From assembly GCA_903904755.1 (NCBI GenBank), contig CAIVDV010000075.1:1-64000 (forward strand): a stretch of 64,000 bases of DNA, in the 5' to 3' direction. The position numbers and the translations under genes were made by a program. This document shows positions 1-64,000 of this stretch, in pieces (position 1 is the first letter of the stretch; each line of letters starts with the position of its first letter). Under the pieces are notes generated by a model. The model did not search any database and was not told the origin of the DNA. It saw nothing but the letters and a program-made list of their open reading frames with translations. The stretch comes from an uncultured Acidobacteriaceae bacterium. Its GTDB lineage: Bacteria; Acidobacteriota; Terriglobia; Terriglobales; Acidobacteriaceae.

Positions 1-21
1 GCGAAGCGGCCTGAAAACAGG

Positions 22-70
22 CTGTGGAAGTATGGAAATCGCAAAGAACGCGATTCCCACACTCCCACAG
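22..70 (-). repeat. Long hairpin, best paired as minus-strand RNA
   Basis: Two 21-base arms (22-42 and 50-70) flank a 7-base loop. Read as plus-strand RNA the arms have three A-C mismatches; read as minus-strand RNA the same three positions become G-U wobbles, so all 21 pairs form. That asymmetry suggests the minus-strand transcript is the functional one. A second small hairpin (CCTG-AAAA-CAGG, 10-21) abuts it. It could be a terminator, a processed small RNA or a dispersed palindromic repeat; the gene it would serve lies outside the window. Confidence 0.45.
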
Positions 71-237
71 CCTCGACGACTACGGGGTTATCCCCTCAAC
101 CCCAGAGCATATGGGGTACGCATTCTGAGGGCAAGGTCACCATGTCGGGATCCAATACGACAAATCGAGAGTCAACCCAAGTTTCTTAATACAACCGCAG
201 TTGTTCGCGCCACTCCCATAACATGAGGTGTACTACG

Positions 238-810
238 ATGTCTCGCCGCTTGCTTGCCCTTGCAATCATTTCGGCATTTTGTGGAGCTATCCAGTGTTCT
301 GCACAGTGTCGAGTTCCAGAGACTATTGAATATCCGGCTCCATACAACGGACTTGTCTGCGAAGCAGATGCTGCATCAAGACGTGGCGACGACAAGTTGG
401 CGCTGGACCTTCTTCTGAGGGCGGCTAAGACTCCGCTCCTTGAAGCCCCCAATGTCCTTCTCTATGGCAGAATCGCCCAAGCTTACGCGAACCTTGGCCA
501 GTTCAAAGATGCAGACAAGTATCTTCGATACGACGAACTGTCTCTTCTATGGAGAATTGGGATTGTGAGGTGTCAAACAATAGAACACACAGACAACGAA
601 GGTCTGTTCCAAGACGGGCGGGCTTTGGATTCTGAAGATTCAAAGCACATGGCAAACGAGTTGTGCGGGGAAGCATATAGCGACCTATTCGACTTTCGGA
701 ATGGAAGGATTGAGGACTTCCTGCCTGCGGCAAAGGCCATCTTACGTCACGAGGCGACCAAGCAGGAAATAGAAGTGTTGAGAGCGAAGAAGCCTAAGAA
801 GAAGGACTGA
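238..810 (+). CDS. Secreted TPR-like hypothetical protein
   Basis: A 190-residue protein with an N-terminal signal peptide (basic MSRR start, hydrophobic LLALAIISAF core, cleavage near CSAQC). Residues about 45-100 form paired amphipathic helices (LALDLLLRAAK, YGRIAQAYANLGQFKDADKYL) that resemble one or two tetratricopeptide repeats. The C-terminus is lysine-rich (AKKPKKKD). The start at 238 is preferred over the upstream in-frame ATG at 223 because GAGGT lies just upstream of it and the signal peptide begins there. Base composition is unlike the rest of the window: 48% G+C in the 60 bases at 481-540 and more G than C on the coding strand at 361-420. This suggests recent acquisition or relaxed constraint. 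The function is not recognised. Confidence 0.7.
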   Translation: MSRRLLALAIISAFCGAIQCSAQCRVPETIEYPAPYNGLVCEADAASRRGDDKLALDLLLRAAKTPLLEAPNVLLYGRIAQAYANLGQFKDADKYLRYDELSLLWRIGIVRCQTIEHTDNEGLFQDGRALDSEDSKHMANELCGEAYSDLFDFRNGRIEDFLPAAKAILRHEATKQEIEVLRAKKPKKKD

Positions 811-1062
811 ATCGACTTTGGATACCCCTATCTCTCGGCCCGGCGGACGGGCAGCCCTTTCTTCTAGGTTTTGTAAGAGTGAGACGATCAAGAGCCGGAA
901 CCGAACACATCGCGATTGCCCTGACATTGACTTGCCCCCTAAATCCGCCAAAGTCTGAATACGATTCCTGGAGGGGTTGCGATGACGATCTACAGAATTA
1001 CGCCACCTGGAGCGCCAGAAAAGTTCGAAAATCGTCCACTAGCCCCGACCATTCTTTTCCAA
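811..1062. other. Intergenic stretch without a recognisable gene
   Basis: About 250 bases between the secreted protein and a terminator. The open frames crossing it show no signal peptide, domain or codon bias and run straight through the terminator, so I regard them as chance frames. Nothing else was seen. Confidence 0.5.
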
Positions 1063-1099
1063 CCCTTTCAGCCCCCGGCTGAAGGGGTTTTGTGTTTTT
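1063..1099 (+). terminator. Rho-independent terminator
   Basis: An 11-bp stem (1063-1073 with 1077-1087, one T-G wobble) closes a CCC loop and is followed by TTTTGTGTTTTT. This is a textbook plus-strand intrinsic terminator. It probably ends transcription from the secreted-protein gene upstream. Confidence 0.75.
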
Positions 1100-1243
1100 G
1101 GCCCTTCTGCATAAACGGAATTGGCAGGAGGCCGCCACCACCCTGTTGTCCGGATAGCCCATCCAGATTCGTGTTAGGTTGGAAGAAATTACAAGGTCAG
1201 AAACTTGCCCCTCGCCCAACCCGCCAACACCCCAGGAGCCTCC

Positions 1244-1585
1244 ATGCGAATCCGCCTCCACAGCATTCTGGGAAACAACAAGCCCGCAGCCTGGGCCAGA
1301 TCCTACCTCTTGCTCCTGCTCCTGCTCTTCCTCCTCGGCACCCTCGAGCATCTGGTCGATTCCGAAGGAATGGGATTCCTTCCCCTCCTGCTCCTCACCA
1401 CTCCATGGAGTTGGCTGCTTGTCTCAACCTGGGACTTCCCAATCTGAGGGAACGGCCCTCTCGGAGGAGTCCTCGCCGTCTTCGTAACCTGCAACCTCCT
1501 CGCCGGATCCCTGAACAGTTACCTGCTCTACCTCCTCACCAAGTGGCGACAAAACAAAACCTCGGAGCGGCAAAAGCTCAAGTAA
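1244..1585 (+). pseudogene. Small membrane protein interrupted by an in-frame TGA
   Basis: Reading from ATG 1244 (AGGAG six bases upstream) gives 67 residues with two strongly hydrophobic segments (SYLLLLLLLFLLGTL and FLPLLLLTTPWSWLLV). A TGA follows at 1445-1447, and the same frame then continues for 45 codons to TAA 1583-1585. The continuation is again membrane-like (GGVLAVFVTCNLLAGSLNSY) and ends in a basic tail (KWRQNKTSERQKLK). The whole 342-base frame therefore looks like one three-helix protein with a premature stop. The arrangement with the PWSWLL motif resembles the small SCO4225-type membrane family, but this is a weak recollection. It may be a young pseudogene, a sequencing error (TGG or CGA read as TGA) or a readthrough gene. 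Its 3' end lies 20 bases from the convergent cusA stop. Confidence 0.65.
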
Positions 1586-1605
1586 CCCGCCCCGACCATC
1601 CCCCC

Positions 1606-4600
1606 TTACTTCCCCAACTCCCTCTCCCGCAACCACGTAAAAATCACCGGCGTCACAATCAGCACATGCGCCAGCGAACTCACCATCCCGCCCAGCACCG
1701 GCGCGGCCAGCGGACGCATGAACTCCGCCCCCGTCCGCGTCGACCACAGCAGCGGCAGCAGCCCCGCCACCACCGTCGCCACCGTCATCACCTTCGGCCT
1801 TAGCCGCAGCAGCGCCCCCTCAATCACCGCCGCATGCAGCCCCGCCCGCGTCAGCACTCCATCGGCCGCCCGCCGCCGCGCCACCGCCTCCTCCAGATAA
1901 ATCACCATCACCACCCCCGTCTGCACCGCCGTGCCAAACAGCGCAATAAATCCAACCCACACCGCCACGGAAAAGTTCAGCCCCAGCGCCTTCACCAGGA
2001 AGATTCCCCCCGTCAGCGCAAACGGCACCGCCAGCAGAACATGCGCCGCCTCCTTTGCCGATCCATACGTGCGGTAAAGCAGCACAAAAATCACCAGCAG
2101 CACCACCGGAATCACCATCTCCAGCCGCTTCCGCGCGCTGATCTGATTCTCGTACTGCCCGCTCCACGCCAGGTAGTACCCCGCCGGCATCCTCACCTGC
2201 GCCGCCACCGTCCGCTGCGCCTCCTCCACAAATCCCCCCACATCCCGCCCCCGCACATTCAGCAGCACCGCCCCCCGCAGCAGCCCGTTCTCGCTCGTAA
2301 TCATTTGCGGCCCCATCGTCGTCTTCAACGTCACCACCTTGTCCAGCGGAACCTGCGCCTCGTTGCTTCCCGTCACCAGCACCTCGCCCAGTTGCTGCGG
2401 ATTCTCCCGGAAATCCCGCGCATACCGCACCCGCACCGGGAACCGCTGCCGCCCCTCAATCGTCGTCGTCAAATCCTTCCCGCCAATCGCCGTCTCAATC
2501 GCGTCTTCCACATCCGCCACATTCAGCCCATACCGGTCCGCCGCCGCCCGATCCACCGTCATCTCCAGGTAAGGCGACCCGCTCGTCCGCTCCGCATAGA
2601 TATCCACCGCACCCGGCACCTGCCGAATCACATCCTTGAGCTCTTCCGACTTCTGCTCAATCACATTCAGGTCCGGCCCAAACACCTTCACACCCACCTG
2701 CGTCCGTATCCCCGTCGACAGCATGTCAATTCGGTTCCGTATCGGCTGCGTCCAGATATTCGTCACTCCCGGAATCTGCAACGCCGCATCCAGCCGCGCC
2801 AATATCGCATCCTTCGTCAACCCCTTCGGCCACTGCTCCTGCGGCTTGAACGTAATCGTCGTCTCGCTCATATTCACCGGCGCTGGATCGGTCGAGGTCT
2901 CCGCCCTTCCCACCTTCCCCACCACCATCGCCACTTCAGGATCAGCCGCGATAATCGCATCCTGCTGCCGCAATATCTCCGTCGCCTTCGTCAGCGAAAT
3001 CCGCGGATCCGTAATCGGCATGAACAGCGCCGTCTCCTCATTCAGCGGAGGCATAAACTCAGACCCAATCGTCGTCGCCGTATAAATCGCCGCACCAAAC
3101 AACACCACCGCCGCGCTCATCGTCAGCACGCGATGTCGCAGCGCCCAACCCAGCACCGGCTTGTACACCGCTCGCAGCCCGCGCATAATCGGATTCTCAT
3201 CCTCGCGATGCAGCTTACCCCGTATCAAAAACGAACACAGCACCGGCACCAGCGTCACTGCAAGAATCGTCGATCCCACCATCGCAAACGTCTTCGTAAA
3301 CGCCAGCGGATGGAACATCTTTCCCTCCATCCCCGTCAGCGCAAACACCGGCACAAACGCCAGAATAATAATCACCATCGCAAACGAAATCGGCCGGCCC
3401 ACCAGCCTCGCTGCACTCAGCGTAATCTCCACAATGTGCTCGCGATAATTGCCGTGCTCCTCCTCATATTGCTCGGCTTGGCGAATCACATTCTCCGTCA
3501 TCACAATGCCCGCATCCACCAGCACGCCAATCGCAATCGCAATCCCTCCCAGCGACATGATGTTCGAGGAAATCCCCGCGCCCTTCATGAACAAAAATGC
3601 GCCCAGCACCGCCAGCGGCAGCGGAATCGTCACCACCAGAATGCTGCGGAAGTGCCACAGAAAAAGCACATGCGCCAGCGTCACCAATATCAGCTCTTCA
3701 ATCAGCGCATGACGCAGCGTATCCACCGCATGATCAATCAGCACCCCGCGGTCGTAGAACGGAACAATCGTCACCCCCGTCGGCAGCCCCGGCGCAATCT
3801 CCGCAATCTTCTGCTTCACCGCCTCAATCACTTCGCGCGCATTCGCCCCATAGCGAATCACCACCACCCCGCCAACCGCCTCTTTCCCTCCCTTGTCCAG
3901 CACCCCGCGCCGGAACTCCGGCCCCAGTTGCACGCTCGCTACATTGCCCACCGTAATCGGCGTGCCATTGCTCGCGCCCAGCGAAATATTCTCAATATCC
4001 TTCAGCCCGCGAATCAGCCCAATCCCGCGCACCATCGCTTCCGTGTCGCCGCTCTCCACCACCTTCGCGCCCACGTTGTTGTTGCTGCGCTCCACTGCCG
4101 CCACCACATCCTTCAGCGGAATGTTGTATGCGCGCAGCTTCATCGGGTCCAGGTCCACCTGGTACTGCTTCACAAATCCGCCCACACTCGCCACTTCCGC
4201 CACACCCGGCACAGAATTCAGTTGATACTTGATGAACCAATCCTGTATCGAGTGCAGCGTCCCGCTGTCATACGGCCCCTCCACCGTGTACCAGAAAACC
4301 TGTCCCACCCCCGTCGCATCCGGCCCCATCATCGGCGTCACTCCGCTCGGCAAAAAACTCCCTGCCAAACTCAGCCGCTCCAGCACCCGCGTCCGCGCAA
4401 AATAGATATCCACTGAGTCCTCAAAAATCACATTCACCATCGAGAACCCAAACGCCGACGACGACCGCACCGTCCGCACATGCGGCAACCCCTGCAAGTT
4501 CGCCGTCAGCGGATACGTAATCTGGTCTTCCACCTCCTGCGGACTCCGTCCCTGCCACTCCGTAAACACAATCACCTGGTTCTCACTCAGGTCCGGTATC

Positions 4601-4713
4601 GCATCAATCGGCGTATGCAGCAGCGCCCAATATCCCCACACCGCAATCGCTGCATACAGGCCAAGAATCAGCCACCGATTCTTCATCGAAAACTCAATAA
4701 TTCGGTTGATCAT
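1606..4713 (-). CDS. cusA: CusA/CzcA-family heavy-metal RND efflux permease
   Basis: A 1035-residue inner-membrane RND pump that drives metal ions out through a periplasmic adaptor and outer-membrane channel using the proton gradient. Length and order are typical: TM1 at residues 12-32, a large periplasmic loop starting [19 protein letters not shown], a TM block at about 335-500 with the proton-relay Asp in [13 protein letters not shown], a second periplasmic loop, and a C-terminal TM block. Two methionines used by E. coli CusA to bind Cu(I)/Ag(I) have counterparts (PVNMSETTI and RIDMLSTG). The third appears to be Leu (RYGLNVADV), judged from memory of the CusA sequence. This favours monovalent Cu/Ag over the divalent Czc type, with the substrate not proven. 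It is the third gene of the operon, nine bases after cusB. Confidence 0.93.
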
Positions 4714-4722
4714 CTCTGCCCC

Positions 4723-6336
4723 CTACCGTGCGCTCAGGTGTGTGCGATACGTTGCGATTACCGCGCCATTCCTGCGCGCCTCTACCTGCACATTCCACGT
4801 GCCCGGCATCCCCGCCTGTCCTGTGCCCACATACGCTTTCTTGCCCGCATTCCACGCCATCGCAATCGTGCTCTTCATCTCCGGCATGCCCATCGAAGGC
4901 ATCGCCGGCATCACCAGCGCCATCGTCACCGCCGCATCCGCAATCGGCTTTCCATCGCCATCCGTCAGCGTCACCGCAAACGTGCTCTCCTCGCCCGTCT
5001 TCAGCGGATTCGGCTCAGCCACTAACGCAATCTTCGCCGCCGCTGTCGCAGGCGTTTCCTTCGCACTTCCTCCCGTCGTCTTTTGCTCCTGCGCAGCTCC
5101 GGAAAACTGCTTCGACCCCCCATACAATCCCGACATTCCCGAGCTCAAATGCGCCTGCGAATCAATCAGGAAATTCCCGTTCAGTACCACCTTCTCGCCC
5201 ATCGCCAATCCACTCTGCACCGGGAACAAATCCTCACTCGGCGCACCCACTTCCACCGCGCGAGCTTCAAACACTCCATCAGCCTTCGCCACATACACAA
5301 TCTTCCGCGTGCCCGTATCCAGCACCGCACTCCGCGGCACCACAATCGATGCCTGCGCCGCTCGGCTCACAAACGTCGCGCTCACAAACATCCCCGGCAC
5401 CAGCCGCATCCCCGGGTTGCCCACATGCACATGCACCGGCACCGTCCGCGTCTGCGCATTCGCCATCGGCTCCACAAAATCCACGCGCCCATGCAGCGTC
5501 TGGTTCGGCAGCGCCTCGCCCGTAATATCCACCTGCTGTCCGCCATGTATCTGCGGCAACTGCGCCTCATATACATCCGCCTTGATCCACACCTGGCTCA
5601 AATCCGCCACCGTAAACAGCGTGTCGCCCGCATTCACATACTGCCCCTGCGTCACTTTGCGATCCACCACCGTGCCCGACGCATACGCATACACCGTCAC
5701 ATGCGGAACCCCCTCTGCACCCGGCGCATCCATCTGCTTCTCTGAGATTCCCCACAGCTCCAGCCTGTGCTGGCTCGCCTTCACCAGCGCCTCCGCCTGC
5801 GTCCGCGCATAGCTGTCTTCCGACTTCAACAGCCCGTCGCGATTCTCCTTCGCCAGCCTGTACTCTTCCATCGCCGTCGCCACTTCCGGACTGTACAAAT
5901 CCGCCACCGCCTGCCCCGCTCTCACCTTCTCGCCCGTGTACTGCACATACAGCTTGTCCACGCGCCCACCCATCCTGCTGCTCACCGCGGCCAGTTGCGC
6001 CTCCGGCTGTTCCACGCGGCCAAACGCATCAATGTCCGTCTTCAGCATCGCCGTCTTCACCGCCGCCACCTGCACACCGCCCGCAGTAATCTCCGCCGGC
6101 GATAGCTCCACCGTCGTTCCCGGCTCGGTCCCGCTATCAGCCTCGTGCGCCATCGGCACAGCCTTCTTCGTCGTCGCCTCCATCGGCGCTGCGCCACTCG
6201 GCTTCGCCGCCAGCACCGTCGCCAATCCACTCAGCGGATTCACGCCTCTTGCAGCCATCACTCCCACCGCAAGCACCACCGCCAGCATTCCCGCTCCCGC
6301 GCCCATGGCAATCAACTGTCTCTCTCTCGTAGTCAT
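4723..6336 (-). CDS. cusB: CusB-type periplasmic adaptor with C-terminal YtkA-like domain
   Basis: A 537-residue membrane-fusion protein linking the RND pump to the outer-membrane channel. One N-terminal membrane anchor (about residues 9-30) is followed by a linker containing MAHEAD and then the adaptor domains: a beta-barrel/lipoyl region (GRVEQPEAQLAAVSSRMGG), an alpha hairpin around YRLAKENRDGLLKSEDSY, and SQVWIKADVYE. The last 100 or so residues (AEPNPLKTGEESTFAVTLTD onward) form an extra beta-sandwich resembling YtkA/FixH-like domains. It carries a Met-rich segment, MPAMPSMGMPEM, that could hand over Cu(I) or Ag(I). The start overlaps the cusC stop by one base and cusA follows nine bases later, so translation is likely coupled. 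Confidence 0.9.
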   Translation of the reverse strand: MTTRERQLIAMGAGAGMLAVVLAVGVMAARGVNPLSGLATVLAAKPSGAAPMEATTKKAVPMAHEADSGTEPGTTVELSPAEITAGGVQVAAVKTAMLKTDIDAFGRVEQPEAQLAAVSSRMGGRVDKLYVQYTGEKVRAGQAVADLYSPEVATAMEEYRLAKENRDGLLKSEDSYARTQAEALVKASQHRLELWGISEKQMDAPGAEGVPHVTVYAYASGTVVDRKVTQGQYVNAGDTLFTVADLSQVWIKADVYEAQLPQIHGGQQVDITGEALPNQTLHGRVDFVEPMANAQTRTVPVHVHVGNPGMRLVPGMFVSATFVSRAAQASIVVPRSAVLDTGTRKIVYVAKADGVFEARAVEVGAPSEDLFPVQSGLAMGEKVVLNGNFLIDSQAHLSSGMSGLYGGSKQFSGAAQEQKTTGGSAKETPATAAAKIALVAEPNPLKTGEESTFAVTLTDGDGKPIADAAVTMALVMPAMPSMGMPEMKSTIAMAWNAGKKAYVGTGQAGMPGTWNVQVEARRNGAVIATYRTHLSAR

Positions 6337-7649
6337 TAGCGATTCCTTTCCGGTGTCTTGCTCAAACTCGTTCCAATCGCGCGCTCCAGTTGCGCCATCC
6401 CTGCATCCCGCGCCGACGACGCCTTGTAATACGCCGTCTCGATATCCAGCAGCAGATTCTGGCTGTCAATCAGCATCGAAAACTCCGCGCGATTGTTCTC
6501 ATACGCTGCCGTCGCAGCCTTGAATGCTGCCTCCGCCTGCGGCATCAGCGTGTCCTTGTACACACGCGCTCGCTTCTCCGCTGCCTCAATCCCAATCTGC
6601 GCCTGCCGCACTTCCAGGAAAACCTCCGCCTCGCGCGCATTCAGCTCCGCCTCCGTCACCGTCGTCTCAGCATCCGCCTCTCGCGCTTCGCCCTCATGCC
6701 GCTCACGATTCAGCCACGGCAGATTCATCGTCACCTCGGCCATGTACCCGCTGCGCGAATACGACCCCGTCGGCATCAGCATGTACCCCGCCGCCAACGT
6801 AAAATCCGGCTTCATCCCCAACCTTGAAGCCTGCGCCATATCATGCGATTTCCCAATCCCTTTGCGCAGCCCAGCCAGCTCCGGCCTGTTCTCCAACGCC
6901 AACCGCTCCAACTCCTCAAGTGATGGCATCTCCGTCAAGCCAACGTACGCGCCAACAATCTCGACACGGCCCTCCGCCGCCCGGCCCATCAGCACATTCA
7001 CGGCCGCACGCGCCTGGTCGCGCTCTTCCTTCAGCTCAATCAGATGCTCATCCAGCCGCGTCACCGCCATCTGCGCGCGCAGCACATCCACCTGCGGCAC
7101 CCGCCCCGTCGTGTACTGCGCCAGCGCAATCGCCAGCGCCTCCTTCAGCAGTCCCGCCTGCCGGTCATGCAGAGTCATCTCTTCCGCATTGCGCCTCAAA
7201 TCCGCGCACGCCTTGCGCACCTCTGCGGCCACTTCCTGCTTCAGGCTCTCCACTTCGCTCGCGGCCAGCTCCACATCATCGCCCGCCACCCGCGCTCGCA
7301 TATCCCGCTTCTCCTTGCGCAGAAACGTCTGCTGCACGCCCACCATCACCTGCGCCTGGTTCACATCCCACGGCGCCTTCAGCGGAGTACCCCAATCCCG
7401 CACCATCAGCATCGGATCTTCCAGGCTCCGCGCCGTCGTCGTCTTCGCCTTTGCCGCGCTCAACCGCCGCTCCGCAACGCGAATCTCCGCGTTCTCGGCA
7501 AGCGCCGCCGCCACCGCTTCTTCTTCCGTCAGCGGTATCGCCGCAGCCTCAGCATGTGCCATCGGCACAGCCGCGCCCGGCACCGTCTGCCCGCCACAGG
7601 CAATCGCATACGCCAGCAATACCGGCGCAAAAAACACTCTCGTCTTCAC
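6336..7649 (-). CDS. cusC: TolC-family outer-membrane channel of the Cus efflux system
   Basis: A 437-residue outer-membrane factor starting at GTG (GGAG seven bases upstream). A signal peptide covers roughly residues 1-20 and is followed by the typical duplicated coiled-coil/beta-barrel organisation, with helices such as AVAAALAENAEIRVAERRLS and EAEVFLEVRQAQIGIEAAEK. It should form the trimeric exit duct for the CusA/CusB pump. The sequence PMAHAEA after the signal peptide is echoed in CusB (PMAHEAD); its meaning is unknown. Gene order is peptide - cusC - cusB - cusA, all on the minus strand. Confidence 0.88.
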   Translation of the reverse strand: MKTRVFFAPVLLAYAIACGGQTVPGAAVPMAHAEAAAIPLTEEEAVAAALAENAEIRVAERRLSAAKAKTTTARSLEDPMLMVRDWGTPLKAPWDVNQAQVMVGVQQTFLRKEKRDMRARVAGDDVELAASEVESLKQEVAAEVRKACADLRRNAEEMTLHDRQAGLLKEALAIALAQYTTGRVPQVDVLRAQMAVTRLDEHLIELKEERDQARAAVNVLMGRAAEGRVEIVGAYVGLTEMPSLEELERLALENRPELAGLRKGIGKSHDMAQASRLGMKPDFTLAAGYMLMPTGSYSRSGYMAEVTMNLPWLNRERHEGEAREADAETTVTEAELNAREAEVFLEVRQAQIGIEAAEKRARVYKDTLMPQAEAAFKAATAAYENNRAEFSMLIDSQNLLLDIETAYYKASSARDAGMAQLERAIGTSLSKTPERNR

Positions 7650-7729
7650 TCGTCAACTCCGCAATCCATGCAGACACAACTTCCGGGCAGGGCAAAGCCC
7701 GCGCCGGGAAACGTTGGCGAATGTTTTCT

Positions 7730-8071
7730 CTAGATTCTCAGTTGGAATTTGCCCGGTGGCGGCGTAAACGGCGGCGACAGATTTGCGGCATTTCTCTCGC
7801 GCCTCACCACCTCACCCTGCATCACCACGCTCACAGCTTCCGCCATCGCCGGGCTGCTCCCAGGCAACGTCGGTGCCACGGCCAGCGCAGGCAACTGCGG
7901 CTTCACCACGCAGCAGTTCGCGCCCATCACGGGTGCGCTCTCCTGCATCGCGCGCATGCAGCAACTGTGCTGCGACTTCCCCGCGTGCGCAAAGCAGCTC
8001 GCAAACGGGGCAACCATCAGGCACATCAACAGCATGGCCATCGCGCCGCGTTTGACAGAGCTTCGTAACAT
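7730..8071 (-). CDS. Small exported Cys/Met-rich protein heading the Cus operon
   Basis: A 113-residue protein with a hydrophobic export signal (AMAMLLMCLMVAPFASC). The segment after it is dense in possible thiol and thioether ligands: HAGKSQHSCCMRAMQES, then VMGANCCVV, giving two CC pairs plus Met and His. The C-terminus is FTPPPGKFQLRI, a Pro-rich ending of a kind I recall from small proteins next to acidobacterial metal-resistance operons. It lies 80 bases upstream of cusC on the same strand, so it is probably the first gene of the operon. A periplasmic Cu/Ag-binding or sensing role is inferred. The start is uncertain because an AGGAGG lies about 20 bases upstream and other in-frame ATGs occur at residues 11 and 13. 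Confidence 0.65.
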   Translation of the reverse strand: MLRSSVKRGAMAMLLMCLMVAPFASCFAHAGKSQHSCCMRAMQESAPVMGANCCVVKPQLPALAVAPTLPGSSPAMAEAVSVVMQGEVVRRERNAANLSPPFTPPPGKFQLRI

Positions 8072-8210
8072 GCTGTCAGCCTAGCACGATTCCTCCTCAG
8101 TGCTGTGACTCGCATCACCCTCACCACACCAAACCCAACTCGCCCACATCCCTTCGCCCCTCATTCTCCCCCTTGCCCGCCACCCGCTTCTCCCTGTAAT
8201 CTCACCCGCG

Positions 8211-9947
8211 ATGACATTTTCCGCCTTCTACCTCTCCCAAAAACTCGCCCCCACTCTGGCCCTCCTTGCCGCAAATGTAAAACGTTTACATCTGCTCGCC
8301 CTCCTCCTCCTCTTCCTCACCCCTCTCGCGCTCGCCCAACCCGCCTCACCCGCCTTCCCCCTCCACACCTCCGGCGCGCACATCGTCGACTCTGCCGGCA
8401 CCCCCGTCCACATCCACGCCGTCAACTGGTACGGCGCAGAGTCCTCCGACTTCGTCGTCGCCGGCCTCCAGTCCCTGCCACTCGCCGCCATCACCGCACA
8501 AATTCGCGGCCTCGGCTTCAACACCGTCCGCATCCCGCTCTCCAACCAGCTCGTCGAATCCAACCCCGTCCCCGGCAACTACGCCCTCGCCGCCAACCCA
8601 TCCCTCCAGGGCCAGTCCGCCCTCGCCATCCTTGACCAGGTCATCGCCTCCCTCACCTCCGCCGGCATCATGGTCATCCTCGACAACCATGGCTCCGACG
8701 CCCAGTGGTGCTGCTCGAACACTGACGACAACACCCTCTGGTACAACGCCCGCTATCCCGAATCCGCATGGCTCGCCGACTGGCAAACCCTCGCCACCCG
8801 CTATGGCTCCAACCCCCTCGTCATCGGTGCCGACCTCCGCAACGAGCCCCGCAACACCGCCTCCTGGGGCGGCGACCCATCCAATGACTGGCACGCCGCA
8901 GCACAGCGCGGCGGCAACGCCATCCAGGCCATCGCCCCCAACTGGCTCATCTTCGTCGAAGGCGTCAACTACGCCCTCGACCTCTCCGGCGCATCCGCCC
9001 TCCCCATCCAGCTCAACACCCCAAGCCACCTCGTCTACTCTGCCCACGACTACGGCTTCGACTACTCCAACCTCACCAGCTACACCGACTACGTCAACCG
9101 CATCACCCCAAAATGGGCCTACCTCCTCACCGCCTCCAGCCCCACCCCCGTCTGGCTCGGCGAGTTCGGCACCTGCGACAACGCCAACATCTGCGTCACC
9201 TCCGGCTCCTCCGCAAACTCCGGCTACTGGTTCGGCTTCCTCTCCAACTTCATCCAGGCCAACAACCTCGACTGGTCCTACTGGGCCATCAACGGAACCC
9301 AGTCCACCGGCAGCGGCCGCACCTGGGGCGCGCAGGAGGGCTACGGCATCCTCAACACCACCTGGTCTGCCCCCGCCCTGCCCGCCCTCACCGCGGCCAT
9401 GGCCACCCTCAGCGGCACCACCAGCACCAACTTCGCCCTCGCCACCAGCGGCGCAGTCTCCATCGCCCACCCCGGCCTCAGCGGCACCGCCACCCTCACC
9501 CTCACCCCCAAGTCCAACTTCTCCGGCACCGTCAACCTCTCCTGCACCCTCACCGGTATCCCCAGCAACGCCGCCAACCTCCCCGCCTGCTCCCTGCCCA
9601 CCTCCGCCACCCTCTCCGGCTCCCCAGCCACCGCCACCATCACCGTCACCACCTCAGGCTCCGGCACCGCAGCCAATCACCAACACCCCTTCCCCTGGCG
9701 TCCCGCTTCCGGTGCAGCCCTCGCCTGCATGCTCTTCGCCCTGCCCCGCCGCAGCCGCCGCATCTTCGCCTGTGCTCTGGCAGGCATCCTCACCCTCACC
9801 GCAGCCAGTTGCTCTGGCGGCGGCAGCACCCAAATCACTCCCCCTCCCGTCCCCTCCACCACCGCCGGCACCTACTCCTTCACCATCCTCGCCAACTCCT
9901 CCTCCACCGACTACGGCCAAACCCAGCTCACCGTCACCGTCCCCTAG
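8211..9947 (+). CDS. Secreted GH5-family cellulase with C-terminal membrane anchor
   Basis: A 578-residue glycoside hydrolase of the (beta/alpha)8 family 5 type, expected to cut beta-1,4-glucans. Export signal at residues 25-43; catalytic domain at about 48-400. The acid/base Glu is in DLRNEPR (near residue 213) and the nucleophile Glu in VWLGEFGT (near 317), with DNHGSDAQWCC and HAVNWYGAE also typical. Residues 420-490 form an Ig-like module (NFSGTVNLSC). A hydrophobic stretch follows (about 497-510), then the basic loop LPRRSRR, a second hydrophobic stretch, CSGGG, and a short beta tail. The GH81 protein of this window ends the same way, so the enzyme is probably held at the cell envelope. 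The unusually long N-region before the signal leaves the start uncertain. Confidence 0.88.
   Translation: MTFSAFYLSQKLAPTLALLAANVKRLHLLALLLLFLTPLALAQPASPAFPLHTSGAHIVDSAGTPVHIHAVNWYGAESSDFVVAGLQSLPLAAITAQIRGLGFNTVRIPLSNQLVESNPVPGNYALAANPSLQGQSALAILDQVIASLTSAGIMVILDNHGSDAQWCCSNTDDNTLWYNARYPESAWLADWQTLATRYGSNPLVIGADLRNEPRNTASWGGDPSNDWHAAAQRGGNAIQAIAPNWLIFVEGVNYALDLSGASALPIQLNTPSHLVYSAHDYGFDYSNLTSYTDYVNRITPKWAYLLTASSPTPVWLGEFGTCDNANICVTSGSSANSGYWFGFLSNFIQANNLDWSYWAINGTQSTGSGRTWGAQEGYGILNTTWSAPALPALTAAMATLSGTTSTNFALATSGAVSIAHPGLSGTATLTLTPKSNFSGTVNLSCTLTGIPSNAANLPACSLPTSATLSGSPATATITVTTSGSGTAANHQHPFPWRPASGAALACMLFALPRRSRRIFACALAGILTLTAASCSGGGSTQITPPPVPSTTAGTYSFTILANSSSTDYGQTQLTVTVP
8275..8291. promoter_or_regulatory. 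LacI-type operator-like palindrome
   Basis: ATGTAAA-ACG-TTTACAT is an inverted repeat with 7-base arms and resembles LacI-family operators built on TGTAAACGTTTACA. It sits inside the annotated first 30 codons of the GH5 gene. It may therefore be an operator overlapping the 5' end, or the true start codon lies further downstream. Confidence 0.35.
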
Positions 9948-10046
9948 CCTCCCCGAAGGCCACGGCCAACATTTCTTTCTCCCCGAGTGACCAAAGTCGC
10001 TTCCACCCCTCCTGACTCCGCCTAAGCTCATTTCCAAGGAGTCACC

Positions 10047-10766
10047 ATGACCACCACCACTCAGACCGTCCGCGAAATCGCACTCGATCAGCCTTCCTCC
10101 ATTCGGGTCTTTGAGCAATTCGGCATCGACTACTGTTGCGGAGGCCGCAAACCCCTCGCCGAAGCCTGCGCCGCCGGCCAGCTCGAAGTTGACCAGGTCA
10201 TCGCCGCCCTCGAAGCTGCGGAGAAAGGCCCCCTGCCCAACACCATCGACTGGACCACCCTGCCCCTCGCCGCACTCGCCCAGCACATCACCGCTACCCA
10301 CCACGCCTATGTCAAGCGCGAGCTTCCCCGCCTCGCCCTGCTCTCCGCCAAGGTCATCAACCGCCACGGCACCACCCACCCTCAGCTGCCCATCCTCGCC
10401 AGCCGCCTCGAACTCCTCACCGAAGAACTCACCATGCACCTCATGAAGGAAGAAGCCGTCCTCTTCCCTTACGTCACCAAACTGGAAGCCGCAATCACCC
10501 TCGGCGCTCCCCTGCCCGAAAAATGCTTCGGTACCGTCGCCAACCCCATCGCCATGATGATGCGCGAACACGACGATGCCGGCGGCCTACTCGCAGAAAT
10601 CCGCACCCTCACCAGCAACTACACCACCCCCGAAGGCGCCTGCCCCACCTGGCATGCCTACTTTGACGGCCTCCGCGAATTCCAGCAGGACCTCCACCAG
10701 CACATCCATCTGGAAAACAACATCCTCTTCCCCCGCGCCATCGCTCTTGAAGAGGCCGCCGGCTAG
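10047..10766 (+). CDS. ric: RIC-family iron-sulfur cluster repair di-iron protein
   Basis: A 239-residue cytoplasmic protein of the ScdA/YtfE/DnrN family, which repairs Fe-S centres after nitric-oxide or oxidative damage. The N-terminal ScdA_N domain carries FGIDYCCGG (Cys30-Cys31). The hemerythrin-like four-helix bundle supplies the di-iron ligands: HITATHHAY, HLMKEEAVLFPY, REHDDAG and HQHIHLENNILFPR. Length is typical. AAGGAG five bases before the ATG supports the start. It is a single gene followed by a hairpin shared with the convergent regulator gene. No obvious NsrR or NorR site was seen upstream. Confidence 0.92.
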   Translation: MTTTTQTVREIALDQPSSIRVFEQFGIDYCCGGRKPLAEACAAGQLEVDQVIAALEAAEKGPLPNTIDWTTLPLAALAQHITATHHAYVKRELPRLALLSAKVINRHGTTHPQLPILASRLELLTEELTMHLMKEEAVLFPYVTKLEAAITLGAPLPEKCFGTVANPIAMMMREHDDAGGLLAEIRTLTSNYTTPEGACPTWHAYFDGLREFQQDLHQHIHLENNILFPRAIALEEAAG

Positions 10767-10783
10767 CTTCCCCTCCAACCCAG

Positions 10784-10815
10784 AAAAAAGAGGCATCCCG
10801 CCCCGGATGCCTCTT
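10784..10815 (-). terminator. Minus-strand intrinsic terminator, possibly bidirectional
   Basis: An 11-bp perfect stem (10788-10798 with 10805-10815) closes a six-base loop. On the minus strand it runs directly into a U-tract (10789-10784), ending the regulator gene that stops at 10851. A second copy of the 3' arm at 10817-10828 gives an alternative pairing that could serve ric on the plus strand. Confidence 0.7.
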
Positions 10816-10850
10816 GGGATGCCTCTTTCGCACATGCGCTGCTTCCATCC

Positions 10851-11711
10851 TCAAATCCCCTTCGGCCGCCGCTCCCCAGCCCCCATCAGCACCAGCGCTC
10901 GCTGCGCAAACGGGCTGTACACCAGCAGCCCCGTGCACCCCAGCGCAATCCCAAACTCCATGTGATGCAGCAGCAGAAACGGCGCCAGCGCCCACGCCAG
11001 CTCAAACGGCAGCAGCCACCGCCACACCACCAGCAGCTTCTGCCGCACCCCCGGCGGATGAAACACCACCGCCGTCACCTGGAACGTCCGCACCGGAATC
11101 AGCAGCGCCGCCGTCACAATCAGGAAATAAAACACCTCCGTCGCATACGGCAACGGCTGCATCAGCTCTTCAATCTCTCCCAGATTCCCCAGCGCGCCAA
11201 TGTAAAACCCCACATACATCAGTTGGAAGCACACATAAATCGTCTGCACCACGCCCCATCGCACCGGCGGCAACTCCTCCGCCCTCGACAGCAGCGTCAC
11301 CGTCGTCGGCGCCGCCTCCTGCACCGTCGCCGGCGCAACCTCCGCCAACCCCGGCTCCTCATCCACCTGCGGCCCCAGTGCCTGCACCGGCGCAATAAAC
11401 CGGTACCCCCGCCGCGCCAGCGTCTGCACAAACCTCGGGTTCGCCGCAGAATCCCCCAGCGCCTCCCGTATCCGGTTCACCGCCGAGTTCACCCCATGCT
11501 CGTAGTCCACAAAGGTGTCCCCCGGCCACAGCTCCCGGCAAATCTCCTCCCGCGTCACCACTTCCCCCGCCCGCCCCAGCAAATACACCAGCAACTGAAA
11601 CGGCTGCGCATTCAGCCTCACCAGCCTCCCCTGCCGCAAAAGCTCACCCGCAGCAGCATCCGCCTCATAGATTCCGAAGCGATACCGGCGGGCTGGCGTG
11701 GTCTCTGGCAT
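10851..11711 (-). CDS. Membrane-bound winged-helix transcriptional regulator (CadC-like)
   Basis: A 286-residue one-component regulator. Residues about 10-105 are an OmpR/PhoB-type winged helix (RLNAQPFQLLVYLL, REEICRELWPGDTFVDYEHG, LARRGYRFIAPV) that binds DNA. A linker follows, then about four predicted membrane helices (IYVCFQLMYVGFYIGAL, VFYFLIVTAALLIPV, LLPFELAWALAPFLLL, GIALGCTGLLVYS) with no soluble sensor domain, so the signal may be lipid or membrane state. The ATG at 11711 is chosen because upstream in-frame codons lack a homology-like start. It is transcribed divergently from the exported-protein operon starting at 11879; the 167-base gap probably holds both promoters. Confidence 0.82.
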   Translation of the reverse strand: MPETTPARRYRFGIYEADAAAGELLRQGRLVRLNAQPFQLLVYLLGRAGEVVTREEICRELWPGDTFVDYEHGVNSAVNRIREALGDSAANPRFVQTLARRGYRFIAPVQALGPQVDEEPGLAEVAPATVQEAAPTTVTLLSRAEELPPVRWGVVQTIYVCFQLMYVGFYIGALGNLGEIEELMQPLPYATEVFYFLIVTAALLIPVRTFQVTAVVFHPPGVRQKLLVVWRWLLPFELAWALAPFLLLHHMEFGIALGCTGLLVYSPFAQRALVLMGAGERRPKGI

Positions 11712-11878
11712 GGTTGCGAATAAGTGTACCTGAAACCTCCCGGAATATCCCCCTCCAGCCCCGGTGACACTTTCCCGCAAACCCTTGTACCCACATCACT
11801 TGCCCGGTGAGAAACAAACGCGACCGCGTTACCCGCCATGCATTGTTCCCAACCCGCCCTCAGAGGCAGCCTTGGGGC

Positions 11879-12709
11879 ATGACGAACCGCACCACAACCC
11901 GAATCCCCCTCACCACTTGCCGGCGTCAATCCCTCCTCCTTCTTCTCCTCTCCCTCGCCTGCGGTCCACTCCCGGCAGAGGCCCCCACCGCCGCCGGCCA
12001 GGCCTTTGACCACTACGCAGCCCAGCTCGACTCCCGCCTCGCAACCCAGCACCTCACCGCCGCCACCTTCCTCGCCCTCCTCTCCCCCGCCGATCAGCAA
12101 ACCCTTCGCACCGGCCAGCCCATCCTCGAAGAAATCCCAGGCACCCCCCGCCTCGAATCCGCCATGCTCCACCACTGGCGCGGAACCATGCTCGTCCCCG
12201 GCACCCACGCCGCCGACTTCGAGCAGCTCCTCCGCGAAATCTCCCGATACCCCCAGCGCTTCGCCCCCCAGGTTTTATCCGCACAGGTCCTCTCCGCCCA
12301 CACCAACAGCCCCTCCAGCGACCGCATCTCCACCGCCATGCGCATCCGCCAAACCCACATCCTCACCGTCGTCCTCGACGCCAGCTACGAACTCCAGTTC
12401 GCCCGCCTCGACCCCCGCCACGGCTTCTGCATCAGCCGCAGCACCCGCGTCTCTGAGGTCGAGAACCCCGGCTCCCCCGCCGAACACATCCTCGCCCCCG
12501 GCCGCGAACACGGCTACCTCTGGCGTCTCAACACCTACTGGTCCTGGGCAGAAACCGACTCCGGCCTCCTCATCCAGGTCGAAACCCTCTCCCTCTCCCG
12601 CGCCATTCCCCACAGCCTCGCCTGGGCCATCCAGCCCTTCGTCTCCTCCGTCCCCCGCGAATCCCTGGAATTCACCCTCCGCTCCGCCAGCCACGCCCTC
12701 ACCAACTAA
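11879..12709 (+). CDS. Exported hypothetical protein
   Basis: A 276-residue protein with a signal peptide (RRQSLLLLLLSLACGPLPAEA) and no family I can name with confidence. The mature part is globular with alternating strands: HWRGTMLVPGTHAADFEQLL, DASYELQFARLDP, HGYLWRLNTYWSW. The pattern of a ligand-cavity beta-sheet with a C-terminal helix is loosely like SRPBCC/START-type folds; this is a guess. The ATG at 11879 with upstream GGGG is preferred over an ATG 72 bases earlier that would hide the signal peptide. It is followed after 37 bases by a CDP-alcohol phosphatidyltransferase, so a role near membrane lipid or envelope biosynthesis is inferred. Confidence 0.7.
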   Translation: MTNRTTTRIPLTTCRRQSLLLLLLSLACGPLPAEAPTAAGQAFDHYAAQLDSRLATQHLTAATFLALLSPADQQTLRTGQPILEEIPGTPRLESAMLHHWRGTMLVPGTHAADFEQLLREISRYPQRFAPQVLSAQVLSAHTNSPSSDRISTAMRIRQTHILTVVLDASYELQFARLDPRHGFCISRSTRVSEVENPGSPAEHILAPGREHGYLWRLNTYWSWAETDSGLLIQVETLSLSRAIPHSLAWAIQPFVSSVPRESLEFTLRSASHALTN

Positions 12710-12746
12710 CCCCTGCCTGCAACCACCCCCCGAAAGGAGCCTCACA

Positions 12747-13436
12747 ATGACCACCCAGCCCCTCACCCTCCCCACCTTCCGCCCCGCCCAGCGCCTCAAC
12801 CACTCCCTCACCGCCGCCACCGAAAAACGCATCCTCCTCTGGCTCGCAGCCCGCGCCCCCTCCTGGGTCACCAGTGACGGCCTCACCCTGCTTGGCCTCG
12901 CCGCCCAGCTCGCCGCCGGCCTCGCCTACGCCCTCGCCCGCTACAACCGCCTCGCTCTGGTCGCCGTCATCCTCGCCCTCGCCCTCAACTGGCTAGGCGA
13001 CAGCCTCGACGGCACCATCGCCCGCGTCCGCCACCAGGAGCGCCCCCGCTACGGCTTCTACGTCGATCACATCGTAGACATCTTCGGCGCGGTCGCCCTC
13101 ATGCTCGGCCTCGCCTGCTCCACACTCGTCCACCCCGCCGTCGCCCTCGCCATGCTCCTCGCCTTCCTCATCCTCTCGGCGGAAAGCTACCTCGCAACCT
13201 ACACCCTCGGCCGCTTCCAGCTCTCCCAGGGCATCTTCGGCCCCACCGAGCTCCGCATCCTCCTCGTCCTCGGCAACCTCGCACTCCTCCACTCCCCCTG
13301 GGTCACCCTCGCCGGCCACCGCATCCTCCTCTTCGACCTCGGCGGCATCCTCGGCACCCTCGGCATGGCCATCATGGCCGTCACCACCGCCACCCAGCAC
13401 ACCGCCCAACTCTTCCATCAGGAGCCCCTCCAATGA
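12747..13436 (+). CDS. CDP-alcohol phosphatidyltransferase family protein
   Basis: A 229-residue integral membrane enzyme that moves a phosphatidyl or similar group from a CDP-linked donor to an alcohol. The signature D-x2-D-G-x2-A-R-x9-G-x3-D-x3-D is complete, with Asp85, Asp88, Asp107 and Asp111. About six membrane helices surround it. AAAGGAG seven bases before the ATG marks the start, although the same frame stays open far upstream. Its stop overlaps the next start as ATGA. The alcohol substrate cannot be read from the sequence. Confidence 0.88.
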   Translation: MTTQPLTLPTFRPAQRLNHSLTAATEKRILLWLAARAPSWVTSDGLTLLGLAAQLAAGLAYALARYNRLALVAVILALALNWLGDSLDGTIARVRHQERPRYGFYVDHIVDIFGAVALMLGLACSTLVHPAVALAMLLAFLILSAESYLATYTLGRFQLSQGIFGPTELRILLVLGNLALLHSPWVTLAGHRILLFDLGGILGTLGMAIMAVTTATQHTAQLFHQEPLQ

Positions 13437-13867
13437 GCACCACCACCCTCCTTCCCGCCATCCACCCCGCCCGCCGCTGGCTCCGCTTCAACCTCGTCGG
13501 AGCCATCGGCATGGCCCTGCAAATGGGCACCCTGGCCCTCCTCAACGCCATCGCCCCAGCCCACCCCATCCTCGCCTCCTCCATCGCCCTCGAACTCACC
13601 CTCCTCCACAACTTCGCCTGGCACCAGCACTACACCTGGCGCGACCGCTCCCGCACCTCCACCCCCACCCGCCTCTTCCGCTTCCACCTCGCAAACGGCC
13701 TCGTCTCCTGGGCCGGCAACCTCGCCCTCCTCCCCCTCCTGCTCCGCATCACCCGCCTCCATCTCCTCCCCGCCAACCTCCTCGTCATCGCCACCTGCTC
13801 CCTCCTCAACTTCGCCATCTCTGACCGCTTCACCTTCCCCTCCCCAAATCAACCCACACTCTCCTGA
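13433..13867 (+). CDS. GtrA-family membrane protein
   Basis: A 144-residue protein with four membrane segments, fitting the GtrA-like family thought to help move lipid-linked sugars across the inner membrane. Typical features are FNLVGAIGMALQMGTLALLN, the ELTLLHNFAWHQHYTW motif between helices 2 and 3, and a C-terminal LLNFAISDRFTF. It is translationally coupled to the CDP-alcohol phosphatidyltransferase (4-base overlap), which suggests a joint role in making or translocating a glycolipid or phosphoglycolipid. Confidence 0.85.
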   Translation: MSTTTLLPAIHPARRWLRFNLVGAIGMALQMGTLALLNAIAPAHPILASSIALELTLLHNFAWHQHYTWRDRSRTSTPTRLFRFHLANGLVSWAGNLALLPLLLRITRLHLLPANLLVIATCSLLNFAISDRFTFPSPNQPTLS

Positions 13868-13983
13868 AACGCCCCACCCCCTCCCCGCACTATCTCGCAG
13901 TCGCCTTTCGGTCGGGCCCGGCAGATTCAGTCCGAAGCCCCTCCGGCAGGTCGCCAACTTCCCCGGTTCTGCGAGGTACCCCC

Positions 13984-14280
13984 ATGACGAGCGGAAACAA
14001 AGCTACCGTCTTCCACAGCCTCCTCCCCTCAGCCTGGCCCACCCATACCAGCCCGCGCTCCACCGCCCCGCTCCCCACCATGGGCCGCATCCTCCCCTGG
14101 CGCGCGCGCCTCCCGGAAACCCCTGAGATTGTCCTGCGTTACTTGCGCACTTCCCCCATCCGCATCCGCGGCGCAGTCACCGGCCGCGAATACGACTTCT
14201 GCGCATCGGGCCCGGTCGCCATCATCGACGTCCGCGATCTCCCCAGCCTCCTCGGCACCGGTTACTTCGAGCGCGCCTGA
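13984..14280 (+). CDS. Small conserved-looking hypothetical protein
   Basis: A 98-residue protein. The last 50 residues look like a genuine domain (VLRYLRTSPIRIRGAV, TGREYDFCASGPVAIIDVRD, LLGTGYFERA). This pattern, with Gly-Arg-x-Tyr-x-Phe then Val-Asp-x-Arg-Asp, I recall from short unannotated proteins; no function is known to me. GAGGTACCCCC before ATG 13984 supports that start, though ATG 14080 would give a 66-residue protein containing the whole domain. The stop lies 14 bases from the convergent CHAT gene stop. Confidence 0.55.
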   Translation: MTSGNKATVFHSLLPSAWPTHTSPRSTAPLPTMGRILPWRARLPETPEIVLRYLRTSPIRIRGAVTGREYDFCASGPVAIIDVRDLPSLLGTGYFERA

Positions 14281-14294
14281 TGGCTCCCCCGCCC

Positions 14295-16823
14295 CTACTG
14301 CCGCGTATAAAGCTGGAACGGCGCCCAGTAGAACGGCTTCCGGAAGCTGCCGCCCCCGTGCAGCATCCCCAGCTTCGCCTGCCGAAGCGCCGTCGCCGGG
14401 CTCAGTCCAGCCTCCATCCCCGCGTACAGCGCATCCATCAGCCGCGGCGTCGACTCATCCGACACCTCCCACAGCGCCCCAATTACGCTCCTGGCTCCGG
14501 CATGAAGAAAAGCCCACGACAACCCCACCAGCCCCTCCCCGGCGTACTGCCGGGTCCCGCTCCCGTAACAGGCGCTCAGCGTCACCAGCCGCGCCCCAAT
14601 CGGCCGCTCCATAATCTGCCGGGCATACAGCTTGTACTCGCCGCCCGCCCCCGGCTGCGACAAAATAATCGCCGAATCCAGCGGATCCGTCCGGCTCGCC
14701 ACCGCATGCGATACAAAGTGGATATACCCGAACCGCTCCGGATTGCTCGCCAGGTAGGCGGCGGGACTCGCGGCCGCGCCGGCATAGACGGCCTCCTGGC
14801 CGGCTGCGAAATGGCCTGCCACCCGCCGCACCTCATCCCCGAAAAACGGCAAACTCGGATAATCCTCGCTCACCGTCACCGGATTGCCCAGCACCAGCAT
14901 CCGTCCGCCCGACGCGCTCCCCGCCTGCGCCCCGCTCGGCCCAGCCCCGCTCTGCCCAGCCCCGCTCTGCCCAGCCCCGCTCTGCCCAGCCCTGCCCAGC
15001 GTAGCCAGGCTCGGCGCTGACTCCAGCGTCACATCCTCAATCCAGTAGTGAACCGGCCGTCCCCCCGCCGCCGGAACCAGCAGCGTCTCAAAGTTCAACT
15101 GCGTCAGCGCCCCGTCGGCCAGTATCGTCACCTGCCGCGCCCCCGCCAGCTCCGCCTCCGCCGGCCCCACCAGCGTCCGGTACAGCGCAAGCCCATCCGC
15201 ATCCCCCGTCTCCGCCGGGCTCTTCCCATCCTGGATGCGCCGCTGGTACCGCTCCAGTTGGGCAAGAATCTCACCCTCCTTCCCCAGCGGATACAGCTTC
15301 ACCCGGCTCGGCGTAATCGACCACAGCCAGCTCCGCTCCGGCCCCAGCCAGTAGAACAGCATCGTCGCACCGCTCCCCGCCGCCACCTTCCTCGCGTCCG
15401 CCGCACCCACTTGCACCTGCTTCGCGCCCACACCCAGCGCCTCCTGCAACGTCCGCGCCCGGCTCCGGTCCGCCAATTGCAGCGCCTCATCCGCGCGCCC
15501 ATCCCCAATCTCCATCTGGATCAGGTCGTCATAAATCCGCGTCGCATTCGCCAAAAACGGCAGCGTCGCTTCCTCGCTCTTCAGCTCCGCCCGCGCCTGC
15601 TCAAACAGCGCCAGCGCCTCCCGGTAAATCCCCTCCGCCTCCGCCCGCTTCCCCTCGCGCGCATACACCCGTGCCAGCGAGTACCCCGCCTCCAGCCGCA
15701 CTGTCGTCGGATTTCCCGCCTCCCCGCGTACCGCCTTCAGAACCGCTTCCGCCTCCGCATCCTGCCCCCGCGCCGCCGCCAGCATCCCCTTCGTCAGCCG
15801 CGCATTCGCGCTCAGCCGCTTGCTCGCCGCCAGCTCCATCTTCGCCGCCTGCGTCAGGTAACCCTCCGCTTCCCCCAGCTTCCCAGCATCCAGGCTCACC
15901 TGCGCCAAATCCTCCAAAGCATCCAGCACATCCACCGGGCTCTGGATCTCCTCGGCCAACCCCCTCGCCCGCCGGTATGCCTCCATCGCCCGCTCCAAAT
16001 CCCCGTTATCCCGATACACATACCCCGTCGTGCTGATCCACTTCAGCTCCGACCCCAGATCCCCCAGCCGTTCCGCTGCCTGCTCGGCCCGCTTGTACTG
16101 CTCCAGCGCCCGCTCTCCATCCCCCAGCTCGTAATACGCCCACCCCAGATTTCCCGCCGCCACCCCTGCCAGATCCTCCGCCCCCAGCGCCGTCGCATCC
16201 CGCTCCGCTCCCCGGCTCCACTCCAGCGCCTCGTCAAAGTGCCCCACCTGCAACGCCGCCCAGCCCAGATTCACCGCCACGCTCGCCGCCAGCCACCTGT
16301 CCCGGTGCGCCCGCGCAAACTCAAGCGTTCGGATAAACTCCCGCCGCGAACCCGCCATATCCCCTTCCGTCGCCGCCTCTATTCCGTGCGCCCGCAGCAC
16401 ATCCCCGCACACCGGCTCATCGGCACCCTGGCAAAGCCTGTCCGCCTCCGCCAGCGCCCTTTCGCTCTCCGCCTTGTGCTGTAACCGCACCTCGGCCACC
16501 GCTGCTATTGACAGCCGCCTGATCGTCTCCTCCCGGCCTTGTGCTTGCTTGTCCCCGGCCCCCAACAGCGTCATCGCATCCGGATACATACCCCGGAACA
16601 TCATTGACTCGGCCGCCAGCAACCGGAACCGCTCCGCCAGCCGCGGATTCTCCCCCGTCAGCATCCCCAGATTCTCTTCCGCCACCCGCTCGCTTTGCTC
16701 CAGGAATCCCCGCTCAAACATCAGCCGGGCGCGCTCGTACCTTGCCTCAAACCCACCCGGCCCAGACTCGCCCAGCGGCAACACAATCCCCAGCAACAGC
16801 AGCACCACTGCCCAGTTCCCCAA
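14295..16823 (-). CDS. TPR-CHAT (caspase-like) protein
   Basis: About 842 residues. An N-terminal hydrophobic segment (NWAVVLLLLGIVLPLG) is followed by a long array of TPR-like helical pairs (for example GNLGWAYYELGDGERALEQY) over about residues 25-520, and a C-terminal CHAT domain. The protease dyad is visible: His near residue 706 in HFVSHAVA and Cys near 752 in LSACYGSG. A Gln/Ser/Gly/Ala-rich linker made of 15-base repeats precedes the CHAT core. The frame is open to 17153, but those codons overlap the upstream gene by almost 250 bases. I place the start at TTG 16823, just before the hydrophobic segment; GTG 16808 is an alternative. It is the last gene of an ECF sigma - anti-sigma - unknown - CHAT operon. 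Confidence 0.8.
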   Translation of the reverse strand: MGNWAVVLLLLGIVLPLGESGPGGFEARYERARLMFERGFLEQSERVAEENLGMLTGENPRLAERFRLLAAESMMFRGMYPDAMTLLGAGDKQAQGREETIRRLSIAAVAEVRLQHKAESERALAEADRLCQGADEPVCGDVLRAHGIEAATEGDMAGSRREFIRTLEFARAHRDRWLAASVAVNLGWAALQVGHFDEALEWSRGAERDATALGAEDLAGVAAGNLGWAYYELGDGERALEQYKRAEQAAERLGDLGSELKWISTTGYVYRDNGDLERAMEAYRRARGLAEEIQSPVDVLDALEDLAQVSLDAGKLGEAEGYLTQAAKMELAASKRLSANARLTKGMLAAARGQDAEAEAVLKAVRGEAGNPTTVRLEAGYSLARVYAREGKRAEAEGIYREALALFEQARAELKSEEATLPFLANATRIYDDLIQMEIGDGRADEALQLADRSRARTLQEALGVGAKQVQVGAADARKVAAGSGATMLFYWLGPERSWLWSITPSRVKLYPLGKEGEILAQLERYQRRIQDGKSPAETGDADGLALYRTLVGPAEAELAGARQVTILADGALTQLNFETLLVPAAGGRPVHYWIEDVTLESAPSLATLGRAGQSGAGQSGAGQSGAGPSGAQAGSASGGRMLVLGNPVTVSEDYPSLPFFGDEVRRVAGHFAAGQEAVYAGAAASPAAYLASNPERFGYIHFVSHAVASRTDPLDSAIILSQPGAGGEYKLYARQIMERPIGARLVTLSACYGSGTRQYAGEGLVGLSWAFLHAGARSVIGALWEVSDESTPRLMDALYAGMEAGLSPATALRQAKLGMLHGGGSFRKPFYWAPFQLYTRQ
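14941..14985 (-). repeat. Three perfect 15-base tandem repeats in the CHAT gene
   Basis: The unit CCAGCCCCGCTCTGC occurs three times without change, with a decayed fourth copy at 14986-15000. It encodes repeats of Ala-Gly-Gln-Ser-Gly in the linker before the CHAT domain. Such in-frame arrays expand and contract by slippage and could vary linker length between strains. Confidence 0.9.
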
Positions 16824-16906
16824 ACCGCCCCGTGGCCCCCAAAAGGAAGCGGCAGGCCGGGAACCCCCAGCCTGCCGCCACTCGTCCTTTGCCCTGGAAC
16901 CGCCCT

Positions 16907-17746
16907 CTACGGACGTGTCTGCCCGTTCGTCGACCCGATGCCGATCCCACCCTTGCCGGTAATCATGCACCCGAATTTCAGATCCAGCATCGTCAGCTTC
17001 ACGCAGGTTACCTTCGGGTTTCCGGAATCCGAAAACTCCCCGTGCGTAATCTCCACCTTGGCCAGTTCGATGATCCCAAAGTTCGGTACGTGAATCACGT
17101 GACCATAGGAGTGGCCAGGATATCCGCCAGCCGCATGATTCACCAGAGAGCATTCCACCGCCTCCCGACCCCCAAGAGCCGAGGAAAGTTGATTGTACTT
17201 GTCCGCCACTTCGCCCGGCTGGCCCACCTTGTCCTGCAGCCGCCGGTACTGGTTTCCAACCCGCGTCACCACTCCGCCATCGACCCCATAACTCTGGTCG
17301 CCCGCTGGCGTCGTGCCCAGAATATCAAGGTCCAGGTCAAGACTCACCGGGTGTCCAGCAATCCGCAAATTCTCAAACCGCGTCCCCAGAAACGAAATCG
17401 ACGGCACATACCCGTCCAGCGGATGCTCCGTGCTGATCTGGCCCACTATCCGGTCCGCCGTCAGCACTTCCATGATGTTCAGACCCTCAATCACGGTCGT
17501 GCACAGCGTCGCCCACCCGTGACCCGGCTTCGGATCCTTGTTGCCCGCCACCCGCGTATACGCGCAGCGGTAGGCCACCACTCCCTCCGCACTGTAGCTC
17601 GCCGATTGCTCCGAATAGTAGCCGCCACTCTCCGGCAGCTTCGTGCTCGTGTGGTTCCCTTCATGCTTCAGGGGGATATCAAGGCAAAGCTGATGCAGTT
17701 GTGCATCGGCATGGTAAACGTGATTCCTGCCGTTCGTATCAGACAT
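16907..17746 (-). CDS. Hypothetical protein between anti-sigma factor and CHAT protease
   Basis: A 279-residue protein without signal peptide or membrane helix, so probably cytoplasmic unless exported otherwise. Composition is beta-rich, with many Gly and Thr and evenly spaced short strands (EGVVAYRCAYTRV, GHPVSLDLDLDILG, VIHVPNFGIIELAKVEI). The C-terminus is glycine-rich (ITGKGGIGIGSTNG). I do not recognise the family; a distant resemblance to the 'choice-of-anchor P' proteins of actinobacteria is possible (GLNIMEVLTADRIV). Its position, 42 bases after the anti-sigma gene and before the CHAT gene, makes it the natural candidate for a substrate, sensor or effector of the CHAT protease. Confidence 0.72.
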   Translation of the reverse strand: MSDTNGRNHVYHADAQLHQLCLDIPLKHEGNHTSTKLPESGGYYSEQSASYSAEGVVAYRCAYTRVAGNKDPKPGHGWATLCTTVIEGLNIMEVLTADRIVGQISTEHPLDGYVPSISFLGTRFENLRIAGHPVSLDLDLDILGTTPAGDQSYGVDGGVVTRVGNQYRRLQDKVGQPGEVADKYNQLSSALGGREAVECSLVNHAAGGYPGHSYGHVIHVPNFGIIELAKVEITHGEFSDSGNPKVTCVKLTMLDLKFGCMITGKGGIGIGSTNGQTRP

Positions 17747-17788
17747 GGCGTGCGTTTTCTCCTGAGGGATTTTTAGAGTCTGCCAATT

Positions 17789-18499
17789 CTACTTACTTTG
17801 CCCGGCGGCCTGTACATCAAATTCAATCCGGGAAACGGAACTCCCCGCTCCCTCCGCCTGCTGCCCTGCCACCGTCACCGCATACGTGCCCGCATGCAGC
17901 AGCCCGGCCGGCAGCGCCAGCACCACCTGCCGGTCACCTTCGGCATTCGCTGCCGGGGCTGCCATCACGCCGCCCCACACCAGCTTGCCGCCCGCATCAT
18001 ACAGCTCAACCCGGTAGCTCGGAAACCCCAGGCCGCCAACTGCCTGCTCCACCGGAATCGCCAGCGCTACGCCCTGCGTCGCACTCGCCTCAACCGTCTG
18101 CCGGCTGCCTCGCGTCGCCCCATGCAACTCCGCCGTCGCCATCAGGCTCGGCTCCGTCGCCTGGTGCCGCAGCGCCGGCAACTGAACCAGATTCTGATAT
18201 CCCACCAGCACCAGCAGAAGACCGAACGCCGGAGCCGCAATCGCCGGCGTTGCAAAAAGCGGCCGCAGCCACCCAAACCAATCCTTCCGCTCCGCCGCCA
18301 CTGCCTTCGGCGACGCCGCCTTCATCGCCGCCAGCTCTTCGGTCGCCGTGTCCACAAACAGCGCCGCCGCCTGCAGGTCCTGCGCACACTCCACACACTC
18401 AAAGACATGGCTCTCGAATGCCTCGCGCTCGTCTGCCGACATCTCTTCCAGCAGGTATCGCTCTGCAGCCATCTGTTCTACCGCGTCACTGTGATTCAT
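17789..18499 (-). CDS. Anti-sigma factor with N-terminal zinc-binding domain
   Basis: A 236-residue single-pass membrane protein. Residues 1-50 are a zf-HC2/ZAS-type anti-sigma domain with the H-x3-C-x2-C ligand set in SHVFECVECAQDL. A membrane helix at about 85-105 (PAIAAPAFGLLLVLVGY) is followed by a periplasmic beta domain (PSYRVELYDAGGKLVWGG, AGTYAVTVAGQQ). It should hold the ECF sigma factor inactive until an envelope signal arrives. It lies 77 bases after the sigma gene, and the unknown 279-residue protein follows. Confidence 0.87.
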   Translation of the reverse strand: MNHSDAVEQMAAERYLLEEMSADEREAFESHVFECVECAQDLQAAALFVDTATEELAAMKAASPKAVAAERKDWFGWLRPLFATPAIAAPAFGLLLVLVGYQNLVQLPALRHQATEPSLMATAELHGATRGSRQTVEASATQGVALAIPVEQAVGGLGFPSYRVELYDAGGKLVWGGVMAAPAANAEGDRQVVLALPAGLLHAGTYAVTVAGQQAEGAGSSVSRIEFDVQAAGQSK

Positions 18500-18576
18500 C
18501 TTGCTACCTCAATTCCCCTTCCATGGGGAACGCACTATTTGATGGTGCAACCACACCGCGCATCGTTTCAATCTTG

Positions 18577-19296
18577 TTACAGAGTTACCGGGACCGCGCC
18601 GGAACCCATCCGCCGCAGATACTCCGTTTTGAACTCCTGCTTGGCCCGGTGCAGCAATACCCGCAGATAATCCCGGTCCACCCCAAACTGCCGGCAAACC
18701 TCGTCCCGGTCCCGCTCTTCCAGAAACACCGCCTGCAGCAGCCCTCGGTCCCGCGCCGGCAGCAGATGCAATATCTGCCGCACCTTCTCCCGTATCTGCC
18801 GCGCCACCGCATGCTCCAGCGCATCCGCCCCGTGCGCCGGCAACTCCGGCCGATCCTCCGCGTCCAGGGACTCCACCCGTCCCGAAGCACGATAGTGCTC
18901 CAGCAACACGTGATTGCACACCGTGTTCACAAACGCGCCCAGGCTCTCCGCCTGCCGCAGACCGTTCTCTTTCCGCAGCACCGTCAGCACACGCGCAAAT
19001 GTCTCCTGGCACAGGTCATCCACAACGTGCGCTCCCTGCACCCGCGACCGCAGCTTCAACCGCAGCAACTGGGTAAAGTACGCCACAAAATGATCCTGCG
19101 TCGCCCGATCGCCTGACCGCAGCAACTCCAGATACTTCGCATCAAAAGAATGAAATTGCAAAACTGGACCCGACCCTCTCGAAGGAGTCGAGTATACCAA
19201 AACCGGAATAACAGATTGCGGTGCAACGGCCTGGCGCACCTTTTCCCGGCCAAACCCCGCATGGCTCCCCGGCACCAGCGCCGCAGCTGCGCTCAT
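18577..19296 (-). CDS. ECF-family RNA polymerase sigma factor
   Basis: A sigma-70 protein with region 2 (FDAKYLELLRSGDRATQDHF, DDLCQETFARVL) and region 4 (LHLLPARDRGLLQAVFLEE, CRQFGVDRDYLRVLLHRAK). The frame from ATG 19296 gives 239 residues, but the first 45 show no sigma homology. A TTG at 19161 would give 194 residues starting right before FHSFDAKYL, and a TATACT box (19196-19191) lies 30 bases upstream of that codon. The shorter form is therefore plausible. It heads the operon with its anti-sigma factor and the CHAT protease, and probably autoregulates it. Confidence 0.87.
   Translation of the reverse strand: MSAAAALVPGSHAGFGREKVRQAVAPQSVIPVLVYSTPSRGSGPVLQFHSFDAKYLELLRSGDRATQDHFVAYFTQLLRLKLRSRVQGAHVVDDLCQETFARVLTVLRKENGLRQAESLGAFVNTVCNHVLLEHYRASGRVESLDAEDRPELPAHGADALEHAVARQIREKVRQILHLLPARDRGLLQAVFLEERDRDEVCRQFGVDRDYLRVLLHRAKQEFKTEYLRRMGSGAVPVTL
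19191..19196 (-). promoter_or_regulatory. Candidate extended -10 box for the sigma operon
   Basis: The minus strand reads TGG-TATACT, an extended -10 element with no good -35 match. It lies inside the long reading of the sigma gene but 30 bases before the alternative TTG start at 19161, so it supports the shorter protein. Confidence 0.3.
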
Positions 19297-19299
19297 CGG

Positions 19300-20063
19300 G
19301 CCCTCGCTTCCTGCGTGCTTCGTCCACTCGCACGCTCACGCCCCGGCTCCTGCACCGTACTCTCCAGCACTTCCATCACAAACGGCACCGGCGAAGCCGT
19401 AATCGACCCGCGCACCCGCACCATCTGCCATGTCCGCGGCTTCGCAGGCGCAACCGCATTCCGCTGCACCAACCACTTGATCTCGGGAATCACTCCAAAA
19501 CCCATCCGGCAGCTCCCCTCTCATGGTCCCTGGCAGTTGACCACCCATCCCTGCCCACCACGCCGGTCCTGCGTGGCTCACGGACGGGGGCGGCTCTGCC
19601 AAGCCGCCCCGCCCGCCTCTGGGGGAGGGAAAACGACAGGTGCGTCTTCGCATCCGTGCTCGGGTTGGCTGCGCAAGGGCCGCTCCAGGGGGAATCAGCC
19701 GCCGCAGTCGCAGGTCCGCGCTCCAGAATTGGGTATGGTGATTGATGGGCTTCCGACTTCGCCGCACCGGCCCGGGGGAGAGGCGCATCAGCAGCAGACA
19801 GAATCCTTTTTCCCAATCCTGAACGCCCGGTCTGCAAAACCGCAATCCGTCGTTCGAATCTGTAGTGCCGCCCCATAGTCCCGCGTTTCAGAAAATTCTA
19901 AGAATTCTCCGCACGCCCCGGAGCTTGTCATGCTCAGCGCACGGTACCTTCTGCCTTTGTCTTTGGGATGGGTACCGGATTCAGCCCCTGCATCAAACCA
20001 ACCCAGAAGACACGCGGCTCTACAGGCTGCTGAAAAACTCAACTTCGGGATGTTTTGTGAAGG
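19300..20063. other. Long intergenic region without a supported gene
   Basis: About 760 bases upstream of the sigma operon. Several open frames cross it on both strands, but none has a recognisable domain or consistent codon use. It holds a 9-bp G+C stem-loop (19587-19595 with 19602-19610) without a T-tract, and a tRNA-like fragment near 19825-19875 that does not fold. The sequence AGGCTGCTGAAAAACTC near 20022 resembles the ends of dispersed elements. Confidence 0.5.
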
Positions 20064-20117
20064 GGCATGACTTCAGTCATGCCGTAAATGCCTGATAAAA
20101 AAGATGGGCTTCAGCCC
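20064..20117. repeat. Two TTCA-loop hairpins
   Basis: GGCATGAC-TTCA-GTCATGCC (20064-20083) has a perfect 8-bp stem, and GGGC-TTCA-GCCC (20106-20117) a 4-bp stem, both with the same TTCA loop. The same loop recurs in the hairpin arrays at 51.2 and 57.9 kb. They lie about 80 bases beyond the stop of the minus-strand GH16-like gene, so they might act in 3'-end formation. Confidence 0.6.
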
Positions 20118-20195
20118 CTGTACCCCGCCGGCTATAAAAAGGATGAACCAAGCGGCGTTTTCCAGCAGCATCTTCAGCCCCACCAGCACGCCAAC

Positions 20196-21938
20196 CTACT
20201 CCCCCGCATTCACCTCAAACGGCACCGTCAACTGCGAGTGGTCCCCGCTGATCGTCGTCGCCGTAATCGTCACCTTGTAACGCCCCGGCGGTGCCACCAG
20301 CCGCCCATGGTCCCCATACGAATCAGTCCCAATCGTCAGCGTGTCTTCCTGCGACAACGTATCGCTGAAATTCACCACCGACGTCGCCAGCCCGCAGCTC
20401 GCCGTCGCCGGCTCCATCTGGCACGTCAGGTGCACCCGCCCGGAAAACCCCTGCGCATGCAGCGTCACAATGCTCGCCACCGACGAACCCGCCTTCACCG
20501 GAACCGGCTGCCACTCTATGCTCGGCGCAGCCACCGGCGGAATCGGAAACACACGCACGTAGTCCACCAGCATATCCGCCGGATTCGGCGTCGCCGCCCC
20601 CGGGCTCCCCGGCCAGTCCCCACCTACCGCCAGGTTCAGCATCAGGTAGAACGGATGGTCAAACACCCACTCCCCACCCTCCGGCAAATCGCTCGCATCC
20701 TGCGTGAAAAACACATTCGCCGGGTCATCCACATAGAACTGCACCATCCCCGGCGACCAGATAATCCCGTACGTGTGGAAACCGCCATCATCCACCCGCG
20801 CCCCATTCGGCAGCTTGTAGTCCCGCCACAACCCGTTCCCGCCGTAATAGTGCGGCCCATGCACCACTGACCGAATCATCCCCGGTCCCAGCCCGTTCGT
20901 CCGCGCCGTGTAATCCACATTCTCCGCCAGCGTCACCGAACCCGCCGCCGGCCAGCCCGACGTCCCAAAATCCGACCCCAGCATCCAGAAGCTCGGCCAC
21001 AGCCCCGCACCCACCGGCAGCTTCATCCGCGCCTCAATCCGCCCGTACTGGAAGTTCTTCAATCCCCGCGTCGTCAGCCGCGCACTCCGCCAAACCCCGT
21101 CCGGCCCCCGCTCGGCCCGAATCACCAAATGCCCCGACCCATCCAGAAACGCATTCGGGCGGCTCACATCGCATCCCGGCGCTCCTCCCGTCTGCGGCGC
21201 ACAATACACTTCCTGCTCCTGGTTACCCCAGCCCTGCTGGTTTCCCAGGTCATACGTCCATCGCGTCGCATCGGGCGTCTGCCGCGGCGGCCCGTCAAAC
21301 TCATCGCTCCACACCGGCGCGCCCCATTCCAGCGCATGCGTCACCATCGTCACCGGCCGCTCCCGCGTCCGTCCCGCCAGGTATCCCGCCACAAACACCA
21401 GCGGCACCGCCACCCCGGCCACCACCCACTGCCAGCGAACCTGCCCCAGCCATCCCCGGTCCGCTGCCGCCGCCGTCGGCTCCGCAACCTCCACCACCTC
21501 AGCCGCCTGCTCGGCCAGTTCCTGCCCGCTCGGCAAAAACTGCGGCACATAGTGCCCCAGCGGCAGAGCTATCCGCAGCGGCCGCCCACTCCCGTCCGCC
21601 GCATAAATCTCCCCCAGCTTCTTCCGCAGCGCCCGCGCCGTCACCCGCACTATCGGGTCCACATTCGAGTCAAAACTCGCCGGCTTCCGCCCCAGCGCCT
21701 CCACCGCAATCGAGTACTCGCGAATCTCCCGCGACTCCCCCTCAAAATACTTCGCGCAGATAAACGATAGAAAACGCACCAGGTTCGCCGACCGGCTCAG
21801 CTCCGGATGCTGCAGCACCCACGCCAGCTCCGCCCGCTCCACGCCAAACCCCGCGCCAGACGCAGCCCCGGTGCCCTGCCCCGCCTGCTCCCCGACGCCG
21901 GTCTTGTCCAATTCAGTTTCCACAGTTTCCCCAGGCAT
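20196..21938 (-). CDS. Transmembrane sensor with catalytically dead GH16-like outer domain
   Basis: A 580-residue fusion. The N-terminal cytoplasmic domain (about residues 35-135: LVRFLSFICAKYFEGE, DPIVRVTARALRKKLGEIYA, LPLGHYVPQF) is a module I know from acidobacterial regulators and cyclase-like proteins and which ends like a winged helix. One membrane helix follows (WVVAGVAVPLVFVAGYLAG, about 168-190). The outer part is a full GH16 beta-glucanase fold (RIEARMKLPVGAGLWPSFWM, HTYGIIWSPGMVQFYVDD, NLAVGGDWPGSP) plus a C-terminal Ig-like module. The GH16 signature GEIDIME reads GSVTLAE here: Ser334 and Thr336 replace the nucleophile Glu and the Asp, leaving only Glu339. It should bind but not cut beta-glucan. 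The ATG at 21938 is chosen over upstream codons lacking similarity. Confidence 0.8.
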   Translation of the reverse strand: MPGETVETELDKTGVGEQAGQGTGAASGAGFGVERAELAWVLQHPELSRSANLVRFLSFICAKYFEGESREIREYSIAVEALGRKPASFDSNVDPIVRVTARALRKKLGEIYAADGSGRPLRIALPLGHYVPQFLPSGQELAEQAAEVVEVAEPTAAAADRGWLGQVRWQWVVAGVAVPLVFVAGYLAGRTRERPVTMVTHALEWGAPVWSDEFDGPPRQTPDATRWTYDLGNQQGWGNQEQEVYCAPQTGGAPGCDVSRPNAFLDGSGHLVIRAERGPDGVWRSARLTTRGLKNFQYGRIEARMKLPVGAGLWPSFWMLGSDFGTSGWPAAGSVTLAENVDYTARTNGLGPGMIRSVVHGPHYYGGNGLWRDYKLPNGARVDDGGFHTYGIIWSPGMVQFYVDDPANVFFTQDASDLPEGGEWVFDHPFYLMLNLAVGGDWPGSPGAATPNPADMLVDYVRVFPIPPVAAPSIEWQPVPVKAGSSVASIVTLHAQGFSGRVHLTCQMEPATASCGLATSVVNFSDTLSQEDTLTIGTDSYGDHGRLVAPPGRYKVTITATTISGDHSQLTVPFEVNAGE

Positions 21939-22251
21939 TCTCAGTCGTCCACGTTTCCCCGCCAGGCCCCTGAAACCATCCCGCCCAGCATAACGAAATC
22001 CGACACTCGAAAAATCCGCAGTCTGCGTTCCTGCATCGCCGTCGCGCAATTCGCTTCCGAATCATACCACCCATTCAAAACCCGCGGAAATCCACCTTTG
22101 CGCTCATCAAATCCCCCAAAAGCCGCCCTCCGCCACCAACCTGAAAATTCCTCCCCGTGCTATCCTTGCCTCTGTCGGACCCCCCTTCGGCCCTGCAGAT
22201 TCACCGCACCGCATACGCCAGGAATCCTTCGTCCGCCAGGAGCCGTAACCT

Positions 22252-22716
22252 TTGACCACTCTCCACGAAGTGGACCGTTCCCGCATCATCTTCGAGCAGT
22301 TCGACAACGAAACGGTGCTCGTCAACACCGAGTCCGGCGTCTTTTACAGCCTCAATCCCACCGCCACCGCCGTCCTCAAGCTCATTGAAGAGGGTTGCCC
22401 TCTCGATCAACTCCACTCCGTCCTCTTCCCCGGCAACTCCGCTCCATCCCAGGCCGCTCCCGCCATCCACGCCTTCCTCCAGCAACTCCTCGCAGAACGA
22501 CTCCTCCGCGACCGCTCCGACTCCAACCCAATCGCCCCCTTCCCCACCCCCGACCCCGCTCTCTTCTCTGCCGGCTCTGCCTTCCTTCCCCCGCTCCTCG
22601 AACGCTTCGATTACATGGCCTCCCTCATGCAGCTCGACCCCATCCACGAGGTCGACCCCAGCTTCGGTTGGCCCAAGGAATCAAGGGATGACGACGCAGA
22701 CCCCCAACCCGCCTGA
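22252..22716 (+). CDS. PqqD-family (RRE-like) protein
   Basis: A 154-residue protein beginning at TTG with AGGAG nine bases upstream. Residues 5-90 fit the PqqD/RiPP-recognition fold: a beta hairpin (ETVLVNTESGVFYSLNPTAT) followed by helices (AVLKLIEEGCPLDQL, AAPAIHAFLQQLLAERLL). Such domains hold peptide substrates for modifying enzymes. The C-terminal 50 residues are an extension ending in PIHEVDPSFGWPKE and an acidic tail. The gene overlaps the HprK-like kinase by 29 bases and starts a four-gene cluster. The combination resembles the HPr-rel-A type systems known from proteobacteria, but no separate HPr-like or precursor peptide is visible. Confidence 0.8.
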   Translation: MTTLHEVDRSRIIFEQFDNETVLVNTESGVFYSLNPTATAVLKLIEEGCPLDQLHSVLFPGNSAPSQAAPAIHAFLQQLLAERLLRDRSDSNPIAPFPTPDPALFSAGSAFLPPLLERFDYMASLMQLDPIHEVDPSFGWPKESRDDDADPQPA

Positions 22717-23764
22717 CACCCAGCCATCCCCCGACTTCTGGCTCCAGTTGCGTCAGCTCCTGCGCCACACCATCACCCCCCGACCCACTCCGGTCGAGGC
22801 CCGCCTCTCCCTCGCCGCCGCACCCCTCACTCTGCGTTTTGCCTCTGCCGCCCTCCAGAACCGCATCCTCCCCGCACTCAGCCATCTCCCCGCCCACAAC
22901 CATCCATCCCCCGACCTCACCATACTCGTCCACGACTACGCTTCCGCCCCTGAAATCCCCGCCCTCCTCCGCGACCTCACCATATCCTCCAGCGGCGAAG
23001 AATACTGGGTCTTCCACCAGGGCAGCCTCGTCGTCAACCTCCAGCACCACGGCCGCGTCCTCTCCGCCATCGACTGGGAAACCCGCACCGCCTGGTGGAT
23101 TGGCCCCTCACCCGACGCCATCGAATACACCGAACGCGCCCACCCCCTCCGCCTTATCCTCACCCAATGGCAGCAATCCCGCGGCTGCAACCTCGTCCAT
23201 GCCGCCGCCGTCGGCATCCCCTCCGGCTGCGCCCTCATCATCGGCCAGGGCGGAGCCGGCAAATCCACCTCAGCCCTGGCCTCCGCCACCGGTGGCCTCC
23301 TCTACCTCGGCGACGATATCTGCCTCGTCCAGGATTCCCCCGCACCCCTCGTTCACAGCCTTTACTCCAGCGCAAAGCTCGCCTGCCTCTCACGCTTCCC
23401 CGCCCTCGCCCCCGCATCCGTCCCGGAAGGTCGCCCCGACTCCGAAAAGCTCATCCTCTTCTTCCACCAACTCGCAGCCGTCTCCACCGTTCCCACCCTT
23501 CCCCTCCGCGCCCTGCTCCTCCCCACCATCACCGCCGCCACGCAAACCACCATCCGCCCCTCCACCCCCGCCCAGGCCTTTCTCCAGCTCACCCCCAGTT
23601 GCATCTGGCACCTGCCCCACCTCCGCCCCCAACTCCTCGCCGCCTTTGCCGCGCTCGCACGCCGCGTTCCGGTTTACACTTTGGCTCTGGGCTGCGACTT
23701 CGCCTCCACCCCCATCGCCATCCGCGCCCTGCTCCTCCAGCTCCAAACAAGCGAGCCCGCATGA
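22688..23764 (+). CDS. HprK-related P-loop kinase
   Basis: A 358-residue protein with a HprK-type kinase core. The Walker A motif GQGGAGKSTSALA is near residues 190-202 and the metal-binding region LYLGDDICLV follows. The N-terminal 150 residues (HQGSLVVNLQHHGRVLSAID) replace the usual HprK N-domain. HprK-like kinases in such clusters phosphorylate a Ser on a small carrier or precursor peptide. ATG 22688 overlaps the PqqD-like gene, and the stop overlaps the glycosyltransferase start as ATGA, so all four genes look translationally linked. Confidence 0.83.
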   Translation: MTTQTPNPPDTQPSPDFWLQLRQLLRHTITPRPTPVEARLSLAAAPLTLRFASAALQNRILPALSHLPAHNHPSPDLTILVHDYASAPEIPALLRDLTISSSGEEYWVFHQGSLVVNLQHHGRVLSAIDWETRTAWWIGPSPDAIEYTERAHPLRLILTQWQQSRGCNLVHAAAVGIPSGCALIIGQGGAGKSTSALASATGGLLYLGDDICLVQDSPAPLVHSLYSSAKLACLSRFPALAPASVPEGRPDSEKLILFFHQLAAVSTVPTLPLRALLLPTITAATQTTIRPSTPAQAFLQLTPSCIWHLPHLRPQLLAAFAALARRVPVYTLALGCDFASTPIAIRALLLQLQTSEPA

Positions 23765-24465
23765 CCTCCCCACTCGTCTCCGTCATCATCCCCGTCCACA
23801 ACACCGAGAAATACATCCGCGAGGCCATCGAAAGCGTCCTCGCCCAGGACTATCGCCCCCTCGAAATCATCGTCATCGACGACGGCTCCTCCGACTCCAG
23901 CGCCTCCATCGCCGAGTCCTTCCCTCAAGTCATCTGCATCCGCCAGCCCAATCAGGGTGCCGGCGCAGCCCGCAACACCGGCCTCGCCCTCTGCCACGGC
24001 GACTTCATCGCCTTCCTCGATGCCGACGACCTCTGGGTCCCTCACAAAACATCCTGGCAGGTCAATTACCTCCTCAGCCACCCTGAAGTCGATTGCCTCA
24101 TGGGCCGCTCCCGCAACTTCCTCGAACCTGGCGTCGAGCGCCCCCACTGGCTCCCTGAACAGCTCCTCGCACCCTCCCGCCTCACCCTCGCCATGCCCGC
24201 CAGCCTCTTCCCCCCACGCACCTTTCACCGCATCGGCAACTTCAACCCCTCCTACCGCCAGTGTGAGGATTTGGACTGGTTCATCCGCCTCCACGAGTCC
24301 GGCGCCGTCATACACACCCCCGACGAAGTCTTCCTCCTCCGTCGCATCCACACCACCAACATCTCCTACGGCAACACCACCGCCATCCGCAACCGTCTGC
24401 GCATCATCAAGAACCTCATCGACCAGAAGCGCGCAAACCAACCCCAGGACCAGGGGACCGAGTAA
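23761..24465 (+). CDS. GT-A family 2 glycosyltransferase
   Basis: A 234-residue soluble glycosyltransferase. The nucleotide-sugar site is clear: VSVIIPVHNTEKYIREAIES at the N-terminus, VIDDGSSD, and the metal-binding FLDADDLW. The acceptor side has QCEDLDWFIRLHE, which fits the usual ED catalytic-base motif. No membrane helix is present. It is coupled by a 4-base overlap to the HprK-like kinase. The acceptor could be the phosphorylated or otherwise modified peptide of this cluster, or an envelope glycan. Confidence 0.88.
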   Translation: MTSPLVSVIIPVHNTEKYIREAIESVLAQDYRPLEIIVIDDGSSDSSASIAESFPQVICIRQPNQGAGAARNTGLALCHGDFIAFLDADDLWVPHKTSWQVNYLLSHPEVDCLMGRSRNFLEPGVERPHWLPEQLLAPSRLTLAMPASLFPPRTFHRIGNFNPSYRQCEDLDWFIRLHESGAVIHTPDEVFLLRRIHTTNISYGNTTAIRNRLRIIKNLIDQKRANQPQDQGTE

Positions 24466-24470
24466 CCGCC

Positions 24471-25625
24471 ATGGCCAGATACAACGGAGGACGACTGCCA
24501 ACCCACGACCAGCAGCTCATCCTGCAGGCCACCCTCACTCCCGGCGCTTCTCCCCGCCAGGCCGCCATCGCCTGGCTCTCCTCCGTCGACCTCAATCAAC
24601 TCGACGGCGCATCCTCCCTCCTCCTGCCCCTTCTCCATCAGCGCCTCGCCGCAGATTCCCCCGATCTCCCCCTGCTCCCCATCCTCCGCGGCATCCGCAA
24701 ACGCACCTGGTACCGCAACCGAATGCTCTTCCCCCTCGCCGCCCAGGCCATCGCCACCCTCCAGCAGGCCGCCATCCCCTGCCTCCTCCTCAAGGGCGCA
24801 GCCCTCACCGTCTCCACCTACCGCGACATCAGCCTCCGCCCCATGATGGACGTTGACATCCTCGTCCCCTGGGCGCAAGGCCCTGCCGCCCTCCAGCTTC
24901 TTCTCGCCGCAGGATGGACCCTCGAAGACCCCCGCTCCACCCGTCCCGACTACCTCACCCTCGCCCGCCAATTCCAGCACGCCGTCGGCCTCCGCCACCC
25001 CTCCGGCCAGGGACTCGACCTCCACTGGAATATGCTCTCCTTCAACCTCGGCCCCGCCATCGACGACTCCATCTTCCCCGCCGCCCGCACCATCGACTTC
25101 GAAGGCACCCCCTACCCCGTCCCCGACCCCGCCGACCTCCTCCTCCACCTCTGCGTTCACGGCTTCGCATGGGACCGCCTCGCCCCCATCCGCTGGATCC
25201 CCGACTCCGTCCTCCTCCTCCGCGCCCATCCCGACCTCGACTGGGCCCGCCTCCTCGCCGCCGCCCGCGCACGCAACATCACCACCATCGTTCTCGCCAC
25301 CCTCGACTACCTCGAGTCCCTATTCCCCGCCACCGTCCCACCCCACGTCCTCACCCACCTGCGCGCCCAGCCCGCCGCCCTCTTCGCCCGCCTCGAATAC
25401 CGCCAGCTCCTCCATCCCACCGACCGTCTTCTCGGCACCATGCGCCGCGCCCCCGCCAAGTTCCTCCGCTCCACCGCCGGCCTCAACCCACTCCGCCGCG
25501 CCCTCCTCGTCCCCACCTACCTCTCCTGGCTCTGGGAAGTCGACCGCCCCACCCAACTCCCCGCCGCCTTCTACCGCCGCCTCCTCCGCAAACTCCGCTC
25601 CCGCACCCACCGCCCCGCCCTCTGA
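24471..25625 (+). CDS. Nucleotidyltransferase-family protein (NTP_transf_5 type)
   Basis: A 384-residue protein whose core matches the putative nucleotidyltransferases found beside PqqD and HprK-like genes. CLLLKGAALTVSTYRDISLR is followed by PMMDVDILVP, which supplies the paired Asp metal ligands. The C-terminal half is helical with a basic tail. It starts six bases after the glycosyltransferase stop and closes the cluster. The transferred group and target are unknown. Confidence 0.8.
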   Translation: MARYNGGRLPTHDQQLILQATLTPGASPRQAAIAWLSSVDLNQLDGASSLLLPLLHQRLAADSPDLPLLPILRGIRKRTWYRNRMLFPLAAQAIATLQQAAIPCLLLKGAALTVSTYRDISLRPMMDVDILVPWAQGPAALQLLLAAGWTLEDPRSTRPDYLTLARQFQHAVGLRHPSGQGLDLHWNMLSFNLGPAIDDSIFPAARTIDFEGTPYPVPDPADLLLHLCVHGFAWDRLAPIRWIPDSVLLLRAHPDLDWARLLAAARARNITTIVLATLDYLESLFPATVPPHVLTHLRAQPAALFARLEYRQLLHPTDRLLGTMRRAPAKFLRSTAGLNPLRRALLVPTYLSWLWEVDRPTQLPAAFYRRLLRKLRSRTHRPAL

Positions 25626-25635
25626 ACCTGACCCC

Positions 25636-25670
25636 AAAAAGCAAAGCCCCCAGCTCTCGCCAGGGGCCTT
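25636..25670 (-). terminator. Intrinsic terminator of the GH81 operon
   Basis: An 8-bp stem with one G-U wobble (25663-25670 with 25643-25650) is followed on the minus strand, after GC, by TTTTT (25640-25636). It lies 62 bases beyond the GH81 stop, between two convergent operons. Confidence 0.6.
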
Positions 25671-25731
25671 GTAAGGATTGCAGTCTGGGAAATTCGGCCA
25701 GGGAATCTCTTCCCCGGCCGAAGCTTTGCCG

Positions 25732-28700
25732 TTACAGCACCTCAATCGAAACGGTCGTACTCGTGCTCACCGCTCCTGAGGTTGCCGTAATCGTGATAAT
25801 CGAGTTCCCCGGAGGCGTCTGAGCCTTCGGTGCCGATCCGCCGCACCCAAACATCGGGCTCAGCCCCAGCACCAGACCCAGCACCAGCATCAGGTGCGCC
25901 AGGAACCGACGCCGACGCTTGCCGCCGAAGAACAATCCGGCTGCCATGCTCAGCGGAATCAGCGCCAGCATCGGCGTCATCCCATTGCCATTGCCTTCGC
26001 TCCGGTTCGCCGCCATCGCGCCGCCAGGGCCCGTGGTGGTCACCGTCAGCGTGCTGCTCGCCGACCCCGTACCGCTCAGCGTCACCGAAGACGGGCTGAA
26101 GCTGCACGTTGCCAACACCGGCAGTCCGCTGCACGTCAGGTTGACCGTACCGCTGAAGCCGTTGGCAGGCGACAGGTTGATGGCAAACTGCGCCGATCCG
26201 CCTGCCTGTATCGTCGCGCCAGAGGGTACCGGCAGCGGCATCGAGATGGAAGGTGGCCCCGCCTCAACCGTGACATTCGCCACCGCAGAAGTGCTCGGTG
26301 CGTACGTGCCGTCGCCCGGATACACAGCCGTAATGCTGTGCGATCCCAGTCCCAGCGTGCTCGTGTTGTACGTCGCAACTCCACCCGCCAGCGTTCCGGT
26401 TCCCAGCGTGCCCGCACCGTCCTTGAACGTTACCGTTCCGGTCGCGGCAGCAGGCGCAACAGTCGCCGTCAGCGTCAGTTGCGTGTTCACCACCGGGCTC
26501 GTCGAGGAAGCAGCCAGTGTCGTGGTTGTCGTTGTCAGCGGAATCGCCTGCGTCGTGGCCATCACCTCAGGCGCCGGTTCAATGCCGCCCGAGTTCACTG
26601 CCGCAACCAGGTAGTAGTACGCCGTCGACGCCATCAGTGCGCTGTCCGCATAGCTCGTGCCGCTCAGGCCACTCGCTACCAGGCTACCCGCATTCGGCGT
26701 AAAGCCCGCCGTCGTGCCGCGATACACGTTGTAGGTCACACCAGCCGTCGCGCTCGCCGTCCAGCTCAGGTCAATCTCCATATCAGAGACCGCCATCGCC
26801 TTCACATTGGTCGGGCCCATCGGTCCCACCACGCCCTGCATCACTCCGGTAAACGGAATCGTCAGTTGGCTCGACGCACCAGAGGTGTTCCCCACCGCCA
26901 GCAGCATCGGCGCGTTATCCGGGCCAGGCAGTGCATCCCAGAACTTCACCGTAATGGTGCCGTTCACCAGGTTGCCCATCGCCGGTCCGGTCACCGTCTG
27001 CAGCCCGCCGCGCTCGGTTGCGTTGTAGTCTTCCCAATCCACAACCGGGTTGGTGGCAAACAGCTCGTACGTCTCCGTGCGAACCTGCGTACCATCGCCC
27101 AGCAGGTCATAGATCACCTGCGCCTGCGCGCCTTCTCCGGCATGCGCACCAGCATCCACATACATGTCAAATGCCGTGTTCATGCCCGTCGCATACGTCG
27201 CGTTGATGTTCGAGATGGTGTACACCAGCGGATTCGCCGGCGCTCCCACCTGCTGCGGATTGTTTGCCGGTGCTGAATCCACACCCGCCGCTCCAGCCGT
27301 AAAGCTCAACTGGCTCGGCAGCGATGCCGTCGCTCCCGCCACAAAGAACATCTGCGCCTGGCCCGCAACTCCACCACCGGAAATCATGGTGGTCGCCGTA
27401 GCCTGCATAGATGCCGGCGAGCTCCCCGCCACGTTCACTGCTTCCACCACGTAGTAGTACGTCGTGGCAGTCGTCAGCCCGGTGTCAGAGTACTTCACGT
27501 CCGTAATTCCGGCCGCCGCCTGGTTCGCGCTGGAAGGCGTAAACCCACCAGCCGTCGATCGGTACACCGAGTAGGTCACTCCCGGCGTCGAGCTGGCAGT
27601 CCAGCTCAGGTTGATCTGCGAGTTGCTCGCAGGCGTTGCCATCAGCCCGGCTGGTGCCACTGGCGTCGTCGCCGTCTGCGTCACGCTGGTAAACGGAATC
27701 GTCAGTTGGCTCACGTAGTTCGTCGTCGCGCCCACTGCCACCTGCATCGGTGCCGAGTCCGTCCCTGGAAGCGCATCCCAGATCTTCACCGTCACCGTGC
27801 CGTTCACCAGGTTGCCAAGCGCCGGCCCGGTCACCGTCTGCAAACCACCGCGCTCGTTCGGGTTGTAGTCTTCCCAGTCAACAACAGGATTCGTCGCAAA
27901 CAGTTCATAGGTCTCGGTACGCACCTGCGTCCCGTCGCCCAGCAGGTCGTAAATCACCTGCGCCTGCGCGCCTTCTCCTGCATGAGCACCGGCATCCACA
28001 TAGAAGTCGAAGTTCGTCACTCCGCCCGCCGTGTAGTCGGCATTCACATTCGTCATCTGGTACACCAGCGGCTGTCCCGGCGTTCCAACTGTCTGCGGAT
28101 TGTTCGCCGCAGCCATGTCAATTCCGGCCGTCTCCGCCGTGAAGCTGAGGAAGCTGGGATTGGTGCTTGTGGCGCCTGCCACCAGGTACATGGTGGGGCT
28201 TCCCGGTGTGACGCCGCCGCTTGACTTTGTCGTGGCGGATACTTCCGAAGAAGGGTCCGAGCTACCGGCTCCATTCACTGCTTCAACTGCGTAGTAATAC
28301 GTAGTTCCCTGGGTCAACCCCGCATCCACATAGCTGGCCGTGCTCAGCCCGCTTGCAATCCGGTTCGCTCCCGAAGGCGTAAATCCGCTCGTCTCGCTGC
28401 GGAATACATCCCAGGTCACATTCGGCACACTGCCCCACGCCAGATCAATCTCTGTCGCAGACTGCACATTCGCAACCAGACCAAACGGCTGTGCCGGCGG
28501 CTGCAGCGTATTCACGCCCGCACCCACCGTTATCGGTGTCACCAGTGCCGAATCCGACGCCATGCTGCCCGCCGGAACCGTCACCGTCGCGCCATCCGAG
28601 AAGTGCGCCGTGATGCTCGAGTTGCTCGGGTTGAAGGCCACGTGCGCCTTCGTCCCGCCGTTGTTGAACACCGCATACAGCGGAGTATCCGCAGTCACCG

Positions 28701-30885
28701 TCGCATCCACCTGCCCCAGCGCGTTCAGGCTCATCAGCCACGCATACTCATGCGCCAGCGTCTCACCCTGCTGCGGAAACTTGTTGCTCGGGTTCGCCTG
28801 CCACTGCTGCAACGCAGTCGCCGGGCTCGCCAGTGCTTCGTACATCTCCATCAGGTCTGGCCAATCCGGCAGCGTGTTTCCATTCGCCGCATAGTCCAGA
28901 TTGAAGTTCTTCGTCACATACGCCGGGCTCAGGCCCAGATGCAGCGATCCACCCGTAAACGGCAGAAACTCAATCGCATGCTCGTAGTCAGGATTCGCGC
29001 CAAACCACGTGCCCGTATCGCCCTTGTCGTCAAAGATGTTGGTTGCGTAGCCCTTCGTAAACCAGCTCGGGAATGTCGAGGTTGCGCTCGCATTCACCCA
29101 CGCCGGCTGCTCGTTGAACCAGTAGTACGCAGCGCCCTTGGTCTCCTGCGTATACAGCCAGATGCCAGCATCGCGCATCTGCAAATCGCCCGTCGCCGCG
29201 CCCAGCAGAATCATGCCCGTCCAGGCATTGATCGCTTCCGAACTCGACTCTTCATTCTCGCCATCGCCAAACGGCGCAGTGCCCGCCGCCCAGCTGTGCC
29301 CCGCATACACATCAAAGTGCCGCAGGAACGGGAACATCGTATTCGTGCGGTCGTAGTTGGCAATATCCTGCTGAAGCAGGCTCACCATTCCGCCCCACTG
29401 GCTGCTCGCAATCCAGCTCGGATTGAACAATCCCTGAATCGCCGCCGCATGGATGTAATACCCATAGTGGAAGTGATGATCGTTCAACTGATCGTTCGTG
29501 TCATACCCGGCCGGGAACCCAATCATCGAGCCCCAGTTCTGGTTGTAATAGAACACGTCCGCAGTCTTCGTCGGCGTTGCCGTAAACCAGTTCTGCATCA
29601 CGGTAGACAGGCTCGCATCCAGTGTCGAATACGCATTCGCATCCACCAGTTGTGCCAGCGGAAGCAACTGCGCCGTCTGCCCCAGGTTCTTGCCCTGCGC
29701 ATACGTATCGCCCTGCAGCGTCGCCGCAGGTGCCGCATCCACATACCCCTTCAGCGTCGCCGTATCGTAGTTCGTCGTCGGCGGCATAAACGGCAGCACT
29801 CCGTGGAACGTATCCGTCGTCGTAAACGATTCGCCGATGTTGATCACCATCGGTCCGCGATCCGTCACATACGTATACGTCGTATTCACACCACCCGGCA
29901 CCGCGTCATACTGGTGCGGAAACAGAGACATCAGAAAGCCCGTCGAGCTTCCGTCCATCGACTGCGTCGTCACCGAGTACGTCGTCGTCACCGTGCTCGA
30001 AGCCTGGTTATACGCCCAGCTCACTGCCGTGTTCGCAGGAAACGAAAACGCAACCTTCCCGAAGTCCGTCATCTGCTGTGCAATCGTCGTCGTGTTCGTA
30101 TTCGGCCCGCCGCTCAACCCCGGCAGCAGCGCAATCGACATGTAGTTCTTGCCGCCCGGCGTCGTGCAAGTCATCGTCTTGCCGCTCAGTGCCCACTGGC
30201 CGCCGCTCGGGCAGAACAATCCGTAGTAGTTCGTATAGCTCACGCCATACGCGCCATACGTGTCGCTCACCGCAATCATGTTGTCCGTGCCAATGGCGCC
30301 CTGCACCACCGCCGGAGTATTGGCAAACGTCAGCGTCACAGGCGTGCCATCCGTCATCACATACGCAAACGGCATACCCCGCCCCATGCGCACCGTCAGC
30401 GACGGCCCCCAACTGAAATCCGCCGTCCAGTCCGAGGTCTTCGTCACGTTCACAGCCGCGGCATTCAACCCCGCGTTGCCAATCGTCACTTCATTGTTGA
30501 AGCCCTGGTAGAACGCAATCGTGTTGCCGCTCTTGTCGCTGTTGTTGATCGTCGGGTCCCATCCGTAAATGTCGCCCAGGTATCCAATGCTCATTCCGTT
30601 CGCGCCGGCATTGGCTGCCAGCGGCTCAGGAAACATATTGTTGCCGCCAGAAAGCGGTGCCCACAACTTCGATGTCCAGAACTTGTGTGTGGCAATCGGC
30701 GAACCAGTCGTCGCATAAATCGTGCTCTGCGGCCCTGTCGCGCCTGCGGGGAGCGTCGTCGTGTAGCTGCCCTGCCCAGCGCTGGTCACCTGACCCATCG
30801 CCGTCACTCCGCAGCACAACGCCAGCAACATTGCGAGCATCCATACCCCTGCCCGCTGTGGGAACCGTGTCGTCATCTCGTTCAT
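25732..30885 (-). CDS. Giant secreted GH81 endo-beta-1,3-glucanase with duplicated FN3-CBM56 modules and C-terminal anchor
   Basis: A 1717-residue exported laminarinase. After the signal peptide (WMLAMLLALCCGVTAMGQ) the GH81 catalytic region spans about residues 50-780, with NDHHFHYGYYIHAAAI and, near 537-549, HSWAAGTAPFGDGENEESSS, the family's acidic catalytic motif. It is followed by FN3 (about 796-890), a CBM56-like beta-1,3-glucan-binding module (897-1075), FN3 (1076-1165), a second CBM56-like module (1172-1360), FN3, an Ig-like repeat and a NGFSGTVNLTC module. The end is a hydrophobic stretch, GGKRRRR, a second hydrophobic stretch, FGCGGS and a beta tail, like the GH5 protein. GAGGTTGAG before the ATG supports the start. 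It follows the TonB-dependent receptor gene by 129 bases, so the two likely form a glucan-use operon. Confidence 0.9.
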   Translation of the reverse strand: MNEMTTRFPQRAGVWMLAMLLALCCGVTAMGQVTSAGQGSYTTTLPAGATGPQSTIYATTGSPIATHKFWTSKLWAPLSGGNNMFPEPLAANAGANGMSIGYLGDIYGWDPTINNSDKSGNTIAFYQGFNNEVTIGNAGLNAAAVNVTKTSDWTADFSWGPSLTVRMGRGMPFAYVMTDGTPVTLTFANTPAVVQGAIGTDNMIAVSDTYGAYGVSYTNYYGLFCPSGGQWALSGKTMTCTTPGGKNYMSIALLPGLSGGPNTNTTTIAQQMTDFGKVAFSFPANTAVSWAYNQASSTVTTTYSVTTQSMDGSSTGFLMSLFPHQYDAVPGGVNTTYTYVTDRGPMVINIGESFTTTDTFHGVLPFMPPTTNYDTATLKGYVDAAPAATLQGDTYAQGKNLGQTAQLLPLAQLVDANAYSTLDASLSTVMQNWFTATPTKTADVFYYNQNWGSMIGFPAGYDTNDQLNDHHFHYGYYIHAAAIQGLFNPSWIASSQWGGMVSLLQQDIANYDRTNTMFPFLRHFDVYAGHSWAAGTAPFGDGENEESSSEAINAWTGMILLGAATGDLQMRDAGIWLYTQETKGAAYYWFNEQPAWVNASATSTFPSWFTKGYATNIFDDKGDTGTWFGANPDYEHAIEFLPFTGGSLHLGLSPAYVTKNFNLDYAANGNTLPDWPDLMEMYEALASPATALQQWQANPSNKFPQQGETLAHEYAWLMSLNALGQVDATVTADTPLYAVFNNGGTKAHVAFNPSNSSITAHFSDGATVTVPAGSMASDSALVTPITVGAGVNTLQPPAQPFGLVANVQSATEIDLAWGSVPNVTWDVFRSETSGFTPSGANRIASGLSTASYVDAGLTQGTTYYYAVEAVNGAGSSDPSSEVSATTKSSGGVTPGSPTMYLVAGATSTNPSFLSFTAETAGIDMAAANNPQTVGTPGQPLVYQMTNVNADYTAGGVTNFDFYVDAGAHAGEGAQAQVIYDLLGDGTQVRTETYELFATNPVVDWEDYNPNERGGLQTVTGPALGNLVNGTVTVKIWDALPGTDSAPMQVAVGATTNYVSQLTIPFTSVTQTATTPVAPAGLMATPASNSQINLSWTASSTPGVTYSVYRSTAGGFTPSSANQAAAGITDVKYSDTGLTTATTYYYVVEAVNVAGSSPASMQATATTMISGGGVAGQAQMFFVAGATASLPSQLSFTAGAAGVDSAPANNPQQVGAPANPLVYTISNINATYATGMNTAFDMYVDAGAHAGEGAQAQVIYDLLGDGTQVRTETYELFATNPVVDWEDYNATERGGLQTVTGPAMGNLVNGTITVKFWDALPGPDNAPMLLAVGNTSGASSQLTIPFTGVMQGVVGPMGPTNVKAMAVSDMEIDLSWTASATAGVTYNVYRGTTAGFTPNAGSLVASGLSGTSYADSALMASTAYYYLVAAVNSGGIEPAPEVMATTQAIPLTTTTTTLAASSTSPVVNTQLTLTATVAPAAATGTVTFKDGAGTLGTGTLAGGVATYNTSTLGLGSHSITAVYPGDGTYAPSTSAVANVTVEAGPPSISMPLPVPSGATIQAGGSAQFAINLSPANGFSGTVNLTCSGLPVLATCSFSPSSVTLSGTGSASSTLTVTTTGPGGAMAANRSEGNGNGMTPMLALIPLSMAAGLFFGGKRRRRFLAHLMLVLGLVLGLSPMFGCGGSAPKAQTPPGNSIITITATSGAVSTSTTVSIEVL
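26810..28200 (-). repeat. Internal duplication of FN3 + CBM56-like modules in the GH81 gene
   Basis: Two copies of a glucan-binding module (about 27660-28200 and 26810-27370) share long identical protein stretches, for example AQAQVIYDLLGDGTQVRTET and ATNPVVDWEDYN, and each is followed by an FN3 domain. The near-identity points to recent duplication or gene conversion. Boundaries are approximate. Confidence 0.75.
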
Positions 30886-31014
30886 CTCAACCTCTCAGAA
30901 TCTCTTCGCCTCTCGTCACACTGACCGGCTCAATCGCACACATCAGCACAGCAAGAGGAATCCTTGGTAACGCGCCCGGCCGGCACTCCTGTCAGCCGGG
31001 CGCATGATGCGCGC

Positions 31015-34000
31015 TTAGAACGTAAAGCGCGCCCCAAACTGGCCAATGCGCGGTCCTACCCCGCCATAACCCAGCACATACCCAAACAGCGGGTCTGCCA
31101 GATTCGTGTCAGGTCCTCCCAGCGCATGACGGTTGAAGACGTTGAAGAACTCCAGCCGAAGCGTCAGGTTGTACTGCTTCTCTGCGCCCGCCGACACACT
31201 CTTGTGCAAGCCAAGATCCTCCGTCGCAACACCCGGATTTCGTACCTTCTCCTGGAACGCGCCTCCCGTGCCCAACTGCGGCACTGGCCCGCCAAATGCG
31301 CCTGCCTGCGGATTCTGGAAGCACTCCGCATTCAGCCACGGCTGGTACAGCTTCGGATTGCCCTTCGTCATCTTGCAGCCCGGCACCAGGTTCACATACA
31401 CCGAGTTGAAGCCCACATAGTAGTTCGTCGAACGCACGCTGATCGGCGTGCCTGAGCTGTAGTGGAAGTCGCCGTTCAGGCTCCATCCGCCCACAATCTC
31501 GTCCACCAGCCGGCTCGCATTGCCCAGCACCATCTGCCCGCGCCCAAACGGCAACTGGTAGATGATGTAGCCCTTCACAATGTGCGTCACGTCGAAGTCT
31601 GCAATGCTCTTCGCTTCGCTCTGCAGGTCGTCCGTGTTCTGCAATCCACCCGTGCCCCACAGCTCTTCAAATCCCGTATCCACGTCGCCGTGCGTCTGGG
31701 ACCAGCTGTAGCTCGCCTGTGTGGAAATGCCATGCGCAGCGCGCCGCGTTACGCTCACCTGCAGGCTCTTGTAGTCGCCGTTGCCCAGCGGAGTTCCCAC
31801 TGACAGCAGCGGACCGTAGCCCACCTGCGCCTGCGGATACGGCGTCAAGCCCTGCCAGCCCGGCCCCTGTCCTCCCGGATAGTAGCCGTTGTAGCTCGCA
31901 GGCAATTTCCCGCTCACCACAAAGTTCTGGTAGTCGGAAAAGTGCGGCTGGTTGTGCTGGAAAATTCCGCTCTGCAAATGCGCGCTGCGGCTCTGGATCC
32001 AGTTCACATCCACCTTCGTGTCCTTCGCCAGTTCCCGCTGCACGCCCACGTTGTACTGCACCGTGTTGCCAGGCTCGTTCGCACGCGGATCTATCGAAAC
32101 CACATCCGCCTGCACCCAGTCCGCCGTCTTCTTCTGCACGGTCGTCGGCTGGTAGCCGTTGTCCCAGTTGAAGTTCGCCTGCTGCGTCACAGGATGGAAG
32201 CCCGGATTGCCCGCCTGCTGGTACGGAATGCCGCCCCAGCTATTCAGGTTCAGCGGCGTAAAGAACAACCCGACATTGCCGCGAATCACCGTCTTCTCAT
32301 TCAGCTTGTACGCAATGCCCATGTGCGGCGCATAGTTGTACCAGTCCACGCGCTTTTCAAACGACTGCTTGCCGCTTGTCAGATATTCATATTGCCCCAT
32401 CAGTCCCGTAATTGGATTCTTCGCCGTAATGTCGAAGTTCGACCAGTGACCGTACTTCTCCTTGTACGGATTGTTGTAATCCCAGCGCAGGCTCAGGTTC
32501 ACAGTTAGCTTCGGATTCACGCGAATGTCGTCGCTCACATACGCGCCAAACGTCTTGCGCCGTCCGTACTCGTTGTCAGGATTGTTGTTCTCCGCGTTGT
32601 AGACATCTCCCAGCAGGAAGCTCCCAAACGCATTGCCCAGCTTGTTGTACGCGTTGAAGTCGTACCACGCACCCGCCGTCGAAACCGGATCAAAGATGAT
32701 CGGATAGCCGCCCGTAAACGTGCCGTCATCCGTGTGATAGTTGAACTGCATCGCACGGAACTCGGCGCCGAACTTGAAGTTGTGCCGGCCCTTCGTCCAG
32801 TCCAGTTCATCGCTGTAGATGAACGTGTTGCCCGCATAGTAGTCGTTGAACTGGCTCCCCAGCGGAGAGAACGCCCAGCCATTCTGGTAGTTGCCGCCGT
32901 TGGTGTACATGCCCATGTCAAACTGCATCAGCGGGAAGTTCCCCGCGCCGCTCAGCAACCCCAGCGCCTGGTCCCACTTCCCCGCCTGCGAAATCGCAAT
33001 CGATGGGTTGCGGAAACGGTTCATCGTTGCATGCGCCGTGTTCAGCAGGTTCGGCGTAAACGTGTACGTGTGGCTCAACCGCGCACCCGGGGCCGTCGTG
33101 TTGTGCCAGTAGGCATTGGCCATCGGCCCGCCCTTGTCACCCGTCACGCTCCACACACCACCCTGGTCCGCGTTGATGCGCGGATAGTTGTCGTAGTAGT
33201 AGCTCCCGTTGATGTGCTGCTTCGAGCTCACGTTGTAGTCCAGCTTGATGCTCGTCTGCGTGTTGTGGAACCACGGGTCAGGCTGGTTCGCCGGCCCCGC
33301 ATCGTTGCCCGGCAGGCTCGACTCCGGCTGATAGTACTTGTGGTAAAGATTCAGAATCGTCCGCGTCTTCTGGCTGATGCGATCGGTCGGAATCTTGTTG
33401 CCCACAAACACGCAGCCAAACGCGCCATTCACCACCGTCGCAGGGTCCACAATCGCACCCTGGTACACCGGCTGCCCGCAGTTGTCCAGCGCAGGCGCGC
33501 CGCCATACGTCAGCACCGGAATGCTCGGCGAAAGCATCGGACTCAGATCCGCGTAAGGAACCGTGCTCCCCGTCGAATCAAAGCCCATCATTGCGTCCGT
33601 CGGCACCGTGCGCGAGTTCGGCCCCAGGCTCCACATCGACTGCATGTACCGCTCAAACGCAGCATAGTAAAACAGCTTGTCCTTCTTGATCGCGCCGCCA
33701 AAGCTGCCGCCCCAGTCGCTGAGCGAATCGCTCTTCTTCAGGTAAGCCGCCGCATTCGCCGGATCGTTGAACGACGCCAGATGATTGCTGTCGCTCACCG
33801 CGTCCAGCCCCGTGCTGTGCATGAACCCGAACAGCGATCCATGTATCTGGTTCGCGCCCGACTTCATCTCATAACGGAAAACGCCGCCGCCCGAACGCCC
33901 CGCGTCCGAGCCAATGCCCGCCGTGTCCGCCTCAAATTCCTGCACCGCTTCCATCGGAGGCTGGCTCTCGCTGATGTATCCACCAAGTTGCGACACCGCC

Positions 34001-34575
34001 GAGGTGCCGTCAATCATCACTTCCTTGGTCAGCGCCACGCTGCCGTTGATGTGCGAGCTGTAATCTGAGCCTTCCGCGCCCGGCACATACGCAAAAATGA
34101 AATTCGACAGATTACGGCTGCCCTGCACATTCAGCGGCAACTCACTCACCGCCTCCGCGCTCAGGTTTGTCGAAACCGCCGCATCCTCGGTCTGCAGAAT
34201 CGGAGCCTCGCCCGTAACCTCGACCGTCTCGCTCGCCCCGCCCACCTGCAGGTTCGCGTCAATCTCGGCCACCTGGCTGATCAGCAGGGTTATCCCCTTC
34301 CGCGACAGCTCCTTGAAGCCCTGCTTCAGAAACGTCACGGTGTACTCGCCAACCGGCAGGTTGCTCACCCGGTAAAATCCCAGGTTGTCCGTCGTCTCTA
34401 TCTCCGTCTGGTTTGTCCCAATATTGGTGACCGTCACCTGCACCCCGGGCAACACGCCTGCAGTGGCGTCCTTGACCGTGCCGGCAATGGTCGCACGGTC
34501 CGACTGCCCAAACATCGTCGCTGTCATTCCGCAACACATCAGGACAACCAGCCATACAACTCGTTTCAACATCAT
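31015..34575 (-). CDS. Oar-type TonB-dependent outer-membrane receptor
   Basis: A 1186-residue outer-membrane protein. A signal peptide (LKRVVWLVVLMCCGMTATMFGQ) is followed by a carboxypeptidase-regulatory beta-sandwich (ATIAGTVKDATAGVLPGVQV, NLPVGEYTVTFLKQGF), a plug region (EAPILQTEDAAVSTNLSAEA) and a large beta-barrel ending in RFTF, the aromatic C-terminus expected for BAM insertion. The ATG at 34575, after GAGGAGACGCC, begins the signal peptide; codons further upstream are not part of the gene. The adjacent GH81 gene suggests uptake of beta-1,3-gluco-oligosaccharides. No SusD-like partner is present, as is usual in acidobacteria. Confidence 0.9.
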   Translation of the reverse strand: MMLKRVVWLVVLMCCGMTATMFGQSDRATIAGTVKDATAGVLPGVQVTVTNIGTNQTEIETTDNLGFYRVSNLPVGEYTVTFLKQGFKELSRKGITLLISQVAEIDANLQVGGASETVEVTGEAPILQTEDAAVSTNLSAEAVSELPLNVQGSRNLSNFIFAYVPGAEGSDYSSHINGSVALTKEVMIDGTSAVSQLGGYISESQPPMEAVQEFEADTAGIGSDAGRSGGGVFRYEMKSGANQIHGSLFGFMHSTGLDAVSDSNHLASFNDPANAAAYLKKSDSLSDWGGSFGGAIKKDKLFYYAAFERYMQSMWSLGPNSRTVPTDAMMGFDSTGSTVPYADLSPMLSPSIPVLTYGGAPALDNCGQPVYQGAIVDPATVVNGAFGCVFVGNKIPTDRISQKTRTILNLYHKYYQPESSLPGNDAGPANQPDPWFHNTQTSIKLDYNVSSKQHINGSYYYDNYPRINADQGGVWSVTGDKGGPMANAYWHNTTAPGARLSHTYTFTPNLLNTAHATMNRFRNPSIAISQAGKWDQALGLLSGAGNFPLMQFDMGMYTNGGNYQNGWAFSPLGSQFNDYYAGNTFIYSDELDWTKGRHNFKFGAEFRAMQFNYHTDDGTFTGGYPIIFDPVSTAGAWYDFNAYNKLGNAFGSFLLGDVYNAENNNPDNEYGRRKTFGAYVSDDIRVNPKLTVNLSLRWDYNNPYKEKYGHWSNFDITAKNPITGLMGQYEYLTSGKQSFEKRVDWYNYAPHMGIAYKLNEKTVIRGNVGLFFTPLNLNSWGGIPYQQAGNPGFHPVTQQANFNWDNGYQPTTVQKKTADWVQADVVSIDPRANEPGNTVQYNVGVQRELAKDTKVDVNWIQSRSAHLQSGIFQHNQPHFSDYQNFVVSGKLPASYNGYYPGGQGPGWQGLTPYPQAQVGYGPLLSVGTPLGNGDYKSLQVSVTRRAAHGISTQASYSWSQTHGDVDTGFEELWGTGGLQNTDDLQSEAKSIADFDVTHIVKGYIIYQLPFGRGQMVLGNASRLVDEIVGGWSLNGDFHYSSGTPISVRSTNYYVGFNSVYVNLVPGCKMTKGNPKLYQPWLNAECFQNPQAGAFGGPVPQLGTGGAFQEKVRNPGVATEDLGLHKSVSAGAEKQYNLTLRLEFFNVFNRHALGGPDTNLADPLFGYVLGYGGVGPRIGQFGARFTF

Positions 34576-35238
34576 GGCGTCTCCTCCAAAAACCACACCC
34601 TCAGGCGCGGTCCCTATCCCTGCTCTGCTTCTCTGCCTGTCTCGCCTCAACCGGGCTCTCAGGCTCTTCACCGCCGGGCTTCCCCTCCGCAACCTCTGCG
34701 GCAGACCCCCCGCCAGTCTTCCGTTTCCCCTTCCCAAACCTCGGGAATTTTCAAAACCGTCAGCTACACGGTCTCCGGAACAGCAGCCATTCAACTCGCC
34801 CCACTACAAACCGCGAAACGTAACCGGGGGTGAAATTTACAGTGCAAAATATCGGGTGCCTGTTAACCGGAACCGCCGCCTCAGCCCCACCCTGCCCCCT
34901 CCGATTAACGGTGTTTACCCCACCCCAGCACCCAACCGTATAACCGCCTCTCACCCCCTCCAGCGCAACCCCGCCACCACGCCCATCCACCCGCCAAGCC
35001 ACGCCAATCCACCACAGCGCTTTACTAAATCGCTGAAGTTACTGCATTTCCGCAATTCCCATATCCCGAGCCACCAGTCCTACCCTCCCCCCACCCCCTC
35101 CGTTACCCCACCCCCGACCGTTCTATACCCCCATTCATCAGCTCCACACCCCCACCCCTCCACCTCCTCTCCCCTCCCTCTCCCGCCCTCCTCCAATCCC
35201 AATCCACCCCCGCTCCCCGCCCAACCCCTCGCCCCTTA
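34576..35238. promoter_or_regulatory. Divergent control region between receptor/GH81 and TPR/CRTAC1 genes
   Basis: Together with 35239-35355 this is a 780-base gap between two divergent transcription units. TTTAC boxes occur at 34836-34840 and 34914-34918, and GTTAAC at 34862-34867. Sequence around them is more A+T-rich than the coding regions. No supported gene lies within it. Promoters for both directions are expected here, but I could not place -35/-10 pairs with confidence. Confidence 0.45.
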
Positions 35239-35300
35239 CGATTTACGGGTTAACTCCCCTTTCGCCGTCAAAATTTACTCCCCTCATCAGCCGTAAATCG
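35239..35300. promoter_or_regulatory. Dyad and direct repeats upstream of the TPR gene
   Basis: CGATTTACGG (35239-35248) and CCGTAAATCG (35291-35300) are perfect 10-base inverted repeats. Between them are two direct repeats, TTAACTCCCCT (35250-35260) and TTTACTCCCCT (35274-35284), spaced 24 bases start to start. GTTAAC overlaps the first. This layout fits a cooperative regulator binding about 55-117 bases before the TPR start codon. Confidence 0.5.
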
Positions 35301-35355
35301 CCACCGTCCAAATGCCCCGGTTGCCCGCCGCAGCCAGCCGCGCTATGGTAGGCGA

Positions 35356-36678
35356 ATGCGATTCTCTCCGGCCTCCACCACCCGCTCTCTGCTCGCAGCC
35401 TGCCTCCTTGGCATCGCCGCAGCAGCCTGCGCGCAGGCCAATCCCGACCCAACCACCCCAGCCGCGACCCCGTTCGAACAGCTCGTTCACGACGGCTTCG
35501 CCCTCCACCAGCAGGCCCGCTTCACTGAATCCATCCCACTCTTCCAGCGCGCCCTCCGCCAGCAGCCCACCGACTACTTCGCCAACCTCCTCCTCGGCAT
35601 CGACCTCCTCCGCGTCTCCCGACCCCAGCAGGCCCTGCCCCATCTGGAAGCAGCCGCCCGCCAGCGCCCCTCCGAACTCATCCCCCAGCAATACCTCGGC
35701 GAAACCCAGGCATCCCTCGCCCACTACGGCCCCGCAGCACTCGCCTACCAGCACGCCGTACAGCTCAGCCGCAACTCCTCTGACCCCTCAGACCAGGAAG
35801 CCGCCCTCCTCTCCTGGGCCTCCTTCGCCATTGAGCGCTTCCGCCAAATCGAATCCACCCTCCGCGCCACCACCCAGGGCGAAGCCGTCGCACGCGCCAT
35901 CCAGCAATCCGCCGGCCAACCCCTCCCCCCCTCCGCCCGCCAGTGCGCTGCCCAGCTCCCCTCCCTTGAGCGCCAACTCGCACTCCCCACGCCCCCGCTC
36001 CCCGCCACCACCACCCAACTCGCCCTCTGCTACGCCGCCCAGGCCGGCTTTGCCGCCGCTGACCTCGCCACCAGCTCCCAGAACCACGACCAGGCCGCCA
36101 TCCATCGCCTCCGCGGCGACGTCCTCCTCCGTATTAAGGAAGACCCCCAGGCCGCCATCGCCGAGTTCCAGCAATCCCTCACCCAGCGCCCCGGCGACCC
36201 CGCCATCCTCGAACGCCTTGCCGAAGCCCAGTGGACCGCCGGCGACGCCGACAGCGCCCGCGCCTCCGCACAATCCGCTCTCCTCGCCGACCCCCACCGC
36301 CAGGCCGCCATCCGCACCCTCGCCGCCATCGCCGTCTCCACCCGCGACTACCCCACCGCCATCCCCCTGCTCCGCCAGCTCGCCGCCGAAGCCCCCGGCG
36401 ACCGTCTCGCACCCGTCGAACTCGGCCGCGCCCTCGCCCAAACCGGCCAGGAAGCCGAGGCCTCCGCCCTCCTCGCTCCCGCCCTCGCCGCCGGCTACCC
36501 CGACGAAAAGGGCGCGCTCCACGCCCTCCTTGCCCGCTGCCTCCGCCGCACCGGCCGCCCCCAGGAGGCCGAGGCCGCTGAATCCGAAGCCCGCCGCCTC
36601 TCTGACGACTTCCAGCGCCGCTCCGCCGCCCCCGCCACCGCGCCACCTGCCTCCCCGGTCGCCGAGGCCCCCAAATGA
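35356..36678 (+). CDS. Exported tetratricopeptide-repeat protein
   Basis: A 440-residue protein with a signal peptide (TTRSLLAACLLGIAAAACAQA) and TPR helices throughout, for example FALHQQARFTESIPLFQRAL and EFQQSLTQRPGDPAILERL. The AAAC before AQA could be a lipoprotein cysteine, though the box is not canonical. It overlaps the CRTAC1 gene by four bases (ATGA). In acidobacteria such TPR proteins accompany CRTAC1 proteins and Oar receptors; a periplasmic scaffold role is inferred. Confidence 0.83.
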   Translation: MRFSPASTTRSLLAACLLGIAAAACAQANPDPTTPAATPFEQLVHDGFALHQQARFTESIPLFQRALRQQPTDYFANLLLGIDLLRVSRPQQALPHLEAAARQRPSELIPQQYLGETQASLAHYGPAALAYQHAVQLSRNSSDPSDQEAALLSWASFAIERFRQIESTLRATTQGEAVARAIQQSAGQPLPPSARQCAAQLPSLERQLALPTPPLPATTTQLALCYAAQAGFAAADLATSSQNHDQAAIHRLRGDVLLRIKEDPQAAIAEFQQSLTQRPGDPAILERLAEAQWTAGDADSARASAQSALLADPHRQAAIRTLAAIAVSTRDYPTAIPLLRQLAAEAPGDRLAPVELGRALAQTGQEAEASALLAPALAAGYPDEKGALHALLARCLRRTGRPQEAEAAESEARRLSDDFQRRSAAPATAPPASPVAEAPK

Positions 36679-38342
36679 CCCTCTCCCGCCGCCGATTCCT
36701 CCGCAACTCCTCCGGCCTCCTCCTCGCCACCGGCTCCCCCGCCTGGCTCCGCTCCGCGGCCGCGACACCAGCCCCCATCCGCATGGAACTCGGCGCACCC
36801 GGCCTCGACTTCGTCCTCGAAAACTCCGCCGCCGGCCGCATGTATCAGGTCGAAACCGTCCTCGGCGGCCTTGGCGTCATCGACTACGACAACGACGGCT
36901 GGCCCGACCTCTTCTGCACCAACGGCGCTGCCCTCCCCAGCCTTGAAAAATCCACCCCCGCCCTCTGGAACCGCCTCTACCGCAACAATCGCGACGGCAG
37001 CTTCACCGACGTCACCGAAAAATCCGGCCTCCAGGGCACCGGCTACTCCATGGGCGTCGCCGTCGCCGACTACAACAACGACGGCCACCAGGACATCTTC
37101 GTCGCCGGCGTCCACGGCAACCACCTCTACCGCAACAACAGCGACGGCACATTCACTGACGTTACCCAGAAAGCCGGCCTCTCCGGTCCCGGCTCCCTCG
37201 GCCGCCCCGCTTGGACCGTCGCCGCCTGCTGGCTCGACTACGACTCCGACGGACACCTCGACCTCTTCCTCTCCAACTACTGCGATTGGTCCCCCGGTAC
37301 CGACCCCATCTGCGGCGGCCTCGCAGACGGCTCCCGCGCCTACTGCCACCCCGACCGCTACCGCGCCCAGCAAATGCAGCTCTTCCACAACAACGGCGAC
37401 GGCACATTCACTGAAGTCACCCGCAAAGACGCGCTCCCCGAACTCCTCGGCAAAGGCATGGGCATCGCCCTCTCCGATTTCGCCTCCGACAACCACCCCG
37501 CCCTCTTCATCGCCAACGACAACGCACGCAACCTGCTCCTCCGCTTCCTGGGCAAAGCATTCTCTGAGACCGGCATCGAAGCCGGTGTCGCCTACAACGG
37601 TGACGGCCGCAACATCTCCGGCATGGGCGCCGATTTCGGCGACATCGACGGCGACGGCCTCCCCGACATCGTCATGACTGGCCTCAAAAACGAAACATGG
37701 GAAGTCTTCCTCAACCGCGGCAAGGGCCTCTTTGACGACGGCTCCGTCTCCTCCGGCCTCCTCAATCTCAGCCGCCAGGCCTCCGGATGGGGCTGCGGCC
37801 TCGTCGATCTTGACAACGACGGATGGCTCGACCTCTTCGTCGCCGGCGGCGGCCTCGAACCCAAAGACGCTCAGCCCAACCGCATCTTCCGCAACCTCGG
37901 CGGCCGTTTTTCCGATGCTTCCGCCACCGCCGGCCCCGATTTCGCCCGCCCCGCACTCCATCGCGGCGTTGTCTTTGCGGACTTCGACCGCGACGGCCGC
38001 ATCGACGCCGCCGTCACCGCCATCCACGGACGCACCGAGCTCTGGTGGAACCGCACCCCCAACCTCAACCACTGGCTCCAGCTCACCCTCACCGGCACCG
38101 CCAGCAACCGCTCCGCCATCGGCGCACTCGTCACCTGCCGCACCGCCTCCGTCCCAAAAACCCAGTCCCGCACCGTCAACTCCTCCGTCGGCTACGCCTC
38201 CTCCTCTAGCCTCACCCTCCACTTCGGACTTGGCCCGGAATCCTCCGCCCAAATCGACATCCGCTGGCCCTCAGGCCGCCTCCAGTCTCTCGGCTCTGTC
38301 CCCGCAAACCAGCGCCTTTCCATCTCCGAGCCGGCCTCGTAA
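36675..38342 (+). CDS. CRTAC1-family FG-GAP/ASPIC-UnbV protein with Tat signal
   Basis: A 555-residue exported protein. The start TLSRRRFLRNSSGLLLATG is a twin-arginine signal. The mature part is a seven-bladed beta-propeller of FG-GAP/VCBS repeats with calcium-type DxDxDG loops (DYDNDGWPDLF, DYNNDGHQDIF, DIDGDGLPDIV, DLDNDGWLDLF, DFDRDGRIDA). It ends in an ASPIC/UnbV domain (SVGYASSSSLTLHFGLG, DIRWPSGRLQSL). Family members bind ligands or proteins at the surface. It is coupled to the TPR gene and followed by an Oar receptor, a recurrent trio probably serving uptake of one substrate. Confidence 0.9.
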   Translation: MTLSRRRFLRNSSGLLLATGSPAWLRSAAATPAPIRMELGAPGLDFVLENSAAGRMYQVETVLGGLGVIDYDNDGWPDLFCTNGAALPSLEKSTPALWNRLYRNNRDGSFTDVTEKSGLQGTGYSMGVAVADYNNDGHQDIFVAGVHGNHLYRNNSDGTFTDVTQKAGLSGPGSLGRPAWTVAACWLDYDSDGHLDLFLSNYCDWSPGTDPICGGLADGSRAYCHPDRYRAQQMQLFHNNGDGTFTEVTRKDALPELLGKGMGIALSDFASDNHPALFIANDNARNLLLRFLGKAFSETGIEAGVAYNGDGRNISGMGADFGDIDGDGLPDIVMTGLKNETWEVFLNRGKGLFDDGSVSSGLLNLSRQASGWGCGLVDLDNDGWLDLFVAGGGLEPKDAQPNRIFRNLGGRFSDASATAGPDFARPALHRGVVFADFDRDGRIDAAVTAIHGRTELWWNRTPNLNHWLQLTLTGTASNRSAIGALVTCRTASVPKTQSRTVNSSVGYASSSSLTLHFGLGPESSAQIDIRWPSGRLQSLGSVPANQRLSISEPAS

Positions 38343-38530
38343 AACCCGATTCCCGTTATTTTGTTCCGGAATATTGCTCTGTCTGCCGCTCACCCCGCCC
38401 CCAACCATAAAACACAAGAAATATCGCCAGCCCGGATAGACTGTGCCGTTTCTGAGGACTATCAATGGTCTCCATACATGCTGGACCTGCGCCCAACAGC
38501 GCCTGTCCCGCAGTTTTGGAGGCAACACCC

Positions 38531-41500
38531 ATGCGTTTTAACAAAATTCCAGCCGCATTCGGACGGATGGCCGTCCTGGTCCTGGCGCTCGTCGCGCTCG
38601 TTGGCCTCGTGAGCCGTCCGCTGGTCGCGCAGTCATCGAACGCGCAACTCAGTGGCCTGGTCACCGACTCCACCGGCGCTGTCATCCCCAACGCCGAAGT
38701 CCACGCCACAAACACGGCCACCAACGTGGCCTACAAGGCCACTTCCAACGGCGCGGGTATCTATGTGTTGCCCGAACTCCTCCCCGGCATCTACAACATC
38801 AAGGTCTCCGCCCAGGGCTTCGGCGTCCTCAACCGCACCGGACTCACCCTCTCCACCGGCGACCATCTCGCACAGAACTTCGAGCTCAAGCTCGGCTCTG
38901 TCGAAACCTCCGTCGTTGTCAGTGACAGTGTCCCGCTCCTCTCCTCTGAGCAGGCCTCCACCTCCGACGTCCTCGACAACAAGATGATCACCGAGCTGCC
39001 CCAGCTCAACCGCAACGCGCTCGACCTCATCTCCACCTCCCCCGCCATTCAGGGCTCCGGGCCCCAGGTCGATAACCTCCAGTCCCTCGCCCAGGGCAAC
39101 GCAGCATACCTCATCGCCAACACCGGAAACGCCTTCTCCGTCTCCGGCGGTCAAAACAACGGCAGCAGCATCTCCGTCGATGGCAACCCCGTTCAGGAAG
39201 CTGAATTCAACAACGCCAACCGCGCCATCCCCACTCCTGACTCCGTCTCCGAGTTCCGCGTGGAAAGCGGCGTCCTCACCGCAGACGTCGGCCGCTACGC
39301 CGGCGGCGTCATCTCCATGCAGACCCAGAGCGGCGGCAACGACTACCACGGCCGCGCCTTCATGTACCTCCGCAACCAGAACCTAAACTCCAACACCTGG
39401 TCCAACAACGCCTCCGGCGTCAACCGCCAGGCCTTCTCCCAGAAAAACTACGGCTTCGCCGGCGGCGGCCCCGTCCGCGTCCCCAAGGTCTACAACGGAA
39501 AAGACAAGACCTTCTTCTACTTCGCATGGGAAGGCGAGCGCTTCAACGAAAGTCAGCTCGTCAAGAGCAGCATTCCCACCGCGCTCAACCAGGCCGGCGA
39601 CTTTTCTCAGACCGTCATCAACTACAGCGACGGCAACCCCGTCTACGCCACCCTCTATGACCCATTCAACGGCGCCATGGACAACAACTCCGCCGACTGC
39701 ACCGGCCCCTTTGCCGGGCAGGAATCCTGCTGGGTTCGTCCCCAGTTCGCCGGCGCAAAAATCCCCTCGGTTGCCACCGGCAGCCTCTCCGGACAAAGCA
39801 AGCTCTTTGCCCACTACCTCGCCCTTTGGCCCTCTCCCAACCACACCCCTGATGGCGTCAGCGACCACGTGAACAACCGCTACGACATCACCAAACTCCA
39901 AACCCCCATCGACAAGTACTTCCTCCGCATCGATGACGCCATCAGCGGAACCCAGCACGTCCAGGCCAGCGTTGACCGCTCCATGGTCACCGCCAACGTC
40001 CCGGCACCCTTCAAGCACGCCGGCACCTCGCTCACCACCGACGAGGACTACATCGGCTCCTTCCTTTACACCTGGTCCATCACCCCGCGCACCGTCTTCA
40101 ACCTCCACCTCGGCGTCGGCGTCACAGACCTCGTCTCCACCGGCGTCTCCGGCGACGGCTCACTCCCTGACCCCAGCCTCGACACCTCCACCTGGGGATG
40201 GGATCCCCTCATCACCAGCAACCCCGCAAACGTCACCAAGGAAATCGCTCCCGTCGTCACCATCGGCGGCTATGCGGGCGGCTACACCAACGTCGGCGGA
40301 GATCAGTACGACTCCTTCCTCACACAGACTGAAAACGGCTCCGCTTCGCTCACCCGCCAAATCGGCCGCCACACCTTCAAAATCGGCTGGGAGCAGTACT
40401 TCATTCGCTTCACTGAGCAGGGCGGCGACAAAACCGGCGTCATCGGACTCGGCGCAGGCGGCGGCTCCAACCAGTACGCCAACAACAACGACGGCCTCAC
40501 CGGCTCCTCCCTCGCCGAGCTCATGATGGGATCCTCCAACCTCAACTCCTGGGGCTCCAGTTGGGACATCACCCCCTACGGCTGGAACCAGGCCGCCTAC
40601 ATCATGGACGACTGGAAGGTCAACAGCAAGCTCACCGTGCAGCTCGGCGTCCGCTGGGATCACGATGGCCCTCGCAAGGGCCGGCACGGCTTCGGCGGAC
40701 TCATCTATGACATGACCGCCAAAAACGTCCTCACCCCCAACAGCGACTGGAGCTGGGCACAGGTCACCGACCTCGAACCCGGTCTCGGCAGCCTCGGAAC
40801 ACCGGCATGGCTTACCCAGGGCGCAACCGGCCGCCTGGCTCTCAACAACACCACGGAGTACCCCAGCAAAAACCTCTACACCACCAACATCGCCAACTTC
40901 CAGCCCCGTATCGGCATCAGCTACGCCATCGACGAAAAGACCGTCCTCCACCTCAGCGCAGGCATGATCGACCAGGGACTCAACGGCCTCTCCACCGACT
41001 GGCAGAGCTTCTACTACAACACCAACATCTTCAACCAGGTCTCCTCCCAGGACGGCATGCACTGGATCTCCGAGCTCTGCTCCTGCGACCACGGCCTGCC
41101 CAGCTTCCCCGCCCTTCCCGGCGGCGGCAACCTCGGCTGGATCGCACCGGTCTCCAACAACACCCAGTTCTGGAATGAAACCTACGGCTCCTACTCCGCC
41201 AACGCAAACGGCGCAGGAACCGCACTCAGCCACTACGACACCCCCACCAACTACATGTGGGGCGTAAACTTCCAGCGTCAGCTCGGCCGCGACTGGGTCG
41301 CCACCATCGAGTACGACGGCATCAAGGGTGTCCATCAGCTCATGCACGTCCAGTCTGAGTGGAGCCTCAACAACGTCCCGCTCAACTACTACCAGCTCGG
41401 CTCCCATCTCAACGACCAGGTGCCGAACCCCTTCCTCAACCAGTCCCAGAGCTTCACCGGCGCCACCACCGTGCCGCTGGCCCAGCTCCTCGGCCTCTCT

Positions 41501-42352
41501 CCCCAATACGGCGGCACCAACTCCACCACGCCCGGTCAGGTCTCGTGGGGCAAGTCCTTCGCCAACTTCGCCAACATCCAACTCCAGTCCCGTAACTTCA
41601 AGGGCCTTGAAATCATGGCTTCCTACGCCATCCGCAAGACCCTCACCAACGCGGCCAGCACCGACATTCAGCAGCAGGGACTCGCGTACGGCCTCCTCCA
41701 GAACCCCCACAACCTCATGGAAGGCTACGCCGTTTCCCCTTCTGAAATGCCACAGACACTCAAGCTCAACTACTCCTACGACCTCCCCATCGGCCGTGGC
41801 CGTCAGTTCCTCTCCAACCCCTCCGGGCTCGGTGGTTACCTCGCCGATGCTCTCGTCGGCGGATGGGCGGTTGCCGGCATCTCCACCTGGGACCCCAAGG
41901 GTACCCCCGTTCAGGTTCCCACCGTCGATGGCGGCCAGCAGGTTCCGGGCGCCTCTCTTCGTTGGGGCTTTGCCAACAAGAGCTTCAAAAAGTCCGGCGT
42001 CAGCTATAAGGACGCTCTCGTCGTCAACGGCAACTGGGCAAACAAGGCTACCGGCGTGCTCAACGGCAGCGCCTTCACCCGCACCGCAAACTACTCCCTC
42101 GCAAACTCCCCGGTCTACTTTGCCAACCTGCGCAACCCCGGCAACTTCTACGCCGACATGAGCATCCTCAAGAAGTTCTACCTCGGCAGTGACAAGACTC
42201 GGAACTTTGAGCTCCGCATCGAGGCCCAGAACATCCTCAATCACCCCAACTTCGGAAACATCATCTCCGATCCCGACTCTGCCACCTTCGGTGGTGTCAA
42301 TGGCAAATCCGGTCAGCGCGTCATGCAGGCCGGCCTCCGCTTCTTCTACTAA
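38531..42352 (+). CDS. Oar-type TonB-dependent outer-membrane receptor
   Basis: A 1273-residue receptor starting at ATG 38531 with GGAGG nearby; an upstream in-frame ATG at 38465 would bury the signal peptide (MAVLVLALVALVGLVSRPLVAQ). Residues about 25-110 form the carboxypeptidase-regulatory domain (AQLSGLVTDSTGAVIPNAEV, ELLPGIYNIKVSAQGFGVL). The plug contains ISVDGNPVQEAEFNNANRAI and ADVGRYAGGVISMQTQSG. The barrel ends QAGLRFFY, an aromatic C-terminus. The 188-base leader upstream is relatively A+T-rich. The substrate is unknown; the following GH36 gene makes an oligosaccharide plausible. Confidence 0.9.
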   Translation: MRFNKIPAAFGRMAVLVLALVALVGLVSRPLVAQSSNAQLSGLVTDSTGAVIPNAEVHATNTATNVAYKATSNGAGIYVLPELLPGIYNIKVSAQGFGVLNRTGLTLSTGDHLAQNFELKLGSVETSVVVSDSVPLLSSEQASTSDVLDNKMITELPQLNRNALDLISTSPAIQGSGPQVDNLQSLAQGNAAYLIANTGNAFSVSGGQNNGSSISVDGNPVQEAEFNNANRAIPTPDSVSEFRVESGVLTADVGRYAGGVISMQTQSGGNDYHGRAFMYLRNQNLNSNTWSNNASGVNRQAFSQKNYGFAGGGPVRVPKVYNGKDKTFFYFAWEGERFNESQLVKSSIPTALNQAGDFSQTVINYSDGNPVYATLYDPFNGAMDNNSADCTGPFAGQESCWVRPQFAGAKIPSVATGSLSGQSKLFAHYLALWPSPNHTPDGVSDHVNNRYDITKLQTPIDKYFLRIDDAISGTQHVQASVDRSMVTANVPAPFKHAGTSLTTDEDYIGSFLYTWSITPRTVFNLHLGVGVTDLVSTGVSGDGSLPDPSLDTSTWGWDPLITSNPANVTKEIAPVVTIGGYAGGYTNVGGDQYDSFLTQTENGSASLTRQIGRHTFKIGWEQYFIRFTEQGGDKTGVIGLGAGGGSNQYANNNDGLTGSSLAELMMGSSNLNSWGSSWDITPYGWNQAAYIMDDWKVNSKLTVQLGVRWDHDGPRKGRHGFGGLIYDMTAKNVLTPNSDWSWAQVTDLEPGLGSLGTPAWLTQGATGRLALNNTTEYPSKNLYTTNIANFQPRIGISYAIDEKTVLHLSAGMIDQGLNGLSTDWQSFYYNTNIFNQVSSQDGMHWISELCSCDHGLPSFPALPGGGNLGWIAPVSNNTQFWNETYGSYSANANGAGTALSHYDTPTNYMWGVNFQRQLGRDWVATIEYDGIKGVHQLMHVQSEWSLNNVPLNYYQLGSHLNDQVPNPFLNQSQSFTGATTVPLAQLLGLSPQYGGTNSTTPGQVSWGKSFANFANIQLQSRNFKGLEIMASYAIRKTLTNAASTDIQQQGLAYGLLQNPHNLMEGYAVSPSEMPQTLKLNYSYDLPIGRGRQFLSNPSGLGGYLADALVGGWAVAGISTWDPKGTPVQVPTVDGGQQVPGASLRWGFANKSFKKSGVSYKDALVVNGNWANKATGVLNGSAFTRTANYSLANSPVYFANLRNPGNFYADMSILKKFYLGSDKTRNFELRIEAQNILNHPNFGNIISDPDSATFGGVNGKSGQRVMQAGLRFFY

Positions 42353-42371
42353 CCTTGCAAACGCCCTTGGA

Positions 42372-42407
42372 CGGGCTGGACAGAATCGACTTTCCCTGCC
42401 CAGCCCG
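42372..42407 (+). terminator. Stem-loop after the receptor gene
   Basis: CGGGCTGG (42372-42379) pairs with CCAGCCCG (42400-42407) around a 20-base loop, 20 bases past the receptor stop. No T-run follows, so it may be an attenuator or mRNA-stabilising hairpin instead of an intrinsic terminator. Confidence 0.35.
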
Positions 42408-42560
42408 CCCTTCCTCCACAACTGACTCTCCAGATATGTCTCATTTGAGCCGTGTTGCAGCGTATGGTAGCCTTCTGCCACCGCTCGAGCACGGCTCGTT
42501 CTTTCCTCGTTTTTCCGGCATTTCCCCTCTGCCGGCCCTCTACGCTGGAGCTCTGAAACC

Positions 42561-44786
42561 ATGCATCTCTCCCCTCGGTCCGCCTTCCTGCTCCTCCCGC
42601 TCCTGGCCGTCTGCCCCGCCGCCCTTCCCGCCGCCCACGCCCAAAGCTCCTGGCAGCTCTCCACCTCCGACACCAGCATCACCCTCGCCGCCGAGCCCCA
42701 CGCCGCCCATCTCCTCTCCATCGCCGGCCCCACCCACTCCCAACTCCTGAACTCCACACCCGAATCCCTCCCCTCCGCCGTCTACGCCACCCCGCAGCCC
42801 GATGCCCCCGCAATCCCCGTCTCCTGGACCTTTGACCCCGCCGGCACCACCGTCTCCAAGACCAGAATCGACCTCCTCTACCGCTCCGCCTCCCCGGCAC
42901 TCACCCTCCACTCCCTCTGGATCGCCCGCGCCGCCTTCGGCCCCATCGAGCACACCATCACCCTCGAATCTCACGACTCCCGCGAGTTCTGGCTCCCCCT
43001 CATCGACTCCCTCGCCCTCACTGACCCCAACCCCGGCAACGCCCTCCACCACTTCAGCGTCGAAAAAGGCGCAGACTCCCCCTCCGCACAGGGCACACAC
43101 CTCGCCGACATCACCCCCGGCTTCTCCTGGACCGGCTACTCCTCCACCTACGCCGACGCCTCCGCCAAGCTCCCCCGCGAAATCATCCCCTTTGAAATCC
43201 TCTACGCCGACTCCCTCCGCCAGCCCGGCTTTTACTTCGGCCTCGAATTCAGCGGGCGCACACGCATCACCTGCTCCCGTCAGACCTCCGCCCTCTCCAC
43301 CGTCCTCGGCCTCAACCCCGAACCCGGCCCCTATCGAACCCGCCTCACCCCCGGCGGCACCTTCTCCACCCCCACCGCCTTCCTCGGCGCATTTTCGGGA
43401 GGCCTCGACGGCGCAGGCAACCGCCTCCGCCTCTGGGTCCGCGATGTCCTCGGCAACCCCCTCACCTGGCGCGACCCCCACTACCCCTACGCCAACAACA
43501 ACTCCTGGGGCTCCGGCATGGCCGTCGACGAACCCCTCGCCCTCCGCATGATTCAGGACTCCAAAGAACTCGGCCTCGAGATGTACCACATCGATGCCGG
43601 CTGGTTCCGCAACGTCGGCGACTGGATCCCCGACCCCAAAAAATTCCCCCACGGCCTCGCCTTCATCGCCGACAAGGCCCACGCCGCCGGCCTCAAATTC
43701 GGCATCTGGACCGACTGGACCCAGGCCGCCCTCTCCACCGAGCCCAACGCCCTCAACATCCGCGACCCCAAAGTCGTCAACTGGATGATCTCCGACCTCG
43801 GCCCCGACTGGAAACCCGAAGAATTCAAGGGACAAACCATCGACATCGGTGTCCCCGCCGCCCAAACCTGGGCCGCCGCCGAACTCAAGCGCATCGTCGA
43901 AAGCTACCACCTCGACATGATCGAGCACGACGGCTACCTCCTCGCCCAGGGCTGCCTCCGCGCCGACCACCCCCACGCGCCCCCCATCGCCTCCACCGTC
44001 AAGGTCCTCCACGACTGGAGCTCCGACTTCATCACCGCCAACAACTCCACCGACGTCAGCGACCACACCGTCCGTGCCTACTACGCCCTCTACGAGCAGC
44101 TCCGCCGCGAACACCCCGGCCTCCTCTTCGAAATCTGCAACGACGGCGGACGCATGGTCGACTTCGGCTCCGCCGCCCACGGCGACTACTTCTCCATCAC
44201 CGACACCTACGACCCCCTCTCCAACCGACGCGCCTTCTTTGACACCAGCTACGCCCTCCCCGCCGCCATGCTTGAAAGCTACGTCGAAAAGTGGCCCACC
44301 CCCACCCTCGGCCAGTTCCGCTACATGCTCCGCTCCGGCATGATGGGCTGGATCTCCGTCATGCTCGACACCACCATCTGGACCCCCGAACAGCACCAGG
44401 CCGCCAAAGCCGAAATCGCCCTCTACAAGCAGCAGCTCCGCCCCCTCATCCGCGACGCCCGGCTCTTCCACATCTCCCCCCGCCCCGACGGCATCCACTG
44501 GGACGGCATCCAGTACTACGATCCCGCCCGCGCCACCGGCGTCGTCTTCGCCTTCCGTGGCACCATCCCCGACCAGCCCACCCACACCTTCCCCCTCGCC
44601 GGCCTCTCCCCCACTGCCCGTTACCGCCTCCACTTCCAGGACGCCTCATCCCCTGACCGCATCGCCACCGGCAGTGAACTCACCTCCGGCATCACCGTAA
44701 ACCTGCGCGACCCCCTCACCAGCGAACTCATCTTCCTCACCCGCGTCCCCACGCCCGCTGCCCACGCCGCGCACTCAAAGGAATAG
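42561..44786 (+). CDS. Secreted GH36-type alpha-galactosidase-like enzyme
   Basis: A 741-residue exported hydrolase. The signal peptide SAFLLLPLLAVCPAALPAAHA is followed by an N-terminal beta-sandwich and a (beta/alpha)8 barrel (NNNSWGSGMAVDEPLALRMI, DAGWFRNVGDWIPDPKKFPH). The predicted nucleophile is Asp near residue 458 in MIEHDGYL, where typical GH36 enzymes read LKWDMN. The acid/base would be Asp near 534 in FEICNDGGRMVDFG. The deviating nucleophile motif puts it outside the classic subgroup, so the sugar may not be alpha-galactose. GGAG lies nine bases before the ATG. The SDR gene begins two bases after its stop. Confidence 0.8.
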   Translation: MHLSPRSAFLLLPLLAVCPAALPAAHAQSSWQLSTSDTSITLAAEPHAAHLLSIAGPTHSQLLNSTPESLPSAVYATPQPDAPAIPVSWTFDPAGTTVSKTRIDLLYRSASPALTLHSLWIARAAFGPIEHTITLESHDSREFWLPLIDSLALTDPNPGNALHHFSVEKGADSPSAQGTHLADITPGFSWTGYSSTYADASAKLPREIIPFEILYADSLRQPGFYFGLEFSGRTRITCSRQTSALSTVLGLNPEPGPYRTRLTPGGTFSTPTAFLGAFSGGLDGAGNRLRLWVRDVLGNPLTWRDPHYPYANNNSWGSGMAVDEPLALRMIQDSKELGLEMYHIDAGWFRNVGDWIPDPKKFPHGLAFIADKAHAAGLKFGIWTDWTQAALSTEPNALNIRDPKVVNWMISDLGPDWKPEEFKGQTIDIGVPAAQTWAAAELKRIVESYHLDMIEHDGYLLAQGCLRADHPHAPPIASTVKVLHDWSSDFITANNSTDVSDHTVRAYYALYEQLRREHPGLLFEICNDGGRMVDFGSAAHGDYFSITDTYDPLSNRRAFFDTSYALPAAMLESYVEKWPTPTLGQFRYMLRSGMMGWISVMLDTTIWTPEQHQAAKAEIALYKQQLRPLIRDARLFHISPRPDGIHWDGIQYYDPARATGVVFAFRGTIPDQPTHTFPLAGLSPTARYRLHFQDASSPDRIATGSELTSGITVNLRDPLTSELIFLTRVPTPAAHAAHSKE

Positions 44787-44788
44787 TC

Positions 44789-45577
44789 ATGGCCCACACG
44801 CACTCCTCAGAATTCTCCGGCCTCACCGCCATCATCACCGGCGCGGCACGCGGCATCGGCCGCTCCATTGCTGAATCACTCCACGCCCAGGGCGCTCGCC
44901 TCATCCTCGTCGATAACCGCGCCGACATCGGCCAGGAAACCGTCGAATCCCTCCGCACCCGCGGCGGCGCCTCCGTCGATCTCCTCGTCGCCGACCTCGC
45001 CCGCCCCCAGGCCATCGCCGGCCTCGCCCTCGAAATCGCTGACATGACCCCCACCGTCGACCTCCTCGTCAACAACGCCGGCATCGAAGTCGACCTCGCC
45101 TGGGACCGCCTCACCTCCGACGAATTCGACCGCGTCCTCGCCGTCAACCTCCGCGCCCCCTTCCTCCTCTCCCAGGCACTCGCCGGCCAGTTCCCTCCCG
45201 CCGGCGGCGCCATCCTCAACCTCAGCTCCATCCACGCCACTCATGCCTTCCTCAACTCCATCGCATATGCCTGCTCCAAAGCCGGTCTCCTCGCCCTCAC
45301 CCGTAACCTCGCCCTCGAGCTCGCCCCCCGCAACATCCGCGTCAATGCCCTCTGCCCCGGCTACATCGACACCCCCCTCTGGGAAGAATGGGTCAACTCC
45401 GCCCCCGACCCCGAAGCCCTCTCCCGCGAAACCACCGCCCTCCACCCCCTCGGCCGCCGCGGCCAACCCGCTGACGTCGCTGCCGCTGCCCTCTACCTCC
45501 TCAGCCCCTCCGCCAGCTTCGTCACCGGCACCTCCCTCGTCATCGACGGCGGCCTCACCGTCCGCGCCCATCCATAA
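44789..45577 (+). CDS. SDR-family oxidoreductase
   Basis: A 262-residue short-chain dehydrogenase. The cofactor motif TGAARGIG is near residue 18, NNAG follows, and the catalytic Ser/Tyr/Lys set is in LNLSSIHATHAFLNSIAYACSKAG (two parts: LSSIH and AYACSK). The Asp in LVDNRAD after strand beta-2 favours NAD over NADP. It directly follows the GH36 gene in one operon, so a sugar or sugar-acid dehydrogenase that oxidises the released monosaccharide is likely. Confidence 0.86.
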   Translation: MAHTHSSEFSGLTAIITGAARGIGRSIAESLHAQGARLILVDNRADIGQETVESLRTRGGASVDLLVADLARPQAIAGLALEIADMTPTVDLLVNNAGIEVDLAWDRLTSDEFDRVLAVNLRAPFLLSQALAGQFPPAGGAILNLSSIHATHAFLNSIAYACSKAGLLALTRNLALELAPRNIRVNALCPGYIDTPLWEEWVNSAPDPEALSRETTALHPLGRRGQPADVAAAALYLLSPSASFVTGTSLVIDGGLTVRAHP

Positions 45578-45762
45578 ACCGAACCCTCTTCCTCAAATCC
45601 CATCTAAACCCAACAGAGTTCCCCAAAACTCCACCCTCCACGCCCAAAATTCCAATGTTTTCCGCGACATCTCATTCAAAAATGCCCGATATCCGCTGGT
45701 ACGCGACACCCGCATAACCGTAAGATGGGCTGTCCCGGATTTCCGGCCCCCAGGTGTCGCCC

Positions 45763-47736
45763 ATGAAAAAAGAAAAAGCCGCCATCAGTGGAACCCTCCG
45801 CCAGGAATTCAAGAAGGATCTCGAGCTCTTCGAGTACTTCCTCGTCCTGCTCAACAACTCCAGCCCCATCCGCAACGTCGAGCTCATGTGGGCCGAGGAC
45901 CTCGACCTCTTTGGCCCCGGCCAGCAGCGCCCCCGCGTCACCACCGGCGAGGCACTCGTACAAATCGCCCAGCTCAACCCCCTCGGCCAGGAAGCCTCCG
46001 GCCGCACCTCACCCAGCCCCAGCACCCTCTTCTGCGACCTCATCCACGGCTTCGGCTCCTTCGAAGAGCAAACCTGCGGCCGCAGCGACCGCCCCGCAAA
46101 GGAACGTTGTCGCTCCACCGGCTGCTCCCAGGTCTACCCCTGCCACGTCGGACTCACCGACATCGCCGTCCCCGTCACCAGCGAGGCCCGCTACCTCGGC
46201 ACCCTCTTCTCCGGCCAGGTCCTCACCACCCCGCCCACACCCGAATCCTTCGCCCAGATCCGCGAAGCCATGGCCGGCATGGATCACATCGACTTCGCCC
46301 GCCTCGAAGAGGCCTACTACCGCGTCCCCGTCGTCACCCTGGCCCAAATCTCCGAGATGCGCCACATGATGGAGGTCTTCGCCCGCTACCTCGGCAACTC
46401 CTGGAAGCGCCTGGAAATCATGAGCGAATTCCAGCAGGTCCGCGAACGCGAACTCGCCCTCGACCGCCGCGAACTCGCCGAAATGCTCCTCGCCCGCCAA
46501 TCCGGCAACGGCGCGGCCGAAAGTCAGGAAACCCTCCGCACCCTCGCCGCCGACGTCGGCCTCGGCCGCCTCCCCGATCGCATCATCGTCCTCCGCATGG
46601 CCGCCCCCACCCAGAACGCCCTCGACGACCTCCTCCACGAATCCGGCGCGCGCTCCACCGCCGCCATCAGCGGCCACCTCGCCCTCGTTCGCGCCGGCCA
46701 CCTCGTTGAAGATACCTGCCGCAGTTGGGCAAACACCCTCGCCACCTCCGTCGCTCCCGGCGAAATCTGCATCCTCACCGCCCAAAAATCCCGCACCCCC
46801 GGCCACGAGCGCATGGTCCTCGAAGAAATGGCACAGTCCCTCGTCCGCACCGTCCGCGCCCAGGGACTCTCCCAGGTTCGCGCCGGCGTCAGCGGCCTCC
46901 ACCCTGAGCCCGCCAGCCTCCTCCGCGGTTATCACGAGGCATGCGCCGCGCTCGACGCCGTTCAGGGCCCCGCCGGCCTCCACTCCGGCGCCATCCACTG
47001 GTACGAGGCTCTTCCCGAGCGCCGCCAGCAGCCCGCACAGGCCCTCGGCTCCGTCCTCAAAGCCCTCCAATCCGCCGCTCCCGGTGAGGTCTCTCCCGCC
47101 GTCCGCGAATTCCTCTCCGTCGTCGCCCCCGCCGGCGCCAACGCCCAGCAGCTCCACCAGGCTCGCGGCCTCCTCACCTGGGCCTGCGAACACCTCGCCC
47201 GCGAGCTCGCCACCCTCGGCATTGAAAGCCCCGCACTCTCCGCCGCCAAAGACTCCGCCGAGCAGATCATCGTCGCCGCGCCCAGCTCCTTCGCCATGGC
47301 TGACGCCTTCCGCCGCCTCGTCGAGCAAATGCGCCTCCACGTCGCAGAAGCCTTCTCCCAGCGCGAACAGAAAATCGTCATCGAGACCCAGCGCCTCGTT
47401 CGCGAAATCGGCCCCGCACGCATCACCATCCAGCAGCTCGCCCACAACCTTGAGCTATCCCCCGGCCACCTCGGCCGCGTCTTCAGCCGCACCACCGGCA
47501 CCACCCTCGAGGAATACCTCATCCGCCAGCGACTCGAGCTCGGCAAGCGACTCCTCCTCGATCCCCGCCTCCATGTCGCCGAGGTCGCCGACCGCTGCGG
47601 CTTCTGCAACCCCGCCTACTTCGCCTCCGTCTTCAAAAAACACATGAACTGCACCCCCCGCGCCTACGCCCGCCAGCCCCAGCGCTACGGCATGCCGGAA
47701 AACCGCACCCCAGAACTCGACCTCCTCGCAGGCTAA
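45763..47736 (+). CDS. AraC-family regulator with PocR-type sensor domain
   Basis: A 657-residue transcription factor. Residues about 10-200 fit a PocR-like ligand domain with conserved cysteines (STLFCDLIHGF, ERCRSTGCSQVYPCHVGLTD, IAVPVTSEARYLGTLFSGQV). A middle region with VLRMAAPTQNALDDLLHESG resembles the GGDEF-like/response part of large AraC proteins. The C-terminal 100 residues are the AraC double helix-turn-helix (ITIQQLAHNLELSPGHLGRV, HVAEVADRCGFCNPAYFASV). ATG 45763 is preferred over GTG 45754 because AGGTG sits just upstream. It lies between the SDR and alcohol dehydrogenase genes and probably controls the island. Confidence 0.87.
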   Translation: MKKEKAAISGTLRQEFKKDLELFEYFLVLLNNSSPIRNVELMWAEDLDLFGPGQQRPRVTTGEALVQIAQLNPLGQEASGRTSPSPSTLFCDLIHGFGSFEEQTCGRSDRPAKERCRSTGCSQVYPCHVGLTDIAVPVTSEARYLGTLFSGQVLTTPPTPESFAQIREAMAGMDHIDFARLEEAYYRVPVVTLAQISEMRHMMEVFARYLGNSWKRLEIMSEFQQVRERELALDRRELAEMLLARQSGNGAAESQETLRTLAADVGLGRLPDRIIVLRMAAPTQNALDDLLHESGARSTAAISGHLALVRAGHLVEDTCRSWANTLATSVAPGEICILTAQKSRTPGHERMVLEEMAQSLVRTVRAQGLSQVRAGVSGLHPEPASLLRGYHEACAALDAVQGPAGLHSGAIHWYEALPERRQQPAQALGSVLKALQSAAPGEVSPAVREFLSVVAPAGANAQQLHQARGLLTWACEHLARELATLGIESPALSAAKDSAEQIIVAAPSSFAMADAFRRLVEQMRLHVAEAFSQREQKIVIETQRLVREIGPARITIQQLAHNLELSPGHLGRVFSRTTGTTLEEYLIRQRLELGKRLLLDPRLHVAEVADRCGFCNPAYFASVFKKHMNCTPRAYARQPQRYGMPENRTPELDLLAG

Positions 47737-47768
47737 CAACCTGCCCGGCTATCGAAAGGACCCTATCT

Positions 47769-48758
47769 ATGCGCGCACTCGTCTACACCGCCAACCGCAT
47801 CGTCACCATGCAGGATCTCCCCCCCGTCACCCCCGCCCCCGGCGAAGTCGCCATCTCCGTCACCGCCGGCGGCATCTGCGGGTCTGACATGTCCGGTTTC
47901 CTCGGCCACAGCCGCCGCCGCGTCCCGCCCCTCGTCCTCGGCCACGAGTTCGTCGGTCGCCTCGCCTCCGGCTCCCGCGTCGTTGCCAATCCCCTCTTCA
48001 GTTGCGACCGCTGCCGCGCCTGTCTCTCCGGCCAGCAAAACCTCTGTGCCTCATGGCGTCTCCTCGGCCTCGACCGCACCCAGGGCTGCTTTACTGAGTC
48101 CGTCAACATCCCCGAATCCCAGATCTACACCATCCCCGACTCCCTCTCCGACGAGCAGGCCGTCCTTACCGAACCCCTCGCCAACATCGTCCACCTCTTC
48201 CGCATCGCCGCCCCCCACCCCTTCTTCCGCATGGGCATCGTCGGCGCAGGCACCATGGGCGCGCTCGCCCTCCAGGGCGCTCTCCGCCTCGGCGTCAAAG
48301 ATATCCTCATTCAGGACGTCAGCCAGCTCCGCCTCGACGAAGCCCTCCGCATGGGCGCAACCGTCGCCCCCAACGTCTCCACCGAAGAGGGCCGCAACCT
48401 CGCCCGCACCTTCGCCGGCGACGGACTCGACCTCGTCCTCGACGCCTCTGGCTCCGGCCCTGCCCGCCAGGCCGCCTTCGACCTCTGCCGCCCCGGCGGC
48501 ACCGTCGTCCTCCTCGGCATGGGCGCTGAACGCAGCGAAATCGACTTCGTCTCCAGCATCCGCAAGGAACACCGCGTCGTCATGTCCTTCGCCTACACCC
48601 CCGCCGACTTCGAACAGGCCCTCAAACTCCTCATCGCCAACGAAATCAACCTCACCCCCTGGACCCAAACCCTCCCCCTCGAACAAGGCCAGGACGCCTT
48701 CGACCACATGGCCAACACCCCCGGCTCCACCCTCAAAATGCTCCTCCGCGTCAACTAA
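47769..48758 (+). CDS. Zinc-dependent medium-chain alcohol/polyol dehydrogenase
   Basis: A 329-residue MDR enzyme. The catalytic zinc site reads GGICGSDMSG and VLGHEFVG, and a structural zinc site has four cysteines in FSCDRCRACLSGQQNLC. The Rossmann motif VGAGTMGALA is near residue 158. It resembles sorbitol/galactitol-type dehydrogenases. AAAGGA eight bases before the ATG supports the start, which is 32 bases after the AraC stop. With the SDR and the dehydratase-like gene it would fit an oxidative sugar pathway; the substrate is not determinable. Confidence 0.86.
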   Translation: MRALVYTANRIVTMQDLPPVTPAPGEVAISVTAGGICGSDMSGFLGHSRRRVPPLVLGHEFVGRLASGSRVVANPLFSCDRCRACLSGQQNLCASWRLLGLDRTQGCFTESVNIPESQIYTIPDSLSDEQAVLTEPLANIVHLFRIAAPHPFFRMGIVGAGTMGALALQGALRLGVKDILIQDVSQLRLDEALRMGATVAPNVSTEEGRNLARTFAGDGLDLVLDASGSGPARQAAFDLCRPGGTVVLLGMGAERSEIDFVSSIRKEHRVVMSFAYTPADFEQALKLLIANEINLTPWTQTLPLEQGQDAFDHMANTPGSTLKMLLRVN

Positions 48759-48786
48759 CCCAGCGCCACAACAACTCTTCGGGTGC

Positions 48787-48869
48787 CCCCGGTCTCGCTT
48801 CTGAGACCGGGGAGTAATCCCTCTCACGCCCTCCACAAATCCCACACCCCAATCGAGCGCAGCTCGATT
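48787..48869. repeat. Hairpin module, family 2, copy 1
   Basis: CCCCGGTCTC-GCTTCT-GAGACCGGGG (48787-48812) is a perfect 10-bp stem preceded by GGGTGC. It is followed by AATCGAGC-GCA-GCTCGATT (48851-48869), an 8-bp stem, and by CTGACCCCTG repeats near 48894-48910. The same order recurs at 60219-60304. Both copies lie just beyond the 3' end of a minus-strand gene. Confidence 0.75.
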
Positions 48870-48918
48870 CAACTGATCTCTGATCTCTGAAAACTGACCC
48901 CTGACCCCTGCCCCCCCC

Positions 48919-50043
48919 CTACACCCGATACCTCTCCACCGTCTCCCAATTCAACGTCACCCCCAGCCCCGGCCCATCCGGAACCCGCACATACCCGTCC
49001 GCCTCCACCGGGAAGTGCTCCACCGTCGTCTCCCAGCGCAGCGGCGAGTGGCTCAGTGAAAACTCCAGCGGCTCTTCCTTCTCCTGCGCCGCCAGAAAAT
49101 GCAGATTCGCCGCAATCTCGATATTCGTCTTGTACCCGTGCGTAATCACCCGCTTGCCCCGCGAAAACGCCGCCTTGGCAATCTGCGTAATCCCCGTAAA
49201 CCCACCCACCTGCGAAATATCCGGCTGGCAAATGCTCGCCCCGCCCCGGTCCATCATCTCGATAAAATCCCGCACATGCGTCAGACCCAGGTCCCCCACC
49301 CCCAGTTCCAGCCCGTGCTTGCTCATCTCCAGGTGCCCCTCCACATCATCCAGCGGCAGCGGAGCCTCCAGAAACCAAATCCCCACATCCTTGTACACCG
49401 GGAACAGCTTCAGCCCCTGCTCCGCCGTCCGATAGCTCAGTGCCGCGTCCACAATCAGCCGCGCTTCCGGAGCCTGCTCTCTCGCCGCAGCCAGCAGCCG
49501 CCCCGTCAGCGCAATATCCTCCAGCCACCACGGGTCCGCCGCAAACTTGAACGCCCGCAGATGCTTCGCCTGCCCCGCCGCCACCTGCGCCTTCACCTCT
49601 TCCGGTGTCCGCGCCATCGGGTAAATCGTCCCATACGCCGGCACCCGCTCCCGCTTCTTCCCCCCCAGCAGCGCATGAACCGGCTTGCCCTCCATCTGCC
49701 CCTTCAGGTCCCACAGCGCCAGGTCCACGCCCCCAATCGCGTGCATCATCAGCCCGCGCCGCCCCACATAATCCGTCTGGTCAAACATCTTCTGCCACAG
49801 CCGTGTCGGGTCATCCAGCTCCTCCCCCACCAATATCGCCGACAGGCTCCGCGCGTGGTTATGCGCCGAAGGCCCCCGCACAATCGCCTGTATCGCCGGC
49901 GCCATCGACTCCGTCTCCCCAATCCCCGTCAGCCCGCCGTCCGTCCTCACCACCAGCACGCAATCGTCATAGCTCCCGTCAAACAGCTCAATCAGCGGAT
50001 CCTCCGCCCGCAGGTGAATCGCCTCAATCCCGGTAATCTTCAT
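48919..50043 (-). CDS. Mandelate racemase/muconate lactonizing-family enzyme
   Basis: A 374-residue enolase-superfamily enzyme, which removes an alpha proton from a carboxylate; dehydration of a sugar acid is the commonest reaction in such contexts. Metal ligands are visible in order: Asp in LIVDAALSYR, Glu in WFLEAPLPLDD and Asp in LGVGDLGLT. The acid/base Lys is in RAFKFAADP, and ITHGYKTNIEIAAN supplies His/Lys on the other face. The ATG at 50043 has GGAGGAGACGGG upstream; the longer open frame is only chance. It is divergent from the EamA pair, which may import its substrate. Confidence 0.86.
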   Translation of the reverse strand: MKITGIEAIHLRAEDPLIELFDGSYDDCVLVVRTDGGLTGIGETESMAPAIQAIVRGPSAHNHARSLSAILVGEELDDPTRLWQKMFDQTDYVGRRGLMMHAIGGVDLALWDLKGQMEGKPVHALLGGKKRERVPAYGTIYPMARTPEEVKAQVAAGQAKHLRAFKFAADPWWLEDIALTGRLLAAAREQAPEARLIVDAALSYRTAEQGLKLFPVYKDVGIWFLEAPLPLDDVEGHLEMSKHGLELGVGDLGLTHVRDFIEMMDRGGASICQPDISQVGGFTGITQIAKAAFSRGKRVITHGYKTNIEIAANLHFLAAQEKEEPLEFSLSHSPLRWETTVEHFPVEADGYVRVPDGPGLGVTLNWETVERYRV

Positions 50044-50262
50044 CCCGTCTCCTCCATCCAGCGTCTGCTCTCCAGCCGAGAATACTCGCCCCCAAACCAG
50101 CCCGAAAAGCCGCCCCTCGCAATCCCGACAGTATGAACCGCAAAACACCGCTCCGCCCCGGTTGCCCATGCCATCTCCGCCCGGTATGCTGCCCCAGTAT
50201 CCCCTCCCGCACCCCGCCGGAGCACGAAATCCACCCGCACGCACCCTGAGGTCCACCCACCT

Positions 50263-50730
50263 ATGCCCCAACCCGAAATCGTCCCCGCCGACCAGCCAGC
50301 CAGCCGCCGACCCCTCTGGCTCCTCTGGTCCATCGCCACCATCCTCCTCTGGGGCGTCTGGGGACTCGTCTCCAAAATCGCCTCCGACGGCGTCGACGCC
50401 TACACCAACCAGCTCCTGTACACCCTCGGCATCCTGCCCCTGCTTCTCTTCGTCGGCCTCCACCTCCGCAAACGGCCCGACAGCCGACCCAACCAGCGCC
50501 GCGGCATCTTCTGGGCCTTCCTCACCGGCATCCTCGGCGGTGTCGGCAACCTCGCCTTCTTCCAGGCTCTCGTCAAGGGCGGAGCAGCTTCCATCGTCGC
50601 CCCCGTCACCGCTCTCTTCCCCATGGTCACCGTCCTGCTCGCCCTCATCTTCCTCCGCGAGCGCCTCGGCCGCCGCCAGTGGGCAGGCCTCGCCCTCGCC
50701 TTCGTCGCCATCTACCTCCTCAGTATCTAA
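50263..50730 (+). CDS. Half-size EamA/DMT transporter subunit A
   Basis: A 155-residue membrane protein with five predicted helices, forming a single EamA domain (LWSIATILLWGVWGLVSKIA, GVGNLAFFQALVKGGAASIV, TVLLALIFLRERLGRRQWAG). Usual DMT permeases carry two such domains in about 300 residues; here the second domain is a separate gene starting 12 bases later. A functional heterodimer is likely. GAGGT six bases before the ATG supports the start. The substrate is inferred to be a sugar or sugar acid from the neighbours. Confidence 0.83.
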   Translation: MPQPEIVPADQPASRRPLWLLWSIATILLWGVWGLVSKIASDGVDAYTNQLLYTLGILPLLLFVGLHLRKRPDSRPNQRRGIFWAFLTGILGGVGNLAFFQALVKGGAASIVAPVTALFPMVTVLLALIFLRERLGRRQWAGLALAFVAIYLLSI

Positions 50731-50742
50731 AGGACCCCCACC

Positions 50743-51162
50743 ATGCCCATCTGGCTCACCTTCGCCATCCTCGCTCTCGTCTTCTGGGGCATCACCGGAG
50801 TCACCCAAAAGCTCGCCACCAACCGCATCACCTCCGAGCGCAGCTTCCTCTGGTTCTGCTGGGCCATGGTCGCCCTCTCCGCCGTCGTACTCCTCTTTCA
50901 CCACGCCGGCTGGAAACTCGCCACCCCCGTCCTCATCGCCGCCATCGCCGGTGGTGCCCTCAACGGCCTCGGCGCATGGACCAGCTTCCGAGCACTCGAA
51001 TCCGGCGGCAAAGCCTCCATCGTCATCTCCCTCATCTCCCTCTACCCCCTCCTCACCGTCGTCCTCGCCGTCACCTTCCTCCACGAACACCTCACCCTCA
51101 CCCAAACCGCCGGCGCTCTCACCGCCATCGCCGCCGCCATCCTCATCTCCCTCGAAGGCTGA
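50743..51162 (+). CDS. Half-size EamA/DMT transporter subunit B
   Basis: A 139-residue, five-helix EamA domain (TFAILALVFWGITGVTQKLA, RALESGGKASIVISLISLYP, AVTFLHEHLTLTQTAGALTA) paralogous to the upstream subunit. AAAGGA before the ATG provides its own ribosome site. The two products together equal one standard ten-helix permease, with the expected inverted or dual arrangement not provable from sequence alone. A hairpin array follows its stop. Confidence 0.83.
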   Translation: MPIWLTFAILALVFWGITGVTQKLATNRITSERSFLWFCWAMVALSAVVLLFHHAGWKLATPVLIAAIAGGALNGLGAWTSFRALESGGKASIVISLISLYPLLTVVLAVTFLHEHLTLTQTAGALTAIAAAILISLEG

Positions 51163-51242
51163 AGCCCGCGCCCGCACTGCACCCAAACCTTCTCCCATAG
51201 ATTGCACCCGGGCCCAGCACCTACCCCAACACCCCCAGACCC

Positions 51243-51419
51243 GCGCCGTAGGCGCAGCGTAGATTAGCCCAACGCTTCAGCGTTGGGTCAGCCCACCCCA
51301 CCCACCACCCCGCAGTCCCGTAGGGACGGCGCCAACCACTCAGTCTTCGAGAGCTTTGTAACAACGGCACGGCTTCAGCCGGGCCAGAAGCGCACGATAG
51401 AAACAGAGGGCTTCAGCCC
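51243..51419. repeat. Hairpin array, family 1, copy 1
   Basis: Five stem-loops in 180 bases: GCGCC-GTA-GGCGC (51243-51255), CCCAACGC-TTCA-GCGTTGGG (51268-51287), GTCCC-GTA-GGGAC (51315-51327), CGGC-TTCA-GCCG (51370-51381) and GGGC-TTCA-GCCC (51408-51419). Loops are always GTA or TTCA. The first three recur in the same order at 57956-58037. This fills the 360-base gap between the EamA pair and the broken GNAT gene. Confidence 0.78.
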
Positions 51420-51521
51420 CTGCCCACCGCACGAGACGGAACACTACTACCGACTAAAGTTGTGCAGCAGCCTTTTGGCCACGGGGACGTGCCCGCCATA
51501 AAATGGACTTCAACTGCCACC

Positions 51522-52041
51522 ATGCCCACCCCCCGCATCCGCCGCGCCACTCCCGCCGACGCCCACACCATCGCAGCCCTCGCCGCCGCCCTCTTCCCCC
51601 TCGGCTGCCCCGCCAATACCCCACCCGCAGACCTCGCCCACTACATCCGCACCGAGCTCTCCCCCCAGCGCTTCCTCACCCTCCTCCAGGACGACCGCAA
51701 CCACGCCCTCCTCATCTCCGTCGCCAACACCCTCGCCGGCTACGCACTCCTCGCCCCATCCCACTCACCGGCCACCATCCAGCCCCCAGCACCCCTCGAA
51801 CTCCGCAAGTTCTACATCCACCCCGCCCATCACGGAGCCGGCCTCGCCCACACTCATGCGCCAGGTCCTCTTCATCGCCTCCACCCACGCTGACTCCCGC
51901 ATCTGGCTCACCGTCTTCTCCGGCAACCCCCGCGCCATCGCCTTCTATTCCAAACACGGCTTCCAAATCGTCGGCCAGCAACACTTCCTCGTGGGCGCCG
52001 ACCTACAGCAAGACCACCTCATGCTCCGGGCCAGTCTCTGA
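51522..52041 (+). pseudogene. Frameshifted GNAT-family N-acetyltransferase
   Basis: From ATG 51522 the first frame gives the N-terminal half of a GNAT fold (RIRRATPADAHTIAALAAAL) through motif A (LRKFYIHPAHHGAGLAHT) and then degenerates. A second frame, offset by one base, picks up at 51856 with the rest of the fold (RQVLFIASTHADSR, WLTVFSGNPRAIAFYSKHGF) to a stop at 52041. Joined, the halves give one complete acetyltransferase of about 170 residues. A two-base loss or one-base gain near 51850 explains the break. It may be a true pseudogene or a sequencing error. Confidence 0.75.
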
Positions 52042-52066
52042 CCCTCTGTCTCGCCCCGCCCACCCT

Positions 52067-54289
52067 TCACCGCCCCAAATCCTCCGGCAACACACCCATC
52101 CCCGCCGGCGGAGCACTCCCCGCCCCAGCCCCCAGCGCCCGATTCGGCGCATCCCCCATCTCCAGCTCCAGCCTCCCCCCATCCGCCACATCCGCATGAC
52201 GAAACCACACCTGCTCCAGCACCTTCCCATTCAGCCGCACGCTGCGAACATACTTGTTCTCGCGCGAGCTGCCCTTCGCCACAATCACAAAATCCTTCCC
52301 GTTCCTCAGATGAATCGTCGTCTTCGCAAACACCGGGCTCCCAATGTCATACACCGGAATCCCCGGCGTCACCGGATAAAACCCCATCATCGAAAACACC
52401 ACAAACGCGCTCATCCCCCCGCCATCCTCATCCCCCGGAATCCCCTGAAGCGTATCCGGGAAAAACGACTCCAGCAGCATCCGCACCCGCTTCTGCGTCT
52501 TCCACGGCTCCCCCAGCCGGTTGTACAGATACGGAATCGCAAAACTCGGCTCATTCCCCATCGAAAACTCGCCCACCATCGACGTCGAATCCGGAAACTT
52601 CGCCTGAAACTCATACTTCGACCGCTCCAGCGGCTCCCGAAACAGTTGATCCAGATTCGCCGCCGCCTTCGCCCTCCCTCCCATCAACTCCACCAGCCCG
52701 GCAAAGTCATGCAGCACATCCCACGTGTACGTGTACCCGTTGTTTTCGTCGTAGTAGTCCCGCCCGCCCATCCCGCCATCAAACTTCGGATCCAGCGGCT
52801 CAATCCATTTCCCGTCCGCGTCCTTCGGCCACATCAGCCCCTTCTCCGCCCGGAACAAATTCTTGTAATTCCCCGCCCGCCCCAGAAACAGCCTTTCATC
52901 CTCCGGCTTCTTCAGCACCCGCGCCATCTGCGCAATCGCCCAGTCATCAAAGCTGTTCTCCAGCGTCACCGGAACCGGCTGCCGCTTCTCAAACGGATGC
53001 ACCCCTGCATCCGTCTCCTTCTCCCCCGGTCGCAGCGCCGGCATATACCCATGCGCCGCATAGAACTCATCCAGCGGCCCCCGCTTGCCCAGCGACCACG
53101 GCAGCATCGTCACCTCCAGCGACCGCTTCCGCACCCCCTCAAACGCCACCGGCAAATCAAAATTCCGCACCCCCTTGAACCACGCATCCGCAAACCACGG
53201 CGCCGCATGATTCCCGTTCATGCACGCATACGGCCCCGTCAGCACCGCAAACGTCGGCATCACCCCCGCCTGCTCATACATCCGCACATACGACTGAATC
53301 TTGTCCCCTTCCATCTCCGGATTCAGCAGCGTCTGCAGCGGCTCCAGCGCCCGGTACGTATCCCACAGCCAGTTGTCCACATAGAACGGCCTCTTGTCCT
53401 CATGCACCGTGTGGTCAAACCCGCTGTAATACCGCCCATCCTCCGTGATGTTCACCATCCGCTCATAGCACCGGTACAGCGCCGTATAAAAGACCCTCTT
53501 CTGCGCCTCCGTCCCGCCCTCTACCGCCACCTGGCCCAGCACCTCGTTCCACCGCGCCTTCGCCTTCGCCTCTACCCCCTCGAATCCCCAATCCGGTATC
53601 TCCCGCCTCAGATTCGCCTTCGCCTGCTCCACGCTGATAAACGAAATCCCATACCGGAACTCCACCTTCTCCGCGTCCCACGCGCCCACCACCAACCGCG
53701 TCTTCACTCCTGTGCGCAGCACATCGCCGTGTACAGGCTTGTCAAACTCCCCATACACATACGCCTTCATCCCATTCAGTTGCTCTTCTCCATGCACTGA
53801 GAAACGCCAGATATCCATCGTCCCCGGCTTCCGGTTCTCCAGCACCACCTGCGCCTTCCCCTGCGGAAAGCTGAACCGGAAATACCCGCACCGCTCCGTC
53901 GCCGTAAACTCCGTCCGAATCAGCCCCTCGTCAAACCGCGTCGAGTAGTAATACGGCCTCGTCGTCTCCTCGTCGTATGCCGCTGACTGCTCATCCCCCG
54001 GCATAATGCGGAACAACTCGTCCATCCGGTGCGAACTGATCGTCAGCGGAAACCCCTTGATCTGGTCATCCAGACCATCCGCCCGCATCGGATACATCCG
54101 AACCATGCTGTTCGGCAGGTACACCGCCGGCCGCGTCGGCTCCAGCAATATCCCCACATTCCCAATCGTCGGGTCCACATACTCCACCTGCGCCGCCGCC
54201 TGCAAACCACACAGCACCACAGCACCCGCAAGCGCCTTCAACACAATCCGGTTCCCAATTCTCCGCGCAGCTCTCACTCTCGCCCCCAT
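52067..54289 (-). CDS. Secreted GH92 alpha-mannosidase-like enzyme
   Basis: A 740-residue exported hydrolase. A signal peptide (VLKALAGAVVLCGLQAAAQ) is followed by an N-terminal beta domain (VDPTIGNVGILLEPTRPAVY) and the (alpha/alpha)6 catalytic domain (YVDNWLWDTYRALEPL, NGNHAAPWFADAW, GNEPSFAIPYLYN, IPGDEDGGGMSAFVVFSMMG). These motifs identify family 92, which contains exo-acting calcium-dependent alpha-mannosidases. Linkage specificity is unknown. ATG 54289 is preferred; a longer start adds only 13 residues. It is in the same direction as the mutarotase-like and GH42 genes upstream. Confidence 0.88.
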   Translation of the reverse strand: MGARVRAARRIGNRIVLKALAGAVVLCGLQAAAQVEYVDPTIGNVGILLEPTRPAVYLPNSMVRMYPMRADGLDDQIKGFPLTISSHRMDELFRIMPGDEQSAAYDEETTRPYYYSTRFDEGLIRTEFTATERCGYFRFSFPQGKAQVVLENRKPGTMDIWRFSVHGEEQLNGMKAYVYGEFDKPVHGDVLRTGVKTRLVVGAWDAEKVEFRYGISFISVEQAKANLRREIPDWGFEGVEAKAKARWNEVLGQVAVEGGTEAQKRVFYTALYRCYERMVNITEDGRYYSGFDHTVHEDKRPFYVDNWLWDTYRALEPLQTLLNPEMEGDKIQSYVRMYEQAGVMPTFAVLTGPYACMNGNHAAPWFADAWFKGVRNFDLPVAFEGVRKRSLEVTMLPWSLGKRGPLDEFYAAHGYMPALRPGEKETDAGVHPFEKRQPVPVTLENSFDDWAIAQMARVLKKPEDERLFLGRAGNYKNLFRAEKGLMWPKDADGKWIEPLDPKFDGGMGGRDYYDENNGYTYTWDVLHDFAGLVELMGGRAKAAANLDQLFREPLERSKYEFQAKFPDSTSMVGEFSMGNEPSFAIPYLYNRLGEPWKTQKRVRMLLESFFPDTLQGIPGDEDGGGMSAFVVFSMMGFYPVTPGIPVYDIGSPVFAKTTIHLRNGKDFVIVAKGSSRENKYVRSVRLNGKVLEQVWFRHADVADGGRLELEMGDAPNRALGAGAGSAPPAGMGVLPEDLGR

Positions 54290-54376
54290 CTCACCCAGAT
54301 ATTGCCCATCTGGCCCATCGCTTGGCAAATCCTGCCTGCCAACTGCACCTGAGATTCCCCCGCGCTCCCGCCCCCA

Positions 54377-55372
54377 CTACCCCGCCAATATCTCCCCATC
54401 CGCGGTCACCCCGCCAACCCCATCAAAACCCTCCCCCACTGCAAACACCACCAACGTCCGCAGCGATTCCCCCGCCCCCAGCCATGGCGCTCTCCCCGCT
54501 TCCACCATCTTGTCCAGTTGGAACGGATACCCCGTCGCCGGCTCCAGCACCGCCACATTCAAATCCTGCCAGCCCCCATGGCTCGCAAACAGCCAGCAGC
54601 TCGGCAGCACCCCCACATCAAACCACAGCCCCGCCGCCAACCCAGTCGCCTGGTTCGTCACCGCGCACCAGCCCTCCCTCAGCCCGGTCCCGTAGAAGAA
54701 ATGCAGCGCTCCCGAACTCGCATCCGGAACCTGCCGCAAATCCATCTCGCCCCCGGCCAGCGGCACAGTCGGCCATGCAAACTCCATCGGAGCCGCCCCC
54801 AGCGTCCCCTCAAACCCCGGCTCCCGCACCACCGTCATCGCCGGCATATCAATCCTGTGCTGCCCCGTCACCGCAAACGCCGGATGCAGCTTCCACAGGA
54901 ACGCCGTCGCCCTAACCCCCTCGTTCGTAAACCCATACTCAATCCGGAACTTCCGCTCCCCCGCCCGCAGCACCAGCCGCCGCTCCACCAGAAACTCCGT
55001 AACCGGCGTCCGGTAGCTCAGCCGCAGCGCCACAAACTCCGCGCCCGTCTCCGCCTCCCAGTCAAACGCCCCGGTCCACAGCTCTCCATGGTCCGGCAGC
55101 GCCCGCCCGGCAAATTCCCCCGCCTCATCATTCGGAAACAGCTCGTCCCAGCCACCCGACCACACATCGTCGTAGCAGGCGTTCGCAGGCTGCCGCGCCG
55201 GCGCAACCGCCGGGTTATGCCACAGCAGCTCCGACCCCGTTGGCTTGTACGCAATCTGCCAAATCTTGCCGCCCAGCTCCGGCAGCACCGTCACCCGCAG
55301 ATACTCGTTCTCCAGCACAATCGCCCGGAGTCCATTCACTTCGCCATCGGTCGTTCGCTGCAACTGGCTCAT
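54377..55372 (-). CDS. Galactose-mutarotase-fold protein (aldose 1-epimerase-like)
   Basis: A 331-residue cytoplasmic protein with no signal peptide. The N-terminal LENEYLRVTVLPELGGKIWQ is the standard opening of aldose-epimerase-like and DUF5107-type beta-supersandwich proteins, and FLWKLHPAFAV supplies a histidine near the usual active site. It is much shorter than the DUF5107-TPR fusions. A mutarotase or epimerase acting on sugars released by GH42 and GH92 is the likely role; the exact reaction is not proven. Confidence 0.7.
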   Translation of the reverse strand: MSQLQRTTDGEVNGLRAIVLENEYLRVTVLPELGGKIWQIAYKPTGSELLWHNPAVAPARQPANACYDDVWSGGWDELFPNDEAGEFAGRALPDHGELWTGAFDWEAETGAEFVALRLSYRTPVTEFLVERRLVLRAGERKFRIEYGFTNEGVRATAFLWKLHPAFAVTGQHRIDMPAMTVVREPGFEGTLGAAPMEFAWPTVPLAGGEMDLRQVPDASSGALHFFYGTGLREGWCAVTNQATGLAAGLWFDVGVLPSCWLFASHGGWQDLNVAVLEPATGYPFQLDKMVEAGRAPWLGAGESLRTLVVFAVGEGFDGVGGVTADGEILAG

Positions 55373-55485
55373 CGCTCTCGCAAAAGGTACACCCCAGCCT
55401 ACCTTCCGGGGGCAATCCTGCGCCCCCGGAAAATCAACGAGATTTCACCCATCCCTTCGCTTTGGCGATACCATGCTCAATCGCC

Positions 55486-57675
55486 TTACTTGCCCTGCTC
55501 CTCCACAATTGCCACATCCCAGGCACCCAGCGAAATCGTCCCCTTCGCCGCAATCGCCTTGTCGTCCAGCAGGCTCTGCCCCGCCCCATACGTATACGCA
55601 AAGCTCACCGGCTTCCCGGAGTAGTTGAAGAAGTAGTGCACCGTGTGCCCGGCCTTGTTCACCCCGTGGTTGGCATGAACCTTCGCCGGCAGCCCCGCAT
55701 CCGGCAGCGCCACACCCGCCGTCCCCAGCGCCCGCTTCACCAGCGCCAGTTGCAGCTCGTTCGTCAGGAACGTTCCCTCATACAGCAGCGTTCCCTTCCC
55801 GTACGTGTTCTCCGTTACCGCAGCCCACTTCCCAAAGAACTCGTGGTCGTAGTACGCCAGCGCCTTCGCCGTCTCCAACTGCAGGAACTCGGCAATGTCG
55901 CCCACCTTGTTCCCCTCGCCCACGCCAAACGGATCACCCTTCAGCGCCAATGGCTTTTCCAGGCTCGAAAACTCCTGGTAGTTGAAGCCCGCCGCAGCCC
56001 GCAGCGGCCCCGGCGCTCTCACCCAGCGCATCGCGCTGTTCTCATTCGCCGCCCCGCTCTTGAACGTCATCACCACGTGCCCGCCCGCCTTCACATAGTC
56101 CGATATCCGCGTCAGCAGCGCATCATCCGCAATGTACAAGGCAGGCACCAGCAGCAGCTTGTACTGGCTGAAGTCCTCCGTCTCCGGAAACACAAAATCC
56201 GCCGGAATATTCAGCGCGTACAGCGTGTGGTGCATCTGTTGCGCCAGCGACATGTATCCATCCCGCTCGCCCGTCCAGCTCCGGTCCGGAACCCCGCCGC
56301 CATACGGCATAAATCCCAGCGCATTCTCTGAGTCGCGGCTCCACAGTATCGCCACCTGCGGCTTCACCTGCAACCCCACCAGCTTCGGCCCCACCTTCTT
56401 CAGCTCGTGCGCCGTCTTGCTCACCTCGGCATACGCCCGGTTCGGCTCCAGGTCGTGCCCCAGCACGCCCTTCCAGTACGTCTCCTGGTTCCCGTGGATG
56501 CTCGCCCAATGCCAGTACTCCACCATATTCGCGCCATTCGCCAGATACGTGTACACGTCCTCCCGCATCTGCCCGTCATATGGCGGAAACTGACCCTCCG
56601 AACTCCATCCAATCGTCTGCGCGTTCGTCTCCGTCACCAGAAAATTCCCATGCTTCAGCGACCGGGAAAAATCGCTCTGCATCGCCTGGAACGCCCCGTC
56701 ATAGTGGTCCTGCGTGCCGTGGTAAATATTGTCCGCCGGAATATCCAGCGCCTCCGCCACAGCCTCCTCATTCACATCCTTCTTCATCATGCCGCCGTAG
56801 TCGGTCGTCACAAACTGCGCCGCTCCCGCGCACTCCCGCACCAGCGCCGCCTGCCAGTGCAGAAAATTCGTCACCCGCATCTGGCTCCACCGCGTCCACT
56901 CCAGCTTGTACCCCGTCGAAATCGTCCCGTCCCGCTTCGGCAGGTCCTCCCACGTATGCAGGTTCTCACCCCAGTAGTTCAAAAACCACGCTTGCGACAG
57001 CGCTTCCGGCGTCTTGAACTTCTTCTCCAGGTAATGCTGGAAGCCCACAAACACATCATCGTTGGCAGCATCATAGCTGCCCGTCTCGTTGTCCAACTGC
57101 CACCCAATTACTGTCGGATTGTCCTTGTAGTGCGCCACAATATGCCGAATCAGCCGTTCCGCGTAAAACCGGTACGCCGGCGAATCCGTGTCCATGTTCT
57201 GCCGTATCCCGTATGCCGACCGCACCGGCTGCCCGCCAAACATCCCTCCCGGAATCCTGTCCGCAAAAATCTCCGGATGCTGGTGCGCCATCCACGCCGG
57301 CAGCGAATACGTCGGCGTGCCCAGAATCACCTTGATCCCGGCCTTGCCCATCGCATCCACAACCTTGTCCATCCACGCATACTCAAACTTGCCGTCCTCC
57401 GGCTCCCACAGGCTCCACGTGCTCTCGCCCATGCGCACCACCGTCAGCCCCGCCTCCTGCATCAGCGCAACATCCTTCTCAAGCCGCGCATCCTTGTCCG
57501 CCTGGTCCCCCGGCATGTACTCGTTGTAGTACGCCGCCCCATACAGCACATTGCCAAAATCCAGCGTCTGCTGCGCCGCCGTCTTCTGCTGCGCCACCGC
57601 CGGCGCCAGGGCAACTGCCGCCACCGCGGCCAATACAAGTAAGCGTTTTCCGGAATTACGGCAAATCCAATTCAT
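55486..57675 (-). CDS. Secreted GH42 beta-galactosidase
   Basis: A 729-residue exported enzyme removing terminal beta-D-galactose. A signal peptide (KRLLVLAAVAAVALAPAVAQQ) is followed by the GH42 barrel (LYGAAYYNEYMPGDQADKDA, MGESTWSLWEPEDG). The acid/base Glu is in WQLDNETGSYD and the nucleophile Glu in LVTETNAQTIGW. A glutamine-amidotransferase-like trimerisation domain follows (VAILWSRDSENALGF, LLLVPALYIADDALL), then a small beta C-domain. GAGGG six bases before ATG 57675 sets the start. An inverted repeat at 57699-57720 lies just upstream and may be its operator. Confidence 0.9.
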   Translation of the reverse strand: MNWICRNSGKRLLVLAAVAAVALAPAVAQQKTAAQQTLDFGNVLYGAAYYNEYMPGDQADKDARLEKDVALMQEAGLTVVRMGESTWSLWEPEDGKFEYAWMDKVVDAMGKAGIKVILGTPTYSLPAWMAHQHPEIFADRIPGGMFGGQPVRSAYGIRQNMDTDSPAYRFYAERLIRHIVAHYKDNPTVIGWQLDNETGSYDAANDDVFVGFQHYLEKKFKTPEALSQAWFLNYWGENLHTWEDLPKRDGTISTGYKLEWTRWSQMRVTNFLHWQAALVRECAGAAQFVTTDYGGMMKKDVNEEAVAEALDIPADNIYHGTQDHYDGAFQAMQSDFSRSLKHGNFLVTETNAQTIGWSSEGQFPPYDGQMREDVYTYLANGANMVEYWHWASIHGNQETYWKGVLGHDLEPNRAYAEVSKTAHELKKVGPKLVGLQVKPQVAILWSRDSENALGFMPYGGGVPDRSWTGERDGYMSLAQQMHHTLYALNIPADFVFPETEDFSQYKLLLVPALYIADDALLTRISDYVKAGGHVVMTFKSGAANENSAMRWVRAPGPLRAAAGFNYQEFSSLEKPLALKGDPFGVGEGNKVGDIAEFLQLETAKALAYYDHEFFGKWAAVTENTYGKGTLLYEGTFLTNELQLALVKRALGTAGVALPDAGLPAKVHANHGVNKAGHTVHYFFNYSGKPVSFAYTYGAGQSLLDDKAIAAKGTISLGAWDVAIVEEQGK

Positions 57676-57698
57676 CCAAGCCCTCAATCACAACAAAA

Positions 57699-57720
57699 CT
57701 TTCCCGCTTCCACGGGAAAG
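57699..57720. promoter_or_regulatory. Inverted repeat upstream of GH42
   Basis: CTTTCCCG-CTTCCA-CGGGAAAG is a perfect dyad with 8-base arms, 24-45 bases before the GH42 start codon. It could be a repressor operator or a 5'-UTR hairpin. Confidence 0.45.
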
Positions 57721-57955
57721 CCAATTAAACCATCCCCCTCCCAACCTCCGCAACCCGCCTATCGCTCACAATTCCCCCATTTCATGATCGATAGAACCCA
57801 CCCCTATCGCTCATCCAAACGAAAACCCTGAAATTCCCCCACAGCGAACGAAGCCAATCTGCCAAAGCTGCCTGTTCGAACTCACAACGTCGCAATCCTT
57901 CGTCCAAAGCCCCAGCCAGATATCGAATCTTCGCAATCGCTTGTCCGAATCGCCC

Positions 57956-58037
57956 GCGCCGTAGGCGCAGCCTAATGTAGCCCAGCGCTTCAGCGCTGGG
58001 TCAGCTCAGCAGAAAATCCCCGGAGTCCCGTAGGGAC
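57956..58037. repeat. Hairpin array, family 1, copy 2
   Basis: GCGCC-GTA-GGCGC (57956-57968), CCCAGCGC-TTCA-GCGCTGGG (57981-58000) and GTCCC-GTA-GGGAC (58025-58037) repeat the first three hairpins of the 51.2-kb array, with the same 25-base step between the first two. The A-T pair at the fifth stem position of the 51.2-kb copy is G-C here, a compensatory change. The rest of the 57676-58079 gap shows no gene. Confidence 0.8.
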
Positions 58038-58079
58038 GGCGCCAAATCGCGGCTGTCTTCCAATCCTTATTCCCCACCC

Positions 58080-60038
58080 CTACAACGGCCGATCCGTCCA
58101 CAACGTCTTGTCCGCAATCGTCTGCACAGCCACCAACTTCCCCCCCAGCAGCTGCTCCACCTTGCTCCGGTTCGTATCCTGCGCAAACACCCAGTGCCGC
58201 GCCCCCTTGCCCCACTCCTGCGTTAACTGATCTTCGGATAAGAAGATCTTCGGCGCATCCGGATAGCACGAACCCCACAGCATCGACGAACCCGTCCCAT
58301 GCACCAGCAGCGCCGGTCGCCCAAAAAACCGGTGCGTATAAAACACCACCGAGCTCGCGTCCGACTGGTCCCCGAAAATCACGAACTCATCCGCCGCCGT
58401 CGCCTTCGCCAGCAACGTATCCGCAATCGGCTTCGAACTCAGCATCGGCTCAAACCGCGCAAACGCAATATGCGCCGCCACCAGGAAAACCGCTCCCGTC
58501 AGCGCCACCGATACCGTCGCCGCCACATTCCGCCGCTTTCCCCGCAGCCACAGCCCAGCCGCCGGCCCCACCAGCAGCGCCAGCCCCGCCAGCACAGCCG
58601 GCGTCCGCAACGCCGCAAAGCTCGGCCCCGTCAGGTCAAACAAATGCGAAGTCGAAAGCGTGTAATCCCCCACCCCGCGATGCGCCAGCAGCGTCCCAAT
58701 ATCATCCACAAACGGCAAATCCCGCGAAGCCCACAACCCCCACGCCAGCGCCAGGGCACCCACCACGCCCACCGCGGTAAACACCGCATGTGCCCCCACC
58801 AGCCATCCCCGCCCCGGCGTCCCGGCATCCCGCTCTCCGCGCTCCTCCAGCTCCGCCAGCACTCCCGAAATCAGCATGATCATCGGAATCCAGCTCGGCC
58901 ACGTGTAGTACTCCTGGTTCGTCGAAAGCGAGAAAAACAGCAGCGTAAACCCGGCAAATATCGCCAGCAGCCACGCCGTCCGCACCCGGAACTTCACCCG
59001 CGCCACCACCGCCACCACATCCTCGCGCTCCGCGTGCTCCCAGTAGAAATCCACAGTCTGCCCGCCGCCTTTGCCTACATGCGTCAGCCAGCTCTTCCGC
59101 GTCCGCCACGCCACCACCACGGCAGCCGGCACAAACAAGCTCCACGGGAACAGCCACACCAGATGCGCCAGCCAGTACCAGATCGCCGGCATCCGGTTGT
59201 AGTCATGCGGATACCGGCTCCCCAGGAACCGGAACACATGCTCGTTCAAAAAGTAGAAGTACCAGAACCCGTGCACATTCCCCTGCGTGGGAATATTCCC
59301 CACCGGGTGCCCCTGATCCGGATTCGCCAACCCCGCCAGCACATGCCACGGCGCAGCCACCAGCAGAAACACCAGCGGCCCCGTCACCGGCTTCAGCTCC
59401 CGCCACCGTCGCCACAATCCGCTCACCGCCAGCAGCCCCACCGCCCCGGCCACAAAAAACACCGGTGCAATCAACCCCTTCGTCAGCATCGCCAGCGCCA
59501 GCAGCACCCACGCCCCATAAAACCGCCACGGATACACGCTCTCAAACCCCGTCAAAAACAGGTAAAGCGCCCCCACCAGCAACAGCGTCAGCAGCGAATC
59601 CGGAATGAAAAATCGCGTGTACAGGAACGGCCCAATCGCCGTCAGCGTCCCCAGCGCCGCATACAGCCCCGCCCGCTCGCCCCAAGCCCGCCGGCTCCAC
59701 AGCCACGCCACCCACGCCAGCCCCAGCACCGCCAGCGCATTCGGCAGGTGCGTCGCAAACGCATTCTCCCCAAACACCTTGTAGCTCCCGGCCACCAGCC
59801 AGTACGGCAGCGGAGGCTTCTCCAGATACCGAATCCCGTTCACCTTCAGCGTTACCAGGTCGCCCGTCTCAGCCATATGCGCCGCAGCCTGCGCATGGCT
59901 CGCGTCCACATCGTCCAGCAGCGGCGGCGTCCACAGCGAACCCACATACACCGCGGCAAACACCACCAGCAGCAACGCCCAAACTGTCACATTGGAAACC
60001 GCCTTCGGACGCACGGCAGAAGGAGAAATATCGGTCAT
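58080..60038 (-). CDS. GT83/ArnT-like membrane glycosyltransferase
   Basis: A 652-residue inner-membrane enzyme of the GT-C class that transfers a sugar from a polyprenyl-phosphate donor to an envelope acceptor. About ten to twelve membrane helices are visible. The first periplasmic loop has the acidic pair in WTPPLLDDVDASHAQAAAH, followed by the typical IRYLEKPPLPYWL and YTRFFIPDSLLTL. The C-terminal soluble domain (EFVIFGDQSDASSVVFYTHR) resembles the periplasmic domain of ArnT-like proteins. The acceptor could be lipid A, another glycolipid or a protein. It is a single gene flanked by hairpin arrays on both sides. Confidence 0.87.
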   Translation of the reverse strand: MTDISPSAVRPKAVSNVTVWALLLVVFAAVYVGSLWTPPLLDDVDASHAQAAAHMAETGDLVTLKVNGIRYLEKPPLPYWLVAGSYKVFGENAFATHLPNALAVLGLAWVAWLWSRRAWGERAGLYAALGTLTAIGPFLYTRFFIPDSLLTLLLVGALYLFLTGFESVYPWRFYGAWVLLALAMLTKGLIAPVFFVAGAVGLLAVSGLWRRWRELKPVTGPLVFLLVAAPWHVLAGLANPDQGHPVGNIPTQGNVHGFWYFYFLNEHVFRFLGSRYPHDYNRMPAIWYWLAHLVWLFPWSLFVPAAVVVAWRTRKSWLTHVGKGGGQTVDFYWEHAEREDVVAVVARVKFRVRTAWLLAIFAGFTLLFFSLSTNQEYYTWPSWIPMIMLISGVLAELEERGERDAGTPGRGWLVGAHAVFTAVGVVGALALAWGLWASRDLPFVDDIGTLLAHRGVGDYTLSTSHLFDLTGPSFAALRTPAVLAGLALLVGPAAGLWLRGKRRNVAATVSVALTGAVFLVAAHIAFARFEPMLSSKPIADTLLAKATAADEFVIFGDQSDASSVVFYTHRFFGRPALLVHGTGSSMLWGSCYPDAPKIFLSEDQLTQEWGKGARHWVFAQDTNRSKVEQLLGGKLVAVQTIADKTLWTDRPL

Positions 60039-60165
60039 AACGGCCTCTTCCTCAAGACCATCAGGATACCAGCCACCTCACTCCCCCAGTCGCGCTCCAT
60101 GAGACACCCCATCCCAAGTTCCTCGATTGTCCCTCAGGTTTCCCATCAAAAGCCGCGTGCCCCAT

Positions 60166-60304
60166 CCATTCGGCGCACTCTGCCGAATGGGTGGGAGTGA
60201 CCCACCCCAAACGGGTGCCCCCGGTCCCTCGCACTTGGGGACCGGGGAACAACCACTCCCCCAACCGCCACCAAACTGAAAACCACCATCGAGCGCAGCT
60301 CGAT
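60166..60304. repeat. Hairpin module, family 2, copy 2
   Basis: CCCCGGTCCC with GGGACCGGGG (60219-60247) and ATCGAGC-GCA-GCTCGAT (60288-60304) repeat the module at 48787-48869, again preceded by GGGTGC and followed by CTGATCCCTGACCCCTG. One stem pair is C-G here and T-A there, a compensatory change. Two more hairpins precede it: CCATTCGGC with GCCGAATGG (60166-60190) and GTGGG-AGTGA-CCCAC (60191-60205). The 60039-60357 gap contains no gene. Confidence 0.78.
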
Positions 60305-60357
60305 CCCCTAGCTCCGCTAACCCCGCTAACTCCGCTCCCTGATCCCTGACCCCTGCC

Positions 60358-60978
60358 TTACTTCTTCCCGCCCTTCGCCGGCCCCGCCTTCGGCTTCACG
60401 CTCTTCGCAGCCTTCGCCTTAGCCGCTTTCGCAGCCTTCGCCTTCGCCGCACGCGCCTTCGCGCTCAGCGCACGCGCGCTCTTGCCCGCCATCACCGCAA
60501 TCGACCGCATCATCCGCGGATCAAGCAGCCACTGCAACTGCGCCGGCCGCCGCCCAATATCCACCCGCGCCACGCCCGCCTTGCGCATGCGCACACTGCC
60601 CGGCCCATTGCCCGTCAGCAGCCGCCCCAGAAACTGGCTCATATTCGGGTTGTGCCCCACCAGCAGCACACCTTCCCGGTCCGCATATTGGCTGATCAGC
60701 TCCTGGAACGCCGCCCACTCCCCATCTGGCGCCAGCGCCTTTGATACCAGCACCGGTGCCTCGCTACCCACTTCCGTCGCCACAAACTGCGCCGTCTGCT
60801 TCGCCCGCTTCAGCGGACTCGACACAATCACATCAATCTGCACGCCCGCTGCCGCCAGCATCCGGCCCATCATCAGACACTGCTGCTTGCCTTCCTTGAT
60901 AATGCCGCGCTTGTCGTCCAGTACCGGATTGTCTCGGGGTACGCCTGCATTGGCGTGTCGCATCAAATAGAGATTCAT
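60358..60978 (-). CDS. sixA: SixA-like phosphohistidine phosphatase with Lys/Ala-rich tail
   Basis: A 206-residue histidine-phosphatase-superfamily protein. The catalytic RHG-type motif appears as LMRHANAG at residues 5-12, and VLLVGHNPNMSQFL supplies the second histidine. SixA proteins remove phosphate from phosphohistidine, for example on phosphotransfer proteins. The C-terminal 45 residues are an unusual histone-H1-like tail of Lys, Ala and Pro (AKAKAAKAAKAKAAK), which could bind nucleic acid or membranes. It is a single gene beyond a family-2 hairpin module. Confidence 0.85.
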   Translation of the reverse strand: MNLYLMRHANAGVPRDNPVLDDKRGIIKEGKQQCLMMGRMLAAAGVQIDVIVSSPLKRAKQTAQFVATEVGSEAPVLVSKALAPDGEWAAFQELISQYADREGVLLVGHNPNMSQFLGRLLTGNGPGSVRMRKAGVARVDIGRRPAQLQWLLDPRMMRSIAVMAGKSARALSAKARAAKAKAAKAAKAKAAKSVKPKAGPAKGGKK

Positions 60979-61119
60979 GGGGGAAACAGCTCTCCCGGGC
61001 AGCTTTTCCGCCGCCTCAGATTCCAGATTTTAACACAAATGTAACAATTCAGCACCCCACAACTCGTGCCTCCAACCGCCCCTCGCCAGCCCTGCCCGCC
61101 CCATGTTCTGATAGGAAAC

Positions 61120-61479
61120 GTGACCCAGCCCCCCTCCCCCAATCCCGAAATCCCGCCATCGCCCCAGGTCCACGGCCTCCAGTTGGACCAGCAAACCCGC
61201 TGCCTCCACTACCACTCCACCCTCGACATCATCGCCATCCAGATGGCCTGCTGCGGCCTCTTTTACGCCTGCAAAGACTGTCACGACGCCCTCGCCGACC
61301 ACCCCATCCGCCCCTGGCCCGCCTCAGCGCAAGACACCCCGGCCATCCTCTGCGGCCACTGCCGCCACCAGCTCACCATCCGCCAGTACCTCGCCTCCGG
61401 CAACCGCTGCCCCCACTGCAATGCCCCGTTCAACCCCGCCTGCCGCAACCACTACCACTTCTACTTCGAAGCCCCCTGA
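61120..61479 (+). CDS. CHY zinc-finger domain protein
   Basis: A 119-residue protein beginning at GTG 61120 (TAGGAAAC upstream); an ATG 54 bases earlier lacks a ribosome site. Cys and His ligands follow the CHY zinc-finger pattern: CLHYHSTLDIIAIQMACC, YACKDCHD, LCGHCRHQLT and NRCPHCNAPFNPAC. The bacterial role of this family is not known. Its last 19 bases overlap the convergent fRMsr-like gene. Confidence 0.82.
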   Translation: MTQPPSPNPEIPPSPQVHGLQLDQQTRCLHYHSTLDIIAIQMACCGLFYACKDCHDALADHPIRPWPASAQDTPAILCGHCRHQLTIRQYLASGNRCPHCNAPFNPACRNHYHFYFEAP

Positions 61480-61955
61480 CCCCGCTCCAGAAACCCGCCC
61501 AGCACCCCCGCACACTCCTCCAGAAACACCCGGTCCCCATCCCCAAACGCCGCTGCATCGTGGCTGTCGATATCAATCTCCCCCACCACGCGCCCGCCTG
61601 CCCGTATCGGAACCACAATCTCCGACTTCGTCTCTATCGAGCACGCCAGATACCGCGGATCCGCCCGCACATCATCCACAATCACCGTCGCATCCTCGGC
61701 CACCGCCGCCCCGCAAATCCCCTCCGTCACCGGAATCCGCACATGCTCGGTCGCCGCACCGTTATACGGCCCCAGCACCAGCATCTGGTCATCGGCAGGG
61801 TCAAGCATGTAAAAACCCGTCCAGTTGTAGTACGGCAGCCGCTCCGGTATCTCCCGCACCAGAAACTCCTGCAGCTCCGTCAACCCCTCCGCACGGGCCG
61901 CCCGCTCCCGCAACTCCGCCACAATTCCCGCAAACACCGTCTCACTCATACCCAT
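61461..61955 (-). CDS. GAF-domain protein, likely free methionine-(R)-sulfoxide reductase
   Basis: A 164-residue single GAF domain with the fRMsr pattern: LPYYNWTGFYML, LVLGPYNGA, VTEGICGAAVAED, RYLACSIETKSEIVVPI and GEIDIDSHD. Two cysteines (ICGAA and LACSI) match the resolving and catalytic positions I recall for E. coli fRMsr; the third is Thr/Val-like here. It would reduce free Met-R-sulfoxide with thioredoxin. It is the last gene of a minus-strand set with MsrB 18 bases upstream and a thioredoxin-like protein before that, which strongly supports this role over a generic sensor. Confidence 0.8.
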   Translation of the reverse strand: MGMSETVFAGIVAELRERAARAEGLTELQEFLVREIPERLPYYNWTGFYMLDPADDQMLVLGPYNGAATEHVRIPVTEGICGAAVAEDATVIVDDVRADPRYLACSIETKSEIVVPIRAGGRVVGEIDIDSHDAAAFGDGDRVFLEECAGVLGGFLERGQGASK

Positions 61956-61973
61956 ATTCTGCCATCCCTCCCA

Positions 61974-62564
61974 TCACCCAAACTTCACAAACTTCATCGC
62001 CACCCCGTTCATGCAATACCGCAAACCCGTCGGCGGCGGCCCGTCATCAAACACATGACCCAGATGCGCGTCGCATCGCCGGCACGATACCGCCACCCGC
62101 TCCATACCCAGCGACATATCCGAAGTCTCCACCACATTCTCCTTCGCCAGAGGCTTCCAAAAGCTCGGCCACCCCGTCCCGGAATCAAACTTCGTCTCCC
62201 ACCCAAACAGCGCCGTCTCGCAGCAAACGCACCGGTACAGCCCCTTCTCGTGGTTGTCCCAGTTCGGCCCCGTAAACGCCCGCTCCGTCCCCTCCTGCCG
62301 CGTCACCACATATGCCAGCGGGCTCAGTTGCTGCCGCCATTCCGCATCCGTCTTCACCACCTTCGCCGCCGTCACCGTGCTCTTGCGCGCTCCGGCATCG
62401 TCAAACTCCACCAGCGTCACCATCTTCGGCGTACCCGCCTGCGCTTCCACCACGCCTTCCGTCCGCCGCAGCCGCAACGCCACCGCCGCCGCCACTCCAG
62501 CCCCGGCCAGCAAAAATCCCCGTCTGCTCCTGTCGCTCATCCGTCCCATCCTTGCCTCACTCAT
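61974..62564 (-). CDS. msrB: Tat-exported peptide methionine (R)-S-oxide reductase
   Basis: A 196-residue MsrB with a twin-arginine signal (DRSRRGFLLAGAGVAAAVAL), so it should repair oxidised Met in envelope proteins. The zinc site has two CxxC pairs (YRCVCCETAL and SCRRCDAHLG), WPSFWKPL and GHVFDDGPPPTG are standard, and the catalytic Cys is in RYCMNGVAM. Alternative in-frame ATGs at residues 6 and 9 would keep the whole signal. It follows the thioredoxin-like gene by 12 bases. Confidence 0.9.
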   Translation of the reverse strand: MSEARMGRMSDRSRRGFLLAGAGVAAAVALRLRRTEGVVEAQAGTPKMVTLVEFDDAGARKSTVTAAKVVKTDAEWRQQLSPLAYVVTRQEGTERAFTGPNWDNHEKGLYRCVCCETALFGWETKFDSGTGWPSFWKPLAKENVVETSDMSLGMERVAVSCRRCDAHLGHVFDDGPPPTGLRYCMNGVAMKFVKFG

Positions 62565-62576
62565 CTCCTGCTCCTC

Positions 62577-63656
62577 TCATCCAAACGTGAAGGAAAATGC
62601 CTCAACCCCGGCATCCTCAAACTCAATCGCAAACGTGTGATCCTCAATCGGCCCACCCAGCCGTACCAACTGGTACAGCCTGTGTTCCGTCACCACGCCA
62701 TTTCCCTCGCTGTCCGTATCCACCCCGTGGTTCTCCCCCGGAGCCTTCCCGTCCAGCGTCACCCGGAACCGCTCCGGCTGCACCCCCGCTCCCGGCCCCA
62801 GTACCAGGTGCAAATCCCGCGCATGGAACCGGAAAACTATCTTCCCTCCCGGCTTCTTCAGCTCCGCATACTGCATATGCCCGGCCCACTCTCCCGCCAG
62901 CCCCCAGGCATTCAACCCCAGCAAATTCGGCTCCCGGTATACATGCGCCACATCCGGAACAATCACCGCCTCTGACGCAAACCGGTCCGCCCGCCCATAC
63001 CCGATATACGTCTCCGGCGAGCGCACCAGCCGCCTGTCCGATGCCGCATGAACTCCCTGCCCCTGCACGCTCACCGCACCCGTCGCCATCGGCTTCGCTT
63101 TCCGCTCCGCCAGCAGTTGCTGTATCCACTGCTCGCTCTTCTCGTACTCCCCTTCCCCAAAGTGCCAGTACCGCACCTTCCCCGTCGCATCCAGAAAGTA
63201 GTGCGCCGGCCAGTACTGGTTATGGAACCCCGTCCACACGTTCATCTCGTTGTCCAGCGCCACCGGATACGTAATCCCAAACTTCCCCATCGCCCGCTGC
63301 ACATTCGCCTGCTGCTTCTCCACATCAAACTCCGGCGTATGCACCCCAATCACCACCAGCCCCGCATCCTTGTACTTCTCCGCCCACGCCTTCACATACG
63401 GAATCGAACGAATGCAGTTGATGCAGGAGTAATCCCAAAAATCCACCAGCACCACCTTCCCCTTCAGCTCCTTGGCCGTCAGCGGCTTGCTGTTCAGCCA
63501 CGCCGTCGCACCGCCCAGCGCGCCCAGCGGAAAATGCCCCGCCACCGCCGGCGTCTCCTGCTGCGCCACGCAAACCGCAGCCCCAAATCCAACACCCGCC
63601 AGCACCACCGCCACCGCAACCAGCCGCGCCAACCTCTCTCCAAATCCAGTTCCCAT
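62577..63656 (-). CDS. Exported thioredoxin-like protein with DipZ-type C-terminal domain
   Basis: A 359-residue envelope protein starting at ATG 63656, just before the signal (LVAVAVVLAGVGFGAAVCVAQ). Residues about 45-190 are a TlpA/DipZ-type thioredoxin fold with the redox pair in DYSCINCIRSIP and cis-Pro in QYWPAHYFLD. The C-terminal 150 residues (FRFHARDLHLVLGPGAGVQP) are the carbohydrate-binding-like beta domain of DipZ. The membrane electron-transfer part of full DipZ is missing. It probably supplies electrons to the adjacent exported MsrB. Confidence 0.85.
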   Translation of the reverse strand: MGTGFGERLARLVAVAVVLAGVGFGAAVCVAQQETPAVAGHFPLGALGGATAWLNSKPLTAKELKGKVVLVDFWDYSCINCIRSIPYVKAWAEKYKDAGLVVIGVHTPEFDVEKQQANVQRAMGKFGITYPVALDNEMNVWTGFHNQYWPAHYFLDATGKVRYWHFGEGEYEKSEQWIQQLLAERKAKPMATGAVSVQGQGVHAASDRRLVRSPETYIGYGRADRFASEAVIVPDVAHVYREPNLLGLNAWGLAGEWAGHMQYAELKKPGGKIVFRFHARDLHLVLGPGAGVQPERFRVTLDGKAPGENHGVDTDSEGNGVVTEHRLYQLVRLGGPIEDHTFAIEFEDAGVEAFSFTFG

Positions 63657-63687
63657 CAATCCTCCAACCCTTCCGCAACCGCCATCT

Positions 63688-63693
63688 ATAATC
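63688..63693 (+). promoter_or_regulatory. Consensus -10 box of the M24 peptidase gene
   Basis: A perfect TATAAT ends 13 bases before the ATG at 63707. Transcription from it would start near 63700, giving a leader of about seven bases. No good -35 element was found. Confidence 0.45.
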
Positions 63694-63706
63694 AGGCCAA
63701 TCCATA

Positions 63707-64000
63707 TGCCTGACCGCACACACCCAGTAGACATCGCCGAGCTCGAAAGAGTTACACAGCTTCGCGCCGCGCAGAACAAAGCCGTCGAACTCTTTCACCA
63801 GGTCGAACTCCGCAGCCTCCTCCGCCCCGGCATCCTCGAGTCCCAACTCAATCAGGAAATCTACGACCTCGCCCGCGACCTCTTCGGCATCACAACGTAT
63901 TGGCACAAGCGCATCGTCCGCGCCGGCCGCAACACCCTCGCCCCCTACGACGAAAATCCCCCCGACCTCACCCTCCAGCCTGACGACATCCTCTTCCTCG
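63707..64000 (+). CDS. M24-family metallopeptidase, 5' part only
   Basis: Ninety-eight codons run off the window edge. The start (IAELERVTQLRAAQNKAVEL) and then LFGITTYWHKRIVRAG, NTLAPYDENPPDLTLQPDD match the opening of an M24 (Xaa-Pro aminopeptidase-like) family whose members carry the WHKRIVRAG motif; the metal ligands lie beyond the edge. It is divergent from the thioredoxin/MsrB operon. There is only a weak ribosome site, consistent with a very short leader. Confidence 0.72.

Follow-up and report, generated by a model that had tools for sequence, protein, structure and literature searches.

Background

In the polysaccharide loci of Bacteroidota, regulators of the SusR and HTCS types are encoded beside the transporter and hydrolase genes and sense oligosaccharides in the periplasm, the HTCS combining beta-propeller sensors with histidine kinase modules. 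Catalytically dead GH16-like domains are found in the GNBP/betaGRP proteins of insects, which take part in beta-glucan recognition as secreted eukaryotic immune proteins with neither a membrane nor a DNA-binding part. Acidobacteria are abundant soil degraders with a diderm envelope and, to our knowledge, little is known of their polysaccharide sensing. Membrane-bound one-component regulators are well known (PMC10269533), and those of the ToxR/CadC type join a cytoplasmic DNA-binding domain through a membrane helix to an extracytoplasmic part, with no phosphorelay; the term “GH16” is absent from the main text of that source. Glycoside hydrolase domains have also been recruited as membrane-anchored polysaccharide sensors, as in the anti-sigma factor RsgI6 of Clostridium thermocellum, whose GH10 domain has very low activity and retains binding (PMC4711584), the RsgI proteins acting by way of proteolytic release and a sigma factor (PMC12203970).

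Here, we analysed a stretch of 64,000 nucleotides from an uncultured Acidobacteriaceae bacterium (contig CAIVDV010000075.1, assembly GCA_903904755.1), hereafter the window, and focused on a gene whose product is probably a one-component transmembrane transcription regulator in which a dead GH16 domain senses beta-1,3-gluco-oligosaccharides, the ligand, the inactivity and the DNA binding being those that we infer from comparison. The gene lies next to transporter and hydrolase genes, as do those of SusR/HTCS regulators, and the protein would combine the layout of ToxR/CadC, the glycoside-hydrolase sensor of RsgI6 and the dead GH16-like domain of the insect beta-1,3-glucan recognition proteins. 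It differs from ToxR/CadC by a putative winged helix below Pfam Trans_reg_C detection and by a pseudo-glycoside hydrolase as putative sensor, and from RsgI by uniting the sensor with a putative DNA-binding domain, by its GH16 family and by the replacement of the nucleophile itself. In Pfam searches at E up to 1, the protein matched neither the RsgI_N anti-sigma domain nor the histidine kinase, receiver and propeller domains of HTCS. Among the matches listed for the open-licence literature (titles and abstract starts), no GH16-based transmembrane regulator is described, and a term search of two papers (PMC6827312 and PMC3174227) brought up nothing bearing on the question; no protein that joins a winged helix to a dead GH16 domain with an invariably replaced nucleophile was found in these matches. 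Such a regulator offers a concrete receptor together with a predicted ligand, operator and target operon, all testable in vitro.

Sequence data and comparisons

Relatives were sought with one protein as query, a search that reaches close relatives only and that returned 18 loci, ten of them (L001-L010) with full-length relatives, all from Acidobacteria or Acidobacteriaceae. The 200 genomes of the window's family were also searched and 30 matching loci examined, which revealed full-length relatives in five genomes (the window's own, G144, G002, G183 and G177). With the N-terminal domain alone as query, the same five genomes were recovered at 66-100% identity, along with ten further family genomes at 48-53% identity, the latter at match level only. 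Altogether, 14 distinct members were retained (the window, L001-L010, L026, L027 and L028); L025, from G144, repeats L003 and was dropped, and L001 and L002 are near-copies.

Results and discussion

Gene and domain architecture

The span of 20196-21938 given by the sequence-only reading was borne out by the reading from an ATG at 21938 in the ORF list, and its strand, which had been left out, is minus; the longest reading of the frame covers 22049..20196 (minus, 617 aa), a TTG start being also possible. From N to C terminus, the protein begins with a variable leader, followed by a conserved domain of ~105 residues; a linker, also variable, then leads to a hydrophobic helix, the GH16 domain and an Ig-like tail. 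The predicted cytoplasmic, winged-helix-like domain occupies 21522..21854 (minus, residues 66-176), and a single membrane helix is predicted from hydropathy only at 21369..21434 (minus, residues ~206-227), between this domain and the GH16 domain. The hydropathy profile has one peak (1.99 at residues 208-226), only the scanning windows that start at residues 206-209 exceeding 1.6, in agreement with the earlier view that one membrane helix joins both halves; the charge distribution around this helix does not settle its orientation. The GH16 pseudoenzyme domain follows at 20541..21320 (minus, residues 244-503), then a C-terminal tail at 20199..20540 (minus, residues 504-617), with a mean pairwise identity of 67% and beta strands in a low-confidence model, which in our reading is Ig-like, a label given without a Pfam hit. 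The full-length model of the protein was poor (mean pLDDT 57.3) and was left out of the argument.

A GH16 domain without its nucleophile

The best PDB sequence match of residues 245-502 is the beta-1,3-glucanase 2hyk (E 1.7e-58), and the GH16 Pfam profile PF00722 is matched at E 3.4e-13 (49.9 bits against a cut-off of 22). In the alignment, GEIDIMEN of 2hyk pairs with GSVTLAEN of the window protein, so that the nucleophile Glu is replaced by S371 (codon TCG, 20937..20939, minus) and the assisting Asp by T373, the acid/base E376 being kept. The ExDxxE triad with its nucleophile Glu, which marks active GH16 enzymes, is hence absent, and the flanks WPSFWM (residues 351-356) and NLAVGGDWPGSP are both present. 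This alignment with a GH16 structure, proposed as a check by the sequence-only reading, upholds its claim that GEIDIME has become GSVTLAE with loss of the nucleophile; its claim of an intact fold around the active site had cited these two flanks.

The nucleophile position is Ser in all 14 distinct full-length members, window included, and is encoded by five codons (TCT, TCG, TCC, TCA and AGC); since these include both TCN and AGC, the residue does not seem to drift and is apparently held by selection. The same picture emerged from a motif-blind test on the 65 GH16 blast matches that cover the nucleophile site (loci L001-L053). All 15 fusion rows (14 distinct proteins) read GS, with Ser at the nucleophile, and the other 50 lack the winged-helix signature, which was sought as a pattern in the first 260 residues. 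Glu is kept in 47 of these 50, and three are unaligned at the site (one of the two L015 matches, L016 and L017), none of the three being acidobacterial. The GH16-like proteins of L015, L016 (Granulosicoccaceae) and L017 (Fibrobacteres), with 31-36% identity and no GExDxxE at the expected place, are possibly other inactive GH16 judging from their sequences.

When the dead clade was compared with 36 intact GH16 sequences, 45 columns were near-invariant in both groups, including W351, W355, W366, R337, R341, H397 and E376. Three conserved columns are replaced in almost every dead member (P245, S353 and the nucleophile S371), the intact sequences having been chosen by motif, which makes the nucleophile column circular in this comparison but not in the motif-blind test; partly changed columns, such as that of the assisting Asp, are in neither list. 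The dead clade also has 25 columns of its own, which include N385-G388 (within an insertion), R393, W408 and D410.

The retention of the groove bears on what the domain may still do. We take E269 of the laminarin-active enzyme ZgLamA to be its nucleophile. Its inactive Glu-to-Ser control, GH16-E269S, still binds laminarin with a Kd of 1.78 uM, and the naturally inactive Rv0315, without binding residues, shows no binding (PMC4606783). In ZgLamA, Trp238/Trp242 and Trp264 stand at subsites -1 and -2 (PMC4606783), and spacing suggests that W351/W355 and W366 of the window protein correspond to them. Because most groove residues are retained, we liken the window family to ZgLamA E269S, a laboratory mutant, and not to Rv0315. 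The family would thus be a natural case of a hydrolase domain apparently turned receptor through a Glu-to-Ser change of the kind by which a GH16 that binds laminarin but is inactive is made in the laboratory.

Linkage to glucan uptake and digestion genes

As the sequence-only reading had stated, a GH81 laminarinase gene lies nearby on the same strand (endo-beta-1,3-glucanase with fn3 and Ig-like domains, 25732..30885, minus, PF17652 E 1.7e-50). It is accompanied by a TonB-dependent transporter gene (Oar-type, CarboxypepD_reg plus beta-barrel, 31015..34794, minus, PF25183 E 3.9e-144), whose true start is probably near 34570, judging from the onset of CarboxypepD_reg compared with L001. A transporter is present in the neighbourhood of 12 of the 14 members (window, L001, L002, L003/L054, L004-L009, L026/L055 and L028/L109), the contigs of L010 and L027 ending before any could appear; its identity was established by Pfam in six of the 12 (window, L001, L004, L005, L008 and L109), in agreement each time, and by blast clustering in the other six. 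The distance between transporter and regulator is ~9 kb in the window and ~8 kb in G177; elsewhere the two adjoin or stand two GH16 genes apart. In one recurring gene order, the regulator comes first, followed by the transporter and two GH16 genes; in the other, the transporter and two GH16 genes precede the regulator.

Glucanase genes of family GH16 or GH81 are found near 11 of the 14 members, the contigs of L002, L005 and L010 ending first. Intact GH16 genes accompany nine members, and GH81 was seen in their place only in the window and in L056, from the same genus, which refines the proposed link to GH81. Elsewhere in the genome of the window there is a single further GH16-like match, on a different contig. 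In the window, the GH81 gene is separated from the regulator by a four-gene plus-strand cassette (22252-25625) encoding a PqqD-like protein, one further ORF, a family-2 glycosyltransferase and an NTP_transf_5 nucleotidyltransferase, which may, as a guess, serve peptide or surface-glycan tailoring.

A candidate operator upstream of the transporter

Two blocks came from the alignment of the transporter-upstream regions of ten loci. The complete version of block 1, GTAAAT-N8-ATTTAC-N5-ATTTAC-N2-3-GTAAAT, occurs in L001, L002, L005, L006, L007 and L054; three half-sites are kept in L004, L008 and L009 (one mismatched in L004), L010 has two exact half-sites and two with one mismatch, and the block is inverted in G177. 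In the window, this putative operator is degenerate, with GTAAAT and GTTAAC-CC-GTAAATC half-sites (35240..35280, minus). OmpR/PhoB-type domains commonly bind head-to-tail sites ~10-11 bp apart, and the 11 bp between the inner ATTTAC copies of block 1 fit this spacing. Block 2, GTAAATTT-N8-9-TTACGTTTC, could be inspected in 12 loci and has a single best position in all of them, with at most two mismatches and an exact match in seven. Where this region is covered, it precedes the called transporter start by 145-385 bp; in the window, this putative promoter/operator (GTAAATTTcacccccggTTACGTTTC, 34815..34840, minus), identified by multi-locus comparison and genome pattern search, lies at a distance that depends on the inferred start.

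Across the ten loci in which a transporter was called and its upstream region is covered, GTAAAT/ATTTAC words reach 6.3 per kb upstream of the transporter (47 in 7,445 bp) versus 0.18 per kb elsewhere (36 in 196,130 bp), with 3 in 13,594 bp of other intergenic sequence, an enrichment that is after the fact because the motif was derived from those regions. At the genome level, the pattern GTAAATTT-N6-11-TTACGTTT occurs in four of the 200 family genomes, namely the window's, G144 and G177 (at the transporter) and G065 (at an unrelated place). This represents three of the five regulator carriers versus one of the 195 other genomes (Fisher P 3e-5), the pattern having been chosen from the window and G144, which leaves only G177 and L010 as held-out cases. 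In the carriers G002 and G183, the contigs end before the upstream region of the transporter, and no such element was seen by the GH81-linked copy in G183, on its short contig.

The regulator could be real and the GTAAAT element be the site of another factor or the core promoter of the transporter, which we regard as unlikely without setting it aside. Block 2, present once per locus at its promoter-like distance, could indeed be promoter sequence or another regulator's site, and block 1 is degenerate in the very window under study. Against this stand the near confinement of the core pattern to regulator genomes and the arrangement of block 1, whose half-sites repeat at 11 bp and are inverted in G177, as the site of a factor could be.

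Several patterns and matches were discarded. The ATTTAC-N0-4-GTAAAT palindrome alone was unspecific, being found in eight of 14 genomes and, in its reversed control, in seven of 14. A block-1 pattern with wrong spacing matched four of the 200 genomes, G177 at the regulator locus and G106, G034 and G032, in which neither family search showed a regulator. No transporter-sized ORF follows the matches in G113 and G065 in the stretches examined, and a copy of the element on contig 4 of the window's own genome (L111) precedes a gene.

The cytoplasmic domain and its other partners

The sequence-only reading described the cytoplasmic part as regulator-like. The comparisons below suggest a winged helix, in keeping with that description, but the window domain has no Pfam Trans_reg_C match (PF00486; E up to 1 for the window protein and up to 5 for the isolated domain). 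Among 34 relatives, Trans_reg_C was the sole family matched by more than one member, weakly so (10 of 34, best E 0.0011), and a profile of these 34 winged-helix relatives matched nothing among the PDB sequences at E up to 1. AlphaFold2 modelling of the domain from 11 sequences gave a best model with a mean pLDDT of 87.4, two of the five models being below 50; its helices (9-20, 22-25, 28-42, 51-58 and 72-90) and strands (98-101 and 110-113) would form a helix-turn-helix plus wing. Foldseek returned no match to this model below E 0.001. VIA ranked effector domains of response regulators first, SaeR, ArlR and PhoB among them (best Z 6.9, rmsd 3.2, 82 aligned), ahead of ScpB winged helices (Z 6.4), LexA (5.5) and ToxR (4.8), Z values under 8 being such as may reflect common arrangements. 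With hhalign, the domain aligned to 13 OmpR-type domains of the same genome at P 4e-4, with a probability of only 35% and the recognition helix in register, and to four GntR domains at P 0.13. Taken one by one these lines of evidence are weak; sequence and model together make a divergent OmpR/PhoB-like winged helix the probable fold of the domain, an assignment that is favoured rather than proven.

The same module is not restricted to GH16. It was matched at E 1e-6 or better in 28 of 61 genomes of the class, and the relatives examined carry other C-terminal parts, mostly behind a hydrophobic helix (no clear helix in L065, L069, L071 and L080). Fifteen relatives were scanned with Pfam. Malectin was confirmed in all eight in which it was suspected (L059, L060, L061, L062, L066, L067, L072 and L086), PD40 repeats were found in L070, TPR in L080 and a weak propeller match in L064, and the C-terminal parts of L021, L022, L065 and L077 gave nothing telling. 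In four of five malectin-type loci (L133-L136), a TonB-dependent transporter adjoins the regulator or stands one gene off; the fifth, L132, has none on its short contig.

These recurrences lead us to propose, tentatively, that the window regulator is one branch of a large group of one-component glycan receptors in Acidobacteria, perhaps undescribed so far and a counterpart of SusR/HTCS. Its members would share the winged helix and the membrane helix, carry swappable ectodomains (dead GH16, malectin and possibly beta-propeller), and each control an adjacent TonB-dependent transporter via short repeats ~10-11 bp apart. Intergenic regions of two of the five malectin-type loci contain 10-bp direct repeats of a TTAA-containing word, located upstream of the regulator gene in L132 (6857-6880) and between regulator and transporter in L133 (9232-9250); they are suggestive only, as possible operators of malectin-type regulators.

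The nature of this domain also bears on another explanation, in which the protein is a membrane-anchored glycan-capture protein whose dead GH16 holds oligosaccharides near the importer and whose cytoplasmic domain serves anchoring or protein contacts. Binding without cleavage accounts for the GH16 part, the neighbours are import and degradation genes, and the DNA-binding fold has little direct backing, the PDB profile and Foldseek searches having come back empty. Such a role would nevertheless leave unexplained why the cytoplasmic domain is conserved like the GH16 domain (mean pairwise identity of 71% versus 73% over 13 sequences without L002, the linker being at 16%), resembles OmpR/PhoB effector domains and recurs on unrelated ectodomains next to transporters, and why a conserved dyad/repeat element lies upstream of the transporter. 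We consider it improbable.

A single origin under purifying selection

In a maximum-likelihood tree of 50 GH16 domains, the 14 dead ones form one clade with support of 100/100, and the closest intact GH16 are those of L029, L030 and L033. Pairwise dN/dS was computed for six pairs of GH16 domains. Five gave 0.04-0.12, two of these having dS > 2 and being hence rough, and the sixth pair is saturated; these sequence comparisons indicate that the dead domains are under purifying selection. A decaying pseudogene or a sequencing error, which catalytic residue loss alone would permit, has a practically negligible probability in view of 14 members, one origin, low dN/dS and conserved linkage.

It is also very doubtful that the outer domain retains some activity, such as transglycosylation through its acid/base Glu. 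This residue is kept in 13 of the 14 members, and retaining glycosidases mutated at the nucleophile can work as glycosynthases when given activated donors. However, no natural activated donor is evident, the acid/base is Gln in L010, and the assisting position drifts (D in six members, T in four, S in three and A in one). The earlier claim that the assisting Asp is lost consequently holds for the window, with T373, and not for the family as a whole, in which the position is variable. The member with both changes (L010:6761-8569, GSVAIVQN) is a natural double change.

Proposed mechanism

The best reading is that a GH16 hydrolase was turned into the sensing part of a one-component membrane regulator, as supported by the invariant loss of the nucleophile with a largely retained groove, the winged-helix-like domain, the conserved gene linkage and the putative operator. 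In this scenario, the nucleophile would have been replaced by Ser in a single ancestor with the groove kept, making the periplasmic GH16 domain a presumably non-hydrolytic receptor whose likely ligands are beta-1,3-gluco-oligosaccharides. Neighbouring GH16 or GH81 enzymes would release the ligand, the TonB-dependent transporter would import it and the dead GH16 would bind it. The single membrane helix would relay the resulting change to the OmpR/PhoB-like winged helix in the cytoplasm. This domain is predicted to act, most likely as an activator, at the GTAAAT/ATTTAC sites that precede the transporter operon. The protein may therefore switch on the adjacent glucan-uptake and digestion genes when beta-1,3-glucan is present, and the sensing of imported oligosaccharides would create a positive feedback.

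In a diderm envelope, the sensor is expected on the periplasmic side, where it would meet oligosaccharides imported by the transporter and not the polymer outside the cell. The idea of a direct beta-glucan sensor thus gains support from the groove, the linkage and the upstream element, with the amendment that its ligand would be imported oligosaccharides and not the outside polysaccharide.

Other genes of the window

Downstream of the regulator, a divergent sigma-70-like factor, whose Pfam scores are under the cut-off, a zinc-finger anti-sigma-like protein and a TPR-CHAT protein stand in a row (14295-19296, minus). A canonical OmpR-type winged-helix protein, distinct from the regulator, is encoded at 10851-11780 (minus, Trans_reg_C E 2e-16). 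On the other side, a second polysaccharide-type locus (35356-44783, plus) comprises a TPR protein, an ASPIC/FG-GAP protein, an Oar-type TonB-dependent transporter and a melibiase/GH36-like gene.
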